From assembly GCA_030407315.1 (NCBI GenBank), contig JALQPE010000613.1:62001-126000 (forward strand): 64,000 bases of DNA. Reading direction: 5' to 3'. A program made the translations under genes and the position numbers. Within the stretch, counting starts at the first letter, position 1; each line of letters opens with the position of its first letter. Positions 1-64,000 of this stretch are shown here, piece by piece. Source of the stretch: Asparagopsis taxiformis (Eukaryota > Rhodophyta > Florideophyceae > Bonnemaisoniales > Bonnemaisoniaceae). The notes under the pieces are model-generated. The model did no database searches. It was not told the DNA's origin and was given only the letters and a program-made list of their open reading frames with translations.

Positions 1-738
1 AAGACTAATCTGGCCGACAGATCCGATCACATCTGAATGCAGGCGCATGGCAGTTGCTGCTGTTTGGCGAACCGTGCTCTCCTTTTGGTGATTGTTTCCA
101 TCGTAAGCAGATGCTACTTCTCTTGCTGTCGGCTTTTTCCCATTTCGAACCGTTGACAGTCGATCGGCCTCGTCTCGCGAACCCTTGAGCAGGTCGTAAA
201 ACGTATCCTCGACAAAGAATATTTCATTGTGTTTCTTGTTCTGATGTCTCGCAATTTGCTTCAAAACCTGAAGGCTGCAGCCTCCTTTAAGCATTATTAC
301 TGGCCACCTAAACGTCTCCCAAACTTCAGGCATCTCATTGCATAGCTCCTTGATAGCTGTTAAGCGATGCATACCATCGACTACACCATACCATTTTTCT
401 CTGCTTTTCGCCTTTTCACGAGCATCCTTATCCGATAATCCTAATTCGGCTCGGAAGTGATCTGTGATATGGTGTGCAAAGGAACCTTCGAGAGATATAA
501 CCAGGGGGAAATCAGAGCGTGCGACATAACCCATTTCACCTTCAGAGCTGAACAAAGCCTTCAATCGCTGGATACCAGATCCTGATATACCCCTCACTTT
601 AGTCAAAGGAATACAAGATAATGGATCCAATGAAACATGAACTGATTCTTCCATCACCTCTGAAAACATCGCTCTGGATATGCGTATGTCAGGACCTTTT
701 GGTTTCATTTGTTCAGCTGCTTTACGCTTGCGACCCAT
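1..738 (-). CDS. ParB-like domain protein, C-terminal part beyond window edge
   Basis: The reading frame is open from an ATG at 738 to the left edge (about 246 codons seen). An in-frame TGA lies 15 bases before the ATG, which fixes the start. Early residues are basic (MGRKRKAAEQ). Near residue 120 is the box VVDGMHRLTA, which matches the glycine-arginine box of ParB/sulfiredoxin-like domains. It is preceded by the usual N-terminal strand-helix layout (DPLSCIPLTKV, then IQRLKALF). After the box, a stretch with QNKKHNEIFFVEDTFYDLL resembles the segment that follows this box in the two other ParB-like proteins in this window. ParB domains bind and hydrolyse CTP or act as nucleases in bacteria; the role here is unknown. 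The gene is divergent from the transposase-like gene at 2357, suggesting one element. The ParB-like fold is fairly sure; the function is not. Confidence 0.7.
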   Translation of the reverse strand, partial: MGRKRKAAEQMKPKGPDIRISRAMFSEVMEESVHVSLDPLSCIPLTKVRGISGSGIQRLKALFSSEGEMGYVARSDFPLVISLEGSFAHHITDHFRAELGLSDKDAREKAKSREKWYGVVDGMHRLTAIKELCNEMPEVWETFRWPVIMLKGGCSLQVLKQIARHQNKKHNEIFFVEDTFYDLLKGSRDEADRLSTVRNGKKPTAREVASAYDGNNHQKESTVRQTAATAMRLHSDVIGSVGQISL

Positions 739-2356
739 CTCTCTCAGGCTTCAAGATTATCACTCGTAACTGTTCTCACTTCGTAGGGGGGAAACAAACG
801 CTAGCGAAACTGGAAACAGAGAATTTAACTAGTCCGACAAAGAAATCTGAGATTTGTCGTTGAATTCGTTAGTGATCATGGCCGTCTCCGAGATATATCA
901 CTATTACTTCCGCTGCCAAAGTGTAACATTCGAGAGACATCAAATCTGGGTTTACTCTGAGCTTCAATTTTGAATATGTCAGACAAAGTCGTGTCGTGCT
1001 AGTCATGTTCAATAGAATTTCAAAACAAGGTTGTCTACTTTGCCCTTGGTGGTCTGAAAAGAGTTCAGGCCACAGAGGATGAGATTTCCATTTTGGCAGA
1101 TGGCAGTAGGTAAGTTACGTGTCTCATGGATATAATCTCTCCAAATCAGCGTTTTCATGAGTCTCCGATTTTGGTTTTCCTCGTGCTGTAATTGTGTGTT
1201 TGTAAGTTGGTATGATAATCCGACTATGAACAGGTGCATTTTCATCATCAAAGAGCGACAATGAACGATAATTGGAGCATAGAGATTTCTATTGCAGCTC
1301 AAACTTACAGAGCTGGTCTTGTCACCTTTCCCAAAATAATCAATTGTCAGTAAACCTGGCTCACTGACTTCCAGACTCAAGCCGACTTGGTCGCTGTGGC
1401 CCGCTCATCAGTTTGAGAATTAATACCGTAGTCGTATCATGCTGCACAACAACTGAAACATCCTAGCTACATGTCGTTCATCTCTCTACATTATGTGCTT
1501 CCAGACAACTTGCAATCAGAATAGTCTTTGTTTGACACATCATAGTCAGCTGTGACGTGTCCAGACAGATGTTGCAGAGATAAACGGCACTCGAAAAAAT
1601 TCTATGATAAAATGTCTCATACAATGGACAGGTGTGCAGACTGCACATCAAAACATCATCAAATTATCACAATTAATCCGAACATGGATGTCAGTGACTA
1701 TGCAAAATGCACCTCTTGAGACTATGAAAATGTCTAGAGAGAGATTGCGGCCTTGGTAATATCTCAAACAGATACCACCTGAGATTCTCCAAAGGCATCC
1801 CTGGATACCAGGCTTGCAAACCTGCTCGGGTTTAGATCGCATGGGATAGAGAGGAGCTTCTATAATCCAACCTGTTCATGGTGGTATCTAGAAGAATAGA
1901 TTTTCATAGCTGCAGATACCTCTATCAGTCTTTGGCATGCAACTTTTTTATTTATCTGCACTCAGAGGCAGTAGATCCATGAAAGTATACAAAGATTTCT
2001 CTGAAGTCTGTTGTTCTATTGATTGATGACGGATCAATTGTGCTGGTCACACATGGCGGACTCTTCCATGAACAAAAGGGCCAGTATCAGTATTCAATGA
2101 TTGACAATATGGCCGCTGTGAAAAGACCATCATTTGTCATGGTGTTAAATCATTGCGTTTCGGGGAACTATACAGGATAAATTTCAGTCCCGAAATTCGA
2201 TCATCTTGAAAGGTGTTACATAGGTTATTTGAAAGGAAACAATGAATCTATACGTTCAGACGGTAGTGAACTGGTTTAAAAAAGCGAGCGGAGCGTCTTA
2301 GCTGTCATTTTTCTTTTCGGCCAGTATCAGTATCAACAAATAGCTGATTACCGCTC
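739..2356. other. Intergenic region between divergent genes, with a 15-bp direct repeat
   Basis: I see no convincing gene here; the short open frames lack recognisable motifs. GGCCAGTATCAGTAT occurs at 2079-2093 and again at 2319-2333, just before the transposase-like gene. The stretch probably holds the promoters of both divergent genes, but no clear TATA box stands out. Confidence 0.4.
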
Positions 2357-4846
2357 ATGCATGACTCGGAGCAATCCATGTACTTCTGTTCTTTTCACTT
2401 CCAGCGAAGAAAAATTTCTTTCTTTCTACCCCCAAAGTCGAATAGCATCATGTCCGAGAACTCATGGTCATCAAGGTATTCTGCTGAGTCATCTGACTCT
2501 TTTCTAGACTCTCGCAGTAGCATAATTCATGACGCAGAAAACTTTGCTCATGAAAAAGATCTCTCTAGATCTTCCCACTCCTCGGTATCGTTGGAAGAGA
2601 ATTCAAAACTTCAAAGTGTAGCTACTGGTATGATTGGAAAGCGGAGATACACATACAAGACAAGAAAAAAGTCAGACCGATTTCTATCAAGTCTCCAGCT
2701 GAGAAGAGCTTCGAAGTTACGCAAAATTGAATCGCCTTCATTCTCTTCCAGCTCAGCCCCATGTTGCAAGAGGAGCTGTATAACAGATGCTGATCACGAA
2801 TTCCTGTCGACACAAGTCGAAAAGGCTCTTCAGATGAACCAAGAAGAACGCCGGAATTATCTTTCGAGAATGATGCATGGAACCAAGAGGAAACATTTCC
2901 AATTCAATGAGAAAAGAGTTTGTACACAGTTTCTCGTAGAAATGTTTGGATTCTCACGCTACCTGATATGCTCGGTCAAGGGAGCTCCCAGGAGTTTTAT
3001 AAGGCGGGAAACACCAAATGAATCTGGGGGTGCAAGAGTCAACCACGGAGATAAGATTTTAACCTTTCTAAGACGCCTCGCAGATAATACTGCCGAAAGA
3101 ATGCCTGACACCACGGAGTTCCACCTACCATTTATTGAAAAGAAACAAGTCTATCTGAGATTCCTTGATGAATACAAGATTCTGTACCGAGATAATCCTC
3201 CGTCCCAAAGCTATTTCCTCCGCATATGGAAACATCAACTACCCGAGATAAAGGTTAGAAAGCTAACCCGTTTCACAATATGCCATGAGTGTGAGACCAT
3301 CCGGTATGCGCTACATTCAGCCGGTACTGACGTAGCTAGAGCCGCAGCGTTCCGAAAAAGGAAAACAGAACACCAAAAGATGATAAGGAGAGAAAGACAA
3401 GAGTATTCCTGTAAATGTGAGGAGGCTCAACTATATCCTGAGCAGTTCATGTCTGTTATTGTGGATGGAGCTGATCAGAGTGCATTTGGCCTACCTCACT
3501 TTACCTTCTCCACGAAAAACACCTCTGGGCATTCAATTAAGATCAAACTCGTTGGAGTATTGGAGCACGGGAGCTCCAAAAGCTTGTCTCTTTATGTCAT
3601 GACCGAAGAATTTGAGACTGGTTCCAACCACATTGTTGAAGCTATCCACCGCACACTACAGAAGAAATCTTTGGCTACTCCAAAATTCCCTCCTGTTCTG
3701 TACATCCAGCTTGACAACTGCGTAAGGGAGAACAAAAATAGATACACTCTTGCGTATTTGGAGTGCCTTGTTGCATGGGGTGTGTTTGCAGAGGTCCAGG
3801 CATCTTTTCTTCCCATTGGACACACGCACGCTGATATTGATCAAACTTTCAGCTGTACGTCTGGCAGATTGAAAACCCATGACGCTATCACTCTGCCAGA
3901 TCTAATGAAAGAACTGAAGCTATCTTACACGCCTTCCCCAACTGTTACAGAGATGACAAATGTTGTCAACTTTTCTGGACTCTGTAGACAGGAAAAATGC
4001 ATCCGCAATGTCCGAAACTTTACGCGCTTCAGGTTCTTCAAATCCAATCGTGCTGCATTTCAACATTCTCATGATGTATCGCCGTCTACATCTAGACATG
4101 GTAGTAATCTCAGTCAAGGCTCCTCATGCTTCAAAACGAATTGCACTGTGAAAATGACTTGTGATGCGGAATGGATTCCTCTCTGGGAACGAGAAGAAAA
4201 TGCAGGATTTCTCCAGCAAGTTCCGGACTTGAGTGAAACTCCTCCGACAAAAGCTGTTTCCCCGACCAACTATGATCAGGTGACTAAGCGATTCATTTCA
4301 GAACAAGGGAGGATAAACAATACTTCAAAGATGAATTCACTTTTCGAATTGAGAGACAGAGTATATGAAACTCGGTTGATTCCCTTCCACTGGGACTTAA
4401 GTGATTGTTTCGAGCTCAATTTCAATCGTCGAACCGATAATGCCGATGAATGGAACAAAATCTATTATGAAGAGGATATCGAATATCTCGATACAACAGG
4501 AGAATTTCAACACCAAGACTTGGAGTACGAGCCAAACACTTTTGTGGCTGTGAAACGATCCGAGGAGTCCGATGAAATACCATTCTGGCTGGCAAAAATC
4601 CGAACCGTTCTTACTGATGATAGAGGAAAAGCCATAGCGCTGGAAGTTCATTGGTGGGAATTGAAGAGAGGATCCAGCATGTTTACGGGCTCATTTGCGC
4701 CTTCATTCATTACAAAAGAAAGCAGAAAGATTGTCTGGATTGACAAAGTGTCGGTAGAAAGTGTACATGTTACATTCGATCGATTGTCTTCCAGTAACAA
4801 AATCAATACAAGAACAGCGACAAAAATTAGACAATGCTTGTCCTGA
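2357..4846 (+). CDS. DUF7869-like transposase (DDE/RNase H-like)
   Basis: Intact 829-codon frame. The centre carries blocks that I recognise from DUF7869 proteins of algae, oomycetes and cnidarians: VDGADQSAFGLPHF (about residue 368), IQLDNCVRENKN (about 451) and GHTHADIDQTF (about 489). These fit an RNase H-like fold with acidic residues D, D and H/D in order, so I infer a transposase or integrase. A CHECE pair near residue 315 and CKCEE near 352 could form a zinc site just before the core. The N terminus is serine-rich, and the C terminus has a small domain with WLAKIRTVL. The ATG at 2450 (MSENSWSS) is a plausible alternative start. It is divergent from the ParB-like gene at 738. The family is likely; activity is untested. 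Confidence 0.65.
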   Translation: MHDSEQSMYFCSFHFQRRKISFFLPPKSNSIMSENSWSSRYSAESSDSFLDSRSSIIHDAENFAHEKDLSRSSHSSVSLEENSKLQSVATGMIGKRRYTYKTRKKSDRFLSSLQLRRASKLRKIESPSFSSSSAPCCKRSCITDADHEFLSTQVEKALQMNQEERRNYLSRMMHGTKRKHFQFNEKRVCTQFLVEMFGFSRYLICSVKGAPRSFIRRETPNESGGARVNHGDKILTFLRRLADNTAERMPDTTEFHLPFIEKKQVYLRFLDEYKILYRDNPPSQSYFLRIWKHQLPEIKVRKLTRFTICHECETIRYALHSAGTDVARAAAFRKRKTEHQKMIRRERQEYSCKCEEAQLYPEQFMSVIVDGADQSAFGLPHFTFSTKNTSGHSIKIKLVGVLEHGSSKSLSLYVMTEEFETGSNHIVEAIHRTLQKKSLATPKFPPVLYIQLDNCVRENKNRYTLAYLECLVAWGVFAEVQASFLPIGHTHADIDQTFSCTSGRLKTHDAITLPDLMKELKLSYTPSPTVTEMTNVVNFSGLCRQEKCIRNVRNFTRFRFFKSNRAAFQHSHDVSPSTSRHGSNLSQGSSCFKTNCTVKMTCDAEWIPLWEREENAGFLQQVPDLSETPPTKAVSPTNYDQVTKRFISEQGRINNTSKMNSLFELRDRVYETRLIPFHWDLSDCFELNFNRRTDNADEWNKIYYEEDIEYLDTTGEFQHQDLEYEPNTFVAVKRSEESDEIPFWLAKIRTVLTDDRGKAIALEVHWWELKRGSSMFTGSFAPSFITKESRKIVWIDKVSVESVHVTFDRLSSSNKINTRTATKIRQCLS

Positions 4847-7800
4847 ACAGTAAGAGTGTAGTTCCAGATTCGTATTGGGAGATTAAAACACAATCATGAG
4901 ATCTTCTACATTGTCCTTTCTAATACAGTTCTTCACATTTTTCCTGGTCCAGAAGGCTCACCTGAGACATTTGGAGATATGTTCAAGGCTGGTCTATATG
5001 TTTGGGATGTTCGGTGCATGGAACCAATGAGGGGCTCCTCCCAGACTGTGATGATGTAGATGGAAGTAGAACGTTTCAACTGGAAGATTACGTAAATTCA
5101 ATGTTCGACCGTTTAGTTTCGTGAGTTTAATGGTACTAGCTAGTAGGTACAAGAAGAGGCAGCATTTCTGTTTGGAACCCCGATCTCCGCAATGTTCATG
5201 ACCATGCAGCAGCGTAAGCAAAAATTCCGCTGTAGTTGCTGGAAATATCTATCGTGGTGGAAACCTCTACATCAAATGTGGCTTTGCTTTTCTACAGTGC
5301 TTTACTCCATCGGTTTAGTACTAATAAGACGTCTTATTCATGAACAAATACACGGTTGAGCTCATCTGCGCCATAAACCAGTGTGGCAGTGTAGGCGTGG
5401 TATAGACTCGAATCGCTTGTCTAAGACTCCTTCTAGGTCGCTCATTGTCTCATGTAACGTATTCAAATTGACGCTCATTGCCCTGTACGTCAGACGTATG
5501 TGCAAAGCAAGTATACTCTGCTTGAAATGATTGGTAAAACTTGTACAAGCACAATTCATGTACGTACATATCGTAGACGTGTTCAATAGATTAAACTATA
5601 GCCTATGGATGCATTTTCTCTCTCCATTGCCATGGCGTGTTCACAATTGTGCTCTCAAGCGATTGATCGCTTACGTGAGATTATCGCCACCTACGCCGCA
5701 CGTATCTCATGCCGTTGTCTAGCCCTATCCCTCACGCTCCGTCACCCAGCATCTTTTACCAGCGTTAAACAACAGAAACCGTATCTACACAACCCTTCAT
5801 CCTCCATGGTGTTTACCATCACCATCCCTTCCAGGTTAGTAATCATCAACATCATCATACCCGTGTCATGCGCAGCCATGCCGAGTCGTGGCGCCAATTT
5901 GAAACACATGCGACCAGCCATCTGCGATGTGCAGGCCATTCAAATCGCCATATACATATCCGTCATAGGTTCCAATCAGCCGCGATTCAAACAGCAGATC
6001 GTCAGATTTTCCAGGGCTTCTGTGGAGAATTGCTTGTCCGACACTACCTGTACCGGTACATACGTCTGTATCAGTTTTGATGACAGCATAGGACCGTACT
6101 CATTGGCCACTCGCAGTACATGCGCCTGCCTTCCTACCAACCCCGACGATTTGCAATCAGCAACATTAATGTTCCTGTGCAAATCCTATCTGTCTACCTG
6201 GCGACTTATGCTTCGACTTTAGCGACGTCACCGCATCGCTTGGCCTCCCATCGGCCCAATGAGTTTCTGATTCATCGGTGAACACGAACGGAAATAGTCT
6301 CACAGGCGCACAGTGTAGAACTAATGATGATTGTCCGGGTGCGCATGTCTCGCGAATGAGGATGTTGAATCAGCCAATGTTACGCGATGTTCGGATGCGC
6401 ATGTTGCTTGTCTGTGTGTCCCCACTGTGAGCTAGGTTTCTTGCGATTGCGACAATGGCAAAAGTACAGATGGATAGGTCTGTGCCGCATGGCGCGTAAT
6501 CTCCCTTTGTGTCCCGCCTGGAACTGACGCTTTTTTCTACACGAGTATGTTTCGCTGGTACCAACGCCGTCTGAAATTTATTAATTATTTTCATCCATCG
6601 CTATTTTCCGAAATGTAGTTCACCGACATGCATACAACGGTACATGTTGACATCGAGTTCTCTACATTCAGAGTGGTATAGGCGAATGCATCCAACAGAA
6701 AAGACATACAAGATTGTGTATATCATGCTGCACATCAAGATCTCCTCAGTGTCAGTGGAACAGGAGAGACAGGTGTCTTTATGTCTCTTCGTGTCAAACG
6801 CAACTGTGCTTCCGACAAAACCCCAAAATTCTCTCCGAGACAGCTGTCCCAATTCTGAATCACACTCAGCACTGAAAAAATGTCCAAAAAATGTCCAAGC
6901 AACCATATTTATGCTCTGAACAGTCCTATTCGTAATCGAAATCATCGAAAACCCAAAGCACAGCGTTTTCTAAGGAATAGAAAATATTCTGTTAAAAAAA
7001 TAAATTCTGAATTTCTCGAAATCAGTGTTCGACGTGAGGGCGTGCACAGGCAGAATTCGCCCATAATGAGTTCGGCGCCTGTGGCAACGGGCAGCTGGGA
7101 TTTTCGGGAGGAGAATCGGCCAAAGTCACCGGTGGAGTCCTTTGAGAAGTCGCAACGACGCGTGCGTACCGGCAACTGGATGGGAAGCTGGGTGAGAAGC
7201 TCTGGGTCCGGGACGCAGGGCGTGTTGGTGGCAGTGACGGGCTGGTAGACAGGCATCCCGGAATATATCTTATCCTCTGATCAGACAATTGTATTCGCAG
7301 GGCTGCGGTAAACGGAAGCGCGTTGGACAGACACCGAGTATGTAAACGAAAGGCCAGTTGGAATAGATCGAATGGCGGACCCACCATAGTTTATCCCCAG
7401 AAGGAAGTAGTTGTTGAGAAGGAAACGTATGGTTTAACTCAACGTTCCAACATGGTGTCAGAAATGTGTCGTATTGTTCTGGACATGGATATGAAAAGCG
7501 CCCAAAAATGGGCTAATGAAACACTGGCTACGAAGAAACTTGTAGATGTTCTTACAAAGCTGCTACACAGCAGATAGGAGAGAACTCAATTGGCTTGGGC
7601 TTCATAGCAAAACGGACAGGATATTTTTATTTCTATACTTTGAGGGCGGTTCAAATGTTCAGTGGTACATCAGATAGCGTGAGTTGGGTATCTGTAAGTG
7701 GTCTAACAATACCTGTTCGTTATTGAAAGCTCTCCTCGTCCCATATGCCTCCATCGATAAGCTAATGTATCAAAATTTTGCCAGATGTTGGAGAACATCA

Positions 7801-8530
7801 TATCGCCTCAAACCTAACCTACCAAGTCACTTGCAGCTGCAGAATTTCCTGTGGAGAGGTGGTATCCACCTACAAAACAGTTTTCTGAAGCGGTCACCAC
7901 TTCTTCATGAGTCAGGAAGACGGCAGCTCTTCCGAATTTTTTCTTCAAGAACTCCGTAGGTACGTCCACAGTTGTGTCATGAAATGCCCAGGGATGATGA
8001 TGACATGGCAAGTCTCTTCATCGTTTTCCTTTGTGTCAATTTTTTCAAGACATTGGAGAGTCAGCAGCGCGACTCAATTGAAACAAGTGATTCCGAAAGT
8101 GCGGAATGCTAGTTATGGTCGGGTCATGACATGATGCTTTGCTGGAGATGGTGCGGGTATATGAAGTGGTGGGAATATGCTCAGAAACGATCCATTACTG
8201 AAAATCACTGCCAGAACGACCACTCAAGCTAACCCGGAAAACATTACATTACAACAGCTATAAGTTACCTACTTGGAAAATGTATCGCACCGTGTAAAAA
8301 ATTTCTATGTGGAGTGGAATGAATGGTTAGGTTTTTGAATGCAGCCAATTAGCGTTAGTGAGCGGCATTTGCGCATATTATTATGCGCCAAAAGTCTTCT
8401 TTGCGCTGCCCCCCTGGGCCATTCACCAACGGCGCATTTCCCTTAGTACCTCCTCATATTACCAAAAAATTAAGTTCCCGATGCAGACAGTCGTTCTCGC
8501 GGAAATTGCATACCACCTGATTACAACCAA
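4847..8530. other. Long stretch without a supported gene
   Basis: Open frames here are short and lack family motifs. On the minus strand near 6240-6288 one frame reads FVFTDESETHWADGRP, faintly like the first catalytic block of Tc1-type transposases, but no further blocks follow, so I do not call a gene. The minus frame near 5870-6020 (GTYDGYVYGDLNGLHIADGW) looks codon-like but is unrecognised. The rest holds nothing I can name. Confidence 0.3.
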
Positions 8531-10154
8531 TCATTGTATCTTGCCACCGCCGACTCCCTCATCGGCCCCCACATCGCCTTCCTTCATGCAACCAAACGCC
8601 GTCGCAGCATCCGAGGCCGCAACGTCATTCACCGCAATCGTTCCAAACTGTAACACTCTGCCCATTCTCATCACGCGTCCGATGTCCTTCGAGTACACAT
8701 ACGCCGCCAGTCCCATTTCGGTGCCCTCATTCGCCCCTCGCACCACCACCTCTTCTTCGAACGCCAATATCGCCACCACAGGTCCAAATGTCTTCACCTT
8801 AGCCACGTCCATATCGTCTGTAACACCCAATAACAGCATCGCCGGATAGAAACAATCAGCCGATGCCGCACTCTCACCATTGCGCAATTTGTCTACATTA
8901 CTCCCGCCAAGCGCCAGCACCGCGCCCGCAGCAACTGCCTGTTCCACCTGTCTTGCCACTCGATCAACCGCCGCGCTAGATATTAACGGTCCGAGCGTCA
9001 CCCCTCATCCAGACCATTGCCCATAACCGGCCTACCCATGCGTTGCAATAGCATCGAAGCAAACTTTTCATACCTGTCGCCGCGCTGTGCAAACACTCAG
9101 CTAGCTTCGATACAAGTCTGACCGCTAACCCGAAATTTACACTTCATCAGCCCGTCCACCGCCGCCTCTACATCACAATCGTCAAACACAATGAACGGTG
9201 CATGACCGCCAAGTTCTAAACTGCATTTCAAAACTTTCAGCCGCCAACTTTCCAATCAACTTCCCCTCTTTGGTACTACCCGTAAAACTAGCCATTCGCA
9301 CTGCAAAATGCGCCAAAACGTGCTGCACAATCTCCTTTCCATGCTCACAAACCAGCACATTAAACACGCCGTCCACTCATCTCGCGCGTCGACTCAGCTC
9401 CGCAAACGCCAGCGCCGAAAGAGGCGTGCGCCCACTCCGATTAGCAATCACTACGCACCTGGCCGCCATAGCCGGTGCGACCTTCCTTGCCAGCATAGCC
9501 AGCGGAAAGTTCCAGGGTGTAATCGCCAAGCAGAAACCAACCGCCTCTCTCGTGACGATCATCGTGAACATGATGTTCAGCGAGTTGGGGCGTACTTATG
9601 TGGCGCGACTGCCCTCTCCCCGTCACGCCAAAAGTGCATACCAGTCGAGAACACTGGCCGCATAGTCGACCTCAGCACATGCCTCCTGTAGCGGCTTGCC
9701 GTTCTCCAACGCGATCAGTTGCGCTAGATACGCTTTGTATTCCAGTAGCAATTCATGCCACGCCCGCAGTGTTTGGCTTTGTATGACGACGTCCGTGCCT
9801 CGCCATGTCCCCAACGCGCTTTCGGCCGAAGACATAGATTGTGCATTGCAATCATGATCGCAATGCACAATCTGTGTCTGCGGGCGTGGCTTCTGTGACG
9901 CGTCGTACAATTCTGTTTTATGTGGGGTTGGTAACGACGATGTCTCGTCGGTTACGTACTGGGATAAAAGTGCCGTCGATAAATGAACTGCCGACAATCA
10001 GACTGAGATCTTCCAGTAACAGTGTATCGGCGTTAGCAAGATTCATGTACGAATTGGGATGTGGCGTGGACATATTGGTTGGCACTGGAAACTCGACTGC
10101 GGTTACTCGAGATGGTGGTGTTTTGCATTCGAAACATTCGAGACTCCGGAACAT
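8531..10154 (-). pseudogene. Aldehyde dehydrogenase (succinate-semialdehyde type), broken
   Basis: Several minus-strand frames together give an aldehyde dehydrogenase in the right order. They are an N-terminal IDGTFIPV segment (9918-10154), then LENGKPLQEA and SVLDWYALL (9623-9997), the cofactor-site ITPWNFPLAM (9377-9571), the Rossmann FTGSTKEGK (9182-9376), LELGGHAP with the general-base Glu, SGQTC with the catalytic Cys (about 9120-9200), and the C-terminal half with TFGPVV (8531-9001). The pattern is closest to GabD-like succinate-semialdehyde dehydrogenases. At least four frame changes and one in-frame stop separate the pieces, and no obvious introns explain them. A near-perfect palindrome sits in the N-terminal part. 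I read it as a pseudogene; read-level indels are the alternative. Confidence 0.8.
9836..9871. repeat. 36-bp near-perfect palindrome inside the dehydrogenase remnant
   Basis: Arms GATTGTGCATTGC and GCAATGCACAATC are exact inverse complements. The 10-base centre is itself close to palindromic, so only one mirrored pair mismatches across 36 bases. It lies where the dehydrogenase frame is broken and adds residues not expected in the family. Confidence 0.85.
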
Positions 10155-10639
10155 GTTGACCTGTTTGGCAAGTAAATCTGAGACAACACTGATTCTAAAA
10201 CTACTGTTTGGCCACTAGACATCAAGGGACAAGCCTGTCGAGAGCCGATCCTTCTCTTCAAGGATGTATTGCTGGCCTGACTTTGTCTACCTATGAGTAC
10301 GACCTGGCGTGTGAACTTCGTTCTACGGTACAGAAACTATATTACGGAAAAAATTCTCGTCGAGCTGTTTCAAGCTAGACATGATATTAAACTTGTTACT
10401 GCATGTGGGGGCCTCTACAGAAGCAGAATGCCACTTATAGAGTTACCTAATTGTCTTTCTATTCTAATAGTTCTTTCGTCTGAGCCAGATACCGTTCTGC
10501 TACGAGCAGCTATTTTTTGGACTCGCATCTCATTCTTCACAGGCGGAAGAAGGGTGTCCAAAACAGCGTCTGAAAGAGTTTTCGTCAGATGTGACCCATG
10601 TTGGAAAAACGATAGGATGGACTAGTAGGAGATACAATC
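10155..10639. other. No gene seen
   Basis: This stretch separates the dehydrogenase remnant from the repeat array. I see no coding motif, RNA gene or clear repeat in it. Confidence 0.3.
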
Positions 10640-10643
10640 AGCC

Positions 10644-10825
10644 TAGAAATTCTAAAATTTCTGGCAGAAAAAATTACAAAAAAACATCGATTTCGGCGGT
10701 CCATTGTGCCGTACGGCACACCCCCATCTCAAAAACATGTTCACTTGTGCATGTTTTTGAGAATAGCCCAAAAAATAAAGCAATTCAGGTCGCCTAATTT
10801 GGCCACAACGGCCCCAGAAGCCATC
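10644..10825 (+). repeat. Dyad-rich repeat, copy 1
   Basis: Contains GAAATT-CTAA-AATTTC, the 14-bp palindrome GTGCCGTACGGCAC (10706-10719), and a 34-bp hairpin with arms CTCAAAAACATG and CATGTTTTTGAG (10728-10761). A GGCC-ACAAC-GGCC dyad follows. Confidence 0.9.
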
Positions 10826-11479
10826 CAGTGCCCCGAGCGGCCCTGAGTTCCTCCCTCCCCCGCTCACGCCCATACTTTTTAACCGTTCCAGTCAGCCTCA
10901 CCAATGCCTTCACCTCCACATCATACTCCTCCGCTCAGCTGGTCAACCTGGACGTCCAGTGGATGTGCTCGTCGTCTTCGACTTCCACAATTGTAGAACA
11001 ATACCACGACAACTACACCTATCGCGGAGCTCACCCATCAGTGGTGGACTTCGATGAATGTCTGCTACTATTGCCCTCGAGTCCACCGACAATTTGGACA
11101 TCCAGCCAGCATTGGTTGCTGCTCTGCTATCTCATTCGTTCTCCGTTGCATGTACATGCGTCGGAGTATGACTGAGGTGACAGTTCAAAACGTTGTTGAC
11201 CAGTGGTACACCTGGGAAGTACTTCAATGTGCAGCAGCTGACAGACACACACATACAAAAACGTACGGCTCGCACGCCACGCCACTGACGCGAACGTCAG
11301 TACCGTGCTGCAGTGTGTGCGCTCCGTGCAATAGCATGATGACAATGGGTGCAGCCATTGCCATCCGGCTGCCGACCAGGATAGCCTCTCGCATCCGATG
11401 GCCTGTTGTCGGTACGGTAGCTCCGTGCCATAATAGCCTGCTTCATTGTTGCAATGTGTGCAGGTGCCCAATATACGAC

Positions 11480-11722
11480 TAACCTGAAATGGACGTCCGG
11501 CTCAATTTCATTGCTGCCCAGCCCAGAGATATTGAAATTTCGGGTAGAGGAAAAATTGCAAAAAAGTATCGATTTGGGGGTCGAGAGTGCTGTACGGCAC
11601 ACCCCCATCTCAAAAACATGTTCACATGTGCATGTTTTTGAGAATAGCCCAAAACATAAAGCAATTCAGGACGTCCGCCGGACATAGGCTTGATTCTAAT
11701 TTGGCCACAACGGCCCCAGAAG
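11480..11722 (+). repeat. Dyad-rich repeat, copy 2
   Basis: Begins with AACCTGAAATGGACGTCCGG. The hairpin is at 11609-11642. The 14-bp palindrome has one change (GTGCTGTACGGCAC, 11587-11600). After the shared end it continues ACGTCCGCCGGACATAGG, which copies 3 and 5 resemble. Confidence 0.9.
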
Positions 11723-12510
11723 CTACCAAGCGCCCCGAGCGGCCCCTCCCCGCTCACTTACCCACTCACGCCCATCTTGCAGAAACGTTCCTGCTGGCCT
11801 CATCCCTGCCTTCACATCCACATCATAATCCTCTGCTGAACTATTCAGCTTGGACGCTCACTGGAAGTACTCGTCTTCGACGTCCGCCAATGCAGGACAA
11901 CACCATGAATACTAAACCCACCGTGGATCTCAGTCATCAACGGTGGGCGTCCTATAAATGACTGCTATAGAACCATTTCCCCAAGCCCTCCAATTTGGAC
12001 GCTCAGCCAACAGCGATTGCTGCTCTACCTCCTTGGTCGTTCTCCGATGCATGTAAATGCGTCAAAGTACGACCGATGGGGCAGTCCAAACGTTTTGTAC
12101 CAGTGCGCGCCTAGGGATACCACAAGGTTCGTCGTACACACACAAACACACCAACACACAAACAACCACACGCTGCAGCACCCAACTTTCGCATGCGTCA
12201 GTGATGTGCTGCTGCAGTGTGTATGCGCCGTGCGGTAGCAAGATTTCCATGCTTGCAGCGATTGACATCCAGACATCCAGCTGCCGACCAGGGAAGCCGT
12301 TTGCAGCCGATTCCCTCTTGTCTGCATGGCATCTCGGTGCTCTCAACACTTGCTTAGTTTCTGCGATGCGAGCAAATGTGCAGCACTCGCCTAACTTGAA
12401 ATGGACGTCCAGTGGAAGTTCGGCTCGGTTGCATTGCTGGTCAGCCCTGAAATTCTAAAATGTTGGGCTGCGAAATAGCTGCAAAACTGTATCCATGTGC
12501 AATACTCGAC

Positions 12511-12762
12511 CAACCTGAAATGGACGTCCGGTGAATGTCCAGCTCAATTGCATTGCTGGCGAGCCCAGAAATTCTAAAATTTCAGTCAGAAAAAAAATTG
12601 CAAAATTATATCGATTTGGGCGGTCGAAAGTGCCGTACGGCACACCCCCATCTCAAAAACATGTTCACATGTGCATGTTTTTGAGAATAGCCCAAAAATA
12701 AAGCAATTCAGGACGTCCGCCGGACATAGGCTTGGTTCTAATTTGGCCACAACGGCCCCAGA
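12511..12762 (+). repeat. Dyad-rich repeat, copy 3
   Basis: Hairpin at 12652-12685, exact palindrome at 12630-12643, and the GGCC dyad near 12742. It continues like copy 2. Confidence 0.9.
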
Positions 12763-13030
12763 AGAAGCCAGCCGACGCCCCGAGCGGGGCCATCGCTGGC
12801 TTCTGTAAGCACCAACTGTAAGCAAAGCCACATCCCACGAAGGGTCAATTCCAGGCTCAGGCTCAATACGCCAGGGCGAAGTTTTGGTCCTTGTTTCGGC
12901 ATGCCCCCACCCCACTTTCTCACGACAAACACTACTCACCCATCATGCTGCACATACTACGTGCACTTCGTATGAGCAGTGGGCCCGCCTGCGTGGTTGC
13001 TGTAATGCGTAGATGTGAGCAGCACACGAC

Positions 13031-13250
13031 CAACCTGAAATGGACGTCCGGTGGATGTCCAGCTCGATTGCACTGCTGGCCAGCCCAGAAATTCTAAAAT
13101 TTCGGGCAGAAAAAAATCATCGATTTCGGCGGGTCGATTGTGCCGTACGGCACACCCTCATCTCAAAAACATGTTCACATGTGCATGTTTTTGAGAATAG
13201 CCCAAATTTTAATTCAAATCAGGGTGTCTCATTTGGCCACAACGGCCCCA
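13031..13250 (+). repeat. Dyad-rich repeat, copy 4 (start of the 2.1-kb repeat)
   Basis: Hairpin at 13162-13195 and palindrome at 13140-13153. This copy is the left end of the 2.1-kb repeat that also occurs at 43.6 kb. Confidence 0.9.
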
Positions 13251-15121
13251 GGAACCGACCGCCGCCCCGATCGGGGGCTATCACTGGCTTCTGTAAGCAC
13301 TAACTGTAAGGCTAAATGGCGCCTAACGATGGGTCGATTTCAGGCTCAATACGCCAGGGACACGTCTTGGTCCTTGTTTCATCATTGTCCCGCCCCACTC
13401 TCTCACGACGAAAACTACTGGACGTCTGCTGGATGTCCAGCTCGATTGCATTGCTGGCCAGCCCAGAAATTCTAAAATTTCCGAAAAATCAATTTCGTGG
13501 CCCAGCATCTCCTCTGCCGAAAATTCCCGCACTCACTTCTGATATACGTCTAGACGTGTTTCGCACTTGTACGCATGAGGGAAGGCGTCACGGAAGGTTG
13601 AGACTACGCTACTTGTGTACCGCGTCGTCTGAAATAGCGAGTAGTGTTTGTTATATAGTTGTGGAGTATGCGTCTGGTGGTTTGTAAAGCTTGCAGAACG
13701 GGATAGGGATGTGGGTGGCCCTATTTTATGAATACATGAGTACCAATATTCAAGGGTGACAAAGCGAAAAGGCATACGTTCATACATGTTTGAGATTGCA
13801 TAGTAGAGAAAATACTTACATCGAAATTTACATGGAGGAGATGGAGGTTTTATGGATGAGGTATGAGAGGAAGAAAATTCTTCTGTGGTATGAGGATGTG
13901 TTCTGTGGGGGTGGATGGAATCCTGGGATGGTACAGGGGGAGGTGGAAATGTACGGAGTGCGGGTTTAGATTGGAGTGTGATTCGGAGAGGAGTGCCGAC
14001 GAGCATATGATGGGGATTGGGGAGACGCTGCGTGGTGTTGGGGTAGTGAGGGCGGAGGTGTTTAGGTGGGACCGTAGGAGGGTGCGGTTGAAGGCCCCGA
14101 GAGGAGGGGGGTTTTAGAAAAGTGAGGAGAAAGAGGCGGGAAGGGGGGGTGGCGTCTGTTCTGGCTGTGGTGAGTGGGGATGTGATGGAGAAGAAGGGGG
14201 TTATTGTATTTGGGGAGGGAGGGGAGTGGGAGGATGGGTGCGAAGTGGGGGGTTGATATGTGGTTCAGAGCGGGGAGGTTTCTGGGGAGACGGCGGGGGA
14301 GCGGGAGTGTGGGCCGGTGGTGGTGGTGTATACGGTATCGAAGATGCGGATGGCGTGGGGGCATGGAGCAGCTGAGGGAGGGAGGGGTGGAGCAGGTAGG
14401 GTACGGGATGGGGAGTGAGAGGTTTTCGAAGAGTAAGCTGCAGGGGAAGTTTGTGGAGAGGGCGAAGGAGAGGGGTTGAAGGTAGAGGAGAGAGGGTATT
14501 GAAGAACAATACGTTTCAAAGGTGATGGGGGAGAGCATGGTCAAGGGGATAGGGGGTGTTTTTCCTTATTCTGAGGTAGTATGAGGACTGGCTATACGAA
14601 ATCTGTACGGTAGAGCAGAAAAGTAGGTATGGAATGGAGGTGTGCACCGTGGAAGCGGGGATAGGTAGCTGAAAATGCGTGCTAGAGTGGTATTGGGGGT
14701 GTTTGAGGTACAGTACGGGGGAGGTGAGCACCAACTGGAAGGGGGTGTGAGCGAGAGGATGAAAAAATTAAAGACAAAATTGGAGTCGACCGACAAGGAA
14801 AAATAGAGTGGTCGCCGTGATGGATGCGGACATCCAAGTCGAGCACGGCGGCAGAAATTTCTGGGCTCGAAATTTTTGAATTTCTGAACCGGCACCCGTC
14901 CTAGGTGGACCTAGACATGATGGAAGTCCATCCCGAGGGGGACATCCGTGGTACTAGAAACGATGAATGTCGTCCTAGTAATACTAGACGTACTGGACCA
15001 TATGGACGTCCGGCTCTAGGCGGACATCCAACAATACTGGAGAACATGGACGTCCGCCTAGTAATACTAGGTGTACTAGAGGTTGTGGACGTCCGCGTCC
15101 ATTTCCGAGAACACAGACGAA
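13031..15121 (+). mobile_element. 2.1-kb dispersed repeat, copy A
   Basis: Nearly the same sequence recurs in direct orientation at 43632-45743. The left end is a dyad-rich repeat plus a partial second unit. The body then runs through a strongly G- and purine-rich stretch (about 13900-14500). The right end is packed with palindromes such as CCTAGTAATACTAGG and the inverse pair CTAGGCGGACATCCA / TGGACGTCCGCCTAG. GAAATGGACG near the left edge reappears inverted near the right edge (CGTCCATTTC), so short terminal inverted repeats are possible. Open frames in the body do not stay in frame between the two copies, so I think it is noncoding. I infer a non-autonomous mobile element. Confidence 0.65.
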
Positions 15122-15567
15122 TTGCGCATGCAACATTTATTCTCGGCAACTTGCACACTGTGAGTGTTGGCAATCGATTCCAGTCTTGATGCATCTTGAA
15201 CGGATGTATCCCAGTAAACAGGCTCACCCTAGAGCGGGGGATAGCTGGTATCCGTGGTGTGTGATGAGAACCTGTGGTGTGGGTGTCACATGTGCCCAGA
15301 ACGGAATTGTCTGGCACTCGCTCACAAATCTTGATCGACCGGCATATTCGTCAACCACCGACAATGAAGATAAAGAAACCCATTTTTCAAGTCTTAGTCG
15401 GCTAAGACTTGAGACAACTCTGCTTTGTCCTGCGATGGAGCCCTTATGGCTGCCATCAGCCTATTTATGTTTCTTCTCATATACTTGCAATTGTTATCCT
15501 TATTTATTTCCGTTCAAGAGAAGTGATAACGGATGAGAGTGAAAGTATTTTTGGGTTTCTAGATGCT
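15122..15567. other. No gene seen
   Basis: A short spacer between the 2.1-kb repeat and the helicase remnant. No motif or repeat is recognised in it. Confidence 0.3.
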
Positions 15568-18500
15568 TCAAGATAGGTTGTGCGGAAGGAAGAAATCAAT
15601 CGCTATCATCAAGTTTAGGTTCTCACCAGAAGGTTCCATACTGACAAGCCAACAGTAGAGTGAAGTGCGTATTGGAGCTTTCATGAGGTATTCTTCTAGC
15701 CAATCACACGCGGACCTCCCAGCTGTAGATTCCAGATGACGTTTCAAAATGGCTTGAGAACTAGGATCGCATAGCTTGGTGAGAGCGAATTGAATACCAT
15801 AAAACCAAGGGCACCTCTTCGTTGAACCATATTCGAAGCGCTCGTGAAGGTTTTTCCCTTTGAGCATTCGAAGTCCACACGCATAGCATGCACTTTCCTT
15901 GGCGGTAATCTTACCAACCGCACCACTCACAGAAAAGATTGGACATTTGTCGTAGTCATGACCATCCTGGAAACAACGAAGGCACTTAAATTGAAGACAG
16001 CTCGATGTCCTTTGGTGCTCATGTATGTTTCCTTTTTCGGCAAAACATAGCATGCAGTTATTCAGAAGTCGACTACATTTTAGTCTACAGCGCTCAACAA
16101 TGTTTCTTGTCACCTCAAGACAAGAAGCAGCCTCAGCACAGTTAAGAATCGTCGTTGTTGGATTCATTTCATAACTTCCAGAAATACATTCACCTCCTTG
16201 GGAAGATCCTGGAATTGATATTTGTAAAGTATTGCTCTGCTGAACATGGCAGGGTTTAGTCTCGTTTTCATCTTCGACTAAGCCCTTTTTTGGAAACATT
16301 GGTGAGGAGAGTGAAGCAGGATTCGTTTTTTCCTTGATGTGACTGTTTGGAATCTGCGATGCATTACATGCTTGTTCCACCGGAGGAGAAAACATAGACT
16401 GTTTCAAGTCTACATTAGCGCACACATCACACCACATATCCTCCCTTGAGCAACGAAACATGCATGGTTCTGGCCTTTCATTATCCATGTAACCGAAAAG
16501 AACTTGTCTCCTGCAGCATGTAGTCTGTTCTGCATAAGCTTGAAATGATCTGAAGTGCTTCTCGTTGTCATTATTACTGCCTGTTAATCGCTTTTCCCTT
16601 GCATTCAACGTCCCCTGCAATAAATCCGGTACATTCTTTCGGATATAATCCAAATTGCCGTCAGAGAATCGCCTACTGTACGCAACTGTGCACCTAGCAA
16701 CTTTGCCATCCCTTCCAGCACGTCCACTTTCTTGAACGTACTCCATGATGCTGCGAGCGTACGCTACATGAATCACACTACGAACGATTGGAGAGTCAAT
16801 ACCTGTCCCAAAGGCACTTGTTGCAATCACAATCTGACAGCTCGTAACGCCATCCAACAAGATTCCATTTTTGTAGTTATTCCAGTGCATCTGGACACTA
16901 CTTCTCTCTGTTTCTGTCATGCCAGCATGATACTGAAGCAAGCAATTTTCTTCCAGCCAGTCTTCCTCACGCAAAAGAGCAACAAGCTCTTGAACCATAC
17001 CTCGCGTCGGACAATAGACTAGCATCTGGTTTCGAAGTATATCAGTGGTCGTATTGCTCCCCAAATTGCCTTCCACATTCACTCTTTTGAAACGCTCAAA
17101 TTCTTGATGAATAACTTCTATACTGTTCTTCATGAGTGAGTTTGACTCGGAAACAAAATTTTCTCGAATGGAAAGTACAACTCTATAGGAAAGATTTGAC
17201 CTCACTGTCGGTGCTCTTAAGACAGCAAAGTTTCATAATCCATGTGCTCTTGCCAAGCTCTCCTCTTGGGACGGTGGAACAGTTGCGCTGAGCAAAATTT
17301 TTTGAATTGGGAACGGTGTCGGGCACAAGTTAGTAGAAAGACTTTCCAGTGGCTCTCGGAAAGAAGACCATAGAATCGTGAGGTGCGCTTCATCCACGAC
17401 TATTCTTGAGAGTCGGCCAGCATTGGCCATCTCCCCGACAAGAATACTATATTCTCGAAGGGCAGTATGTTCCACAGATATAATCAGAAGTTGTAGATCT
17501 GCAGTTTCCCTAGACGCCCAAGTTCCAGCCGTTATTCCATATTCCTCACATCGGGTCTTCAGATCCATCATTAATGACACCAATGGTACAATAACAATTG
17601 TAGTCCTTTTTCCAGTCTCGATAAAAGAAGGGAGAAGGAAAATATCAGACTTACCGGAACCCGTAGGCATAACAGCTATGAAATCTTCTTTCATGTCCAA
17701 AGCCTCTGCAATTCCTTCCAGCTGGGTAACGCTCTTGAATTGAGACTCTGTATCCTGTCTCATAGAACGCAGATCTGGGAGTATTCGTTTCCAATCAAGA
17801 ACAACATTTTTCCTCCGCAAAACCCTACAGCGCCTTCCAATGAAAATATTTGCTGATGAGTTACTATGCTCTTTGCCTGCTTGAGGCAGCTGATTTACAA
17901 TCAGTGTTTCGCCTGGATTCTCATAGGTAAATTTCCTTTTCGTTCCGGATAATCCTCCAGGATGAGCATGGTATGATCCGTTCTTTTCGGTTGAGAGTTT
18001 AGGTTCTGCGCCATTTGCCGGCTCTACTTGCATAATGCCACCTTCGCCTGCTTTGCGAGGAAGAGCTGTTGCTAAAGAAGCCTGAATTTCTTCTGAAAGA
18101 ATTTTCCGTAAATTTTGTTCTGTGAAACCAGAAGCCGGCTGGTTCGTTAACGGCAGGAGCATAGTTTTTGTCGCATGTTCTCTCGCTTGTTTTTCCAACG
18201 GACGTTCAGAATCCTCCTCCCATGGGCTCCGTTTTCTTGCTTTATTCCCATTATCTTCATGCAGGCTTCTAGCAAGGAGCCTTTGCCATGCGATTGAAGC
18301 CTCTCGGAACATAGCGAGCTGATGAGTACTGATACCTTTCATGGTATGTGCCCCAGTTCCATAAGTCTTACTCACCGTCTCTGCTGAGTGACCGGCCTGA
18401 TCATGCAAGATTGAACATTGATCATGGTATTGATCTGTGCTTGGATAATCAATACTGTCATCAGATTCATACAAAGATCGAACGAATCTTGATGACAGAA

Positions 18501-18965
18501 ACCGCTCTGCCATTGCTGCTTGATAGTGCCTGTACTGGATGAAGTTGAAAGGTATACCATTTGCAGCAAATGATGCTTGCACAACTGCTCTTATTCTATC
18601 ATCAGAGAATCGTACACCGCCATCAACGAAAAGGATTCTAGAGTGTTCCTCAGCTCTTTTTTCCGTGTAGCTTTTCCACCAGCCAGACCTCCAGCGGTTT
18701 AACAAGTATGAAGTATATCAGGAACAACTGAGATGATTTCTGGTCCAAAACCCTTGCAATTATCCTCTGTTTCCCTGTTATTGCTTGTGTCTTGTTGTAC
18801 CTGCAAACAAGAACTACTTCTCCCTGTGCTATGTACACGTTACGAGCCGAGTATGGCCCATTTTGGCATTGATAGGTTCCAATTTCTGTAGCCCGTGCTG
18901 TGCCTCCCCCAATGATATGAGCTATCACTAGCATGGACTCAAGGAAAAACTGAACCTTCTGTAGT
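15568..18965 (-). pseudogene. Tyrosine recombinase C-terminal half fused to RecQ helicase, broken
   Basis: Reading from the 5' side (18965), the frame gives FLESMLVIAHIIGGGTARATE and VVLVCRYNKTQA, which match the recombinase core of telomere-linked and crypton-like recombinase-helicase proteins of fungi. Next come YRHYQAAMAERF, QAGHS and KTYG, the R, H and Y positions of a tyrosine recombinase. A long linker leads to the helicase: Walker A MPTGSGKS, DEAH box VVDEAH, motif III LSATVPPS and motif VI QESGRAGRDG. A cysteine-rich C terminus (CLRCFQDGHDYDKC, CYACGL) follows. Breaks seen: a frame change near 18665 and one in-frame TGA near 17218 (AHGL-stop-NFAVLRAP). The 5' part of the gene lies beyond an insertion. 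The identity is well supported; the copy is inactive as read. Confidence 0.85.
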
Positions 18966-19718
18966 GTGGGGGTTAAGGCACAACTTGGGAGAAGGTGTTC
19001 CGGTCGAAGGTACCTCCGAATCCCTGAGGTGGGGAGCGGAGGGTAGTTTATATAGACTAGGAGGTAGCTCTAGGAGGGGTAAAATGAAGGGTAACTACGA
19101 GGAGCTACGAGGAGTAGGCATCGGGAGATCAACCAATAGGAGAGGAGAATGGGAGATACTGTTGGTGGTGGCGGATCTGGAAACGGTCATAAGGAGAGTG
19201 TGACACGGAGGGCCACGTGTAAGAGTCCAGCAATGTCACACTTGTAAGAGTCCGGCAGGAACCCCTGACACGTGGAAACCTGGAGCCGGGCGCGACCAGG
19301 CCCCGCAGGGCGGCTTGCAGTGTAAGCTTACATTTCTTACATGTAAGCTTACAGTTGAAATTTCATTGAAAAACTAGGTTTCCGCCAGTTACAGTTGTAA
19401 GTTACCTGTCACACGGGCGTATGTGTGTAAGTAACCCTGTAAGTGGGGCGAAAGTGGCTGAAAAAGCCATGTAATCTTGTAAGTAACCGTGTCAGTCACA
19501 TGACAGGTGTTGTAAGTGTATCATAACATGTAAGTAGCCTGCTCAAGTGTCTCCTAGGTGGTGTAAGGTATGTGGAAAGCTGTAAGTAGCCTCGTAGGAG
19601 TGGTTACTGTAAGCTTCCCTTGTAGTTGGGAGCTTTGGTCTCTGTGGAATGTTACTATCTTATTGGTTGGTCGGGGTATGGTGTTATAAGAACAGGAATC
19701 TAGTGTTTACCATGAGGT
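18966..19718. mobile_element. Insertion rich in GTAAG motifs, interrupting the recombinase gene
   Basis: About 0.75 kb separates two parts of one gene, so this is an insertion. It contains some thirteen TGTAAG/GTAAG words between 19220 and 19620, many extended to GTAAGT. On the minus strand there is a TATATAAA at 19047-19054. I found no clear target-site duplication and no terminal repeat, so the exact ends and the type (solo LTR, MITE or other) remain open. Confidence 0.5.
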
Positions 19719-21655
19719 CTAGAGGACTGATCCCTGACAATTACCGTCAACAAGAGCGCACTTAGGATGAGAAGCACACGCAAGAGAACGGATTCTTGAA
19801 GTATCATTTTTCATGACTCTCATGCAGTTATCCAGAACATCGCGAACGTAGCAGAGGGCTGTATTTGACTTCAAACAGAATGAATTCTTGACACGTTCAA
19901 TTGCATACGGCTCATAGCTTCGAAGAAAAGATTCCCTGTTTGAATTGTGCTTCGAACTGGAGTCTTCCCCCTCTGTTGGGAAGAATAGATCATGTGATCG
20001 CAGTTCCACAATTGCGGTGATGCTAGTCACATATTGTATTGCTGCCAGCATTGGGGACATCTCATGAGCGTTCCTAAATCTTCTCCGCTGAGAATTCTTA
20101 TCGCAATGAACGCTAAAAAGAGAAATGAACATCCTAATAAATATATTCTCTGCAGAAGTACTGTTGTCGTGAGTCTCAAGCAAAACAGCTCTTAGCAATT
20201 GATGGAGGCTCATGTCACTTTGTTCCCATGTCTTTCTAGACATATTCGGATGTTTTGCTGTGATTCTACGTTTGTTCATGACATCTCCATTCTGCGCAGA
20301 TAGAGCCCTTCTTGACAGAGAGTATTCTCTTGTCAGCGAAATTATGTGCGGCGGAATGCGAGTCAATAAGTTTGCCACGGAACATTTTCCATCTAACGCA
20401 ATGCTTGCTTGATCATTTTTGGTCACATCCGCTGAAGGTGCATTAGAAAGCTTGGACATTCGAATACAGAAAGAACCAAACGAGAAATAGACTGAGCGTA
20501 GTTTTTCACTGTTCCTTTTGTAGTAACTGGCGTGAAAGGAGAACGATATGTATTATTCTCACCATCGGAAGGTCGAACAATCTTCTTGACAAAGGGTGCA
20601 GAGGAGAAAGTAGCATGTGATCCTTTCATGAGGTAGTCTTCGATGTGAGTCACTACTGTGCTCTCCTCATCAAATGCACATTTCATTCCTTTCACTTTTG
20701 TGAATCTATAACTCTCAAGTAGCTGACACGGAACGACATCTAGGGATGATATGCCCATGGCGGAGAGGATCTCTTCGAACCCACAGATTGTCAAAAATAT
20801 TCCCTTCTCTCTGTAGGAATCTTCAGAAATAGGATCTATTTCATTTCCTTGCCGGTTTTTAGTAGTCTTCGCAGACTCTCCGTCTTTGGGATTTCCGAGA
20901 ATTGTGGAAGGGTGTAGAGATTGCATTTCTACCCATACCCGATCCAGTACTTTTTTGGGCTGTTTGCGCACGTTAATTGCGAGCTTCGATGCAGAACTTC
21001 CTTTCTCCGCACATCTTTCTGAGGATAAAGCCTTGCCAGTGTTACTACCATGATGAATAACACTGTGAGGTTTTACCGGGAAGTACCATAGAGCTCTTGC
21101 TTGACCGATTGTTTGAAGATGCACAGAGGGTGCGTACTGAACATATCGTTCAGAATCCTCGACAGATAAGCCATGCCTCAGATGCATGTGGGAGATCATT
21201 GCATCACTACTAACTGCACAAAATGAACAAGTGTTACATTGCTTCCCCTTGGAAATCTCTAGTCCTTTGATGCATTCCAGCTTTTCCCCACGCTTGAGGT
21301 GATTCCCATCTGTGCTGTGATACTTTGCCGCCAAGATAGAGAGGTTTTCTCTCCCTCCAAGGCACTTCGGAGTTTGATCTAGTTTCTTGAGGTCAATGGA
21401 TGATGATTCATCATTGCAATTCGGTTTCTTACAGAATTTCTCCATAATTGATGCACGAATCGTTGCGTTGACGACTTTTTCACAGCCATGCTTTTCGCGC
21501 AAATGGGAACGGATCGCGGCCATGTTCGTAAACCCGGATTGGTGCTGATTACAGACAACAACGGATGCATTCGCGTCGTAGTGAAAATGTTCCAGTGAGC
21601 CAGAGAGCGAGGAGCTACCAATCGCATGTTGTAGCTCCTTCGACATTGTTTCCAT
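19719..21655 (-). pseudogene. N-terminal part of the recombinase-helicase gene with C2H2-like fingers
   Basis: The start is at 21655. The first 410 codons (to 20423) include two zinc-finger-like segments: VCNQHQSGFTNMAAIRSHL followed by HGC, and CNTCSFCAVSSDAMISHMH followed by RHG. This layout matches the DUF3505-type N terminus of fungal recombinase-RecQ proteins. A -1 frame change near 20457 leads into 246 more codons ending in a stop at the insertion edge. That second part (SYEPYAIERVKNSF, YVRDVLDNCMRVM) corresponds to the region before the recombinase core. Together with 15568-18965 it forms one ancestral gene of about 5.3 kb. The finger assignment rests on the Cys/His pattern and is less sure than the recombinase and helicase. 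Confidence 0.65.
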
Positions 21656-22316
21656 TCCTCTCTAGGAAGATCACAATAAACAAATTTTCTCTCTTCGGCG
21701 CTGAATTAGTCTCGCAAGAAAATCTAATGTGAATTCTCGTAGGGCGAGACTTACGAGTTCCATTTTGCATTACCAAACGAAATAGATCTGCAATAAACTG
21801 TATGGATCAGAGACTGGGATACAGCTTGGAAGGTAGTGCGAAACGAAACAGAAAACTACTCTCAATTTGGAAAGTGATCGCCATGAACATCCCAGTTACA
21901 ACTGGTCTCGAAGAAAGATCTGCAAGATCAGTTTCTGTTCATCTGAGGAATATTTGATTTTCCAAATTCTAGTCCCTTTCCGTAGTTCTGGGGTCAGTCT
22001 ACCATTACCACGTTTGAACCAACGTACGATGTACTATCCAGGAATTTATTGTAGGAGCGTCCTCAAATTTTTACAACTTCCTGATATCTTCAGAATACAG
22101 TTGAAAATGTACAGTATTGAGACTGCACCTCTCCGACTATGTCTCCAATTCACTACCATCAGCTGCGAAATTTATGAACAAAATAATTCCTCGTAAGAGA
22201 CCAGAAATGCCATACAGCGCTAAATATAACCTAAAACTACATTCTAGGAAACTCGAACTGGATGAGCTGCAAATCAATCTAAACAAATCTGAACAAAATT
22301 TTTAAACCTTCGATTC
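21656..22316. other. Flank between two mobile-element remnants
   Basis: No independent gene is supported. The 3' part (from about 22117) may be eroded N-terminal coding sequence of the Penelope-like element that follows. Confidence 0.3.
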
Positions 22317-23642
22317 CAGCCCAAATATGCAGATACTCAGAGAAACATACTGTTAGGATGGAAGAAAGCAAAATGGTTAACACACGCAGAAAACGCAATG
22401 GAACCCTCACCTTTCTACATAATTCCCAAATTACACAAGAAAACCCTGGGAACTCGCCCTATTACAGCGCAGCATTCTTACATGCTCGCACCACTCAGCA
22501 AAGCTCTGGCTATTATTCTTCAAGAAGAAGTTGAACAAATTACAGAAATAGCCAGAGACTCAAAACACATCATGCAGCAATTGGAAACATTCACGAGTAG
22601 CGAAGACCTCGCATTTGTGACATATGACGTGGAACAATTATATCCCAACATTGACATTCGAGATGCTATACAGGTATTACGTGAAAACGTAATAGCACTA
22701 AGAAGATTCAATGGATTCTGGACTAACATTCTTCAATTAATAATGTACAATAATTATGTACAAGCCAATGGAGAAATTTATGTACAGTAAACAGGAACAG
22801 CCACCGGTACGCAAGTCGCACCGCCGTTTGCAAATTTATACCTCTACCACAAATTCAAGAAGGCACTGTCAACCCCGAACATACTGTTCCAAAGCAGATA
22901 TATTGACGACGGCCTTTTGCTTGTCAAGACGAAATCTGCTGGTGAAGAAATTATTGATGCCCTGAAAAACGCATCAAACCTTCGTCTAACGTCGCACATA
23001 AGCGACACAAAAGCAATCTACCTCGATATAGAGGTATACAAAGGAATGAGATACAGACAAGAATTTAGGCTTGACACCAAAGTGTATTTTAAGCCAACAA
23101 ACAATTTTCTCTATTTACCCTTCAACAGTGACCATCCCATACAACAAAAGCTAGGGATCATTAAGGGTGAAGCCATAAGATGCATGAGGAATAGTTCCAA
23201 CAAATCGAACTGGCTATGGGTAGTCAACCTCATCTTTAAAGGACTAATGGCCAGAGGATACCCACCTCTCACAATCAAAAGGGTGTGGAGAAAAATAAGA
23301 TATGAAGACCGAAACAAATACATATTCGGCGAGACCAAATGCAACAAACCGGAAAAAGAATTTGTACTCACTTCATACCATCCTCTACTCAAGCAAAATT
23401 TCAAGCGGTTAATAGCACAGTACCCTATCAGACCACTGCTAATCGCGAAACGGCTCAACTCATTCAATATAAGACAGAACACTATCCTGGAATCGTTTCC
23501 ACCCATGATGATATTCAAAGACTTTGAAACACTTGGAAAAAAATTGATTTCCGCCAAACAACATTGGAAATATAAGTGCCAACGGGAAAAAGATTCAAAC
23601 ATTGGCACCGATCAAGTTCCTGTCTTATCGACGAAAACATAG
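22317..23642 (+). pseudogene. Penelope-like reverse transcriptase, remnant
   Basis: One frame runs from about 22317 to 23642 with a single TAA (22788-22790). The motifs are FYIIPKLHKKTLGTRPI (fingers), FVTYDVEQLYPNI (first catalytic Asp), TGTATGTQVAPPFANLYL (after the stop) and RYIDDGLLLV (the YxDD pair). The thumb region KVYFKPTNNFLYLPF with KGEAIRCMRNSS is the block by which I recognise Penelope-like elements. No GIY-YIG endonuclease follows before telomere-like repeats at 23954, so it may belong to an endonuclease-lacking, telomere-associated group; the missing N terminus leaves that open. The premature stop replaces the residue before TGTATG, so one substitution separates it from an open core. 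Confidence 0.8.
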
Positions 23643-23807
23643 TACCAGAAATTAGCGAAAGCTGAACTTTCAGCACATTTTGAGAGTCCAAGCACCCATA
23701 TTAGTTGGGCGGAATCAATTGCCCGAAATGGCCAGATTTCCGACGATGGATTCTCAATTTAAGTAGGTTTCTACCGTAGTAGATTCATTTTCCATCCCTT
23801 GCCAGAG

Positions 23808-23850
23808 CTGATGAAGGTAATAAATTACCGAAACGTTCTCTCGAAGCAAC
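23808..23850 (+). ncRNA. Hammerhead-ribozyme-like core (degenerate)
   Basis: CTGATGA (23808-23814) is followed by a perfect short stem GGTAA-TAAA-TTACC (23816-23829) and then GAAAC. This is the conserved core and stem II of a hammerhead ribozyme, a motif known from Penelope-like elements. CGTT and AACG could close stem III. The expected UH cleavage dinucleotide after stem III is not present in this reading, so activity is doubtful. Confidence 0.35.
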
Positions 23851-23953
23851 GGATGTTATCTACGTACGACCTACGCCAGTGACAGCCGCCTACATCACAA
23901 GGTCCTAAGCGCGCTCAGCAACCCAAGTCTACACAACGACTTTCAAGAAAAAA

Positions 23954-23978
23954 TCCCCTAATCCCCTAAATCCCCTAA
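23954..23978 (+). repeat. Telomere-like repeats (TCCCCTAA)3
   Basis: Three near-exact units TCCCCTAA (the middle one has an extra A) lie just after the Penelope-like remnant and before the next gene. The other strand reads TTAGGGGA, a plausible telomere repeat. The species' telomere sequence is not known to me. Confidence 0.5.
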
Positions 23979-23987
23979 TCCGTTGGC

Positions 23988-25430
23988 ATGCCATTCTTCT
24001 ATCCGAGGGATACGAACCGCTCGCACGTCGAACAGTTGAAAACGAGAATTATGCAAGAAGGAATCAGTGATGAAAGCGGATTCATAGCTTTCTGCGCGCA
24101 TTTTGGCAACAAGCACGTCGTTCGCGGAGCACAACTTCTCCAGGCGTTCACCGAACTATACCAACAGGGAAGAGTCCGTTACGTTGCACATGAGGAAGGT
24201 GTCACAATCGGAGAGTATCGAAAGCGACTGGGTTTCCTCGGCGGCATTCAAAGGGTTGGCAAAATAACGTGTTCCCTTCTCCAGCGCGTCGACGAAAACA
24301 GTGGCACAATTCTCGAAACGCCATTCACTGCGACAGAAACGCTGCTATTAGCGGCACACTACAACTCCAAACATGGACACATACGGCCGATGACCATGTT
24401 GGATAACATCACATTGGCGCAGAGGTTTATCCAATGCAGGCTGCGTGACTTACAGCTCTCCCATCATCTCGAATCGACAACTATACGCTCAACCCCTCCG
24501 AACGCGGTATGGAGCAAGCTTCCACAATTCGTTTCCGAAGCTACGACATGCAACTTGATCCCGTACTCCACTACTCCATCTTCTGCATCAGTACATCTAG
24601 ACACTTCCGAGAACGCAAATAATACTACCGCACTTAAACAGCACAAACGAACTGTGCAACAGAGACAAGCAGAGTATATATGTCTTGCGATGTCCCTACT
24701 TTGGTCGCCACACACGCAGGGACTCATCATGACCAGGCACACATTCAATGGCTCGCAAATAACTTCCTCGCTTTGGTCGCTACGAACGTTTCGGCTACAA
24801 CCCTTCACATCCGCGGATGACACCGTTCAATTTATAATGCTTCTTGCGCTGTATAGATGCCAGCATGAGAGACGTGGTCTGGACCTGTGCCCCTTCCATC
24901 GCGAGAAGACAAAAAACTTCTTGCAGCTTATCGAAACCTGTCTCAAGAAAATGCTATAATGGACAATGAATGGGAGCAAGCCGCCCTTCGCAACAAAATG
25001 GGACATTCTCAATGCGGAAACGACATGCTTTCCAGAGCAAGCAGCTGATGCGGCCCGGTCTGTTCCGCCATCGACATGCCGTGCGCCAAACAATAATGTG
25101 CATACTACAAAACGTGTGAAAATTGCAACCATACTCATGACACTTCTCACTCACTGGGAGCATAACGGTCGCAGAGGGAACAGGAAAAGGTCGACATGCA
25201 ACCGGCCGAGTGGCAGTGGTTGTACCTCAGATAACATCCTATCCAGTCTCCGTTGGTTCATGGCACGTTGCCCGTTCAATAGGAAATGGAGAGCCTTATC
25301 ACAAACCGTGCCATGTTTTCAACGTCTGTGTTTTCGGAAGTGGACGCGGACGTCCAGTCTCTCTAGTACGGGTCCTAGTCGGCCCCGAGATTTACCAGAA
25401 CAAATGAACGTCCGCGTCCAAAAAAAATAA
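23988..25430 (+). CDS. Divergent ParB-like protein; single in-frame stop, possible extension
   Basis: The first 323 codons (to 24959) are open. Residues about 15-55 read HVEQLKTRIMQEG and later HVVRGAQLLQAFTEL. These line up with the ParB helix and the VxDGxHRLxA box of the other two ParB-like proteins here, but D and R of the box are replaced by R and L. As in the others, a conserved N-KH pattern (YNSKHGHIRPM) comes later. After a TAA at 24957-24959 the same frame stays open to 25430, ending in the inverted-repeat element at 25341. The gene may be a decayed paralog, or shortened. The ParB relation is tentative. Confidence 0.4.
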
Positions 25431-25490
25431 AAAAATTTCGGATGCGGACGTCCACTTTCTCTAGTACATATGGCGGAATACTAGGACCCG
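25341..25490. mobile_element. Small inverted-repeat element
   Basis: TGGACGCGGACGTCCA (25341-25356) pairs with TGAACGTCCGCGTCCA (25405-25420) with one mismatch. CGGGTCCTAGT (25369-25379) pairs exactly with ACTAGGACCCG (25480-25490). The GGACGCGGACGTCC core resembles the right end of the 2.1-kb repeat, so this may be a short relative of that family. Confidence 0.55.
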
Positions 25491-25621
25491 ACATCCAGTA
25501 TACAATATATCAGCGAAAACCGGGAGGGAAGAAATTACAGCGGATGGTAAATTCAGGGCCCATATCGGACCGTATTTTATTCTCTCATTTAGGAAACTGC
25601 TCGTATACAATACGTCTCTCT

Positions 25622-25783
25622 AGAATAGGGAATACATATCTGGTCAGAATAGGAAATAAATACCCGGTTAGAATAGGAAATACGTATCCAGCCAGAATAC
25701 GGAATATGTATCCAGTCAGAATACGGAATATGTATCCAGCCAGAATATGAAATACGTATCCAGCCGGAATACAAAATACCTGT
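25622..25783 (+). repeat. 24-bp minisatellite, about seven units
   Basis: AGAATA (or GGAATA) recurs at 25622, 25646, 25670, 25694, 25718, 25742 and 25766, exactly 24 bases apart. The unit is close to AGAATAGGAAATACGTATCC plus GCC. Because 24 is a multiple of three, every frame repeats an eight-residue peptide. I see no evidence that it is translated. Confidence 0.9.
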
Positions 25784-26595
25784 CAGCATATCGTCGATCA
25801 CCCATCTCCCTCACTATCGCGTTCTCCCTACCATCCGAACGCCATGCACCACCATCCGCACATACTTCAAGAACCCTCACGACCTAGATTACAAAAAATC
25901 CGCTCCTTCCCAATTCCATCCCAGCTTTCCTCAACACCACCCCAGCCCATTAAATCATCAAGACATCAAACACGAACATGGTCAGCAAAATCTTACACCA
26001 CTTGAAACCCACTCTCACTTCTATCGTATGCCCGAAAATATACACATACCAGAAACACCTCACAGCTTCATTCCCCATCTTCCTAGATCCCTTCTTCACT
26101 CTCCTGGAGTCCTGCCGTTCCTGTTTCACCACTCCTGCATCACATACAAAACATCAACCTCAACAGTCAGATTCAAAAGCAACGCTTACCACGCCAGATA
26201 TCCTAGAAACTCCCTTACTTACCTCTCATCCATCCTACACACAATACAAACCATGATGCAAAAACCTTAAGGTTTGCAATTGCAATGAATAATCATAGTC
26301 AGCAGTCCATATCTTCGCAAAGCACATCTTGGCACTCAATGAAACTTACCTTCTGTCATCAACATTCCTGCATCATCTACACAACATCGGAATCAACCAC
26401 AACAGTCAGACTCAAAACCAACCTTCCCTCGCACCATACTTTCAAAACTTCACGTACCTCTCTTCCATCCTCCGCTCAATACACACCATCAGTCAACAGG
26501 CTTCCCATGAAAAATATCGCATCAACGGAAATAGTCAGACTCAAAACCCACGCTTCCCTCAACGCATACCCTCGAGGGTAGAGGATGGAACGAAG
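25784..26595 (+). repeat. C/A-rich stretch with decayed repeats, no gene
   Basis: The phrase AGTCAGA(T/C)TCAAAA occurs near 26164, 26403 and 26533, each followed by similar C-rich sequence with CTCTCATCC/CTCTTCCATCC. This looks like an old tandem duplication. No open frame has a recognisable motif. Confidence 0.4.
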
Positions 26596-26633
26596 GTACG
26601 TGCGCGAATCTTGATCAAGATTCGCGCACGTAC
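26596..26633. repeat. Perfect 38-bp palindrome
   Basis: Each arm is GTACGTGCGCGAATCTTGA, and the whole 38 bases equal their own reverse complement with no spacer. It lies about 600 bases before the Plavaka-like transposase gene. Confidence 0.95.
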
Positions 26634-27230
26634 AAAGCAAAGTCGGTCAAAGAATATCAGTCGGTGATGATGGCGGAGTGGAGCCTGCGGCGTCGACCGG
26701 ACAGCTTTCTGCGTCCGCTTAAGTCTTGCTGTGCATACTCGAAATCATCGCCGGCAGTGAGATTGAGTATGGCCCAAGCCATGGTCTCTGAATCCCCGAA
26801 CAATGAGATCCGGATCGAGAACAACGAATATAAACATATAATCATATATATGAGAATCCATTTGCTTTCCTTACATGATCCGTGGCATATCCGCTGTAAA
26901 GCACATTCAGATTCCACGAAGTTCGGAAATAAAAAAGTTTATTATTACTAATGAATTAATTGAAAATTCATCTCCCAGGGCGGTCGTTCGTCCTTCCATG
27001 CACACGTTGCCAGCACGCAATGTGATGTAACAGTTGGAAATGATTGAACTCTCGGTTAAATTCCACCGTTGGGATGTCAGCTGGAGTGAGCACAAAACTA
27101 CTACCCACAAAACTAAGAACACGTTACATTCCAAGTCTCGAAAGCACCACAAAAATAAAATTGGTCGCATCTGGACGGCACAGTCTCCCCTGTTCAGCTC
27201 GCAATCCTCCCTTTTGCGTCAAAACTCGAC
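26634..27230. other. Upstream region of the transposase gene
   Basis: No gene is supported. This should include the promoter and perhaps the left end of the element, but I could not find terminal inverted repeats or a CACTA-type end. Confidence 0.3.
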
Positions 27231-30200
27231 ATGGAATGCAAGTATGAAGGGTGCTTCTACTACTGCGTAGATGCTTATGCGCTCGCGCTGCATGAGCGAA
27301 CGTGTCGCTACCGTTTCAACCCCTCTCCCCAACATTTCAACAACGCTCGTGTCCCTGCCGTCACCGATGAGCCTGCTCGAAACGGCGACCATGATTCCCC
27401 GCAACCCAGCTCCCCAGACCCAGAATCTGGTCGTGCTTCCTCCAGCGATTCACCCTGTGACGCTCCACTGCCACCAACCTCAACCTCCTCCCGCGCAGAC
27501 CTCCTCGTGCAATCCCTCGCCGCCAGTCTCACAACCCTCGAGTACAAGGCCGGGGCTGGCCGCGTGAGCGAAGTCATCACCATCCTACAAGACCCCGCAT
27601 TCTCCCTAGAAAAGTTCAACAGCGCCGTTCGCACCGTAGAAGAATGTCGCCACGTTACCGCTTCCATGGTCGAAACACATTTCCGCACCGAAGGTTACAA
27701 GAGCCACATCATTCCAGACAAAACTGGTAAGTACTCGGCACAGCTGTACCTCCGCGACCCAGTCGACATGCTCCGCAGGCAGTTAGCACTGGCTAACGAC
27801 CAAAATACTCTCTTCCACCCCTCCCCACAGACCGCCCCAGACGGCACCGCAATATTTTCTCATCCCCTACACACAGAATTCGCGAAAACGCTGCACCAGG
27901 TTACTAGACAGCGCGTGCAGCTCTCGGAAGATCCACAGGTCGTATGGGCAGAGGAAACTGATCCCACACCTTCCTCCTTTGCCGGCCTCCTCCAAGTGTA
28001 CTCCGACAAGAGCAGCACAAGCCTCAAGAGCTCCGCAATCGTCGCATACCCCATACACGTCACACTGCTCAACTTCTCCGCCCCCTCCGTCGCCACTGCA
28101 TCCGTACCGGCCTCACCATCGTCGGGTATCTTCCGTACATTGTTAACCCTTCGTCAAACGCCTTGTTCGGTGATGAAATGCCGACAACCTCTAGTTCTGC
28201 TAGTCGCGCTCGCAAAATTGATATTCTTCATAAAGCACTCGAAAAAGTGTTTTCGTCCCTATCCACCGCGTTCTCTTCCGGGTTCCCCTGCACAGACTCC
28301 ACTGCAACTGCCCGCCAATGCTTTCCCATCCTAGCCAATTATTGCTGCGACTTTCCAGAGGCCAAAGAGCTCTCATGCACTCGCAACAGCACTACCACCA
28401 CACATCCCTGCCACCGCTGCTACATCCCCGCCACTCAACTTGAATCCACCGCGCCACACCAGCCCCGCTCCCTCGATGATACACGCTCTGCACGCCAAGA
28501 GAGCGCTCAGGAGCATACAACTGCTCCGCTCGAAGCTCTCTCCCTCCTCGAACAACACTCTGTCCTCGAATCGACCGCTCTTTTACCCACCAACAGTCCC
28601 CTAGACCCCTACAACATTTTCTCCTTCGAGCCTCTGCACAATCTCCACCTCGGCATCTCAAAGCTCATCAAACAGTGCATTGTCCACCGCCTCAGCTCCC
28701 CAGACCTCACCACCACCACTGCCTCCCATTCCGGGACACCTCGCACCTTCAAGAAGGTGAAAAAATCCATCCTCGCCGGCTCAAACAGCATTCTGTCCGC
28801 TATCGAACGCGACTACTACATCACCGGTCTTCATGTCGACTTCTCCAAGGGTGAGAAGGGCACCAATTTGAACGGCCTCTTCACGGAGGACGGCATACGC
28901 GGCATGCTCGCAGCCAAAGACTATCACCATGTCGACATGGTGTTCCCTTTCATCGCAGCATTCATTGACACATGCTGTGACGAAGTAGAGACAGCCCCCC
29001 TCACTTCCATCTGCACGCAATACTCTGACCTCGTCGCATGGGTCATGAAACGCGGTCGCATCAAGCACTGGACTGCCGCCGAACTAGAAAGCCTCCAGAA
29101 CTCCATTTCCTATTTCAAACAATCAATGCTCTCCACCCTCGGCCCATTCCACACCACAGGTCTCAAAACTTTCAAGTTCCATCTTCTAGACCATCTTCCC
29201 GGTGACTTGCAGAGATATGGCGCCCTGGAACACATCGATGCAGGCCCCTACGAACACTCGCATCTTCTGTTCAAACAGAGTTATAGGAAAACCTCTCGAA
29301 GGCGCTCCACAGCCATGGAAGAGACTATTCGCCACATGGAATTCTCCTTGGCCACTCCAACTGGTCATAACCCATCGAACACATTGGGAAACGCACGCAT
29401 GATATCGCCCACAGACGGTGCAGTACTCGTTCGCGACGGATTCACCGTTGCACTGCACGACTTTGCCTCCCTGCTGCCCGATGCAACCCTCCTCGTTGCA
29501 GATATCGACGGACAGCCCGATCCTGCCACTCTTTTGCCTCTGCACAACTCCTCGTTCCCGTCTGGCACCATAACGCTATTCCAGCAACTCGGTGACACAG
29601 CTGCACAAGCGTTCCTCACCCTCGCTAGACTGCGCGCCACGGCAGAAGGCCCTCCAATACATGACATGGACATTTCCGTCACCGTGGTAAAGTCCGCCTA
29701 CGTCATGGGAGGGTACGTCCCAGATGCCGACGACTTTGACCCGCACAGTGGCATGCTTCGCCCCACAAACGTGTCGAGGCACAAGCAGCAGCGCGTCTTT
29801 GCAACTTCATCATTCGGCCCCGCAAAGAGATCGCAGTACTCCTTTGTCGTCATCTCCGGAACTGCCGATGACTACAGAACCATATGGGTAGGGCGCGTCC
29901 TGGCACTGGTACGCCTGCAGTCTCCAAACCTGTTTCAACCTGTAGAACTCGCTTTCGTTCAGTATATGACCTGCTTTGCCCCAAAAACCGCTGTGGAAAA
30001 ATCACTTGGGTGCATTTGTTTAAAGTGGTCCACATGGGACCCGGACAACGGATCCGTTGACAGCAATGACACTGCATCCCACAGTGCAGGTGGTCCTTGG
30101 TTTGACCTCATTCCTGCATCTACTATATCTGGCACCGTGCACATCGTACGAAGTAACTTTCCAGTCAAGCCATTTACGAAACAAATGCACTGGTCGGACC

Positions 30201-30271
30201 ACCGTTTCTATCTCAACCGCTTCTACACCAACACTGATTACCAGTTCACAGATGATAATGAAGAAGAATAA
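27231..30271 (+). CDS. Plavaka-like (CACTA-related) transposase, one frame change
   Basis: The first frame starts at 27231 with a finger-like MECKYEGC...HERTC segment. Near 28095 the sensible reading moves by -1 (NFSAPSV, then RHCIRTGLTIVGYLPYIVNP) and then stays open to 30271. Further blocks: CHRCYIP; PLHNLHLGISKLIKQC, which matches the DLLHEFELGxWK block of Plavaka transposases; and RYGALEHIDAGPYEHSH followed by KQSYRKTSRR, which matches their FGTTDSYSTQxGELEH...YARTNK block. I therefore place it near Plavaka/CACTA, although catalytic residues are not assigned. It is convergent with the coiled-coil gene (78 bases between stops), a two-gene plan known for CACTA elements. The frame change could be an indel; no classical slippery heptamer is seen there. 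Confidence 0.65.
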
Positions 30272-30348
30272 ATCTAAATCGCAGCACTCTATTGATAATG
30301 TACTACATGATAAGCCTTCTAGTCAACGTCACATTTACTGCACTAATT

Positions 30349-32630
30349 TCAACCATCCTCCATTACGCCAAAACCGTTATCAGTGGCTGCATGGCGCCGC
30401 TCCATGCCCCCATACTGTGGGGCATTGATTTCGACATTCAGGTTTGCACTCAGGTGTCCAGCATATGGGTCAACGACGAAAAGTTCTGCGCCAATTAGTC
30501 CTTGCGCAATCACACAATCCATTACAGCACCGAGGTTTGACGTAATATGCGATTGAATCCAATCCTCGGACACTAGAACAAGTGATGAGCAGCGGTTTAC
30601 ATCATCAACGACATGAACAATTCCAGACCCCTCTCCGCTTTGCCACACTTCAACAGCCTCTCTCGTCACAGTACGGCTTGCAAACACATGCCGTGACTGT
30701 GCACTAGTCCGCTGTTCGCTCTCGACAACGTCCGTTTCTTCCCTTGCTTGCGAGCCTTGGAGACAAGACATGCAGTACACCACCATACCAACTAATTGCT
30801 GAAAAGCTACCCCCACATATTGACTGTACCGCCTTGTAAACTCCTTCTGCCGTGCACCTCCTTTCCCCTTCGGTTCATCCAAACACTCCACAGTAGTCAC
30901 TAGCCAAGCATCCAGGCGCGCCAGCGTTAGTATGCTCGTCTCTATGTCCATTACTTGTTCTGGTCGTATCGAATAACCCCTGAAGATGTCCAGCACATTC
31001 ACAGCTACTCGGTTGTTAAACCATGCATCACCATTCACTTCCATTTCGAAGCTGTCAGGAACCATGCCTTTGCTGTATCGCAGCTCTGAGAACGGTGCCG
31101 TTCGCCACCTCCCCATATCCAAATCACCGTTGCTTTCCCGTTTCAAAAGCTTCTCAGACGCTTCGCGCTTTTGATCCTCTCGCTCGTCCATCTCAGCTCG
31201 CGTCGTCAGCATCGTGCATCTAGACATTAATTTCGTGTACCCCAGCGAACCGAACAATCTGTCCCTCGCATTACGCTTCCGTGCACTCATCACGTCGGAC
31301 AGTTTCTGCGTCACCTTCACTTTCAATTCCTTGCTCCCCGCCACAGCCTCTTGACAGCACACACGCTGCTCCTCATCGGAAAACACATCACACCACGGAC
31401 TTTGACGCAGTACGTGTCGCACCAAGTCATTCAGCAGATCACTCTCGTCCCTGTACGAAGGTGTATACCACTGCAGATTCTTGATGATATAGCCCGGAGG
31501 GGTAGCAATATATCCTACACCGTTTTCGCTCCAAAGTGTCCCTTCTACCGGCTCTACCTCGATGGTACGTCCAGTCCAACGTCTCTGCGTTTGTTCCGCT
31601 ATAGGGTCCAGCTCCATAGTCTCGTTCTTGCACCACTTTGTCAGGTTTTCCTCAACCGCCCTAAGAACTCCAAGGTATTTCACAGGAATGGCTTTCTGTA
31701 TTTTCGACTTACCGCCACCGTGATCACTGATTCTACCTGTTCTCGCAATTGCAGTAAGGCTGGCATTTTCCGCCTGCAGAGTCTTCACCTTAGCCTCCAA
31801 CGCAACTATCTCCGTGGTGAGCGCCTTGTTTGCTATGTCCTGGCTAAACACTTTTTTTCCAGCTCCGCGATCTTCTTCTTCTGCGCATTGATGCGACTCG
31901 CCATTAAATCGATGGATTCCGGCGGATGCAACCTCTCTGCCCTCACCGTCCCCCCATCTCGCACGCTATCGGGAATATGATGTCCTCCATCGGCAATAGC
32001 CTGACGTCGCGGGGGCGTTACGCGCATATTTGGCACCAATGACAGTCTGTTGTGACGAGGCCCGCACTCCGGCTGCTCTCTCCCCTCAGTACCACCTGAC
32101 CGCCGATGATAGTTGGCATCCTGTGAACGTTGCTCAGAAACAACATCCCTTGCCGCTATCCTCGGGTCCCTGACTGCATTACCTGCTGGGGCTGATGTAC
32201 TCGGCATAGTTGGCGCAGTGGGGGTCACAGCCTCCAGTGTCTCGCGAACCCCCGGCTGGGACTCCGTCTGCAGCACCTCCGCATCTGCCAACCCGGGAGG
32301 AACTACCTTTGCCATAGCACTCTGCCGCAATTCCAACATGTTTTGAGCCACTATCATGTCATCATCATGATGTTCACTGTCCCTGCGAGCACGCTTGCCT
32401 CGGTCAAGCCCCATCTCTCTCCGCGCCGTTCCTCCTTCCTCACTTTCTCGCTGCGGATCCCCAGTTCTGCGCCGGTCCGTCTTGCGACTACCGGACCGCG
32501 GTTCAATGCTGCCGGTAGGCCCAGACCGCTTCTTCGCACGGGATTGTCGGGCACTCGATACAGCAGCTGCTGACCGGTTTTTCTGGAGGCCCGGAGGCTT
32601 TGGAGCTTTCTTCGCAATACGCGGCGGCAT
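30349..32630 (-). CDS. Coiled-coil protein made by probable -1 frameshifting (two overlapping ORFs)
   Basis: ORF1 starts at 32630 (MPPRIAKKAPKPPG; 265 codons). It is basic and low-complexity, ending in the coiled coil MASRINAQKKKIAELEKK. ORF2 (to 30349) lies in the -1 frame and overlaps it at 31833-31851. If read through, the leucine/isoleucine heptads run on without a break (KKVFSQDIANKAL, then TTEIVALEAKVKTLQ). The product would be about 765 residues. The remainder (YIIKNLQWYTPSYRD, GYSIRPEQVMDIE) is unrecognised. The position, convergent with the Plavaka-like transposase, recalls the second gene of CACTA elements (DNA-binding TnpA-type), but no sequence match supports that. Its upstream region shares a conserved stretch with the ParB-dioxygenase gene. 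Confidence 0.65.
31851..31857 (-). promoter_or_regulatory. Slippery heptamer A AAA AAG (-1 frameshift site)
   Basis: In the ORF1 frame the codons are GAA AAA AAG, giving A AAA AAG, the heptamer of bacterial dnaX and many mobile elements. Slipping back one base places GTG TTT AGC in the ORF2 frame. Directly downstream TGTTT-A-GC can pair with GC-AAACA to form a small stem. The spacer is shorter than usual. Confidence 0.6.
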
Positions 32631-32794
32631 AATGAAGCCTTCCCGGAAGCGATGGAAGGATTGAGTTGCACGAGATACAAAAAAGATTGCTGTATAGTGT
32701 CGGTAACCACAACGGTCTGCGATGAACGTTCAGGTCAGGTCAAGTACCGGAGAATACGCCAACAGCCCAGATTGTATACGGTAGGCAGTCATCA

Positions 32795-32860
32795 ACAGTA
32801 TTTAATGAGGTACAATTACAGCTGTCGAGCTAGGCCGCGAGCACCCCTATGTCCGGAAGA
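32795..32860 (-). promoter_or_regulatory. Conserved upstream stretch, copy by the coiled-coil gene
   Basis: On the minus strand, after the dyad-rich repeat ends in CAAATCAGG, the text runs CCGGACATAGGGGTGCTCGC and then CCTAGCTCGACAGCTGTAAT. Nearly the same words follow repeat copy 9 upstream of the ParB-dioxygenase gene. I infer a shared promoter or binding region. Confidence 0.5.
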
Positions 32861-33066
32861 CGTCCTGATTTGAATTAAAATTTGGGCTATTCTCAAAAAC
32901 ATGCACATGTGAACATGTTTTTGAGATGGGGGTGTGCCGTACGGCACAATCGACCGCTGAAATCGATGTTTTTTGCAATATTTTTTCTGCCCTGAATTGT
33001 AGAATTTCTGGGCTGGACAGCAATGCAACTGAGCTGGACATCCACCGGGCGTCCATTTCAACTTGG
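32840..33066 (-). repeat. Dyad-rich repeat, copy 5 (only inverted copy)
   Basis: Hairpin at 32892-32925 and exact palindrome at 32934-32947. It lies between the coiled-coil gene start and the methyltransferase gene end. Its orientation is opposite to copy 10 at 43.7 kb. Confidence 0.9.
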
Positions 33067-33288
33067 TCTTGTATTTTGCATCTGCACGCATAACAGCATC
33101 CAAGCAGTCAGGTTCACTGCTCGGACGAAGTGCACCTAGAGTGTGAACGATTGGTTTTTGACAGGTGAGTACTGCCGAATAGGTTTCACCCTGGACTAAT
33201 GGTGGCTGGACATGCTGCATTATATGATATACTTCAACTCTGGAACGTAGCTTTATTTGTAGTCGAAATGAAAACATCTTTCGTGACC

Positions 33289-36200
33289 CTAATTCCATGC
33301 TCTAAACGCTGTCCCATAATGAACGTAGAGCTCCTGCCCCGGACGGATATCGCGGATTGCACGTACTACAATGATCTTCGGATTTTCTAGGTCCTTCGCC
33401 TTGAGCTTCTTCCCCGTCGAACCGCTGCTGTAGTTCTCGACAAACTCGACGTTGGCCATCCGCCTGGTGTCTTCCGCCGGAGTGTCCTCACCTCGCAAAT
33501 ACCGCGGGTCGTTGATGAACTGCGCCGAACAGAACGGAGCCGGAACAATCCAAATTGGATGCTCGATGTTTTCGTCGTCCTCCGCTGTTGCATACAGCTT
33601 GATGGCATACATCAAGAATGTTTCCTTCGTTATCGCCATGTGACCCTCTCCGTACGCGAACCTCATCGACTCCTTGCTCATATCAGAGTACACAACAGTT
33701 CCGTAGTATGCACATACTTCGTCGCCAACATTAAATGTCTGTTCAGCGAAGAGCCCTCTTCCTGCATTTGGATGCTTAATCAGCGATGGTCGAACGCTCA
33801 ATTTTTTCGCAACACAATCGTGTGCCCGCATCACGCGAGGGTTTTCAGTTTGCAACCAGCGGCGCAGGGAAGGTGGCCAATAATGTACCGGTTTTTCCAT
33901 GTGCTCGTGCGACGCAATCGACTCTGGGCACAGCTGCCAGAGGTACTGCCGAATATATTTCGGGAACCTCTGGTACAGGGGAAGGCCAGGTGGGGGTTCG
34001 ATGATCCTGCGTTCCCTCTGTGTACGCATCGTGACAGAGGGGGACGCCAAGAACTTCTCAGCACTCTGTTTCGCTTCTGTCGTGACCCTCATGTCAGTGT
34101 TGTTTGAAAGAATTACACGTGACATGACTGCACACAGCTTTGGAAGCGATCGTGCCACACACAATTTGTCCATGTCACTGCCGACGAAAACACGGTGCTC
34201 AGGCAAGCTCATAGCTGCTTTTCCCGTTGCGAAAGTGCCAGAGAATGGATCGACAACAATATCACCAGGCTGTGAATGCTGGCTGATCAACTCCATCATG
34301 AGAGCGACGCTCTTCTGCTCTGCACGAACTCTGACCGTAGCACCGGTTGTGCTCCTTGTTCGCCACACCATCTCATTCGAATCGATGGCGGGCATATTGA
34401 TGGTGACGTTGCACCACGCCGGGTACGTGCCGTCCATGTATCCGTGGTTCCTATAGGCCACCATCTCGCTTCCAGTCTTGAACGGAACACCTCGCTTCCA
34501 GAAGTGGATAGCGACCTCTGCCATGTTCATGCGTTGGTACCTCTTCCGCCCCGGCATTTGATAGAGGTGCCCAGGTAGTCGGACAAACAACAGAGGTACC
34601 TCGTCAACGAAGAAAACTGAATTCCGAACGACGTCCTCCTCCTCCTCCTCCTCCTCCTCATCCGCACTTTCTTCGCCACTGTGCTGCGATGCTTCGGAGT
34701 CCGAATTCATGGACGTAACCTCTTCTTCATCCGACCCGTCATCACTGGCAGCAGCATCGGTTGGGCCTTCTGACTGCGGTCCTTTGTACGTTTCCAAGTA
34801 ATGGAACCATTCGTAGAACTGCAAAACGGAGCAGAACACGATGCCGTGGCCACCGGGGCGCAACAGCTCGTCAAACACTTCGATGCTAGCCTGCATATCT
34901 TCTGCAGTTAGCCTGTCGTACGAAGAGTTGGAATCGTTCCTCTTACGACGAACATTGTAGGGCGGATCAGTCAGAATGAGCTGAACGTTGCCCGTGATGG
35001 GCACGTGTTCTCGGCTCTCGTCGGCACTGACCAAATCTTCGAAAGGGACGTCGTACACCCGGCAATACTGACTCATTTTCGAAAGAAAGTCCTTTGCGAG
35101 AGCCTGCCCTTCACTTTCCTGCTCTTCTGTCGCATGGGGTGACGGTGACGGGGGAGACGGCCCTTGGGCAGTAAGACTGGTCCTCCCAGGCCCAAGTTGA
35201 AGCCTGGTTGTGTGTCTTGTCGACGGAACCAAACCTCTCCCTCCTGTGTTGCGACGAGTGGGAGTGTCATCAACCGGCTTGGGGACCTTTTCTGCGTCCG
35301 CGGCTTGTGGTGCCGGGCGGAGGACAGCCATAACGTCTTCGTCGAGGGTGTCAAAGTACGCTGGCAGCTTGTCCGGATTTCCGCTTGACAAGTATATTTC
35401 CAGCGCCCCCCAGCGGTCGGACTCCGGCCAGGTGTACAGGTCCGGGTTGACGATAAGAAACTGCAACCGGTCGAAGAACTTCCTCACAAGGTCCCTAAAT
35501 GCACTGTGCTGCGCACTGGTTCTTGTCTCTACTTTTCCACCATATCCATCAGGATGAGATAGGGGAGCTTTGTCGTGGTAGAGATCTAGCTTCTGCTCCA
35601 TCGGTGCGAATAGACCTTCATCGAGCACGTCAAACCAATGCTCACTGCTGTCGAAAATGATGTACGGCGCCATCAACTCTTCGAAGCTGGAAAACTTTGC
35701 GGCGAAGGCCACATCGGTCCAAGCATGGTATAAAACTTGAACCACGTAACAAGCTCGATTAGTGCTTTTCCGATGGGCTGGGACGCGTGCGGCTTCGTTC
35801 CCCTCTTCGGCCGCGTCGCCTATTCGGCGACGCGGCAGGTTCTTGTTGTGATTTCGGATGATAGACAACGCTTGGAAATACATCAATACCTCGAACGTTT
35901 CCGGTGGAGCAAGAACGAAGGCGCTTGGTTCCCCGCGCTGCGGCGCCTGTAGTGGCGAAGGAAGCATGTTACATCCAATAAGGAAGGTCTGCGGCACGAT
36001 CCCAGAAAGGATGCAGTGCTCAACCCATTGCCCGATACGCTCATCCTGTCTTGAAAACTCGGCAATCGGTAATGCCAGACGAACAATCTGCTTGGCTCGC
36101 TCAACGTTCATCTCTGCCATGACGATTTCGGCAACATCCGCCTCGACTCCAGCATTCTTCGAACGACCGCTGAAGGCCATGCTGAGTCGACCTTGCAGCG

Positions 36201-36486
36201 CCGCAAATTGTTCTTCCGTGCCCTGCGCAACCCAAGCGCCAAGGTCCGCGTATGTGAAACCTCCCGGCTTGTCCGTCAAGTCTGCGAAACTTGAGTGGGC
36301 GAACAAATCCAGCAAGAGGCGGAGGAAGTCTTTGCCAGCGAGAGTAGTTTCGCGGGCGGCGCGACCTACGTTTCGACGTGTACCCATGTCACTAGAATCC
36401 TCCCAAGGGCTAGCGGGTTCGCGCAGAATTGGCACGGTTGCGTCGTCAACGATCGGATTGCTGTTGCGCCTGCGCTTATTCGTCAT
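33289..36486 (-). CDS. DNA adenine/cytosine-N4 methyltransferase fused to SET domain
   Basis: Intact 1,065-codon frame. After an unrecognised N-terminal half, VQLILTDPPYN (about residue 506) is the catalytic DPPY motif of N6-adenine/N4-cytosine DNA methyltransferases. GDIVVDPFSGTFATGKAA (about 744) is the AdoMet-binding motif. This order, catalytic before AdoMet site, is that of the beta class. An acidic linker (about 575-625, with a run of eight Glu) separates them. The C terminus is a SET domain: HPNAGRGLFAEQTF (about 910), FINDPRY, where the usual NH pair reads ND, and IRPGQELYVHYGTAF (end). The protein could thus methylate DNA and perhaps histone or other protein lysines. Two perfect palindromes lie 260 bases upstream, and dyad-rich repeats lie on both sides. 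The domain calls are strong; the substrates are unknown. Confidence 0.85.
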   Translation of the reverse strand: MTNKRRRNSNPIVDDATVPILREPASPWEDSSDMGTRRNVGRAARETTLAGKDFLRLLLDLFAHSSFADLTDKPGGFTYADLGAWVAQGTEEQFAALQGRLSMAFSGRSKNAGVEADVAEIVMAEMNVERAKQIVRLALPIAEFSRQDERIGQWVEHCILSGIVPQTFLIGCNMLPSPLQAPQRGEPSAFVLAPPETFEVLMYFQALSIIRNHNKNLPRRRIGDAAEEGNEAARVPAHRKSTNRACYVVQVLYHAWTDVAFAAKFSSFEELMAPYIIFDSSEHWFDVLDEGLFAPMEQKLDLYHDKAPLSHPDGYGGKVETRTSAQHSAFRDLVRKFFDRLQFLIVNPDLYTWPESDRWGALEIYLSSGNPDKLPAYFDTLDEDVMAVLRPAPQAADAEKVPKPVDDTPTRRNTGGRGLVPSTRHTTRLQLGPGRTSLTAQGPSPPSPSPHATEEQESEGQALAKDFLSKMSQYCRVYDVPFEDLVSADESREHVPITGNVQLILTDPPYNVRRKRNDSNSSYDRLTAEDMQASIEVFDELLRPGGHGIVFCSVLQFYEWFHYLETYKGPQSEGPTDAAASDDGSDEEEVTSMNSDSEASQHSGEESADEEEEEEEEDVVRNSVFFVDEVPLLFVRLPGHLYQMPGRKRYQRMNMAEVAIHFWKRGVPFKTGSEMVAYRNHGYMDGTYPAWCNVTINMPAIDSNEMVWRTRSTTGATVRVRAEQKSVALMMELISQHSQPGDIVVDPFSGTFATGKAAMSLPEHRVFVGSDMDKLCVARSLPKLCAVMSRVILSNNTDMRVTTEAKQSAEKFLASPSVTMRTQRERRIIEPPPGLPLYQRFPKYIRQYLWQLCPESIASHEHMEKPVHYWPPSLRRWLQTENPRVMRAHDCVAKKLSVRPSLIKHPNAGRGLFAEQTFNVGDEVCAYYGTVVYSDMSKESMRFAYGEGHMAITKETFLMYAIKLYATAEDDENIEHPIWIVPAPFCSAQFINDPRYLRGEDTPAEDTRRMANVEFVENYSSGSTGKKLKAKDLENPKIIVVRAIRDIRPGQELYVHYGTAFRAWN

Positions 36487-36743
36487 AATGGAATGAGTGG
36501 AAATTCGGTACAGGATGGCGACCGCTCGGCGAGACAGTCAAATTTGACGACGTATCTCGTGACGTTTGCACTCTTTCGTGAGGAACACTGGTTGATATCG
36601 AACGGAACAGAGTATACGGGTACACAGCACTGGAAAGGTCTTGAAACCCGTAACCGGTGTAGGTAATAAGTTGTGACGGATACGTGGTAGAGAAAAATTT
36701 TAAAAAGATTGTGATTCCCTGTCTTTGAGTGTTGTACTGCACG
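36487..36743. promoter_or_regulatory. Upstream region of the methyltransferase-SET gene
   Basis: No gene. It should contain the promoter. I see no unambiguous TATA box on the minus strand. Confidence 0.3.
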
Positions 36744-36773
36744 GCCGCCATGGCGGCTGTGACTGCAGTCACA
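36744..36773. promoter_or_regulatory. Two adjoining perfect palindromes upstream of the methyltransferase-SET gene
   Basis: GCCGCCATGGCGGC (36744-36757) and TGTGACTGCAGTCACA (36758-36773) are each exact palindromes and abut without a gap. They lie about 260-290 bases before the ATG. They may be operator-like sites for a dimeric regulator, possibly self-regulation. Confidence 0.6.
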
Positions 36774-36819
36774 TAGGTTGTCACAGGTGCATCACGCTTA
36801 CCAGGTGAGCGACATCCGG

Positions 36820-37016
36820 ACGGCCACTGGACATGGGGATGTCCAGCTCAGATGCATTGCTGGCCAGACCAGAAATTCTACAATTTCGGGCAGAAAAAAT
36901 ATTGCAAAAAACATCGATTTCGGCGGTCGATTGTGCCGTACGGCACATCCCCATCTCAAAAACATGTTCACATGTGCATGTTTTTGAGAATAGCCCAAAT
37001 TTTAATTCAAATCAGG
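36820..37016 (+). repeat. Dyad-rich repeat, copy 6
   Basis: Hairpin at 36955-36988 and palindrome at 36933-36946. The first dyad is GAAATT-CTAC-AATTTC, so the loop differs but the arms do not. Confidence 0.9.
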
Positions 37017-37279
37017 ATGCAGATATTCGTCTTCTAGCATTGTCAGAACACATTCGTATAACCACATTTGGAGAACCTGAGCCCAGAGCTATCGGTTTTG
37101 GCGGGAGCTAAGCCATATCTCATATAATCAGTAACTACTTCCCGCCAGCTGAGTGGTGGAACCCCTGCTATTTCTACCAACGAGACATACGGGGTGTCAA
37201 CTCGGCAATCGTATATGATTTGGGTGCTAAATTTATTCAAGAGACGAATGGGCTTCGAAAAGGAGCCCAACAACGTCTT

Positions 37280-37610
37280 CTTGTGATCCATGGGTATAGG
37301 ACTACTCTATTCTTCTCCAGGCTTCCACCATAGCCTCCTCCACCACCTCCGTTAATGGATCGAATATCCGAACCGCACCTCAACATGCTTTTCTTCTCAT
37401 CCATGGGTACTGACATCTCACATGTTCTCCAGGCTTCCACCATAGCCTCCTCCACCTCCGTTAATGGAAAGAATATCCGAACCGGACCTGAACATGTGTT
37501 TCTTCTCATCCATGGGTACTGACATCTCACATGTTCTCAACATGTGAGATGTCAGTACCGGAGAAGTTCTCCAGGCTTCCTCCGTAGCCACCTCCTCCAC
37601 CTCCGTCTGT
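37280..37610. repeat. About 115-bp tandem repeat, three units, with a long hairpin
   Basis: The phrases CATCCATGGGTACTGACATC, CTCCAGGCTTCCACCATAGC and CTCCGTTAATGGA recur. At 37516-37558 the arms GTACTGACATCTCACATGTT and its exact inverse complement are separated by only CTC, forming a 20-bp stem. On the minus strand the repeat reads glycine-rich, but there is no stable gene frame. Confidence 0.8.
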
Positions 37611-38139
37611 GGGAATCAACACAATATCACCACTGCGTCTTACCTCACATCCACATCTCTCCGGGATGAAAACGGACGGACGACATAGGGTTTGTAGACG
37701 TTTAGAATCTTGTTAGAAAAAAGTAAACGAAAGAGAACTTCTCTTTCATTGAATGATATCTCGTCCCTGTCGCAATATGTTCCATTTTCAATTTCTCGGG
37801 TTGCACACCCATCATGGGTGATCAAGGCCTGGATCGAACCCTCCGAGGGTCTTCGATGGATAGGACAGATAGTGGAAGGCTTTTAAGCCTGTGACCAAGC
37901 GGCTATTGATTGGTTGGAGGAAGGAAATTACAGAGGAAATATAGCTGAGTACGGTGCTCGCGATAGCTGTTAGGTTAAAGTCAAATATGTTTTTCGATTA
38001 TTTTTCGTACGGAAATGCCTTGCAAAAGACGATGCTTTGTCGTTCTCCTGGAGGGAGTCCGTTGCATTGCACTCAATTCGAGAGCATCGTCATGAAGGAG
38101 AGGATTCTTTCTGCTTGTTAGAATCGGTTTAGAGCAGAT
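37611..38139. other. No gene seen
   Basis: Spacer between two repeat arrays. It contains no coding motif, and I do not recognise a tRNA in it. Confidence 0.3.
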
Positions 38140-39090
38140 AGCTAATGCATTACTGGCCAGCCCAGAAATTGTAGAATTTCGGGCAGCAAAAATATTGCAA
38201 AAAACATCGATTTGGGCGGTCGATTGTGCCGTACGGCACACCCCCATCTCAAAAACATGTTCACATGTGCATGTTTTTGAGAATAGCCCAAATTTTAATT
38301 CAAATCAGGTGTCTAATTTGGCCACAACGGCCCCAGGAACCGGCCGCCGCCCCGAGTGGGGTTGTCACTGGCTTCTGTAAGCACTAACTGTAAGGCTAAA
38401 TGGCGTCTGACGAAGGGTCAATTTCAGGCTCAATACGCCAGGGACAGGTCTTGGTCCTTGTTCCATCATGGTCCCACCCCACTCTCTCACGACCAACCTG
38501 AAATGGACGTCCGGTGGATGTCCAGCTCGATTGCACTGCTGGCCAGCCCAGAAATTGTAATATTTCGGGCACAAAAAAATTGTAAAAAATCAACGATTTG
38601 GGCGGGTCGATTGTGCCATACGGCACACCCCCATCTCAAAAACATGTTCACATGTGCATGTTTTTGAGAATAGCCCAAATTTTAATTCAAATCATGGTGT
38701 CTAATTTGGCCAGAACGGCCCCAGGCACCGGCCGCCGCCCCGAGTGGGGTTGTCACTGGCTTCTGTAAGCACTAACTGTAAGGCTAAATGGCGTCTGACG
38801 AAGGGTCAATTTCAGGCTCAATACGCCAGGGACAGGTCTTGGTCCTTGTTCCATCATGGTCCCACCCCACTCTCTCACGACCAACCTGAAATGGACGTCC
38901 GGTGGATGTCCAGCTCGATTGCACTGCTGGCCAGCCCAGAAATTCTAAAATTTCGGGCACAAAAAAATTGTAAAAAATCAACGATTTGGGCGGGTCGATT
39001 GTGCCGTACGGCACACCCCCATCTCAAAAACATGTTCACATGTGCATGTTTTTGAGAATAGCCCAAATTTTAACTCAAATCAGGGTGTTC
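38140..39090 (+). repeat. Tandem array of a 388-bp unit carrying dyad-rich repeats 7-9
   Basis: Hairpins at 38248-38281, 38635-38668 and 39023-39056 are 387 and 388 bases apart, and the sequence between them is nearly identical. Each unit contains GGCC-ACAAC-GGCC (or near), GTGGGGTTGTCACTGG, CTGTAAG twice, and the AACCTGAAATGGACGTCCGG start of the next copy. The exact 14-bp palindrome is at 38226-38239 and 39001-39014; copy 8 has one change. The first dyad varies in its loop (GTAG in copy 7, CTAA in copy 9). The array lies just before the ParB-dioxygenase gene. Confidence 0.9.
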
Positions 39091-39163
39091 CCCGGATAAA
39101 GGGGTGCTCGCAGCCGCCCCAAAAGCCGCCTAGCTTGACAGCTGTAATTTTAACACATTACAC
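39085..39163 (+). promoter_or_regulatory. Conserved upstream stretch, copy by the ParB-dioxygenase gene
   Basis: After repeat copy 9 the text reads CCGGATAAAGGGGTGCTCGC and, after a short insert, CCTAGCTTGACAGCTGTAAT. It matches the stretch upstream of the coiled-coil gene. It ends about 265 bases before the ATG at 39427. Confidence 0.5.
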
Positions 39164-39426
39164 ATCAAGGACACTGCCTGCTTCACGCCACCTCGTCAGG
39201 TTTCGAGAGCCGACTCGGGCCCGTTCCGAACGGACACTCACATCTCGATTGCCTCTCTTGCATTCCAGCGGTCACGATAGGTGTGTACCTAACAAAATTT
39301 CGGTTGTATTGTGTTATTATTTCCAGCGATTGGCGTTCACGACCATTCTTCAACGTGAAACATACCATCCACATCACTCCAATACGTCAACGTCAACCAT
39401 CTCTTTTCCTTTCCAACTCAACAACC

Positions 39427-42400
39427 ATGGCGGATACGCATTTCAGCAGTTTGTTTTCAACGGTTTGCGGCGATCAAGTGAGCGCGTCAGCGGAGTCGCG
39501 CGGACTCAAGCGCGGCGTCGATGTCAATTTGTTTGCGGACGTGGACGGTGCGGCTGTGCATATTGGGACGGCTTCGGTGAGCACTGCTGGTGGCGATGTT
39601 GGCCTTCCGCGCACGCTGCACAACCACAAGCTGCCGGAAACCGACGAGGCGGACTATATCGTCGTGCGCAACATTGCGACTAAGGACAAGTTCAAGGACC
39701 TCCCGTTCCCGTACATGTTTGATGGCGCCGAGGGACCGCCGGAGACGATGGGTGGAGCATACGCCGCGGCGTTTTACCCTTGGGATACTCGGATGATGCG
39801 CCCCGCTGCGGAGGATGGCCCTAGCGACATTCGTACCCCTGCTGCAGCGTCAAACTTCAACGCAGCGACGAACCAGGCCAGCTCGGGACGGATGCCCAGT
39901 ACCGGTCCGGCAGGCGAAATCACTGGTTCGGGGGGTACGAAGCATCCAGCACGCTCCATTCCGGTTTCGGGAGGCACGAAGCGCCCTGCTCGCTCTGCCA
40001 GAGCCTCCAGTGGAGGCACGAAGCACCCTGCTCGCTCCAACGTCACCGAAGCTACTACGCAGGACGTAACCGAGGTGGACGACGAACCGGAGGTGGTGGA
40101 AAGCATTCGTGAGCAGCAGGGGACGCAAATTACGGTGCCCAAGTTTGTGACGTCGGATTACGTCGGAGAAGGAGCGACTGTGTTGGTGAGGCAGCTAGTG
40201 GAACCGGCCGTGACCCTTCGGGATGTGAAAGAAGACCACGTGGAGGACCTGCGCAACAATATGTTGGCTGTGGGGTATGTGAGCTCTTCGCGTATCACTG
40301 TGACGGTGCTGAGGTCGCAGAACACGCATCTGCCCGCCGACACGCGTCTGTTCCAGAATGGCAAATTCCATGCCAATGCGAACGTGACCGTGATCGACGG
40401 ACTGCATCGTCTCAATGCTATGCATAGCATTGCCGATGACTTCACGCGCCTCACCCGTATGCACAGAACCAAGCTGCCACAGGACGCAAACCGCTTGCGC
40501 TGGGTTACTCAGCCTCTGGATGTGTACTACCTTCGCCGCAAGGACGACAGTGATCTTCAGCCTCATGAGATCATCCACAAGAGTGCAGAGTCGAACCATA
40601 CGACTGGGACGCAACTGACGGAGCGCTCCCTGGTTCGAATCTTGTCGTCCATCCAGCAGTTCATCCGTACGATTGCTGTTGCAAATAACGTGGAAAACGC
40701 TGGCGACTTGCGTGAGTCTGATGTCATCCGAACATTGTTCGAGGCGCAGTTCATGGGGATGATGAATTCAACGAACACGGCCCGGCGGTGGACGCGTTTG
40801 GCTATAGCAACGCTGAAGCATCCTGTTCTCGACGAAGTGTTGCGTGAGCTGAACAATTCCGAGCGCCGCAACGAGATTGGGATAACGCACCTGGACCACA
40901 AGATAGTGCGCGAGTTGCTGGAAGAAAACTTTGTCTTCGTCTTGCGTGGTCTTTCGGAGTACTTGAACCCTGCTCATGGTGGACGTCCGGATGGACGCTT
41001 TGACGTGAACGACTTCTATACATACGTCCGTCGCGTGACTGCAATAGCAAATTCTCTGTACGCTGCGTTTGGGCGCCCAAAGAGTATTATGCGCAAGTCA
41101 TTTCTGAGCACAGAGATGGCAATTGGGTCGGTTAAGCAGCCGAAGGAGTTGCAATGGCATCTCACCAATGCCATTGCAATGTATAGAGGGGACGACCGGA
41201 GCAGTGAGGTTCGAATGCGACGGAGAACCACGCGTTTACAGGATTTGGAAACGAACTTGAAAGAGTTTTTCAATCCGACATTGAAGAAGAAGACTAAGGC
41301 TCGACGCAAACGCCGCCCTTCTGCTGCCAATGTGAGACTCACTCACAAGAAGCAGCGGAATGTCGAACATGAGCCTGCTTCGCATGGCATCCGCCGCCGT
41401 TCACAGCGACTTCGCTCGACGGGGAGCACACGCCTCGAGGAAGAAGAGCCGGTTGTGGTACAACAATCCGCCGGGGAAGAAGAGCAGGCCGTTGTTGATA
41501 AACCCACCGATCAACAACAAGCCACTGCTTCCGGTGATGAGGTTGACGAAGACTCCGCCCGTTCCCCCGATTCTGCCGTTGAGATTGTCCCCCAAGATAA
41601 CCAACGTGCTGGTGCGACTCCCTCCAACCAAGAATCTGTCCATAACGTTTCGGACGAGGAAGAAAACAACAGTGCAGACGAGGGCCAAGTCGAAAGCAAG
41701 GGGGTCCGCGAAGTGACAATTACACTCACTGTTCCGGAAGGAGTCGAAGTCGATGAAGACGGTTACATCGTTCGTGACTCTCCTTCTGAACACGACCTCC
41801 TGTTCGACGACCGTATGCCATCTCTTCCCGACGATTTCGAAGTCAAAGACCGAGCCGAAGGGCATCATCTGGCGCAGCGTCCCGCGGACGTCATCGCATC
41901 GGTGAGGGTTGGCTGTCTGCCCCCGATTGAGCTCAGGTTGTTATTGGAGAGTGTGGAAATCGATGAGGAGGGCAGAGAGGTGAGGTATTTGAAGCAAGTG
42001 GCGATGGACCCTGTGTTTGAGGGGCTGCATATTCCGGAACAACATCGGGCTCGTCATCTTGTTTTCGAGATCGACACCATCTATCCGATGTTTTTCGCAG
42101 CGTGGAAGATGGCTGCCAAGGCGATGTGTGAGCCTACATCGACGTTTCTACCCTCGAGGCTGGACTTCGCTCAGGTTGCGCGAATGTCTACAAGCTGGAA
42201 GGATTCGTATGAGGCCGGCACTGGTATGGCGTACTTCCACAATTGCCGAACGGAAATCAACGAGCGAGGGTATACGGTGATGCACAATTTCGCGGATGTA
42301 AGCTACCTCGATGCGTCGGACAAGTTCCCATTTGACTTGGGTCTCATGGAAGAAATTCCTAACCAGGAATTGTTTCGGTACTTCTTGGGAACATGGGAGG

Positions 42401-43362
42401 GGGAGGAGGTGCACAAGGACCCTGGGAACCGGCAGCTGTGGAGTCCCATTGTCAATACGGGGGACGATGAAACAGATGAGAAGAACCGGAATGAGGGGAG
42501 GGCTCGCTTCACGTCTACGCGCCACTGCCTGGTTGACTATGCCGAGAACGATGAGACGCATATCGACCGGTTCAAGTTTGTGACGCGGCGAGCCCTGCTG
42601 GATGTGTGGTTGGGAATCCTTGTCCGGCTGATAGGGCTGGAGGAGTGCGGTTTACCGGGAGAAAAACTTGTCATGCCGGCATCTGGGGGACGGTTTTTGA
42701 TAACGGGAAAGGGGTGTCCTCGGCAGGTCCCACACAATGATTTCCCTGTTCCTCCTCGCGACCGCAAAGATCAACTTCCGGGTTACTTTGTTATTGCCAA
42801 CGGAGATGACCCATTCCCTATCTGGGTGTGTCCAGGGTCCCACAAGTACGTCTTTTCCAAAGCGCTGGAATTAGATATGTACGCCAAGACGATGAAGCTG
42901 AAGAAGGTAATCGTTCCGCCACGTTCAGTCTTCATCGGTCACGGCCATGTACAACATGCCGGGGCAGGGCATGTCGACAGAGTTGTGTCACACACGACAA
43001 CGAGGTATCACACGTATTTCAGGAATGCGTCGTATCCGATTCCCGACAATGTTTCGTTTGGTTTCATCAGGCGGTTGGGATTCGAAGAAGAAGTAATCGC
43101 CAATGCTCCGCGCCGGTCTGCCAGGCAAAGTCAACCGGCACCTGTCAATGTTCGCCACAAGACAGTTGTTCCCATCCCGGTCAAGAAAGATCGTAGGCCG
43201 AAGACAGGGCAGCTCGGAATGATGCGGATGAAGACGACAGAACGCAAGCCAGAACGCAAGCCTATATCCTACACAATTAGTGATGTCCCGTTCATGCCTA
43301 TTCTGCCGGGAGATCCTGATTATGATGAGGACGAAGACGAAGAACAATTTTCCGACGGCTAG
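39427..43362 (+). CDS. ParB-like domain fused to 2-oxoglutarate/Fe(II) dioxygenase-like domain
   Basis: Intact frame; I choose the ATG at 39427 (context ACCATGG), giving 1,311 residues, although the frame is open further upstream. Residues about 168-205 hold three basic repeats of GGTK(H/R)PARS. The ParB-like domain follows, with VTVIDGLHRLNAMHS near residue 320. A basic KKTKARRKRR segment (about 622) suggests nuclear import, followed by a long acidic region. The C-terminal third has PHNDFPV (H-x-D, about 1102), WVCPGSHKYVF, and GHGHVQHAGAG (distal His, about 1175) with a later RYHTYFR. This is the iron-binding triad and likely oxoglutarate Arg of a double-stranded beta-helix dioxygenase. TET/JBP-type DNA oxygenases or other nucleic-acid or protein hydroxylases are possible; I cannot tell which. 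It is divergent from the methyltransferase-SET gene. Confidence 0.75.
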   Translation: MADTHFSSLFSTVCGDQVSASAESRGLKRGVDVNLFADVDGAAVHIGTASVSTAGGDVGLPRTLHNHKLPETDEADYIVVRNIATKDKFKDLPFPYMFDGAEGPPETMGGAYAAAFYPWDTRMMRPAAEDGPSDIRTPAAASNFNAATNQASSGRMPSTGPAGEITGSGGTKHPARSIPVSGGTKRPARSARASSGGTKHPARSNVTEATTQDVTEVDDEPEVVESIREQQGTQITVPKFVTSDYVGEGATVLVRQLVEPAVTLRDVKEDHVEDLRNNMLAVGYVSSSRITVTVLRSQNTHLPADTRLFQNGKFHANANVTVIDGLHRLNAMHSIADDFTRLTRMHRTKLPQDANRLRWVTQPLDVYYLRRKDDSDLQPHEIIHKSAESNHTTGTQLTERSLVRILSSIQQFIRTIAVANNVENAGDLRESDVIRTLFEAQFMGMMNSTNTARRWTRLAIATLKHPVLDEVLRELNNSERRNEIGITHLDHKIVRELLEENFVFVLRGLSEYLNPAHGGRPDGRFDVNDFYTYVRRVTAIANSLYAAFGRPKSIMRKSFLSTEMAIGSVKQPKELQWHLTNAIAMYRGDDRSSEVRMRRRTTRLQDLETNLKEFFNPTLKKKTKARRKRRPSAANVRLTHKKQRNVEHEPASHGIRRRSQRLRSTGSTRLEEEEPVVVQQSAGEEEQAVVDKPTDQQQATASGDEVDEDSARSPDSAVEIVPQDNQRAGATPSNQESVHNVSDEEENNSADEGQVESKGVREVTITLTVPEGVEVDEDGYIVRDSPSEHDLLFDDRMPSLPDDFEVKDRAEGHHLAQRPADVIASVRVGCLPPIELRLLLESVEIDEEGREVRYLKQVAMDPVFEGLHIPEQHRARHLVFEIDTIYPMFFAAWKMAAKAMCEPTSTFLPSRLDFAQVARMSTSWKDSYEAGTGMAYFHNCRTEINERGYTVMHNFADVSYLDASDKFPFDLGLMEEIPNQELFRYFLGTWEGEEVHKDPGNRQLWSPIVNTGDDETDEKNRNEGRARFTSTRHCLVDYAENDETHIDRFKFVTRRALLDVWLGILVRLIGLEECGLPGEKLVMPASGGRFLITGKGCPRQVPHNDFPVPPRDRKDQLPGYFVIANGDDPFPIWVCPGSHKYVFSKALELDMYAKTMKLKKVIVPPRSVFIGHGHVQHAGAGHVDRVVSHTTTRYHTYFRNASYPIPDNVSFGFIRRLGFEEEVIANAPRRSARQSQPAPVNVRHKTVVPIPVKKDRRPKTGQLGMMRMKTTERKPERKPISYTISDVPFMPILPGDPDYDEDEDEEQFSDG

Positions 43363-43631
43363 ATAGCTTAACAACAACTACTTTAGGAAACAATTATCGA
43401 GAATATAATCATCTCCTTTATCACTTTCAATCTATGAACCTACTATAATGTACTTCCGTTCCATGCTTTCAAACTAGATTGTCCATTCCCTCGTGGGTTG
43501 GAGCATGATTTCCAGGACGATTCCCTCACATCTCTAGACTCGATGGTCTATGCTAGAAATAGCAGAACAATTGGGTTTGTATGTGCTTCATCGCCTACTT
43601 GCTTCCGGTAATGGGTGGACGTGCACGATAT
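43363..43631. other. 3' flank of the ParB-dioxygenase gene
   Basis: Short A/T-rich spacer with no gene. It leads into repeat copy 10. Confidence 0.3.
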
Positions 43632-43870
43632 CAACCTGAAATGGACGTCCGGTGGATGTCCAGCTCAGATGCATTGCTGGCCAGCCCAGAAATTCTACAA
43701 TTTCGGGCACAAAAAAATATTGCAAAAAACATCGATTTGGACGGGTCGATTGTGCCGTACGGCACACCCCTATCTCAAAAACATGTTCACATGTGCATGT
43801 TTTTGAGAGTAGCCCAAATTTTAATTCAAATCAAGGTGTCTAATTTGGCCACAACGGCCCCAGGAACCGG
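43632..43870 (+). repeat. Dyad-rich repeat, copy 10
   Basis: Hairpin at 43774-43807 and exact palindrome at 43752-43765. The first dyad has a CTAC loop. It begins the second copy of the 2.1-kb repeat. Confidence 0.9.
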
Positions 43871-45743
43871 CCGCCGCCCCGAGTGGGGTTGTCACTGGCT
43901 TCTGTAAGCACCAACTGTAAGGCTAAATGGGGCCTAACGATGGGTCGATTTCAGGCTCAACACGTCAGGGACAGGTCTTGGTTCTTGTTTCATCATGGTC
44001 CCGCCCCACTCTCTCACGACCAACCTGAAATGGACGTCCGGTGGATGTCCAGCTCGATTGCATTGCTGGCCAGCCCAGAAATTCTAAATTTTCCGAAAAA
44101 TCAATTTGGTGGCCCAGCATCTCCTGTGCCGAAAATTCCCGCACTCACTTCTGATATACGTCTAGACGTGTTTCGCACTTGTACGCATCAGGGAAGGCGT
44201 CACGGAAGGTTGAGACTACGCTACTTGTGTACCGCGTCGTCTGAAATAGCGAGTAGTGTTTGTTGTATAGCCTATACAACTGAGTTGTGGAGTATGCGTC
44301 TAGTGGTTTGTAAAGCTTGCAGAATGGGATAGGGATGTGGGTGGCCCTATTTTATGAGTACATGAGTACCAATATTCAGGGTTGACAAAGCGGAAAGTCA
44401 TAGGCTCGTACATGTTTGAGATTGCATAGTGGAGAAAATATTTACATCGAAATTTACATGGAGGAGATGGAGGTTTTAAGGATGAGGTATGAGAGGAAGA
44501 AAATTCTTCTGTGGTATGAGGATGTGTTCTGTGGAGGGATGCAATCTTGGGATGGTACAGGGGGAGGTGGAAATGTACGGAGTGCGGGTTTAGAATGGAG
44601 TGTGATTCGGAGAGGAGTGCCGACAAGCATATTATGGGGATTGGGGAGACGCTGCGGGGTGTTGGGGTAGTGAGGGCGGAGGAGGTGTTTAGGTGGGACC
44701 GTAGGAGGGTGCGGTTGAAGGCCCGAGAGGAGGGGGTTTTAGGAAAGTGAGGAGAAAGAGGGGGAGGGGGTGGCGTCTGTTCTGGCTGTGGTGAGTGGGG
44801 ATGTGATGGAGAAGAAGGGGGTTATTGTATTTGGGGAGGGAGGGGAGTGGGAGGAAGGGTGCGAAGTGGGGGGTTGATATGTGTTTCAGAGCGGGGAGGT
44901 TTCTGGGGAGACGGCGGGGGAGCGGGAGCGTGGGCCGGTGGTGGTGGTGTATACGGTATCGAAGATGCGGATGGCGTGGGGGCATGGAGCAGCTGAGGGA
45001 GGGAGGGGTGGAGCAGGTCGGGTACGGGATGGGGAGTGAGAGGTTTTCGAAGAGTAAGCTGCAGGGGAAGTTTGTGGAGAGGGCGAAGGAGAGGGGTTGA
45101 AGGTAGAGGAGAGAGGGTATTGAAGAACAATACGTTGCAAAGGTGATGGGGAAGACCATGGTCGAGGAGATAGGGGGTGTTTTTGCCCTATTCTGAGGTA
45201 TTATGAGGACTGGTTATACGAAATCTGTACGGTAGAGCAGAACAGTAGGTATGGAATGGAGGTGTGCACCGTGGAAGCGGGGATAGGTAGCTGAAAATGC
45301 GTGCTAGAGTGGTATTGGGGGTGTTTGAGGTACAGTACGGGGGAGGTGAGCACCAACTGGAAAGGGGTGTGAGCGAGAGGATGAAAAAATTAAAGACAAA
45401 ATTGGAGTCGACCGACAAGGAAAAATAGAGTGGTCGCCGTGATGGATGCGGACATCCATGTCGAGCACGGCGGCAGAAATTTCTGGGGTCGAAATTTTTG
45501 AATTTCTGAACCGGCGCCCGTCCTAGGTGGACATAGACATGGCGGAAGTCCTTCCCGAGGGGGACATCCGTGGTACTAGAAACAATGAATGTCGCCCTAG
45601 TAATACTAGACGTACTAGACCGCATGGACGTCCGGTTCTAGGCGGACATCCAAAAATACTGGAGAACATGGACGTCCGCCTAGTAATACTAGGTGTACTA
45701 GAGGTTGTGGACGTCAGCGTCCATTTCCGAGAACACAGACGAA
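43632..45743 (+). mobile_element. 2.1-kb dispersed repeat, copy B
   Basis: Direct-orientation copy of 13031-15121 with scattered substitutions and small indels. The differences include frame-changing ones near 44538 and 44680-44770, which argues against coding. It has the same palindrome-rich right end, with CCTAGTAATACTAGG and GGACGT motifs. Confidence 0.7.
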
Positions 45744-46034
45744 GGTCATCCAATCTAGCCACCCCCGATACCTACTCGCCTCCGACCAAGCGAAGGTATC
45801 ACGCCGCCCCATCCATGCGAGACGTCTACTTCTCTTCCGCAGGCGCCCGCTACATTTACTACATTAAGTTTCTATTAGGGAAACCCTTCGCTTGCACACT
45901 CCCTTTTATGCATAATCCCTTTTTAATGATTCAACCCTTGTTCTACGCACACATTACAATTCTAGATCCTTCTATCCATTACTAGCTACACTACTCAATA
46001 CGATTCATTTCCCTCTCTGTCCAACTGTGAGATG
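45744..46034. other. No gene seen
   Basis: Spacer after the 2.1-kb repeat and downstream of the H3-tail gene. Nothing is recognised in it. Confidence 0.3.
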
Positions 46035-47494
46035 CTACGACGACCCCGCACCATCAATTTTCGCTTTTCGGACTTTCTCACTCTTCCTCAGGCGCTGACG
46101 TTTCGCGCGTTTCTCCTCTTGATTCAAGCCCACCCGCCGGACACGTCGAAGGTCATCGAATGCCGAGAAATCCGATGACTTGCTGGTGCTGCAACATAAG
46201 AAGAATGCCCGAGACTCTAGACTCATAACAAAAGCCTCCGAAGAGTCGTAGATCAGACCAGGCTGGGAACGCGAGTCGATACAGATGGCGTGTTTCAGCC
46301 CATCTCTACTCCAAACCTGTACTACGTACACGTCCGGCTGTCTCGAAAGTTCCTTCCGCAACCACACCCACTGCCTAGAGCGAGAATCTGGGGCCCCTAA
46401 ATCGAAACGCGGAATCACCACTCGGGACAGAGTAACCGTCGATGGAGCACGATCGGCGATGGCCTTCGAGACCGAACCAAAGTCCACGACGCTTGTACAA
46501 TAACCACTAATAAGGCGTTCTTCTTTGTACCGGGCCAACTCCTGACGGAAGAACCTATCGGCGGTGTCGAAATCGCATACGAGAGCGATACCATTGGCGG
46601 CCACGGCACACAGGCAGTTGTTGGTGAAGTCCTGCACTGGTACCACCAGGCTGTTCTGCGGGGTCCCCACGAAGAACTCAGGGGCTTCGTGGGAGGGCAC
46701 CCGAGCCATGGCGACATTGACTCGTTTCTTCTTGCCGGGATTCTTATAACACCAAGCGTCGAGGCTGGCTATTAAACTCACCCGCGAGGGTTGACCACTC
46801 CCTCGGGTCACAGGAGAGGGATTATCCTGCTCCTGGAGTGCCGCGTCGCGCTCCGCCGGTTCGGAGACCTGACGGAAAACTATGGTATACAGATCTATTC
46901 GATGGCCGGTTCGTTCCCCTTCGGCGGAGGCGTAGAAGCAACCTTCCAGTTCGCCGTTTTCCCCGCCCTTCGACAACCAGATCTTCTCGATGATCCAATC
47001 GGTGTCGTCGGGGCATTCGGCGTACTTCTCGGTGTCACCGTGGGATTCAGTGAGACCGAGACGACAAGCCATCTCCGCGGTAAGGATGGAGATGGCCGGA
47101 TCGGAGGCGAATTCGACGATCTGAGGTCCGAAGAGGAACTCTAGTTCCCTGGTTGTCACTTGGCACGGATCGCGACGATTTCGGCCAAAGTCGACGACGA
47201 AACGACCACAGTGGTCTGAGGAGCGGCGGATGTTCTGGACGTCTTCACGTCCGAACCAACGGAAGAGGTTCTAACGAATTCCCCGATGGGATTTGTCGTC
47301 GAAGTTAACCTCGTTGGCCCGCACGGGGACGGCTTCCCCGGGGCGATAGCGTACCTCCTGGCCGCCCTCGCGACGGTAGGTGCCAGGAGCAACGGGGGGT
47401 CTCGTCTGGGGATCCGCGCCGCTCGAGAAGCTAGCTCCCGCCGTGGGGCAGTCCCCCCAGTCGACTTCCTTGCGGTCTGCTTCGTCTTGGCCAT
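46035..47494 (-). CDS. Protein with histone H3 tail mimic; possible cysteine-protease-like C-terminal part in second frame
   Basis: From the ATG at 47494 the first 28 residues copy the histone H3 tail: MAKTKQTARKSTGG, then TAPRRELASRAAR. K4, R8, K9, S10, R17 and R26 of H3 are kept. Changes are R2K, K14T, K18R, Q19E, T22S, K23R and K27I. There is no H3 core; the frame continues 85 residues to 47156. A second frame, one base back, is open from 47271 to 46035. It contains WIIEKIWLSKGG, and later NNCLCAVAANG, HAICID and IYDSSE, an order that could be Cys, His and Asp of a papain/OTU-like fold (tentative). A TAG closes that frame upstream, so either an indel, an intron or frameshifting would be needed to join the two. 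A TATA box lies 260 bases upstream. Confidence 0.55.
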
Positions 47495-48051
47495 CTCAAT
47501 GGATCACCTGCCAGGTACCGAAAGGCCCACGTAAGCAAGATCTCAACAAATCGACAACCGCAACTACGCAGGGTGCTCGGAGGAACGACTGAAGGGAAGG
47601 CGAGAGGCGGGATGACGGTGAACAGACGTTTACTGTCAGTTATCGCACTACAGTAAGCTAACAACTAATGTAAAGTACTTACAGTGCTTACAGTAAGGAA
47701 GGGGTCAGCGGTGGAAGAGGGTCTGGAATCCAGACCCACGCGAAGGTACTGCCGGCTTTTATACCGAGCGCGGCTCAGAACCTGCGAAATTAGACCTCCT
47801 CGGTGCCTCGGTCTGGCCGGGGGGTCATGTGGAAATGACTTTTACAAGAAAAATTCTACAGGTAATTTCTACCAGAATTTTAATTTAGGGTTCGATGGAC
47901 GTCTGGAAGTTTCCAGCCGTCCAACCGTAGGAAGCTAAATACAGCTCCCAGCGGTCGGAATAACCTAGGGGAGATAAGCTAGACTTGGTAAAATCATCTA
48001 TCTACGTTTCTACAACCTACATCGTTTCTCTCCCCGTCCGGTGGCCACGTA
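47495..48051 (-). promoter_or_regulatory. Upstream region of the H3-tail gene with TATA box
   Basis: On the minus strand TATAAAAG lies at 47756-47763, about 262 bases before the ATG. The 7-bp dyad GGTCTGG-AAT-CCAGACC (47720-47736) follows it. CTTAC/GTAAG words cluster at 47650-47700. A mobile-element LTR is possible but not shown. Confidence 0.5.
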
Positions 48052-49619
48052 CAGTGCGCGAAATTTTAATGTCACACCACTCATGACCATGGCAATTCCA
48101 CTGATTCGTTCCGCTTCAACAAAGCACAGTGCATGGTTCCCTTCCCCATAACGGTCAGAATACAATTCATGCAACGGATTCATTGCGGCGCCCCTCATTA
48201 TCCATCTATGTGCCAATATTGGTGCGAAATTTTATTGTCGGCGCGAAATCTTATACAGACACAAACCATTGTGGATCCTAAAGCTCACCAAAATGTCAGC
48301 TTCAACCTCCCAAACTTTGCACATATAATGCTTGCACTGTTTCCTTTGGAATCCAACTGTTGCAATAGCATTACGAAAACCCCAAATGCCGCGTGGGCGT
48401 CAACTGAATGATGCTGAGAAGGCTGCAATAGTGGCTCACCATCATCACGGAATGAGCCATGGTGAGATTGCATCTGAGATTGGACGCTGCAGGAGTACCG
48501 TGCAAAAGTTTTTAGCCCGTCCGAAAGTATCTCAACAACGCAAATGGGTGGCTAGGAACAAAAAGGTGACCGATGCTGCTAAAAGAGCTTTATTACGTGA
48601 AGCTTGTAAGGGTGAAATGAGTGCTGCCGAACTGAAAAAACATTTCAAACTGGACATAGGCGTGCGAAGAGTCCAACAGATACTAAGCGCGGTACCATAC
48701 TTGAGGTACGAGAGAATGAAAAAGGCCTTCTTCATGCTTAAAAGACATAAAGAAATGAGGCTAGAATGGGTAAGGCATCATTTGGAGTCGGGTAAAGTTT
48801 GGCGTCGACACATCTTCACAGATGAAAAAAGTTTAATCTTGACGGCCCTGATGGCCTAGCATTCTACTGGCATGACTTGAGGAAGGAGCCTGCGATATTT
48901 TCGAAGCGACATCAGGGAGGGAAATCTCTGATGATTTGGGGAGCAGTTTCTTACAAAGATTTGTCTAACCTTGACATTTTAGACGGTAATGTAGACTCTG
49001 CACGGTATTGCCAAACATTTAACGAAACTCTCCTACCGTTTGCACGGAAGCATCATCAAAATAATTGGAAGTTGGTTCATGATGGTGCTAGTGTCCACAA
49101 GTCAAATGAGACAAAACGTTGGCTTTCGGATAATGATGTGGATGTATTGGAGTGGCCAGCAAAAAGTACAGACCTCAATATCATTGAAAATGTTTGGGGT
49201 ATTCTTGTAAGGAAGGTTTACGCCGGATGCAGGCAGTTCAATGGGCTTTGCGAGCTCGCAGGTGCAATCTTAGAGGCATGGAATGAGATAGAAGTATCAA
49301 CGGTAAGAAAACTATACGATTCTATTCCCAAACGTCTTCTTGGTGTGATAGAAAACAAGGGTGGGCCTACAAAGTACTAGTCACACTATAAACATTCTTT
49401 GAAATATGCTGTCTGTATAAGATTTCGCGCCGACAATAAAATTTCGCACCAATATTGGCACATAGATGGATAATGAGGGGCGCCGCAATGAATCCATTGC
49501 ATGAATTGTATTCTGACCGTTATGGGGAAGGGAACCATGCACTGTGCTTTGTTGAAGCGGAACGAATCAGTGGAATTGCCATGGTCATGAGTGGTATGGC
49601 ATTAAAATTTCGCGCACTG
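48052..49619 (+). mobile_element. Complete Tc1/mariner element with 210-bp terminal inverted repeats
   Basis: The left repeat 48052-48261 and the right repeat 49410-49619 are inverse complements with only a few mismatches. TA flanks both ends (48050-48051 and 49620-49621), the expected target duplication. Each repeat holds an outer GTGCGCGAAATTTTAAT and inner copies TGCGAAATTTTA (48223-48234) and GGCGCGAAATC (48240-48250). That is an IR/DR arrangement like that of some Tc1 elements, where transposase binds at two sites per end. Confidence 0.95.
48386..49380 (+). pseudogene. Tc1-type DD34E transposase with one frameshift
   Basis: The start MPRGRQLNDAEK at 48386 opens a helix-turn-helix region (MSHGEIASEIGRCRSTVQKFL). 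The first catalytic block is IFTDEKS. One base appears missing near 48836: adding one T restores FNLDGPDGLAFYW, after which the frame continues at 48877 with SLMIWGAVS, VHDGASVHKS (second Asp) and DLNIIENVWG (Glu). Thirty-four residues lie between the second Asp and the Glu, hence DD34E. Otherwise it is full length (about 331 residues). One base pair separates this copy from an open gene, so it is young. Confidence 0.9.
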
Positions 49620-49621
49620 TA

Positions 49622-50292
49622 CAACAATACTGACCTCAGCTTCCATTGTCCTTCAGGAGCCGTACAATCATCACATAGGATCATGCATTCAATAAACTAA
49701 CTAAAATTCCCATTCTGTAAAGTTGCTTCCAACCACTGCAATTTCTCTATTTCTCCATACTGCATTAGTCTCACATTAACAGCCCTGAGACTTGATTCGC
49801 ATTTTCTGCAGTGTTGTGCTGTTCACTTCAATTTTATAGAGATATTTCAATCTGTCTCTGTAAGCAAGTAACAGTAACCCATTCAGACAACCATGATATT
49901 TGTACCTGGACCACAACAGTCCAGACCCCGTCTCGTGCCGACACGCCTGCGTCGCTGCAGTGCGCACAGGACAACAATGTGGGTTTTGGCAAGCTACTCC
50001 GATTGATGCCCTCCTAGGATTATGATTATTTCATTTCATCTTCTTGCATATCTAACAAACTTGCGTCCTTGTTACCCTCTGAGGGATACATCTGTATTTC
50101 AAGACCTTGCAAAATCAAATCGAAGAAAGGACCAATGTGATGATTGTTACTTTATCCCTGTTCGCGACGTTGACATTGTTGCCATTGGAGGTGTGTCTTT
50201 CCATGCCTGAGCCTATACTCTTACCTTGTTTTACCTGATACTTCTAGACCGTCTTTTCAATATACTACATCGACTTGTGAAGCACAGTCGAA
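49622..50292. other. No gene seen
   Basis: Between the Tc1 element and the membrane-protein gene. It probably includes that gene's promoter; no motif stands out. Confidence 0.3.
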
Positions 50293-51693
50293 ATGACGTT
50301 GAGTGAACCACGGAATCCATCTGCCAATGATACTGGAACCTCCCCGCAGCACATTGTCCAATCCGAACCCCAACATATCCTCCCTTCTTCTCTTCCAAGC
50401 CCCTCCGTTCCAAGCTCTGGGGTATTGTCATTCGAAACCATTCAACCGCACCTTTACCGTTCACAGCAAACGCTCACCAACAATGTTCAGCTCTTCTCTT
50501 TGTTCATATCTGTGCTAAGTATATTTCTAAACTTTTGGGTTGGCTGGGAGTTTACCAAAAGCTTGGGTGTAACCCTCGGTCTCATGATGTGGGCTTTATT
50601 TGGTATCTTCTGGTGTGGTGCATTTGCAATGCTCCTTGGAGGCATTTTCACAGCAGTTGCCAACTTCCTCGGCACCTGGAATGTCATCCCAGCTCTAGGT
50701 TCATCATTATGGGCTTTTCTAAGTACGTTTTCGATTGTCGCTGTGCTCAAGGATGGTATGATGCCTGTCGCCCCGATCAGAAATTTGCCTCTCTTCAGCT
50801 TCATATTGGCCAATTTAGAGTCCATGGGTATCCGAAATGAACCAAATCAGTCTACATGGTTTCTTCCACAAGATTCCCTTTTCTCCTCCATGACCTTCAA
50901 AGAAGGCACTGCAACGTGCACAACCCGCAATGACGTGTTTCAGTTCATCATCGGTCGGCATTGTGCAATATCCACATCCAGTATGGAACTATTCCAAAAT
51001 CTTCAACATAGGTCTAAATCGCAGTACAGCACGGGAGAAAATATGCTCCAGTTCGAGAGAGACTTTGCAGAATGGAAGCTACACCTGCCTAAATTCAAAC
51101 GAGTATTCTTCATACGTCGTTTAATATGCTTCCTTGCATTCCTCATCGAGGCAACTGCATTGTTCCTTTCTTTTATGACGCTCAAAAGGCTATTTGTGAA
51201 TGCAGAAGAAGCAAAGAGTATATTGATTCACTTATCTTTCACTGAAACTATCCTCTGTTCATTTCTGAGTCTATTCTCTGCTCACCTGTGGGCTGCTGTG
51301 AATGTGGAGCTCACCTTTTCTACACAGGCTGAACACCGAGCGATGATGTTGATGAAAGTGCGATCCAATTGGATAGACTGGTCTGGCAGAGGAAGGAATC
51401 GGGTGTCATTCCTGACGAACAGTCGATATTTGCGAGTGGGTTGGTGGTCTGCAGTGAGTAATCTGATTCCTTTCAGAGAAGCTGCAACGATTGGACTCGT
51501 TTATGATATCGAGGAGAGTCGGAAAGCTGGAGCACCAATATTGAAGAGTATCGAGGCAGATTTGGATCTGAAGGTTCACAAAATAAGCGGTCTACTTTTA
51601 GGGACAGAAATTTATGATCGCGGACAATGTGAGGCGCAAGCGCTGCAGAGTGTAGAAGAGAATATAAACTGGGGAGAATATTTGCTATCGTGA
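50293..51693 (+). CDS. Multi-pass membrane protein of unknown family
   Basis: Intact 466-codon frame. After a Ser/Pro-rich N terminus come hydrophobic segments at about 67-87 (LFISVLSIFLNFWVGW), 92-121 (MMWALFGIFWCGAFAMLLGG), 128-150, 277-302 (LICFLAFLIEATALFLSF) and 316-340 (ILCSFLSLFSAHLWAAV). The soluble C-terminal third ends in SVEENINWGEYLLS. I do not recognise the family. Its intact frame and membrane topology suggest a host gene. Confidence 0.6.
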   Translation: MTLSEPRNPSANDTGTSPQHIVQSEPQHILPSSLPSPSVPSSGVLSFETIQPHLYRSQQTLTNNVQLFSLFISVLSIFLNFWVGWEFTKSLGVTLGLMMWALFGIFWCGAFAMLLGGIFTAVANFLGTWNVIPALGSSLWAFLSTFSIVAVLKDGMMPVAPIRNLPLFSFILANLESMGIRNEPNQSTWFLPQDSLFSSMTFKEGTATCTTRNDVFQFIIGRHCAISTSSMELFQNLQHRSKSQYSTGENMLQFERDFAEWKLHLPKFKRVFFIRRLICFLAFLIEATALFLSFMTLKRLFVNAEEAKSILIHLSFTETILCSFLSLFSAHLWAAVNVELTFSTQAEHRAMMLMKVRSNWIDWSGRGRNRVSFLTNSRYLRVGWWSAVSNLIPFREAATIGLVYDIEESRKAGAPILKSIEADLDLKVHKISGLLLGTEIYDRGQCEAQALQSVEENINWGEYLLS

Positions 51694-52304
51694 CGGCTTC
51701 ACTCATCGCTCTACGAAGTTACATGCTCTAGCAATGATGGTAAATTTGGTTTGGTTTGCACAAACAATTACTGTCATCACTCCTCAAACTTGATGGGATA
51801 CTGACTGTGTGCAATCGGACACTCGTCAAAGCGGAGATGATTAGCTAGCGTAGGGTTTAATGTGCGTGTTGAGAAGGGGCGGAGGTATGACGGCCACCTT
51901 GCTGTCGACTAATATTTTTCTGGATTTTTTCAATACCATCTCGGCTCTAAACACGACGCAGGATCTTCGGCGTCGCTGACACGTGTGTAAGATACGTCCA
52001 ATGAAATGGCGTAAATGATTGGCCTGTAAAGAATGGTCCGTCTGGACCGATTACGCGTGCAAGATACAATTGACAACATTCTACCCGTACATTCTAAATC
52101 CTCCTGCGATAATGCTGCAGCCGCGTGCACGGTAGCCTACCAATTTATGGCAAGTGTTCCCCTTCAGGACGATGGACCAGAGATCATGTCGTATCGGCTC
52201 TTTCTAATCCCGCTTGCATCATTCCGACCCATCCTTTCTCTTTCCAACATGCTCATGTCGCGACTGGTGCTACCTCGCGTTTTCGCCGCCGCTCCATACC
52301 CTCC
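51694..52304. other. No gene seen
   Basis: Spacer upstream of the dioxygenase-reductase fusion. The frame is open back to 52125, so the true start of that gene could lie inside this stretch. Confidence 0.3.
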
Positions 52305-55300
52305 ATGTCTTCAACCGCAATCGTCTCCCCCGTGCACGCCTTTCTCACTCGCCTCGACCCAAGTCAACAGCAGATCGCTTTTCTTTCTTTCAACAATGGC
52401 TTCCTACCGCACCAACCGCTCCCGCTTCCCCCGCCCCCATTTGATGCCTGGACCAAAGCAGCACAAATGCTTCCATCCTTCTGCAAATCTTCCAAATGGT
52501 CGTCTTTTCTCTCCGCATTGCCCCGTCTCTCCGTAACACACCTCCAGGATGTTCATCTTCTTTCCGCCAATGCCTCTCTCGGTGCTATTGCCCATGCAAT
52601 CGCAAATATTGCCTATCTCCCAGTTCCAGACCATGTCCTCGACCCATGGAAACAAATCAATGCTCGCCTTGGAAACCCAACCGTCTCCTTTTCAACTTTT
52701 GATCTTCTCTATTACAACTTTGATATTATTCCTCATACCCTACCGCCACCTCTGCTCCTTCGAACAGAGCACATCACCGACCCGTGGTCACAAACTGTTC
52801 CCAGAGTCATGCTTACAGGCGCTCTCACTGAGCGCAATTTCTTAACCTCCACGTTTGGTGTCGAAGCTGCCGCCCGCCCATTACCATTTATTATTGCATC
52901 TGCACACAATGCCGTTTTACGCAATGATCATGCTGCACTCAAACACCAACTCGTTCGCCTCGTGAAAGTCATAGAGAAAATGATTGCCTCTTTCGTCAGT
53001 TCCGATTTCAGGCCACTCAGTTCCAAATATCTAGATTGCGTCGAATTCAACCGATGTGTTGGTGCAGTAGCCCACCCAGTGTTGCCTGGCGAGAAAACAG
53101 CCTCTGGATTGCTCAATCCCAGTTTCCACTTGTTAGATGTGTTTTTTGGCAGAAAAAAGTACAGCTCACAATTGGGTGTCATGTGGAAGGAGGACCGTCA
53201 ATGGTTTCCTAAACTTCATCGCGACTTTTTTGAACAGGTGGAAAAAGTTGATGTCTTTGAGTACATATCTACCCAAGATCACTCTGTTCATGAAGATCTC
53301 CTCAACATATTTCGGAGAGCTTTACATACCTATGCAGGTGAGCACGGGTTGCTCGGAAAGCATCGAATTAGGATCAGTGGTATCATCGAGGTTGGCATTA
53401 AAGTTGGGCGACCTGCTACTGCCAGCGGTACCGAGACACCAAAGTGGCAGCAACGCCCATGGATAATGATAAACAAGTTGCTTTCTTCTGCAATGCAAGA
53501 GCGCCTCCAGATTTGCGAAGAAAACTTCTTTGTTGGTGTTGTTCAGTCTTGTCGTTCTTCGGAGAACGATGATACGATTAGCCTTATTATTGATACTCAA
53601 GGTGCATTGGTGTACGAACCAGGAGATCGCATTTCGATTTTACCCGAAAACTCTGATTCACTTGTGCGTGAAGCACTGGATGTCTTTAGAATGTCTCCTG
53701 ATGATATTTTGGAAGTGAAGCAACCAGCGTGGATAACTGCACTAGCTGAGCGCCGAATTGATCACTTTCGAAAAACAACGGGGGGAAGTGTTCAGCTCAA
53801 AGCCGAGCTTTTCTTCCGCATCGCTACACTTCAGCCTCTGAACTCCACGCTAGGAGCAAGGATTGCTGACATTTTACCCATCACTAACCCAGCACTGCTT
53901 GCATTCCTGATGGAAGAGAGGGCGTGTAATGTTCCAATTGCTCTATCTATTGTCGAAGACGTGACCAACGTTTCACCTCTCCCTATTTTGCCGCATATAG
54001 ACTTCGTTTTAGATCCACTGCGACCATATACGTATTCTATTGCGTCAAACTTGAAGACTACGCCAAACTCAGTCGAGGTCGTGGTTGGAAAGGTGCACTA
54101 TGAAGCAAAAAACCATGCTTTCATTTAAACATGGAAGGATTCCTTGGTACCGGAAAAGTCCGCTGAATGGTGAGCAACCCCTCCTGCAGGATTCATACAA
54201 CTATTTAAGGCGATATGTTACGTTATGTGAAGATGCTGAAGCAAGGGAGAATATGGATGCAAACACCAAAGTACATAGGCCGGAGAGTGATGAATCAAAC
54301 ATGAATGGTAACAAGAAAGAAGCAAGGAACTGGACGCGAGAAAACACTACAGCTATGAATAGAACTACAAGAAGTACAATGAAGAAGATGTGTGACTTAC
54401 TTTCTAACCGCAAGTTCATAATGTGAAGAATCTTACTGCCAAGGCTATTGCCCGCTCGCAAGTGGTTTGCAACATTGCAAGAAACACTGAAAAACCCAAT
54501 CGTGTTCTAAACGGTGTCTCGTCCCATTATCTCTCGCAACGCAAACCTGGACAAGAAATATTGCTAAGGGTAGAGCCGGAGCTGGATTTCCATCTCCCTG
54601 ACGACCCAAATGCTCCAATCGTCATGTTTGCGTTGGGCACTGGCCTCGCACCATTCAGGGCGTACCTGAAGGAGCTTATTAACGACAAGTCAAAGGAAGG
54701 GAACACAAACAGGAATGCATGCTGGTGCTTGGCATCAAATCACCGCAGCATATTCCGTATAAGGAAGAAGTTGAAGAAGCAGTGTGCAAAGAGAAAGTGG
54801 TTGAGCTGTCTATCGCCTGTTCACAAGAGAATGCTGATTTTGATATGGATGCGTCCGAGGAACATCTATCATTCCAACCGGGCACAAAGAAGCGAATCCC
54901 AGGGTTGTTTGAAGAAAATTATATGTTGCATGAGAAGCTTTGGAAAATGATTACAGCCGGTGCGCACGTATATGCGTGTGGGCGGCCTGAACTAGAGCCA
55001 CTGGTGAGAAGTATTATTGCGTCTGCTGTGAAACGGTTTGCAGGTCTGAGTAATGGTGTGGACTTTGAGAGTTCTGCTGTAGAGTATGCAGACCGCATGG
55101 TAGCGGAGAAGCGACTACACATTGACGCATATTTCAGTGGAAAACCGATAGTGTTCAATAAGACGTTCACTGCTTCCCAAATTGCTGAGCACCGAACGGC
55201 AAAGTCTTGTTGGGTGATATTCCACAAATGCGTATATGATATTAGCAGTTACTTACCGGTGCACCCTGGTGGACCCAAGCTGCTGCTGGACAAGGGAGGA

Positions 55301-56011
55301 CGTGACATGACAGCTGATTTTAATTTGGCACATGGAACTGAGAACTTGCGCGTGATGTCAATGGTAACTCCATACAAGATTGGTTATCTGGAAACGTTTC
55401 CGAAATCAAGTGAAAGAATCAAGTCGTTTATGAAACAGTGGAGTTTACCTCTGATGTACGATGTAATGGAGCACAAATCTGTGTATATGTTGGACTGGAA
55501 TGTATTCCCAGAGCTTCAGGAACCTGCTGCATTTCTGGAATACAAGTCATATATTTCAAGCCCGGCCGGTGTGGCCGGATTGTGCGAGCGAGTTTGGACG
55601 CGATACGAGCCAGAGATATTTGGAGTGCTTGAAAAATATTTACGTGACGAAAGATTATGTGAGATGATATTATCACTCTCATGTGACGGGACGACGACGA
55701 CGGGTAGAGTCAATGGAGAAATTGCGTTGGAACAAGTGAGAAGCATTCGGGAAGAGTGGGTTTCCCAGAAGCGGTTGGACGGCGCATTGGGAGGCGGTGA
55801 GGCAGAAGCCTTCTTGATGCAGATGAGTGCCTTTATGGAAACAATTGTAGAAATGTGCGTAACGGTTCAGAGACATGTTGAAGAAGGATTGGAGCAGTCT
55901 CTACGCGGTATTGGATTTCGAGACACATGCACCATAATGATAGCCAAAGTATTGCAGACACTTGTAGACAGCGTGGCTGATAGTTACAAACAACTGCCAG
56001 GCCAGCAGTAA
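52305..56011 (+). CDS. Indoleamine-dioxygenase-like / NADPH-flavin reductase / cytochrome b5 fusion, frame breaks inside
   Basis: I choose MSSTAIVSP at 52305. The first ~370 residues follow the indoleamine 2,3-dioxygenase pattern: LSFNNGFLP, RLGNPTVSFSTFDLLYYN, LTGALTERNF, LLNPSFHLLDVFFG, FPKLHRDFF, and KHRIRISGIIEVG, which probably holds the heme-ligand His. A P450-reductase-like module follows without a flavodoxin domain: YEPGDRISILPENSD, RPYTYSIAS (FAD site), GVSSHYLSQ, GTGLAPFRAYL (NADPH) and HVYACGRPELEPL. The C terminus is cytochrome b5: FTASQIAEHR, SSYLPVHPGG and NLAHG (two heme His), with a tail to 56011. Frame changes occur near 54125, 54425 and 54710. An intron could explain the first two; the third looks like an indel. 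The identity of each domain is strong; whether this copy is intact is not. Confidence 0.75.
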
Positions 56012-56084
56012 CAAATTGAGGGCAGTGTGTGGAATAACTGTTGGTCCAATATGAATTACTGGCACGCGTCTCGCACGCGCTGAG

Positions 56085-57434
56085 CTATGTGTCGCGATGA
56101 CTTACCGTAAAACGGTTGCGCCCAATGTGCTTCTCCACGCGCAGCACGACCTCTGGCTCCTCCGCCTGTGCTGAATCCGTCTGAGCCGTCTTCTCCTCCA
56201 ACCACCGTCCGTAGGCACGTTCCACTTTGTATATTCCGTCATCTTTCAGGAGGTACCACATCAGCCAATAGGCGACAATTAGTGTCACAAGAGTTGATCC
56301 GAACAGCCACAGTGCCCACACTTTAACCGTAGCCTCCGTCTTGCTTCGTACGGGAACGCTGGTCATTCTCGTTGCAAACGTGTCGGTCATTGCTCTGGGC
56401 AACGCAAAGAATGATGCCAAAATGACGAAAAGCCCATTTTCCATGGTGAAATCCGATCGAGACGCGCTGGACACTACGATGTCTAGTCCGATTAGTGCGT
56501 CCGCTATAGGTGAACGAAACTCTCTCGTAAATTCGGCTCTGTTTTCAGACGTGATAGAGATTTGCAATACCTCCGTTTCATTTTCTGATATCCGATAGCA
56601 GCCCAACACATTAGAATGTACTTCCGCAGTACCTTCCGCATTGTACCGGACATTACGGACACAAGAAATATTTGTCCCTTGCACGTCCAAGACAACCTCA
56701 ACTTGACTAATAATGGTGGTAAACGAAGTGACATTTGAAGACATTGGACGGTGGTCTAGGATAGTGAACGGCGAATTGAATGAAACATTTTCAGGGTCAA
56801 AACTAGCTCTAGCACATCGAGGTCGACCTCCCTCGGAATCGCATCGAAGCCCGATCTCATTTGGATCACCAATTCGTTCAGCCTCTGTCTGATTGCCAGG
56901 GCACCAAAGACCGACAATAGTAATACCATCAGTTGTATTGACCGTATTCGGGAGAATAGGATGATAGTGCAAAAGTCCGTCTTGCAACCTATAGCACACC
57001 CCTGCAAGATTGTGTACTCGTTCTACAGCAAGTCCCCAAAGGATAGAGCTGTAACGACCACGGGCAGATTCCAAGCTTTCGAAACTGTTCCACGTAGCTA
57101 CTTCCACATCCTCAGATACAATCACAACCCTCGACCCAGATCCCAGTTCCAAGGCAATATCGAAGGTTATCGAAAACAAATACGCCAACAAAACTACCAC
57201 GCCACCTAGTGTATAGGTGAATGGTATTCTGACAGAGCCGCCGGATCGCCTGGAGAACAGTGATGTTATCCGCGGCATGTAGAGCAAGCCATTTTTATGC
57301 AAGCTTCGATAGGCGAAATACTCTAGAAACCGACGAGCAATGGCGGGCCACAGCAGAGATGTCGATATGGCCAGCACGAGGTACCTGATGAGGTTGAAGA
57401 TGTTAGTGTCCACACCGACACCAACTTCCTCCAT
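56085..57434 (-). CDS. Membrane protein with large extracytoplasmic domain, paralog A
   Basis: Intact 449-codon frame starting at 57434 (MEEVGVGVDTNIF). Hydrophobic segments lie at about 17-37 (YLVLAISTSLLWPAIA), 72-97 (TLGGVVVLLAYLFSITF) and 375-397 (ALWLFGSTLVTLIVAYWLMW). Between the last two is a domain of about 270 residues with several N-x-S/T sites and paired cysteines (GVCYRLQDG, WCPGNQTE, ISCVRNV, LGCYRISEN), consistent with a secreted or extracellular fold. The family is unknown to me. A related, broken copy lies head-to-head at 58019-59386. Confidence 0.7.
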   Translation of the reverse strand: MEEVGVGVDTNIFNLIRYLVLAISTSLLWPAIARRFLEYFAYRSLHKNGLLYMPRITSLFSRRSGGSVRIPFTYTLGGVVVLLAYLFSITFDIALELGSGSRVVIVSEDVEVATWNSFESLESARGRYSSILWGLAVERVHNLAGVCYRLQDGLLHYHPILPNTVNTTDGITIVGLWCPGNQTEAERIGDPNEIGLRCDSEGGRPRCARASFDPENVSFNSPFTILDHRPMSSNVTSFTTIISQVEVVLDVQGTNISCVRNVRYNAEGTAEVHSNVLGCYRISENETEVLQISITSENRAEFTREFRSPIADALIGLDIVVSSASRSDFTMENGLFVILASFFALPRAMTDTFATRMTSVPVRSKTEATVKVWALWLFGSTLVTLIVAYWLMWYLLKDDGIYKVERAYGRWLEEKTAQTDSAQAEEPEVVLRVEKHIGRNRFTVSHRDT

Positions 57435-57457
57435 AGTGATCTCTGCTGTGTTCCTGC
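57063..57457 (-). repeat. Inverted repeat arm A (gene-conversion tract)
   Basis: This 395-bp stretch of paralog A matches 57996-58389 apart from one missing base. Identity begins 23 bases before the ATG and ends abruptly after GAATCTGCC, beyond which the two genes are far less alike. Confidence 0.9.
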
Positions 57458-57995
57458 ACGTGCAATGCTATTCGAAGGTTGATGAGCTAAGGAACGGCCG
57501 CTCTCGAAACGCTGAACGAAGACATGATATAATGTGCTGCGTGAGCGAAGCCATCCCAAATCAGTACGCAAAGACGATATATAACTTCCAAGTTGTAACT
57601 TACTGCTCGCGTTTGTCACGAGTCCGATTTCAAACGGTGCGATGACAAGCGACCAATTTGTATCAAAGAAATAAATCATTTGCGATGTTGGATACAATTC
57701 ACTAGAGAATGTGTTGGACGTTCCCTTGGTTACCACGAACAGTTGCCAATCTGAGAAAAGGGCTTACCGAATACATCAGCCCATTTTTGGGATGTCGACA
57801 CTTAGGGTACAGTACAATGCAAAGATTGACAATGTCTGATTCCACAACTTTTTTCTCCGACGAGATGACTTATTAAACAAGAACTTCCACACATCATCTT
57901 CCCTGCATCTTAGTCGCAATACTGTCTTAAATTCGTCAAGAAAGGGTATTCCACAGCTAAAGTTTTAACTATTGATGAGTATTGTACTTGCATCT
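57458..57995. promoter_or_regulatory. Shared spacer between head-to-head paralogs
   Basis: The 538-bp centre of the large inverted repeat. It must contain promoters for one or both divergent genes. No gene is seen. Confidence 0.4.
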
Positions 57996-58389
57996 GCAGG
58001 AACACAGCAGAGATCACTATGGAGGAAGTTGGTGTCGGTGTGGACACTAACATCTTCAACCTCATCAGGTACCTCGTGCTGGCCATATCGACATCTCTGC
58101 TGTGGCCCGCCATTGCTCGTCGGTTTCTAGAGTATTTCGCCTATCGAAGCTTGCATAAAAATGGCTTGCTCTACATGCCGCGGATAACATCACTGTTCTC
58201 CAGGCGATCCGGCGGCTCTGTCAGAATACCATTCACCTATACACTAGGTGGCGTGGTAGTTTTTTGGCGTATTTGTTTTCGATAACCTTCGATATTGCCT
58301 TGGAACTGGGATCTGGGTCGAGGGTTGTGATTGTATCTGAGGATGTGGAAGTAGCTACGTGGAACAGTTTCGAAAGCTTGGAATCTGCC
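57996..58389 (+). repeat. Inverted repeat arm B (gene-conversion tract)
   Basis: Inverse-orientation match to 57063-57457. The only difference I see is one lost G near 58260 (TTTTGTTGG became TTTTTTGG), which shifts the frame of paralog B. Confidence 0.9.
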
Positions 58390-59386
58390 AATGGCCGTTT
58401 CAGCCCCATTCTACTTGATATGGCATCTGAGAGATTAAGCAATCTTGCAGGGGTGTGCTATAGGTTGCAAGACGGACTCTTGCACTATCACCCCATTTTA
58501 CCAATTACTGCGAACACGGCTGATGGTGATGTTTTCAATGGATTATGGTGCCCCGGCAATCAGACGGAGGCTGAACGAATTGGTGATCCAAGTGAGATTG
58601 GTTTACGATGTGATTCAAGACGCGGTCTAGCGCTTTGTTCGGAAAATGTCAATGAACCTGACGAGGGCTCTTTTAGCGCTGAATTTGACTTCATCGAGGA
58701 GCGCGGTTTCTCTGCCAATACCACCGTTTCCTCCGGAATTTTGACAAAGCTTGAAAACGTCATCCAAGTGCAGGGGGCAAATATTTCCTGTATCCGCAAT
58801 GTTCTGTATGACCTAGAAGGCACTGAAGAGTTGGACTCCAACGTCATAGGTTGTTATCGCTTATCTGACAATCAGACAGAGGTATTTCGAATCTTGCCCA
58901 GCTCCAATGATGAATCGTTGTTCGTAAGAATTATGTTTTCGAACCAAGTTAACTCATTGATGGGAGTAGCGCTGTTGACAGCAAACTCAGCAAAGTCTGG
59001 ATTTACCGTTGAAGAGACTTTTTTTCCTCACTCTGGCGTCATTCTTTACGTTACCCAGAGCAATGAGAGATACTTTTGCAACGCAAACAGTCGATATTCC
59101 ATTACAGGGGAGGACTGAAGCAACAGTGAAAGTGTGGGCACTTTGGCTGTTCGGATCAACTCTTATTACACTTATTATAGTTTACTGTGTGATGTGGTAC
59201 TTCCTGGAAGATACCGGGATTTACAAAGTGGAGTTGGCATATGGGCGGTGGTTGCAAGAGAAGATGGAACGGGAGACGGAGCTGGTGGATTCCACAGAGG
59301 TGGATGAGGCACACGAGGAATTGCCACATGCGGTATTGCACGTTGAAAGTAATAATGGCGTCAATCGCGTAACAGTAGCAAAATGA
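58019..59386 (+). pseudogene. Membrane protein paralog B, two frameshifts
   Basis: Starts as paralog A does (MEEVGVGVDTNIF). A one-base loss near 58260 stops the frame at 58285; the next frame runs 58264-59118. A second shift in a T run near 59025 leads to the last frame, 59009-59386, with LWLFGSTLITLIIVYCVMW as the C-terminal membrane segment. The domain between keeps the Cys and N-x-S/T pattern of A but differs at many positions. It would be full length without these two indels, so the loss is recent, or the reads are wrong. Confidence 0.8.
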
Positions 59387-59612
59387 GGAAACAATAATCA
59401 TATGTTGTTAACAGTCCCTTGCAGCAACATATTCAGTGAACCCAACTGCACGTCTTGTACATCTTATGGCAACCGCGGCTGCGTCAACTACTCGAGCGCT
59501 TGGCCACTTCTGACAACCTTCTAGCACTCGTACCAGCTTTGCATCAGCTCCCGCGTCCAATATCCTTTGGCTATCGTATCCGCAACTTGAGACAAAGTCG
59601 TCAACATTGTCT

Positions 59613-61526
59613 CTAGAAGCTGATCTTCATGTCCAAACTTCTTTGTAAATCCTGCTTCAAGCGTTCAACAAACGTACCTAGAGCTGCGCTGCCAAGCTGT
59701 CCATCTCCTGCTCCACACTCTACAATTCTGCCCCACAACAACGTACCACCATCCGCCTCTTCCCAAGCTTCCTTCTCGCGCGAAAAGCCGTGATCCATAC
59801 ATCCTCCACCACGCCGCAACTTTGGAGCCAAGCTACCACAGCTGTACATTACCTGGCCAGTGTGTAGATCAATATCATTGTCCCTGGCAACTTTGCTTGC
59901 TGACCCGTAACCACTGTCCCGGTCTCGCGCTCGACTAGTTCCATTGAAGCTTCGTTCGGGCTGCTCGTCAATCTTCTTCATTAGTTCTTCGCACCTTTCT
60001 AACAACTTCTTCATCCCAAACGCATTATCATCCGCTGGAAATACACGAGAAGCTTTAACTATTGCCTCAGCACAATTCTTTCGCACAGAAGCAATATTAT
60101 CCGCTAAATGTGCGTCATACAGATCGTACAAGTCTGCCAGTTTGCCTGTATGTTTCACCTCAGTGGGAAAGCGGGAAATCACATCGGCGAGTGCTCGACA
60201 AGCATGATCACGAACAGGCCATGACTCATCTTTGAAACAAACCTCCAGAGCGTCAATGATCCTAGGTACAAAGACGCGAATTTTGTCGTTGTCCAGCCTA
60301 ATCGCTATCTCCCCAAATCCTTGACACGCTGCTTCCCGCACAGCGTGATTATCGGCAATGCATTGGCTTTCATAGTAAGAAATACACTTGTCCATGTGCT
60401 TAATCAGGTAGACCTTTCCATCCTCAGATATTACAGATCTCCATGTCTGTTGACTGAACACTCGAACCCCCTCTGCTACATAATGTCTATTCAAGCACAT
60501 ACGCGGCAGCAAGTCGGGATACATGGAGCGCTTTTGGTCGACATTGATAGCATTGAGAACTGTTCTGATAGCAATGGAGGCGGCAAACCTAACCTGACTC
60601 CAGTTATCTTGCAATCCTTCCATGACAACCATAATACAGGATTTAGACAAGGTAGCCACAATTACAGACGGTTTGCCTGGATTGGCATTGGCGCCGGAAA
60701 GTGCAAAACTTTCCAGCACTCGCAAGCCAGCCTCACGAACAAACGATTTGGATGGTCTTTCGCCCGAATGATATAGGAAACCAGAAGGGAAAGACCTTCA
60801 ATTTGACATATGTCACCGGTCTCAACAACAGGTAGAAGCATTCCGTACCACATCCTTTGAGGAGATCGGACATGGCTAGCAACATAGTTTCGAGCCCGCG
60901 CCAACCCTCCGTCTCGTGTACCATTTGAAGACCATGGAGCTTTGCATCTGCAGCAGCCTGATCCAGGTCCCGACCCGCGATTCGCGCTGCTTCAAGGAGG
61001 CGTTGGGTTTCGTCGAGTTCAAAGTTATCCTCTATTCTTTGTAAAAGACAAGGTGCCATCTTTTGCCAAACTGCGATGCCAAGGATATGCGCAAGAGTAC
61101 CAATTAGAAGAGAGGTAGCCTCGCGAATGCGTGCTTCGGAATGCTCGATCAACTTGATACACATTTCGAGGGCCTGTTCAGAAAATGTTACATCCACATT
61201 TGCTTGCTTGTCAAGTGAGCGTTCATGAAGAATGACTTGAGCGGCGCGAATTGCTCCGTGTGCCTGTTCCCATGACTCGTGCTGGTTCATTACTCGAAGC
61301 AGATCTTGTTGCAATTGGAAACTTGGTTTTCGTCCCATGTTGATACGCTACGCCTGATCTGCTGCAAAGATCGATCTCTATCAAAGTGACGCTTTGAGAG
61401 CAAACCTTGCATCAAGTCAGCGAAGGACATCGGTTGAAGGGTATGAACGAATTGGCTGGTGTTGCTGGAACCACCATTCATCTGAACAGTACGCATCATA
61501 TGTCTGACAAGAATGAAGCACGGCAA
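59613..61526 (-). pseudogene. HEAT-repeat protein, frame broken at several points
   Basis: Several minus-strand frames combine in order: 61526-61290 (MSFADLMQGLLSKRHF), 61338-60733 (QLQQDLLRVMNQHESW; EHSEARIREATSLLIG), 60904-60662 (MLLPVVETGDICQIEG) and 60725-59613 (NWSQVRFAASIAIRTVL; DNHAVREAACQGFGEIAI; DESWPVRDHACRALADVI). The repeated helix pairs with VR-x-x-A patterns are HEAT repeats. Such proteins act as scaffolds, for example in transport or phosphatase complexes; no specific member is identified. Frame changes near 61330, about 60850 and about 60760 have no obvious introns. The last 120 residues are Ser/Arg- and Gly-rich. Confidence 0.65.
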
Positions 61527-61915
61527 GGAAGCTGATCAGTTCGGATGATGTGATCAGAAGCGCGGTGGATATTGTCTTGTGTGCTGTGGACTGAGACTTT
61601 AAATTTCGGCTGGAAAGCGTTGGGCCCAATGTGAGCCAGATAACACATCGCGCCTGTACTTATTTTTAAGCGATCAAAATTTCCAGCATGGTCAGGTGGA
61701 CGCGAAACTGCTGAACTTGCGACGCTTCAGATCACCGTCGCCCAAGCACATCAAAATGCTCGAGCCAGTCGACTACAATAGCTATCATCCAGCATTGAGA
61801 TGAAACAGAACAGATTTACCCCACTGAAACAACTTTTATGGAATCAAACTATTGAAAGACGCATGTAACCTCAAGTATCCAGCGTCAATTACGATATCAA
61901 CTCTACAGTTACACA
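61527..61915. other. No gene seen
   Basis: Spacer between the HEAT-repeat gene start and the phosphorylase end. Both are on the minus strand. It probably holds the HEAT gene promoter. Confidence 0.3.
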
Positions 61916-64000
61916 CTAAGCCTGAGACTTGTATGAGATTGACCCGGGAATGAATGGTGTGGCTTCGACGTCCCAGATCTGTTCGGCGTACTCGCGAATC
62001 GTTCGGTCCGATGAAAACTTGCCCATTCTCGCAACAGACACAATCGTCTGCTTGACCCATGCCGTTTTGTCCTTGAATGCGGCGTCCACCCGGTCAAGAG
62101 CATCCATGTAAGACGAGAAATCGCGAGTCACCAAGTAGTAATCATTGTACGGCTGCAAAGTGTTTCATAATTGGGCCGCTCGTTTCCGATCCGCAATACA
62201 TGTTGCTCTGAATCTGATTCATGGCTTCTGATAGCCTGTCGTCGCGTACCTTGTATTCACCGTATTTCAATTGGTTCCTCGCGTGGTCAATCTCAGGCGT
62301 ATGTAGCCCGAATACAAACATGTTCTCTTCGCCAACTTCTTCCCGAATCTCAATATTTGCTCCGTCCATCGTTCCGATAATCAAACCGCCGTTCATAACA
62401 AACTTCATATTTGAGGTACCAGAAGCCTCCATTCCAGCTGTGGAAATGTGTTGCGAGATGTCGTTGGCCGGAATAATCATCTCAGCGAGAGTGACGTTGT
62501 AATTTGGCAAGAAGAAAACCTTGAGTGTATCGCCAATGGATGGATCATTGTTCACAACGTCCGCTACTCCATTGATGAGGCGATGAAGTGTTTGGCCTGG
62601 ACATAAGACGCTGCTGCCTTACCACCAATGATGACAACCTTGGGTACGACCTGTGCACGCTCTTCAGGAGACATGCGCTTAATATTATTGTAACGAGCAA
62701 TCACCGAGAATGTTAAGCAACTGGCGCTTGTATTCGTGGATACGCTTAATCTGGATGTCGAAAAGAGCGTTGCAGTTCACCTCTACACCAAATTTGTGTT
62801 TGATATAACTTGCAAGGCGTTTCTTATTCTCGCGCTTGGACTCGATGAATTCACGTTGCAAATCCGCATTATTAACATATTGCTCGAGTCCCTTTGCCAG
62901 TTCCAAGTTGACCACCCATTCATCAGTTTCAATCCACCGAGAGATAATGTTAGAAAGTGAGGGGTTAGCTTGTTGGATCCATCGACGTGGTGTGACACCA
63001 TTTGTCATGTTCAGAATTCTCTGACCATCCTTTGCAAAGTCTGGAAAGAGCCTAGACGAGACGAGTCCAGAGTGAATGGCTGCCACACCATTAACTGTAT
63101 GTGAAGCCACGACTGCGAGCTGTGCCATGCGCACCATCTTTGGATAACCGTCTTCGATGATGCTCATTCGCTGCAATTTATGGCCGTCATTGGGGTACTT
63201 TTGGGCTATCTTTTCAAGGTGTCGACGGTTGATCTCGTAAATGATCATCATATGACGCGGGAGCAACTTCTCCATGAGGGATACAGACCATTTCTCCAAG
63301 GCTTCTGGTAGTACAGTGTGATTGGTGTACGAGAACACCTTGGAAACTGTCTGCCAGGCAGCTGTCCAGCCAAGCCCTTCGTCATCCATAAGAATTCGCA
63401 TCAACTCAACTACACCAATTGTGGGATGGGTATCATTGAGCTGGATGGCGACCTTGGTGTGTAGGTCCGTGAGAGGACGGTTGACCTTTTTGAAACGTCG
63501 CAGAACATCTTGAAGGGTGGCTGAGACAAAAGTACTGCTGCTTGAGACGAAGCTCTTTCCCAGCTTCAGTTGAATCATTTGGATAGAGGACAGAGGAGAT
63601 TTTCTCAGAGCCTCTTTGTCGGCAACAGCACCATAATAATCGCCGCGGGAGAAAGATGCAAGGTCAAACTCTTTGGCTGGTTGTGCGCTCCACAGACGAA
63701 GATTGAGGGTATTGTATGTATCATAGCCTGGGATTGGAGAATCGTAAGCGACGGCCTGGACGATCTCGCCTCCATGTATTTTGAAACCATGGCCTGTTGA
63801 TTCGACATGACCGTAGAAGCGGACTGGGTATGTGACGTCAAGACGCTCGATTTCCCATGGATTTCCATGAGCGAGCCAGTAGTCTGGAATTTCCACCTGA
63901 TGTCCATTGATAATACGCTGTTCAAACATACCGTATTTGTAACGAATACCATAACCCCAAGCAGGATAGTTGAGTGTTGCTAAGGAATCCATGAAGCAGG
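61916..64000 (-). pseudogene. Alpha-glucan (starch/glycogen) phosphorylase, 5' end beyond window
   Basis: At the right edge the frame is open ([20 protein letters not shown], a hallmark of glycogen/starch phosphorylases). It continues with [27 protein letters not shown] and [15 protein letters not shown]. After frame changes near 62690 and 62585 comes [18 protein letters not shown] and [10 protein letters not shown], whose Lys binds pyridoxal phosphate. A third change near 62150 leads to the C terminus ending in SISYKSQA at 61916. The enzyme releases glucose-1-phosphate from alpha-1,4-glucan; in red algae it would act on floridean starch in the cytosol. The three indels fall inside conserved blocks without intron borders. 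The family is certain; whether the gene is dead or misread is open. Confidence 0.85.

Follow-up and report, generated by a model that had tools for sequence, protein, structure and literature searches.

The window analysed here, a 64,000-nucleotide stretch of the Asparagopsis taxiformis genome, holds four long neighbouring genes, and the question it raises is whether these travel as one mobile unit and, if so, what chromatin-modifying enzymes would do for such a unit.

Delimiting the transposon

The original prediction assigned a Plavaka-like transposase, a coiled-coil protein, a DNA methyltransferase-SET fusion and a ParB-dioxygenase fusion to a mobile system at 27231..43870, and stated that terminal repeats were not found. 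The genes lie about where they were placed, but the feature is larger and does have 34-bp terminal inverted repeats (TIRs), at its 25323 and 45741 ends. Positions 25323-45741 very probably represent a single copy of a Plavaka-type TIR transposon carrying the four genes, flanked by target site duplications (TSDs):

25321..25322, unstranded: left TSD, AA, duplicated target site
25323..45741, + strand: whole transposon, 20,419 bp, with ends common to other copies
25323..25356, + strand: left TIR, 34 bp
25598..25789, + strand: left subterminal array of 24-bp repeats (family D3)
44114..45741, + strand: right subterminal region with no recognised gene, common to C113, C474 and the right end at 15119
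45708..45741, - strand: right TIR, 34 bp, matching the left TIR at 31/34 positions in the window copy
45742..45743, unstranded: right TSD, AA, duplicated target site

The left end (25323) is shared with the copies on C113, C348 and C474, and the right end (45741) with those on C113 and C474 and with a second right end at window position 15119. Genome-wide, the 34-bp ends occur 2,739 times with at most one mismatch, against 0 for a reversed control. A perfect 2-bp TSD flanks 8 of 13 end pairs (P ~2e-7) and is lacking at the other five; the element thus has the TSD of 2 (or 2-3) bp characteristic of Plavaka. Segmental duplication and chance clustering were considered as explanations for the gene group and rejected, because TIRs with TSDs are found at different genomic places.

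Copies across the genome

Markers for the four genes are present in similar numbers (Plavaka 1,006, coiled-coil 981, methyltransferase-SET 971, oxygenase-like 906; control 0 each), and the feature, at ~900-1,000 copies per marker, is far beyond chance. Of the listed sites whose relevant side offered room for a partner, no fewer than 14 of 28 fusion sites had the oxygenase-like gene, and no fewer than 16 of 31 oxygenase-like sites and 14 of 24 Plavaka sites had the fusion. Since only exact matches were counted and inverted copies can be scored as misses, these are lower bounds; the expected partner marker was absent at about half of the sampled sites. Shared ends, TIRs, 2-bp TSDs and genome-wide co-occurrence all bear out the proposal of one mobile unit, and the two enzyme genes are not confined, in all other copies, to unrelated loci devoid of transposase or repeats.

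Complete four-marker elements were recovered on C52 (20,044 bp, TSD TA) and C88 (20,774 bp, no TSD), and in 16 of 20 copies the matches are collinear. Others differ in content: six of ten complete end pairs delimit 10-12 kb elements with none of the four markers, a 15.6-kb element on C12 is without the exact oxygenase-like marker, and a copy on C113 is without the oxygenase-like gene, so this gene is not strictly needed in cis. Divergence among 17 compared copies is 0.04-1.5%, which indicates a young burst; the element is young and high-copy. Each of the four genes is a single uninterrupted open reading frame (ORF) in at least one copy, and the copy on C474 has full-length ORFs for the transposase (1012 aa), fusion (1067 aa) and oxygenase-like protein (1318 aa).

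The four genes

The coding features of the window copy are the following:

27231..30271, + strand: Plavaka transposase gene (PF18759 in Pfam; of two pieces, the second matches at E 6.6e-15)
30349..32630, - strand: coiled-coil protein gene, two overlapping frames in this copy
33289..36486, - strand: methyltransferase-SET fusion, 1065 aa, intact
33313..33762, - strand: predicted SET domain, residues 909-1058 (PF00856, E 1e-6, above cut-off)
34165..34986, - strand: predicted N6_N4_Mtase domain, residues 501-774 (PF01555, E 2.9e-15; DPPY precedes the AdoMet motif)
39427..43362, + strand: oxygenase-like protein, 1311 aa, intact
40390..40413, + strand: ParB-like motif VIDGLHRLNAM, recognised by eye, without profile support
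42046..43116, + strand: oxygenase-like domain (H 42733, D 42739, H 42955 and R 43003 invariant)

Assignment of the first gene to a Plavaka transposase, as originally predicted, is well supported by its profile match. Its frame is broken in the window and forms an intact, intronless ORF of 1012-1013 aa on C474 and C348. All 123 PF18759 genomic matches that were scored, from 1,208 candidates, exceeded the cut-off (best E 2.6e-24); most span positions 39-318 of the 325 in the profile, and 80 of the 123 are open over 1000 aa or more. The termini of the element, CGTCTGTG..CACAGACG, are neither the TGT..ACA of PlavakaA nor the CATCA..TGATG of PlavakaB, and the element therefore falls into neither described Plavaka subgroup, though its transposase is Plavaka-type. 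The coiled-coil gene was likewise present about where it was expected; its frame, broken in the window, is a single 794-codon open frame in L016, and its N-terminal part shows no purifying selection (synonymous:non-synonymous 6:20, pN/pS 1.23).

Pfam matches to both domains, together with the selection on the gene, uphold the predicted methyltransferase-SET fusion. Its identification as a beta-class N6/N4 amino-methyltransferase fused to a SET domain is well supported by the PF01555 match (57.3 bits against a cut-off of 26.7), the motifs TDPPYN at residue 506 and DPFSGT at 746, and the PF00856 match (29.6 bits against 22.4, with profile positions 1-105 fully covered). The fusion gene is under purifying selection: across 21 copies, namely that of the window and 20 picked for long frames, there are 43 synonymous and 45 non-synonymous changes (pN/pS 0.35, p 1.5e-6). 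In these copies DPPY and four SET motifs are kept in 21/21 and the AdoMet motif in 20/21. Of the 140 fusion-type SET matches listed, only 65 retain the full-length frame. The canonical SET active-site motif is NHSC. This position reads IND in the fusion, making SET catalysis uncertain, while NVEF and YG are kept in 21/21 copies. The predicted domain resembles histone methylases and may act on histones. Only one relative, 99% identical, was found among the 8,000 candidate proteins scored.

The proposed ParB-dioxygenase fusion held up in part. The 1311-aa ORF is real and contains an HxD...H...R pattern that does not vary between the window protein and its four distant relatives, whereas its ParB portion amounts to one motif: searches of Pfam, PHROGs and NCBIfam at E values up to 10 gave no ParB family, and no ParB chain was found in the PDB. 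An HxD...H iron triad with a 2OG-binding R is the hallmark of 2OG-Fe(II) oxygenases, and on this motif we regard the protein as a putative member. Neither the ORF nor its domain has a relevant Pfam or PDB match, and structure models (pLDDT 31 and 35) were too poor for use. A relationship to TET/JBP enzymes, also raised in the original prediction, is unsupported: PF12851 (Tet_JBP) had no genome match up to E 0.1, in a search that also gave no control genome above the cut-off. The gene is under purifying selection (synonymous:non-synonymous 26:28, pN/pS 0.38, p 4e-4) in three copies (the window, C474 and most of C348), among which two stop-making changes occur. Searches with the domain returned one near-identical and four distant proteins; the full protein had no relatives among 8,000 candidates scored.

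A palindromic repeat between the genes

A structured repeat had been reported in every gap around the last two genes, and copies were located in all of the gaps named:

32803..33072, - strand: repeat with palindrome (I2-I11; repeat copy 32863-33043), upstream of the coiled-coil gene and inverted relative to the other copies
36837..37017, + strand: repeat copy upstream of the methyltransferase-SET gene
38145..39084, + strand: three tandem copies, period ~388 bp, upstream of the oxygenase-like gene (D1, D2)
43632..44113, + strand: copies downstream of the oxygenase-like gene (43671-43835 and partial 44021-44093; D1, D4)

The palindrome, which lies upstream of three genes and occurs ~8,200 times, sits in an ~80-bp block with conservation of 0.92-1.00 across 107 sites, falling to ~0.45-0.9 further out. 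The coiled-coil and dioxygenase genes do share an upstream stretch, as reported (32803-33072 against 38876-39160, inverted, 82-93% identity in pieces), but it is mostly this repeat, with only ~36 bp (32803-32838 / 39125-39160) outside it.

What the enzymes may do for the element

The DDE-type transposase would very probably move the element by cut-and-paste, leaving the 2-bp TSD. By analogy with TnpA-like accessory proteins, the coiled-coil protein could, at slightly less than an even chance, bind the subterminal or palindromic repeats, and the palindromic repeat may be a common control site of three genes. With its methylase-SET enzyme and oxygenase-like protein, the element may manage its own chromatin: the fusion would place an amino-methyl mark on DNA (6mA or 4mC) and its SET domain would methylate lysine, both in the chromatin of the element itself. 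Whether both domains are active is evenly balanced. We tentatively propose, as a plausible though not the probable outcome, that such self-marking would keep copies expressible or time transposition, and that the oxygenase-like protein may serve as an eraser. It is unlikely that the system exists to evade 5mC, since no C5 cytosine methyltransferase (PF00145) was detected genome-wide; any DNA mark would accordingly be the element's own and not a counter to 5mC. C-to-T rates (0.022 at CpG, 0.018 elsewhere) show no clear 5mC signature.

The same enzymes could restrain the element instead, with DNA amino-methylation and a heterochromatic lysine mark silencing its own copies and limiting their number. 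The closest eukaryotic enzyme found, bdelloid N4CMT, is described as marking transposons for silencing (PMC8885841), and purifying selection on the fusion would fit; however, ~1,000 marker copies, with the 17 compared nearly identical, do not suggest effective restraint, and a Pfam scan of the fusion found no chromodomain, so that we consider this unlikely. Passive carriage, in which the enzyme genes are host or bacterial hitchhikers that contribute nothing to the element, gains from the C113 and C12 elements described above, yet marker numbers near 1:1:1:1 and purifying selection on both enzyme genes make it improbable.

Dam methylation times Tn10 transposition through hemimethylated ends. 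Methylation here might similarly mark old strands, with the transposase or coiled-coil protein sensing hemimethylated ends and SET having a separate role or none. An amino-methyltransferase with conserved DPPY is compatible with such timing, as are the palindromic and subterminal repeats, which could serve as its sites, but no methylation motif is known here and GATC is not enriched (38 in the 20.4-kb element against 52 in 14 kb of right flank), and we give it little credence. Least probable of all is a giant-virus or phage origin, with the fusion and oxygenase-like genes belonging to an endogenous viral element beside Plavaka. Amoebidium offers a parallel, having giant repeats flanked by Plavaka as well as viral methyltransferases (PMC11244446), and the fusion matches the phage methyltransferase profile phrog_67 (E 4.9e-17); a search for its relatives gave short phage methyltransferase matches. 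Against this, transposon ends with TSDs enclose the genes, neither protein matches a viral contig, and no capsid or packaging gene came up when the long ORFs of the element were scanned against Pfam.

Relation to known systems

Transposons that have captured a DNA methyltransferase, a SET gene or a TET/JBP oxygenase are already known. Fungal Plavaka elements share with this one a Plavaka transposase recognised by Pfam and 2-bp TSDs, and some families carry a DNA-modifying dioxygenase (Kojima 2025, PMC12730594); their termini are described as TGT..ACA or CATCA..TGATG, unlike CGTCTGTG...CACAGACG, and the present element, in which no TET/JBP domain was found, has another kind of oxygenase-like protein as well as the methyltransferase-SET fusion. 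Phytophthora HarbingerS and MuDR elements are also DNA transposons with SET methyltransferase genes, although of other transposase superfamilies, and the sentence that describes them mentions no DNA methyltransferase (PMC12730594). SymbioLINE-Dnmt and SymbioDIRS-Dnmt3 likewise bring their own DNA methyltransferase, but are retrotransposons with a C5 enzyme, and 'SET domain' is absent from the main text (PMC5890265). The Amoebidium giant repeats are, like this element, very large, intron-poor units with a Plavaka transposase in a eukaryote genome, but reach 50 kb with many tyrosine recombinases, and the main text contains neither 'SET domain' nor 'ParB' (PMC11244446). Bdelloid N4CMT is a permuted (beta) bacterial-type N6_N4_Mtase joined to a chromatin domain in a eukaryotic host without canonical C5 methyltransferase; it is described as a host gene with a chromodomain, a reader, whereas here a SET domain, a predicted writer, is borne by a transposon at ~1,000 sites (PMC8885841).

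No report of a methyltransferase-SET fusion in a transposon was found in the open-licence PMC literature. Here, one young, high-copy DNA transposon combines an amino-methyltransferase-SET fusion and an oxygenase-like protein inside defined ends. It parallels bdelloid N4CMT, but on a transposon, and again no C5 methyltransferase was detected in the host. Whether transposons can install their own epigenetic marks thereby becomes directly testable in one organism. The furthest-reaching reading, which we hold to be a long shot, is a two-layer chromatin code in a genome where 5mC machinery is not detectable: the fusion would write DNA amino-methylation and lysine methylation and the oxygenase-like protein would remove one mark, both acting from palindromic nucleation repeats throughout the element. 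If true, the host genome would have acquired a new epigenetic system through about a thousand mobile copies.

Common ends and copy number of the element

ORF, Pfam and repeat analysis of the window puts the four genes and the structured repeats where the original prediction had them. Its proposal that these genes form one mobile unit is borne out by common ends, terminal inverted repeats, 2-bp target duplications and marker co-occurrence, and the terminal repeats that it had not found are present. The principal features are:

25323-45741, Plavaka-type element, 34-bp terminal inverted repeats at 25323 and 45741
33289-36486 (-), methyltransferase-SET fusion ORF; N6_N4_Mtase domain at residues 501-774 (Pfam 57.3 bits, cut-off 26.7)
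33289-36486 (-), same ORF; SET domain at residues 909-1058 (Pfam 29.6 bits, cut-off 22.4)
39427-43362 (+), oxygenase-like gene

Twenty SET copies were fetched with 10 kb around each; they were picked from the genome's SET hits for long open frames, which over-represents intact copies. Sixteen are collinear with the window at 98-99% identity over a stretch that starts at about 30,070 and reaches at least 37,015, one (locus L022) matches until near 32,560, and in three (L024, L027 and L028) the fusion segment is inverted between flanking inverted repeats. In the window, the segment together with its 181-bp inverted repeats lies at 32863-37017. Among the 71 listed fusion sites having a coiled-coil site within 12 kb, 8 show the inverted arrangement. 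Of three copies compared with added flanks, all have the left end and two the right end; a further right end lies elsewhere in the window.

The window is C613:62001-126000. Across the 141.5 Mb assembly (3,156 contigs), a 24-base end pattern has 2,739 matches with at most one mismatch (1,355 + 1,384) and none for the reversed control. Markers of 30 bases, allowing two mismatches, match 1,006 times for the Plavaka transposase, 981 for the coiled-coil gene, 971 for the fusion and 906 for the oxygenase-like gene, each with a control of 0. If every marker copy were full length, about 20 Mb of the genome would be element; the true share is smaller because many copies are not.

Target duplications were assessed at 13 end pairs: those of the window and contigs C113 and C474, and ten from contigs up to C100. 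Flanking 2-bp sequences are identical at eight (window AA, C113 TC, C12 AA, C20 AT, C49 GA, C52 TA, C90 TT, C14 TG) and differ at five (C11, a 15.6-kb element of C12, C67, C88, C474); at a chance of 1 in 16 per pair, eight or more would arise with P ~2e-7. The duplication-bearing pairs comprise two four-gene elements (window and C52), one three-gene element (C113) and five marker-less elements of 10-12 kb.

Other features lie in the window. A second copy or variant of this element at 8000-15121 carries 2.1 kb of right-end sequence (94% to 43632-45743) together with the right terminal repeat at 15119; its left end was not found within the window. The aldehyde dehydrogenase fragment to its left (8534-9001 (-), Pfam E 5e-28) may be captured. 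At 48049-49622, a Tc1/mariner-like transposase, recognised by eye and spread over two ORFs, lies in a 1.6-kb element whose 213-bp terminal inverted repeats are 99% complementary. An OrsD-domain ORF adjoins RecQ-type helicase pieces at 15568-21655; ORFs at 22398-23642 look like a Penelope-like reverse transcriptase on inspection, with no reverse transcriptase match in Pfam; and an 829-aa ORF at 2357-4846 (DUF7869, E 4.5e-51) is possibly another transposase.

Co-occurrence of genes and a marker-less class

Co-occurrence was counted on contigs up to C283, among 93 fusion, 73 oxygenase-like, 99 Plavaka and 93 coiled-coil sites, all exact matches, so that inexact partners may go undetected. Within 12 kb, the 93 listed fusion sites have a coiled-coil site in 71 cases, a Plavaka site in 55 and an oxygenase-like site in 35; 23 have all three and 16 none. 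At 73 of the 99 listed Plavaka sites the coiled-coil marker lies 3.5-4.3 kb downstream on the same strand. Restricting the counts to listed sites with sufficient contig on the relevant side, fusion sites are accompanied by the coiled-coil marker in 28/38, Plavaka in 25/38 and the oxygenase-like marker in 14/28; oxygenase-like sites by the fusion in 16/31; and Plavaka sites by the coiled-coil marker in 15/24 and the fusion in 14/24. On these counts the four-gene unit is real. Between about a quarter and half of the sampled marker sites lack an expected partner; rearrangement, nesting, truncation or divergence may account for this.

Contigs up to C100 include ten complete end pairs, of which four hold marker genes: two with all four (20.0 and 20.8 kb) and two with three, lacking the oxygenase-like marker (15.6 and 27.2 kb). 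The other six, of 10-12 kb, hold none of the four. This class, with element ends and no exact marker genes, is represented on C11, C12, C14, C20, C49 and C90. The C14 element (locus L056, C14:6200-13700) has no ORF above 132 aa in the 7.5 kb read, and retains the left subterminal region and inverted right-hand repeats, with three repeat cores per side in opposite orientation. Elements of this type are apparently a non-autonomous class.

A conserved palindromic repeat

The core of the structured repeat is TCTCAAAAACATG-N10-CATGTTTTTGAGA. It precedes the starts of the coiled-coil, fusion and oxygenase-like genes by some 230-350 bp and is also present downstream of the last; genome-wide it has 8,234 copies with at most three mismatches (control 0). 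Of 107 sites collected from the window and the loci fetched, 94 are exact, 10 have one change and 3 have more. The core is 99.4% conserved, part of which is built in because sites were chosen by likeness to the 36-bp core (at most eight substitutions), and the 90-bp flanks average 77% and 67%. Because 92-98% conservation extends about 24 bp beyond the core on the left and about 18 bp on the right, the unit under conservation is a palindrome-containing block of about 80 bp, which suggests a putative functional site.

Age, selection and frame integrity

Pairwise differences among 17 copies, including the window, are 0.04-1.5% (median 0.59%; window 30068-36860). For the fusion, 21 copies carry 43 synonymous and 45 non-synonymous changes (pN/pS 0.35, p 1.5e-6); without transition weighting the counts are 43 and 44 (pN/pS 0.30), and the SET region gives 12 and 3 (pN/pS 0.07). 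Three oxygenase-like copies (window, C474 and, with a broken frame, most of C348) carry 26 and 28 (pN/pS 0.38, p 4e-4), with two stop-making changes among them; the first 208 codons in 15 copies give 11 and 7 (p 0.002). No purifying selection was detected in the first 265 coiled-coil codons of 19 copies (6 vs 20, pN/pS 1.23).

Frames of 1,060 codons or more persist in 65 of the 140 hits listed as fusion-type among 150 scored of 1,661 SET candidates, and frames of 1,000 or more in 80 of 123 scored Plavaka hits. The best 35 oxygenase-like candidates scored are 98-99% identical and mostly stop-free. Neither the transposase nor the coiled-coil gene has an unbroken frame in the window copy; intact versions of each were found elsewhere.

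Identity of the encoded proteins

The transposase covers most of the 325-position Plavaka profile (39-318), and the coiled-coil protein has weak coiled-coil-type matches only. In the fusion, DPPY precedes the AdoMet motif, the permuted (beta) arrangement reported from bacterial and bdelloid enzymes (PMC8885841). In the PDB it has short matches to adenine methyltransferases (DpnA-type, E 4e-8; CcrM, E 0.002); the predicted product would be 6mA or 4mC, the two not being separable by sequence. The canonical SET active-site motif is NHSC, and because the fusion reads IND at that position, SET catalysis is uncertain.

For the fourth protein, formerly labelled a ParB-dioxygenase, no profile supports ParB. 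As to the dioxygenase half of the label, an invariant H-x-D, H and R are common to the oxygenase-like domain and four distant relatives (34-44% identity), with no relevant match in Pfam or PDB, and structure prediction gave no usable model.

Known systems and host DNA methylation

Published work reports HarbingerS and MuDR transposons with SET genes and TET/JBP-bearing transposons (PMC12730594), transposons with C5 methyltransferases, with mention of adenine methyltransferases in DIRS elements (PMC5890265), and large Plavaka repeats in Amoebidium (PMC11244446). The open-licence PMC literature yielded no report of such a gene combination with a DNA methyltransferase-SET fusion in one element.

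One possible explanation for the enzymes would be escape from 5mC. A whole-genome profile search of this repeat-rich genome gave no match to the C5 methyltransferase profile PF00145, for which the control was positive in 10 of 14 genomes, all ten prokaryotic; such a search may miss intron-split genes, yet the same approach recovered SET genes unlike the transposon's. There was no Tet_JBP match either, although no control genome exceeded the cut-off, and the suggested link to TET/JBP oxygenases is not supported. CpG in the element is not depleted (observed/expected 0.97), and C-to-T change is barely higher at CpG than elsewhere. Together these results weaken the escape explanation and favour the proposed self-marking of the element by an amino-methyl mark. 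The title of PMC12695648 reportedly claims that 6mA can accompany permissive chromatin in eukaryotes.
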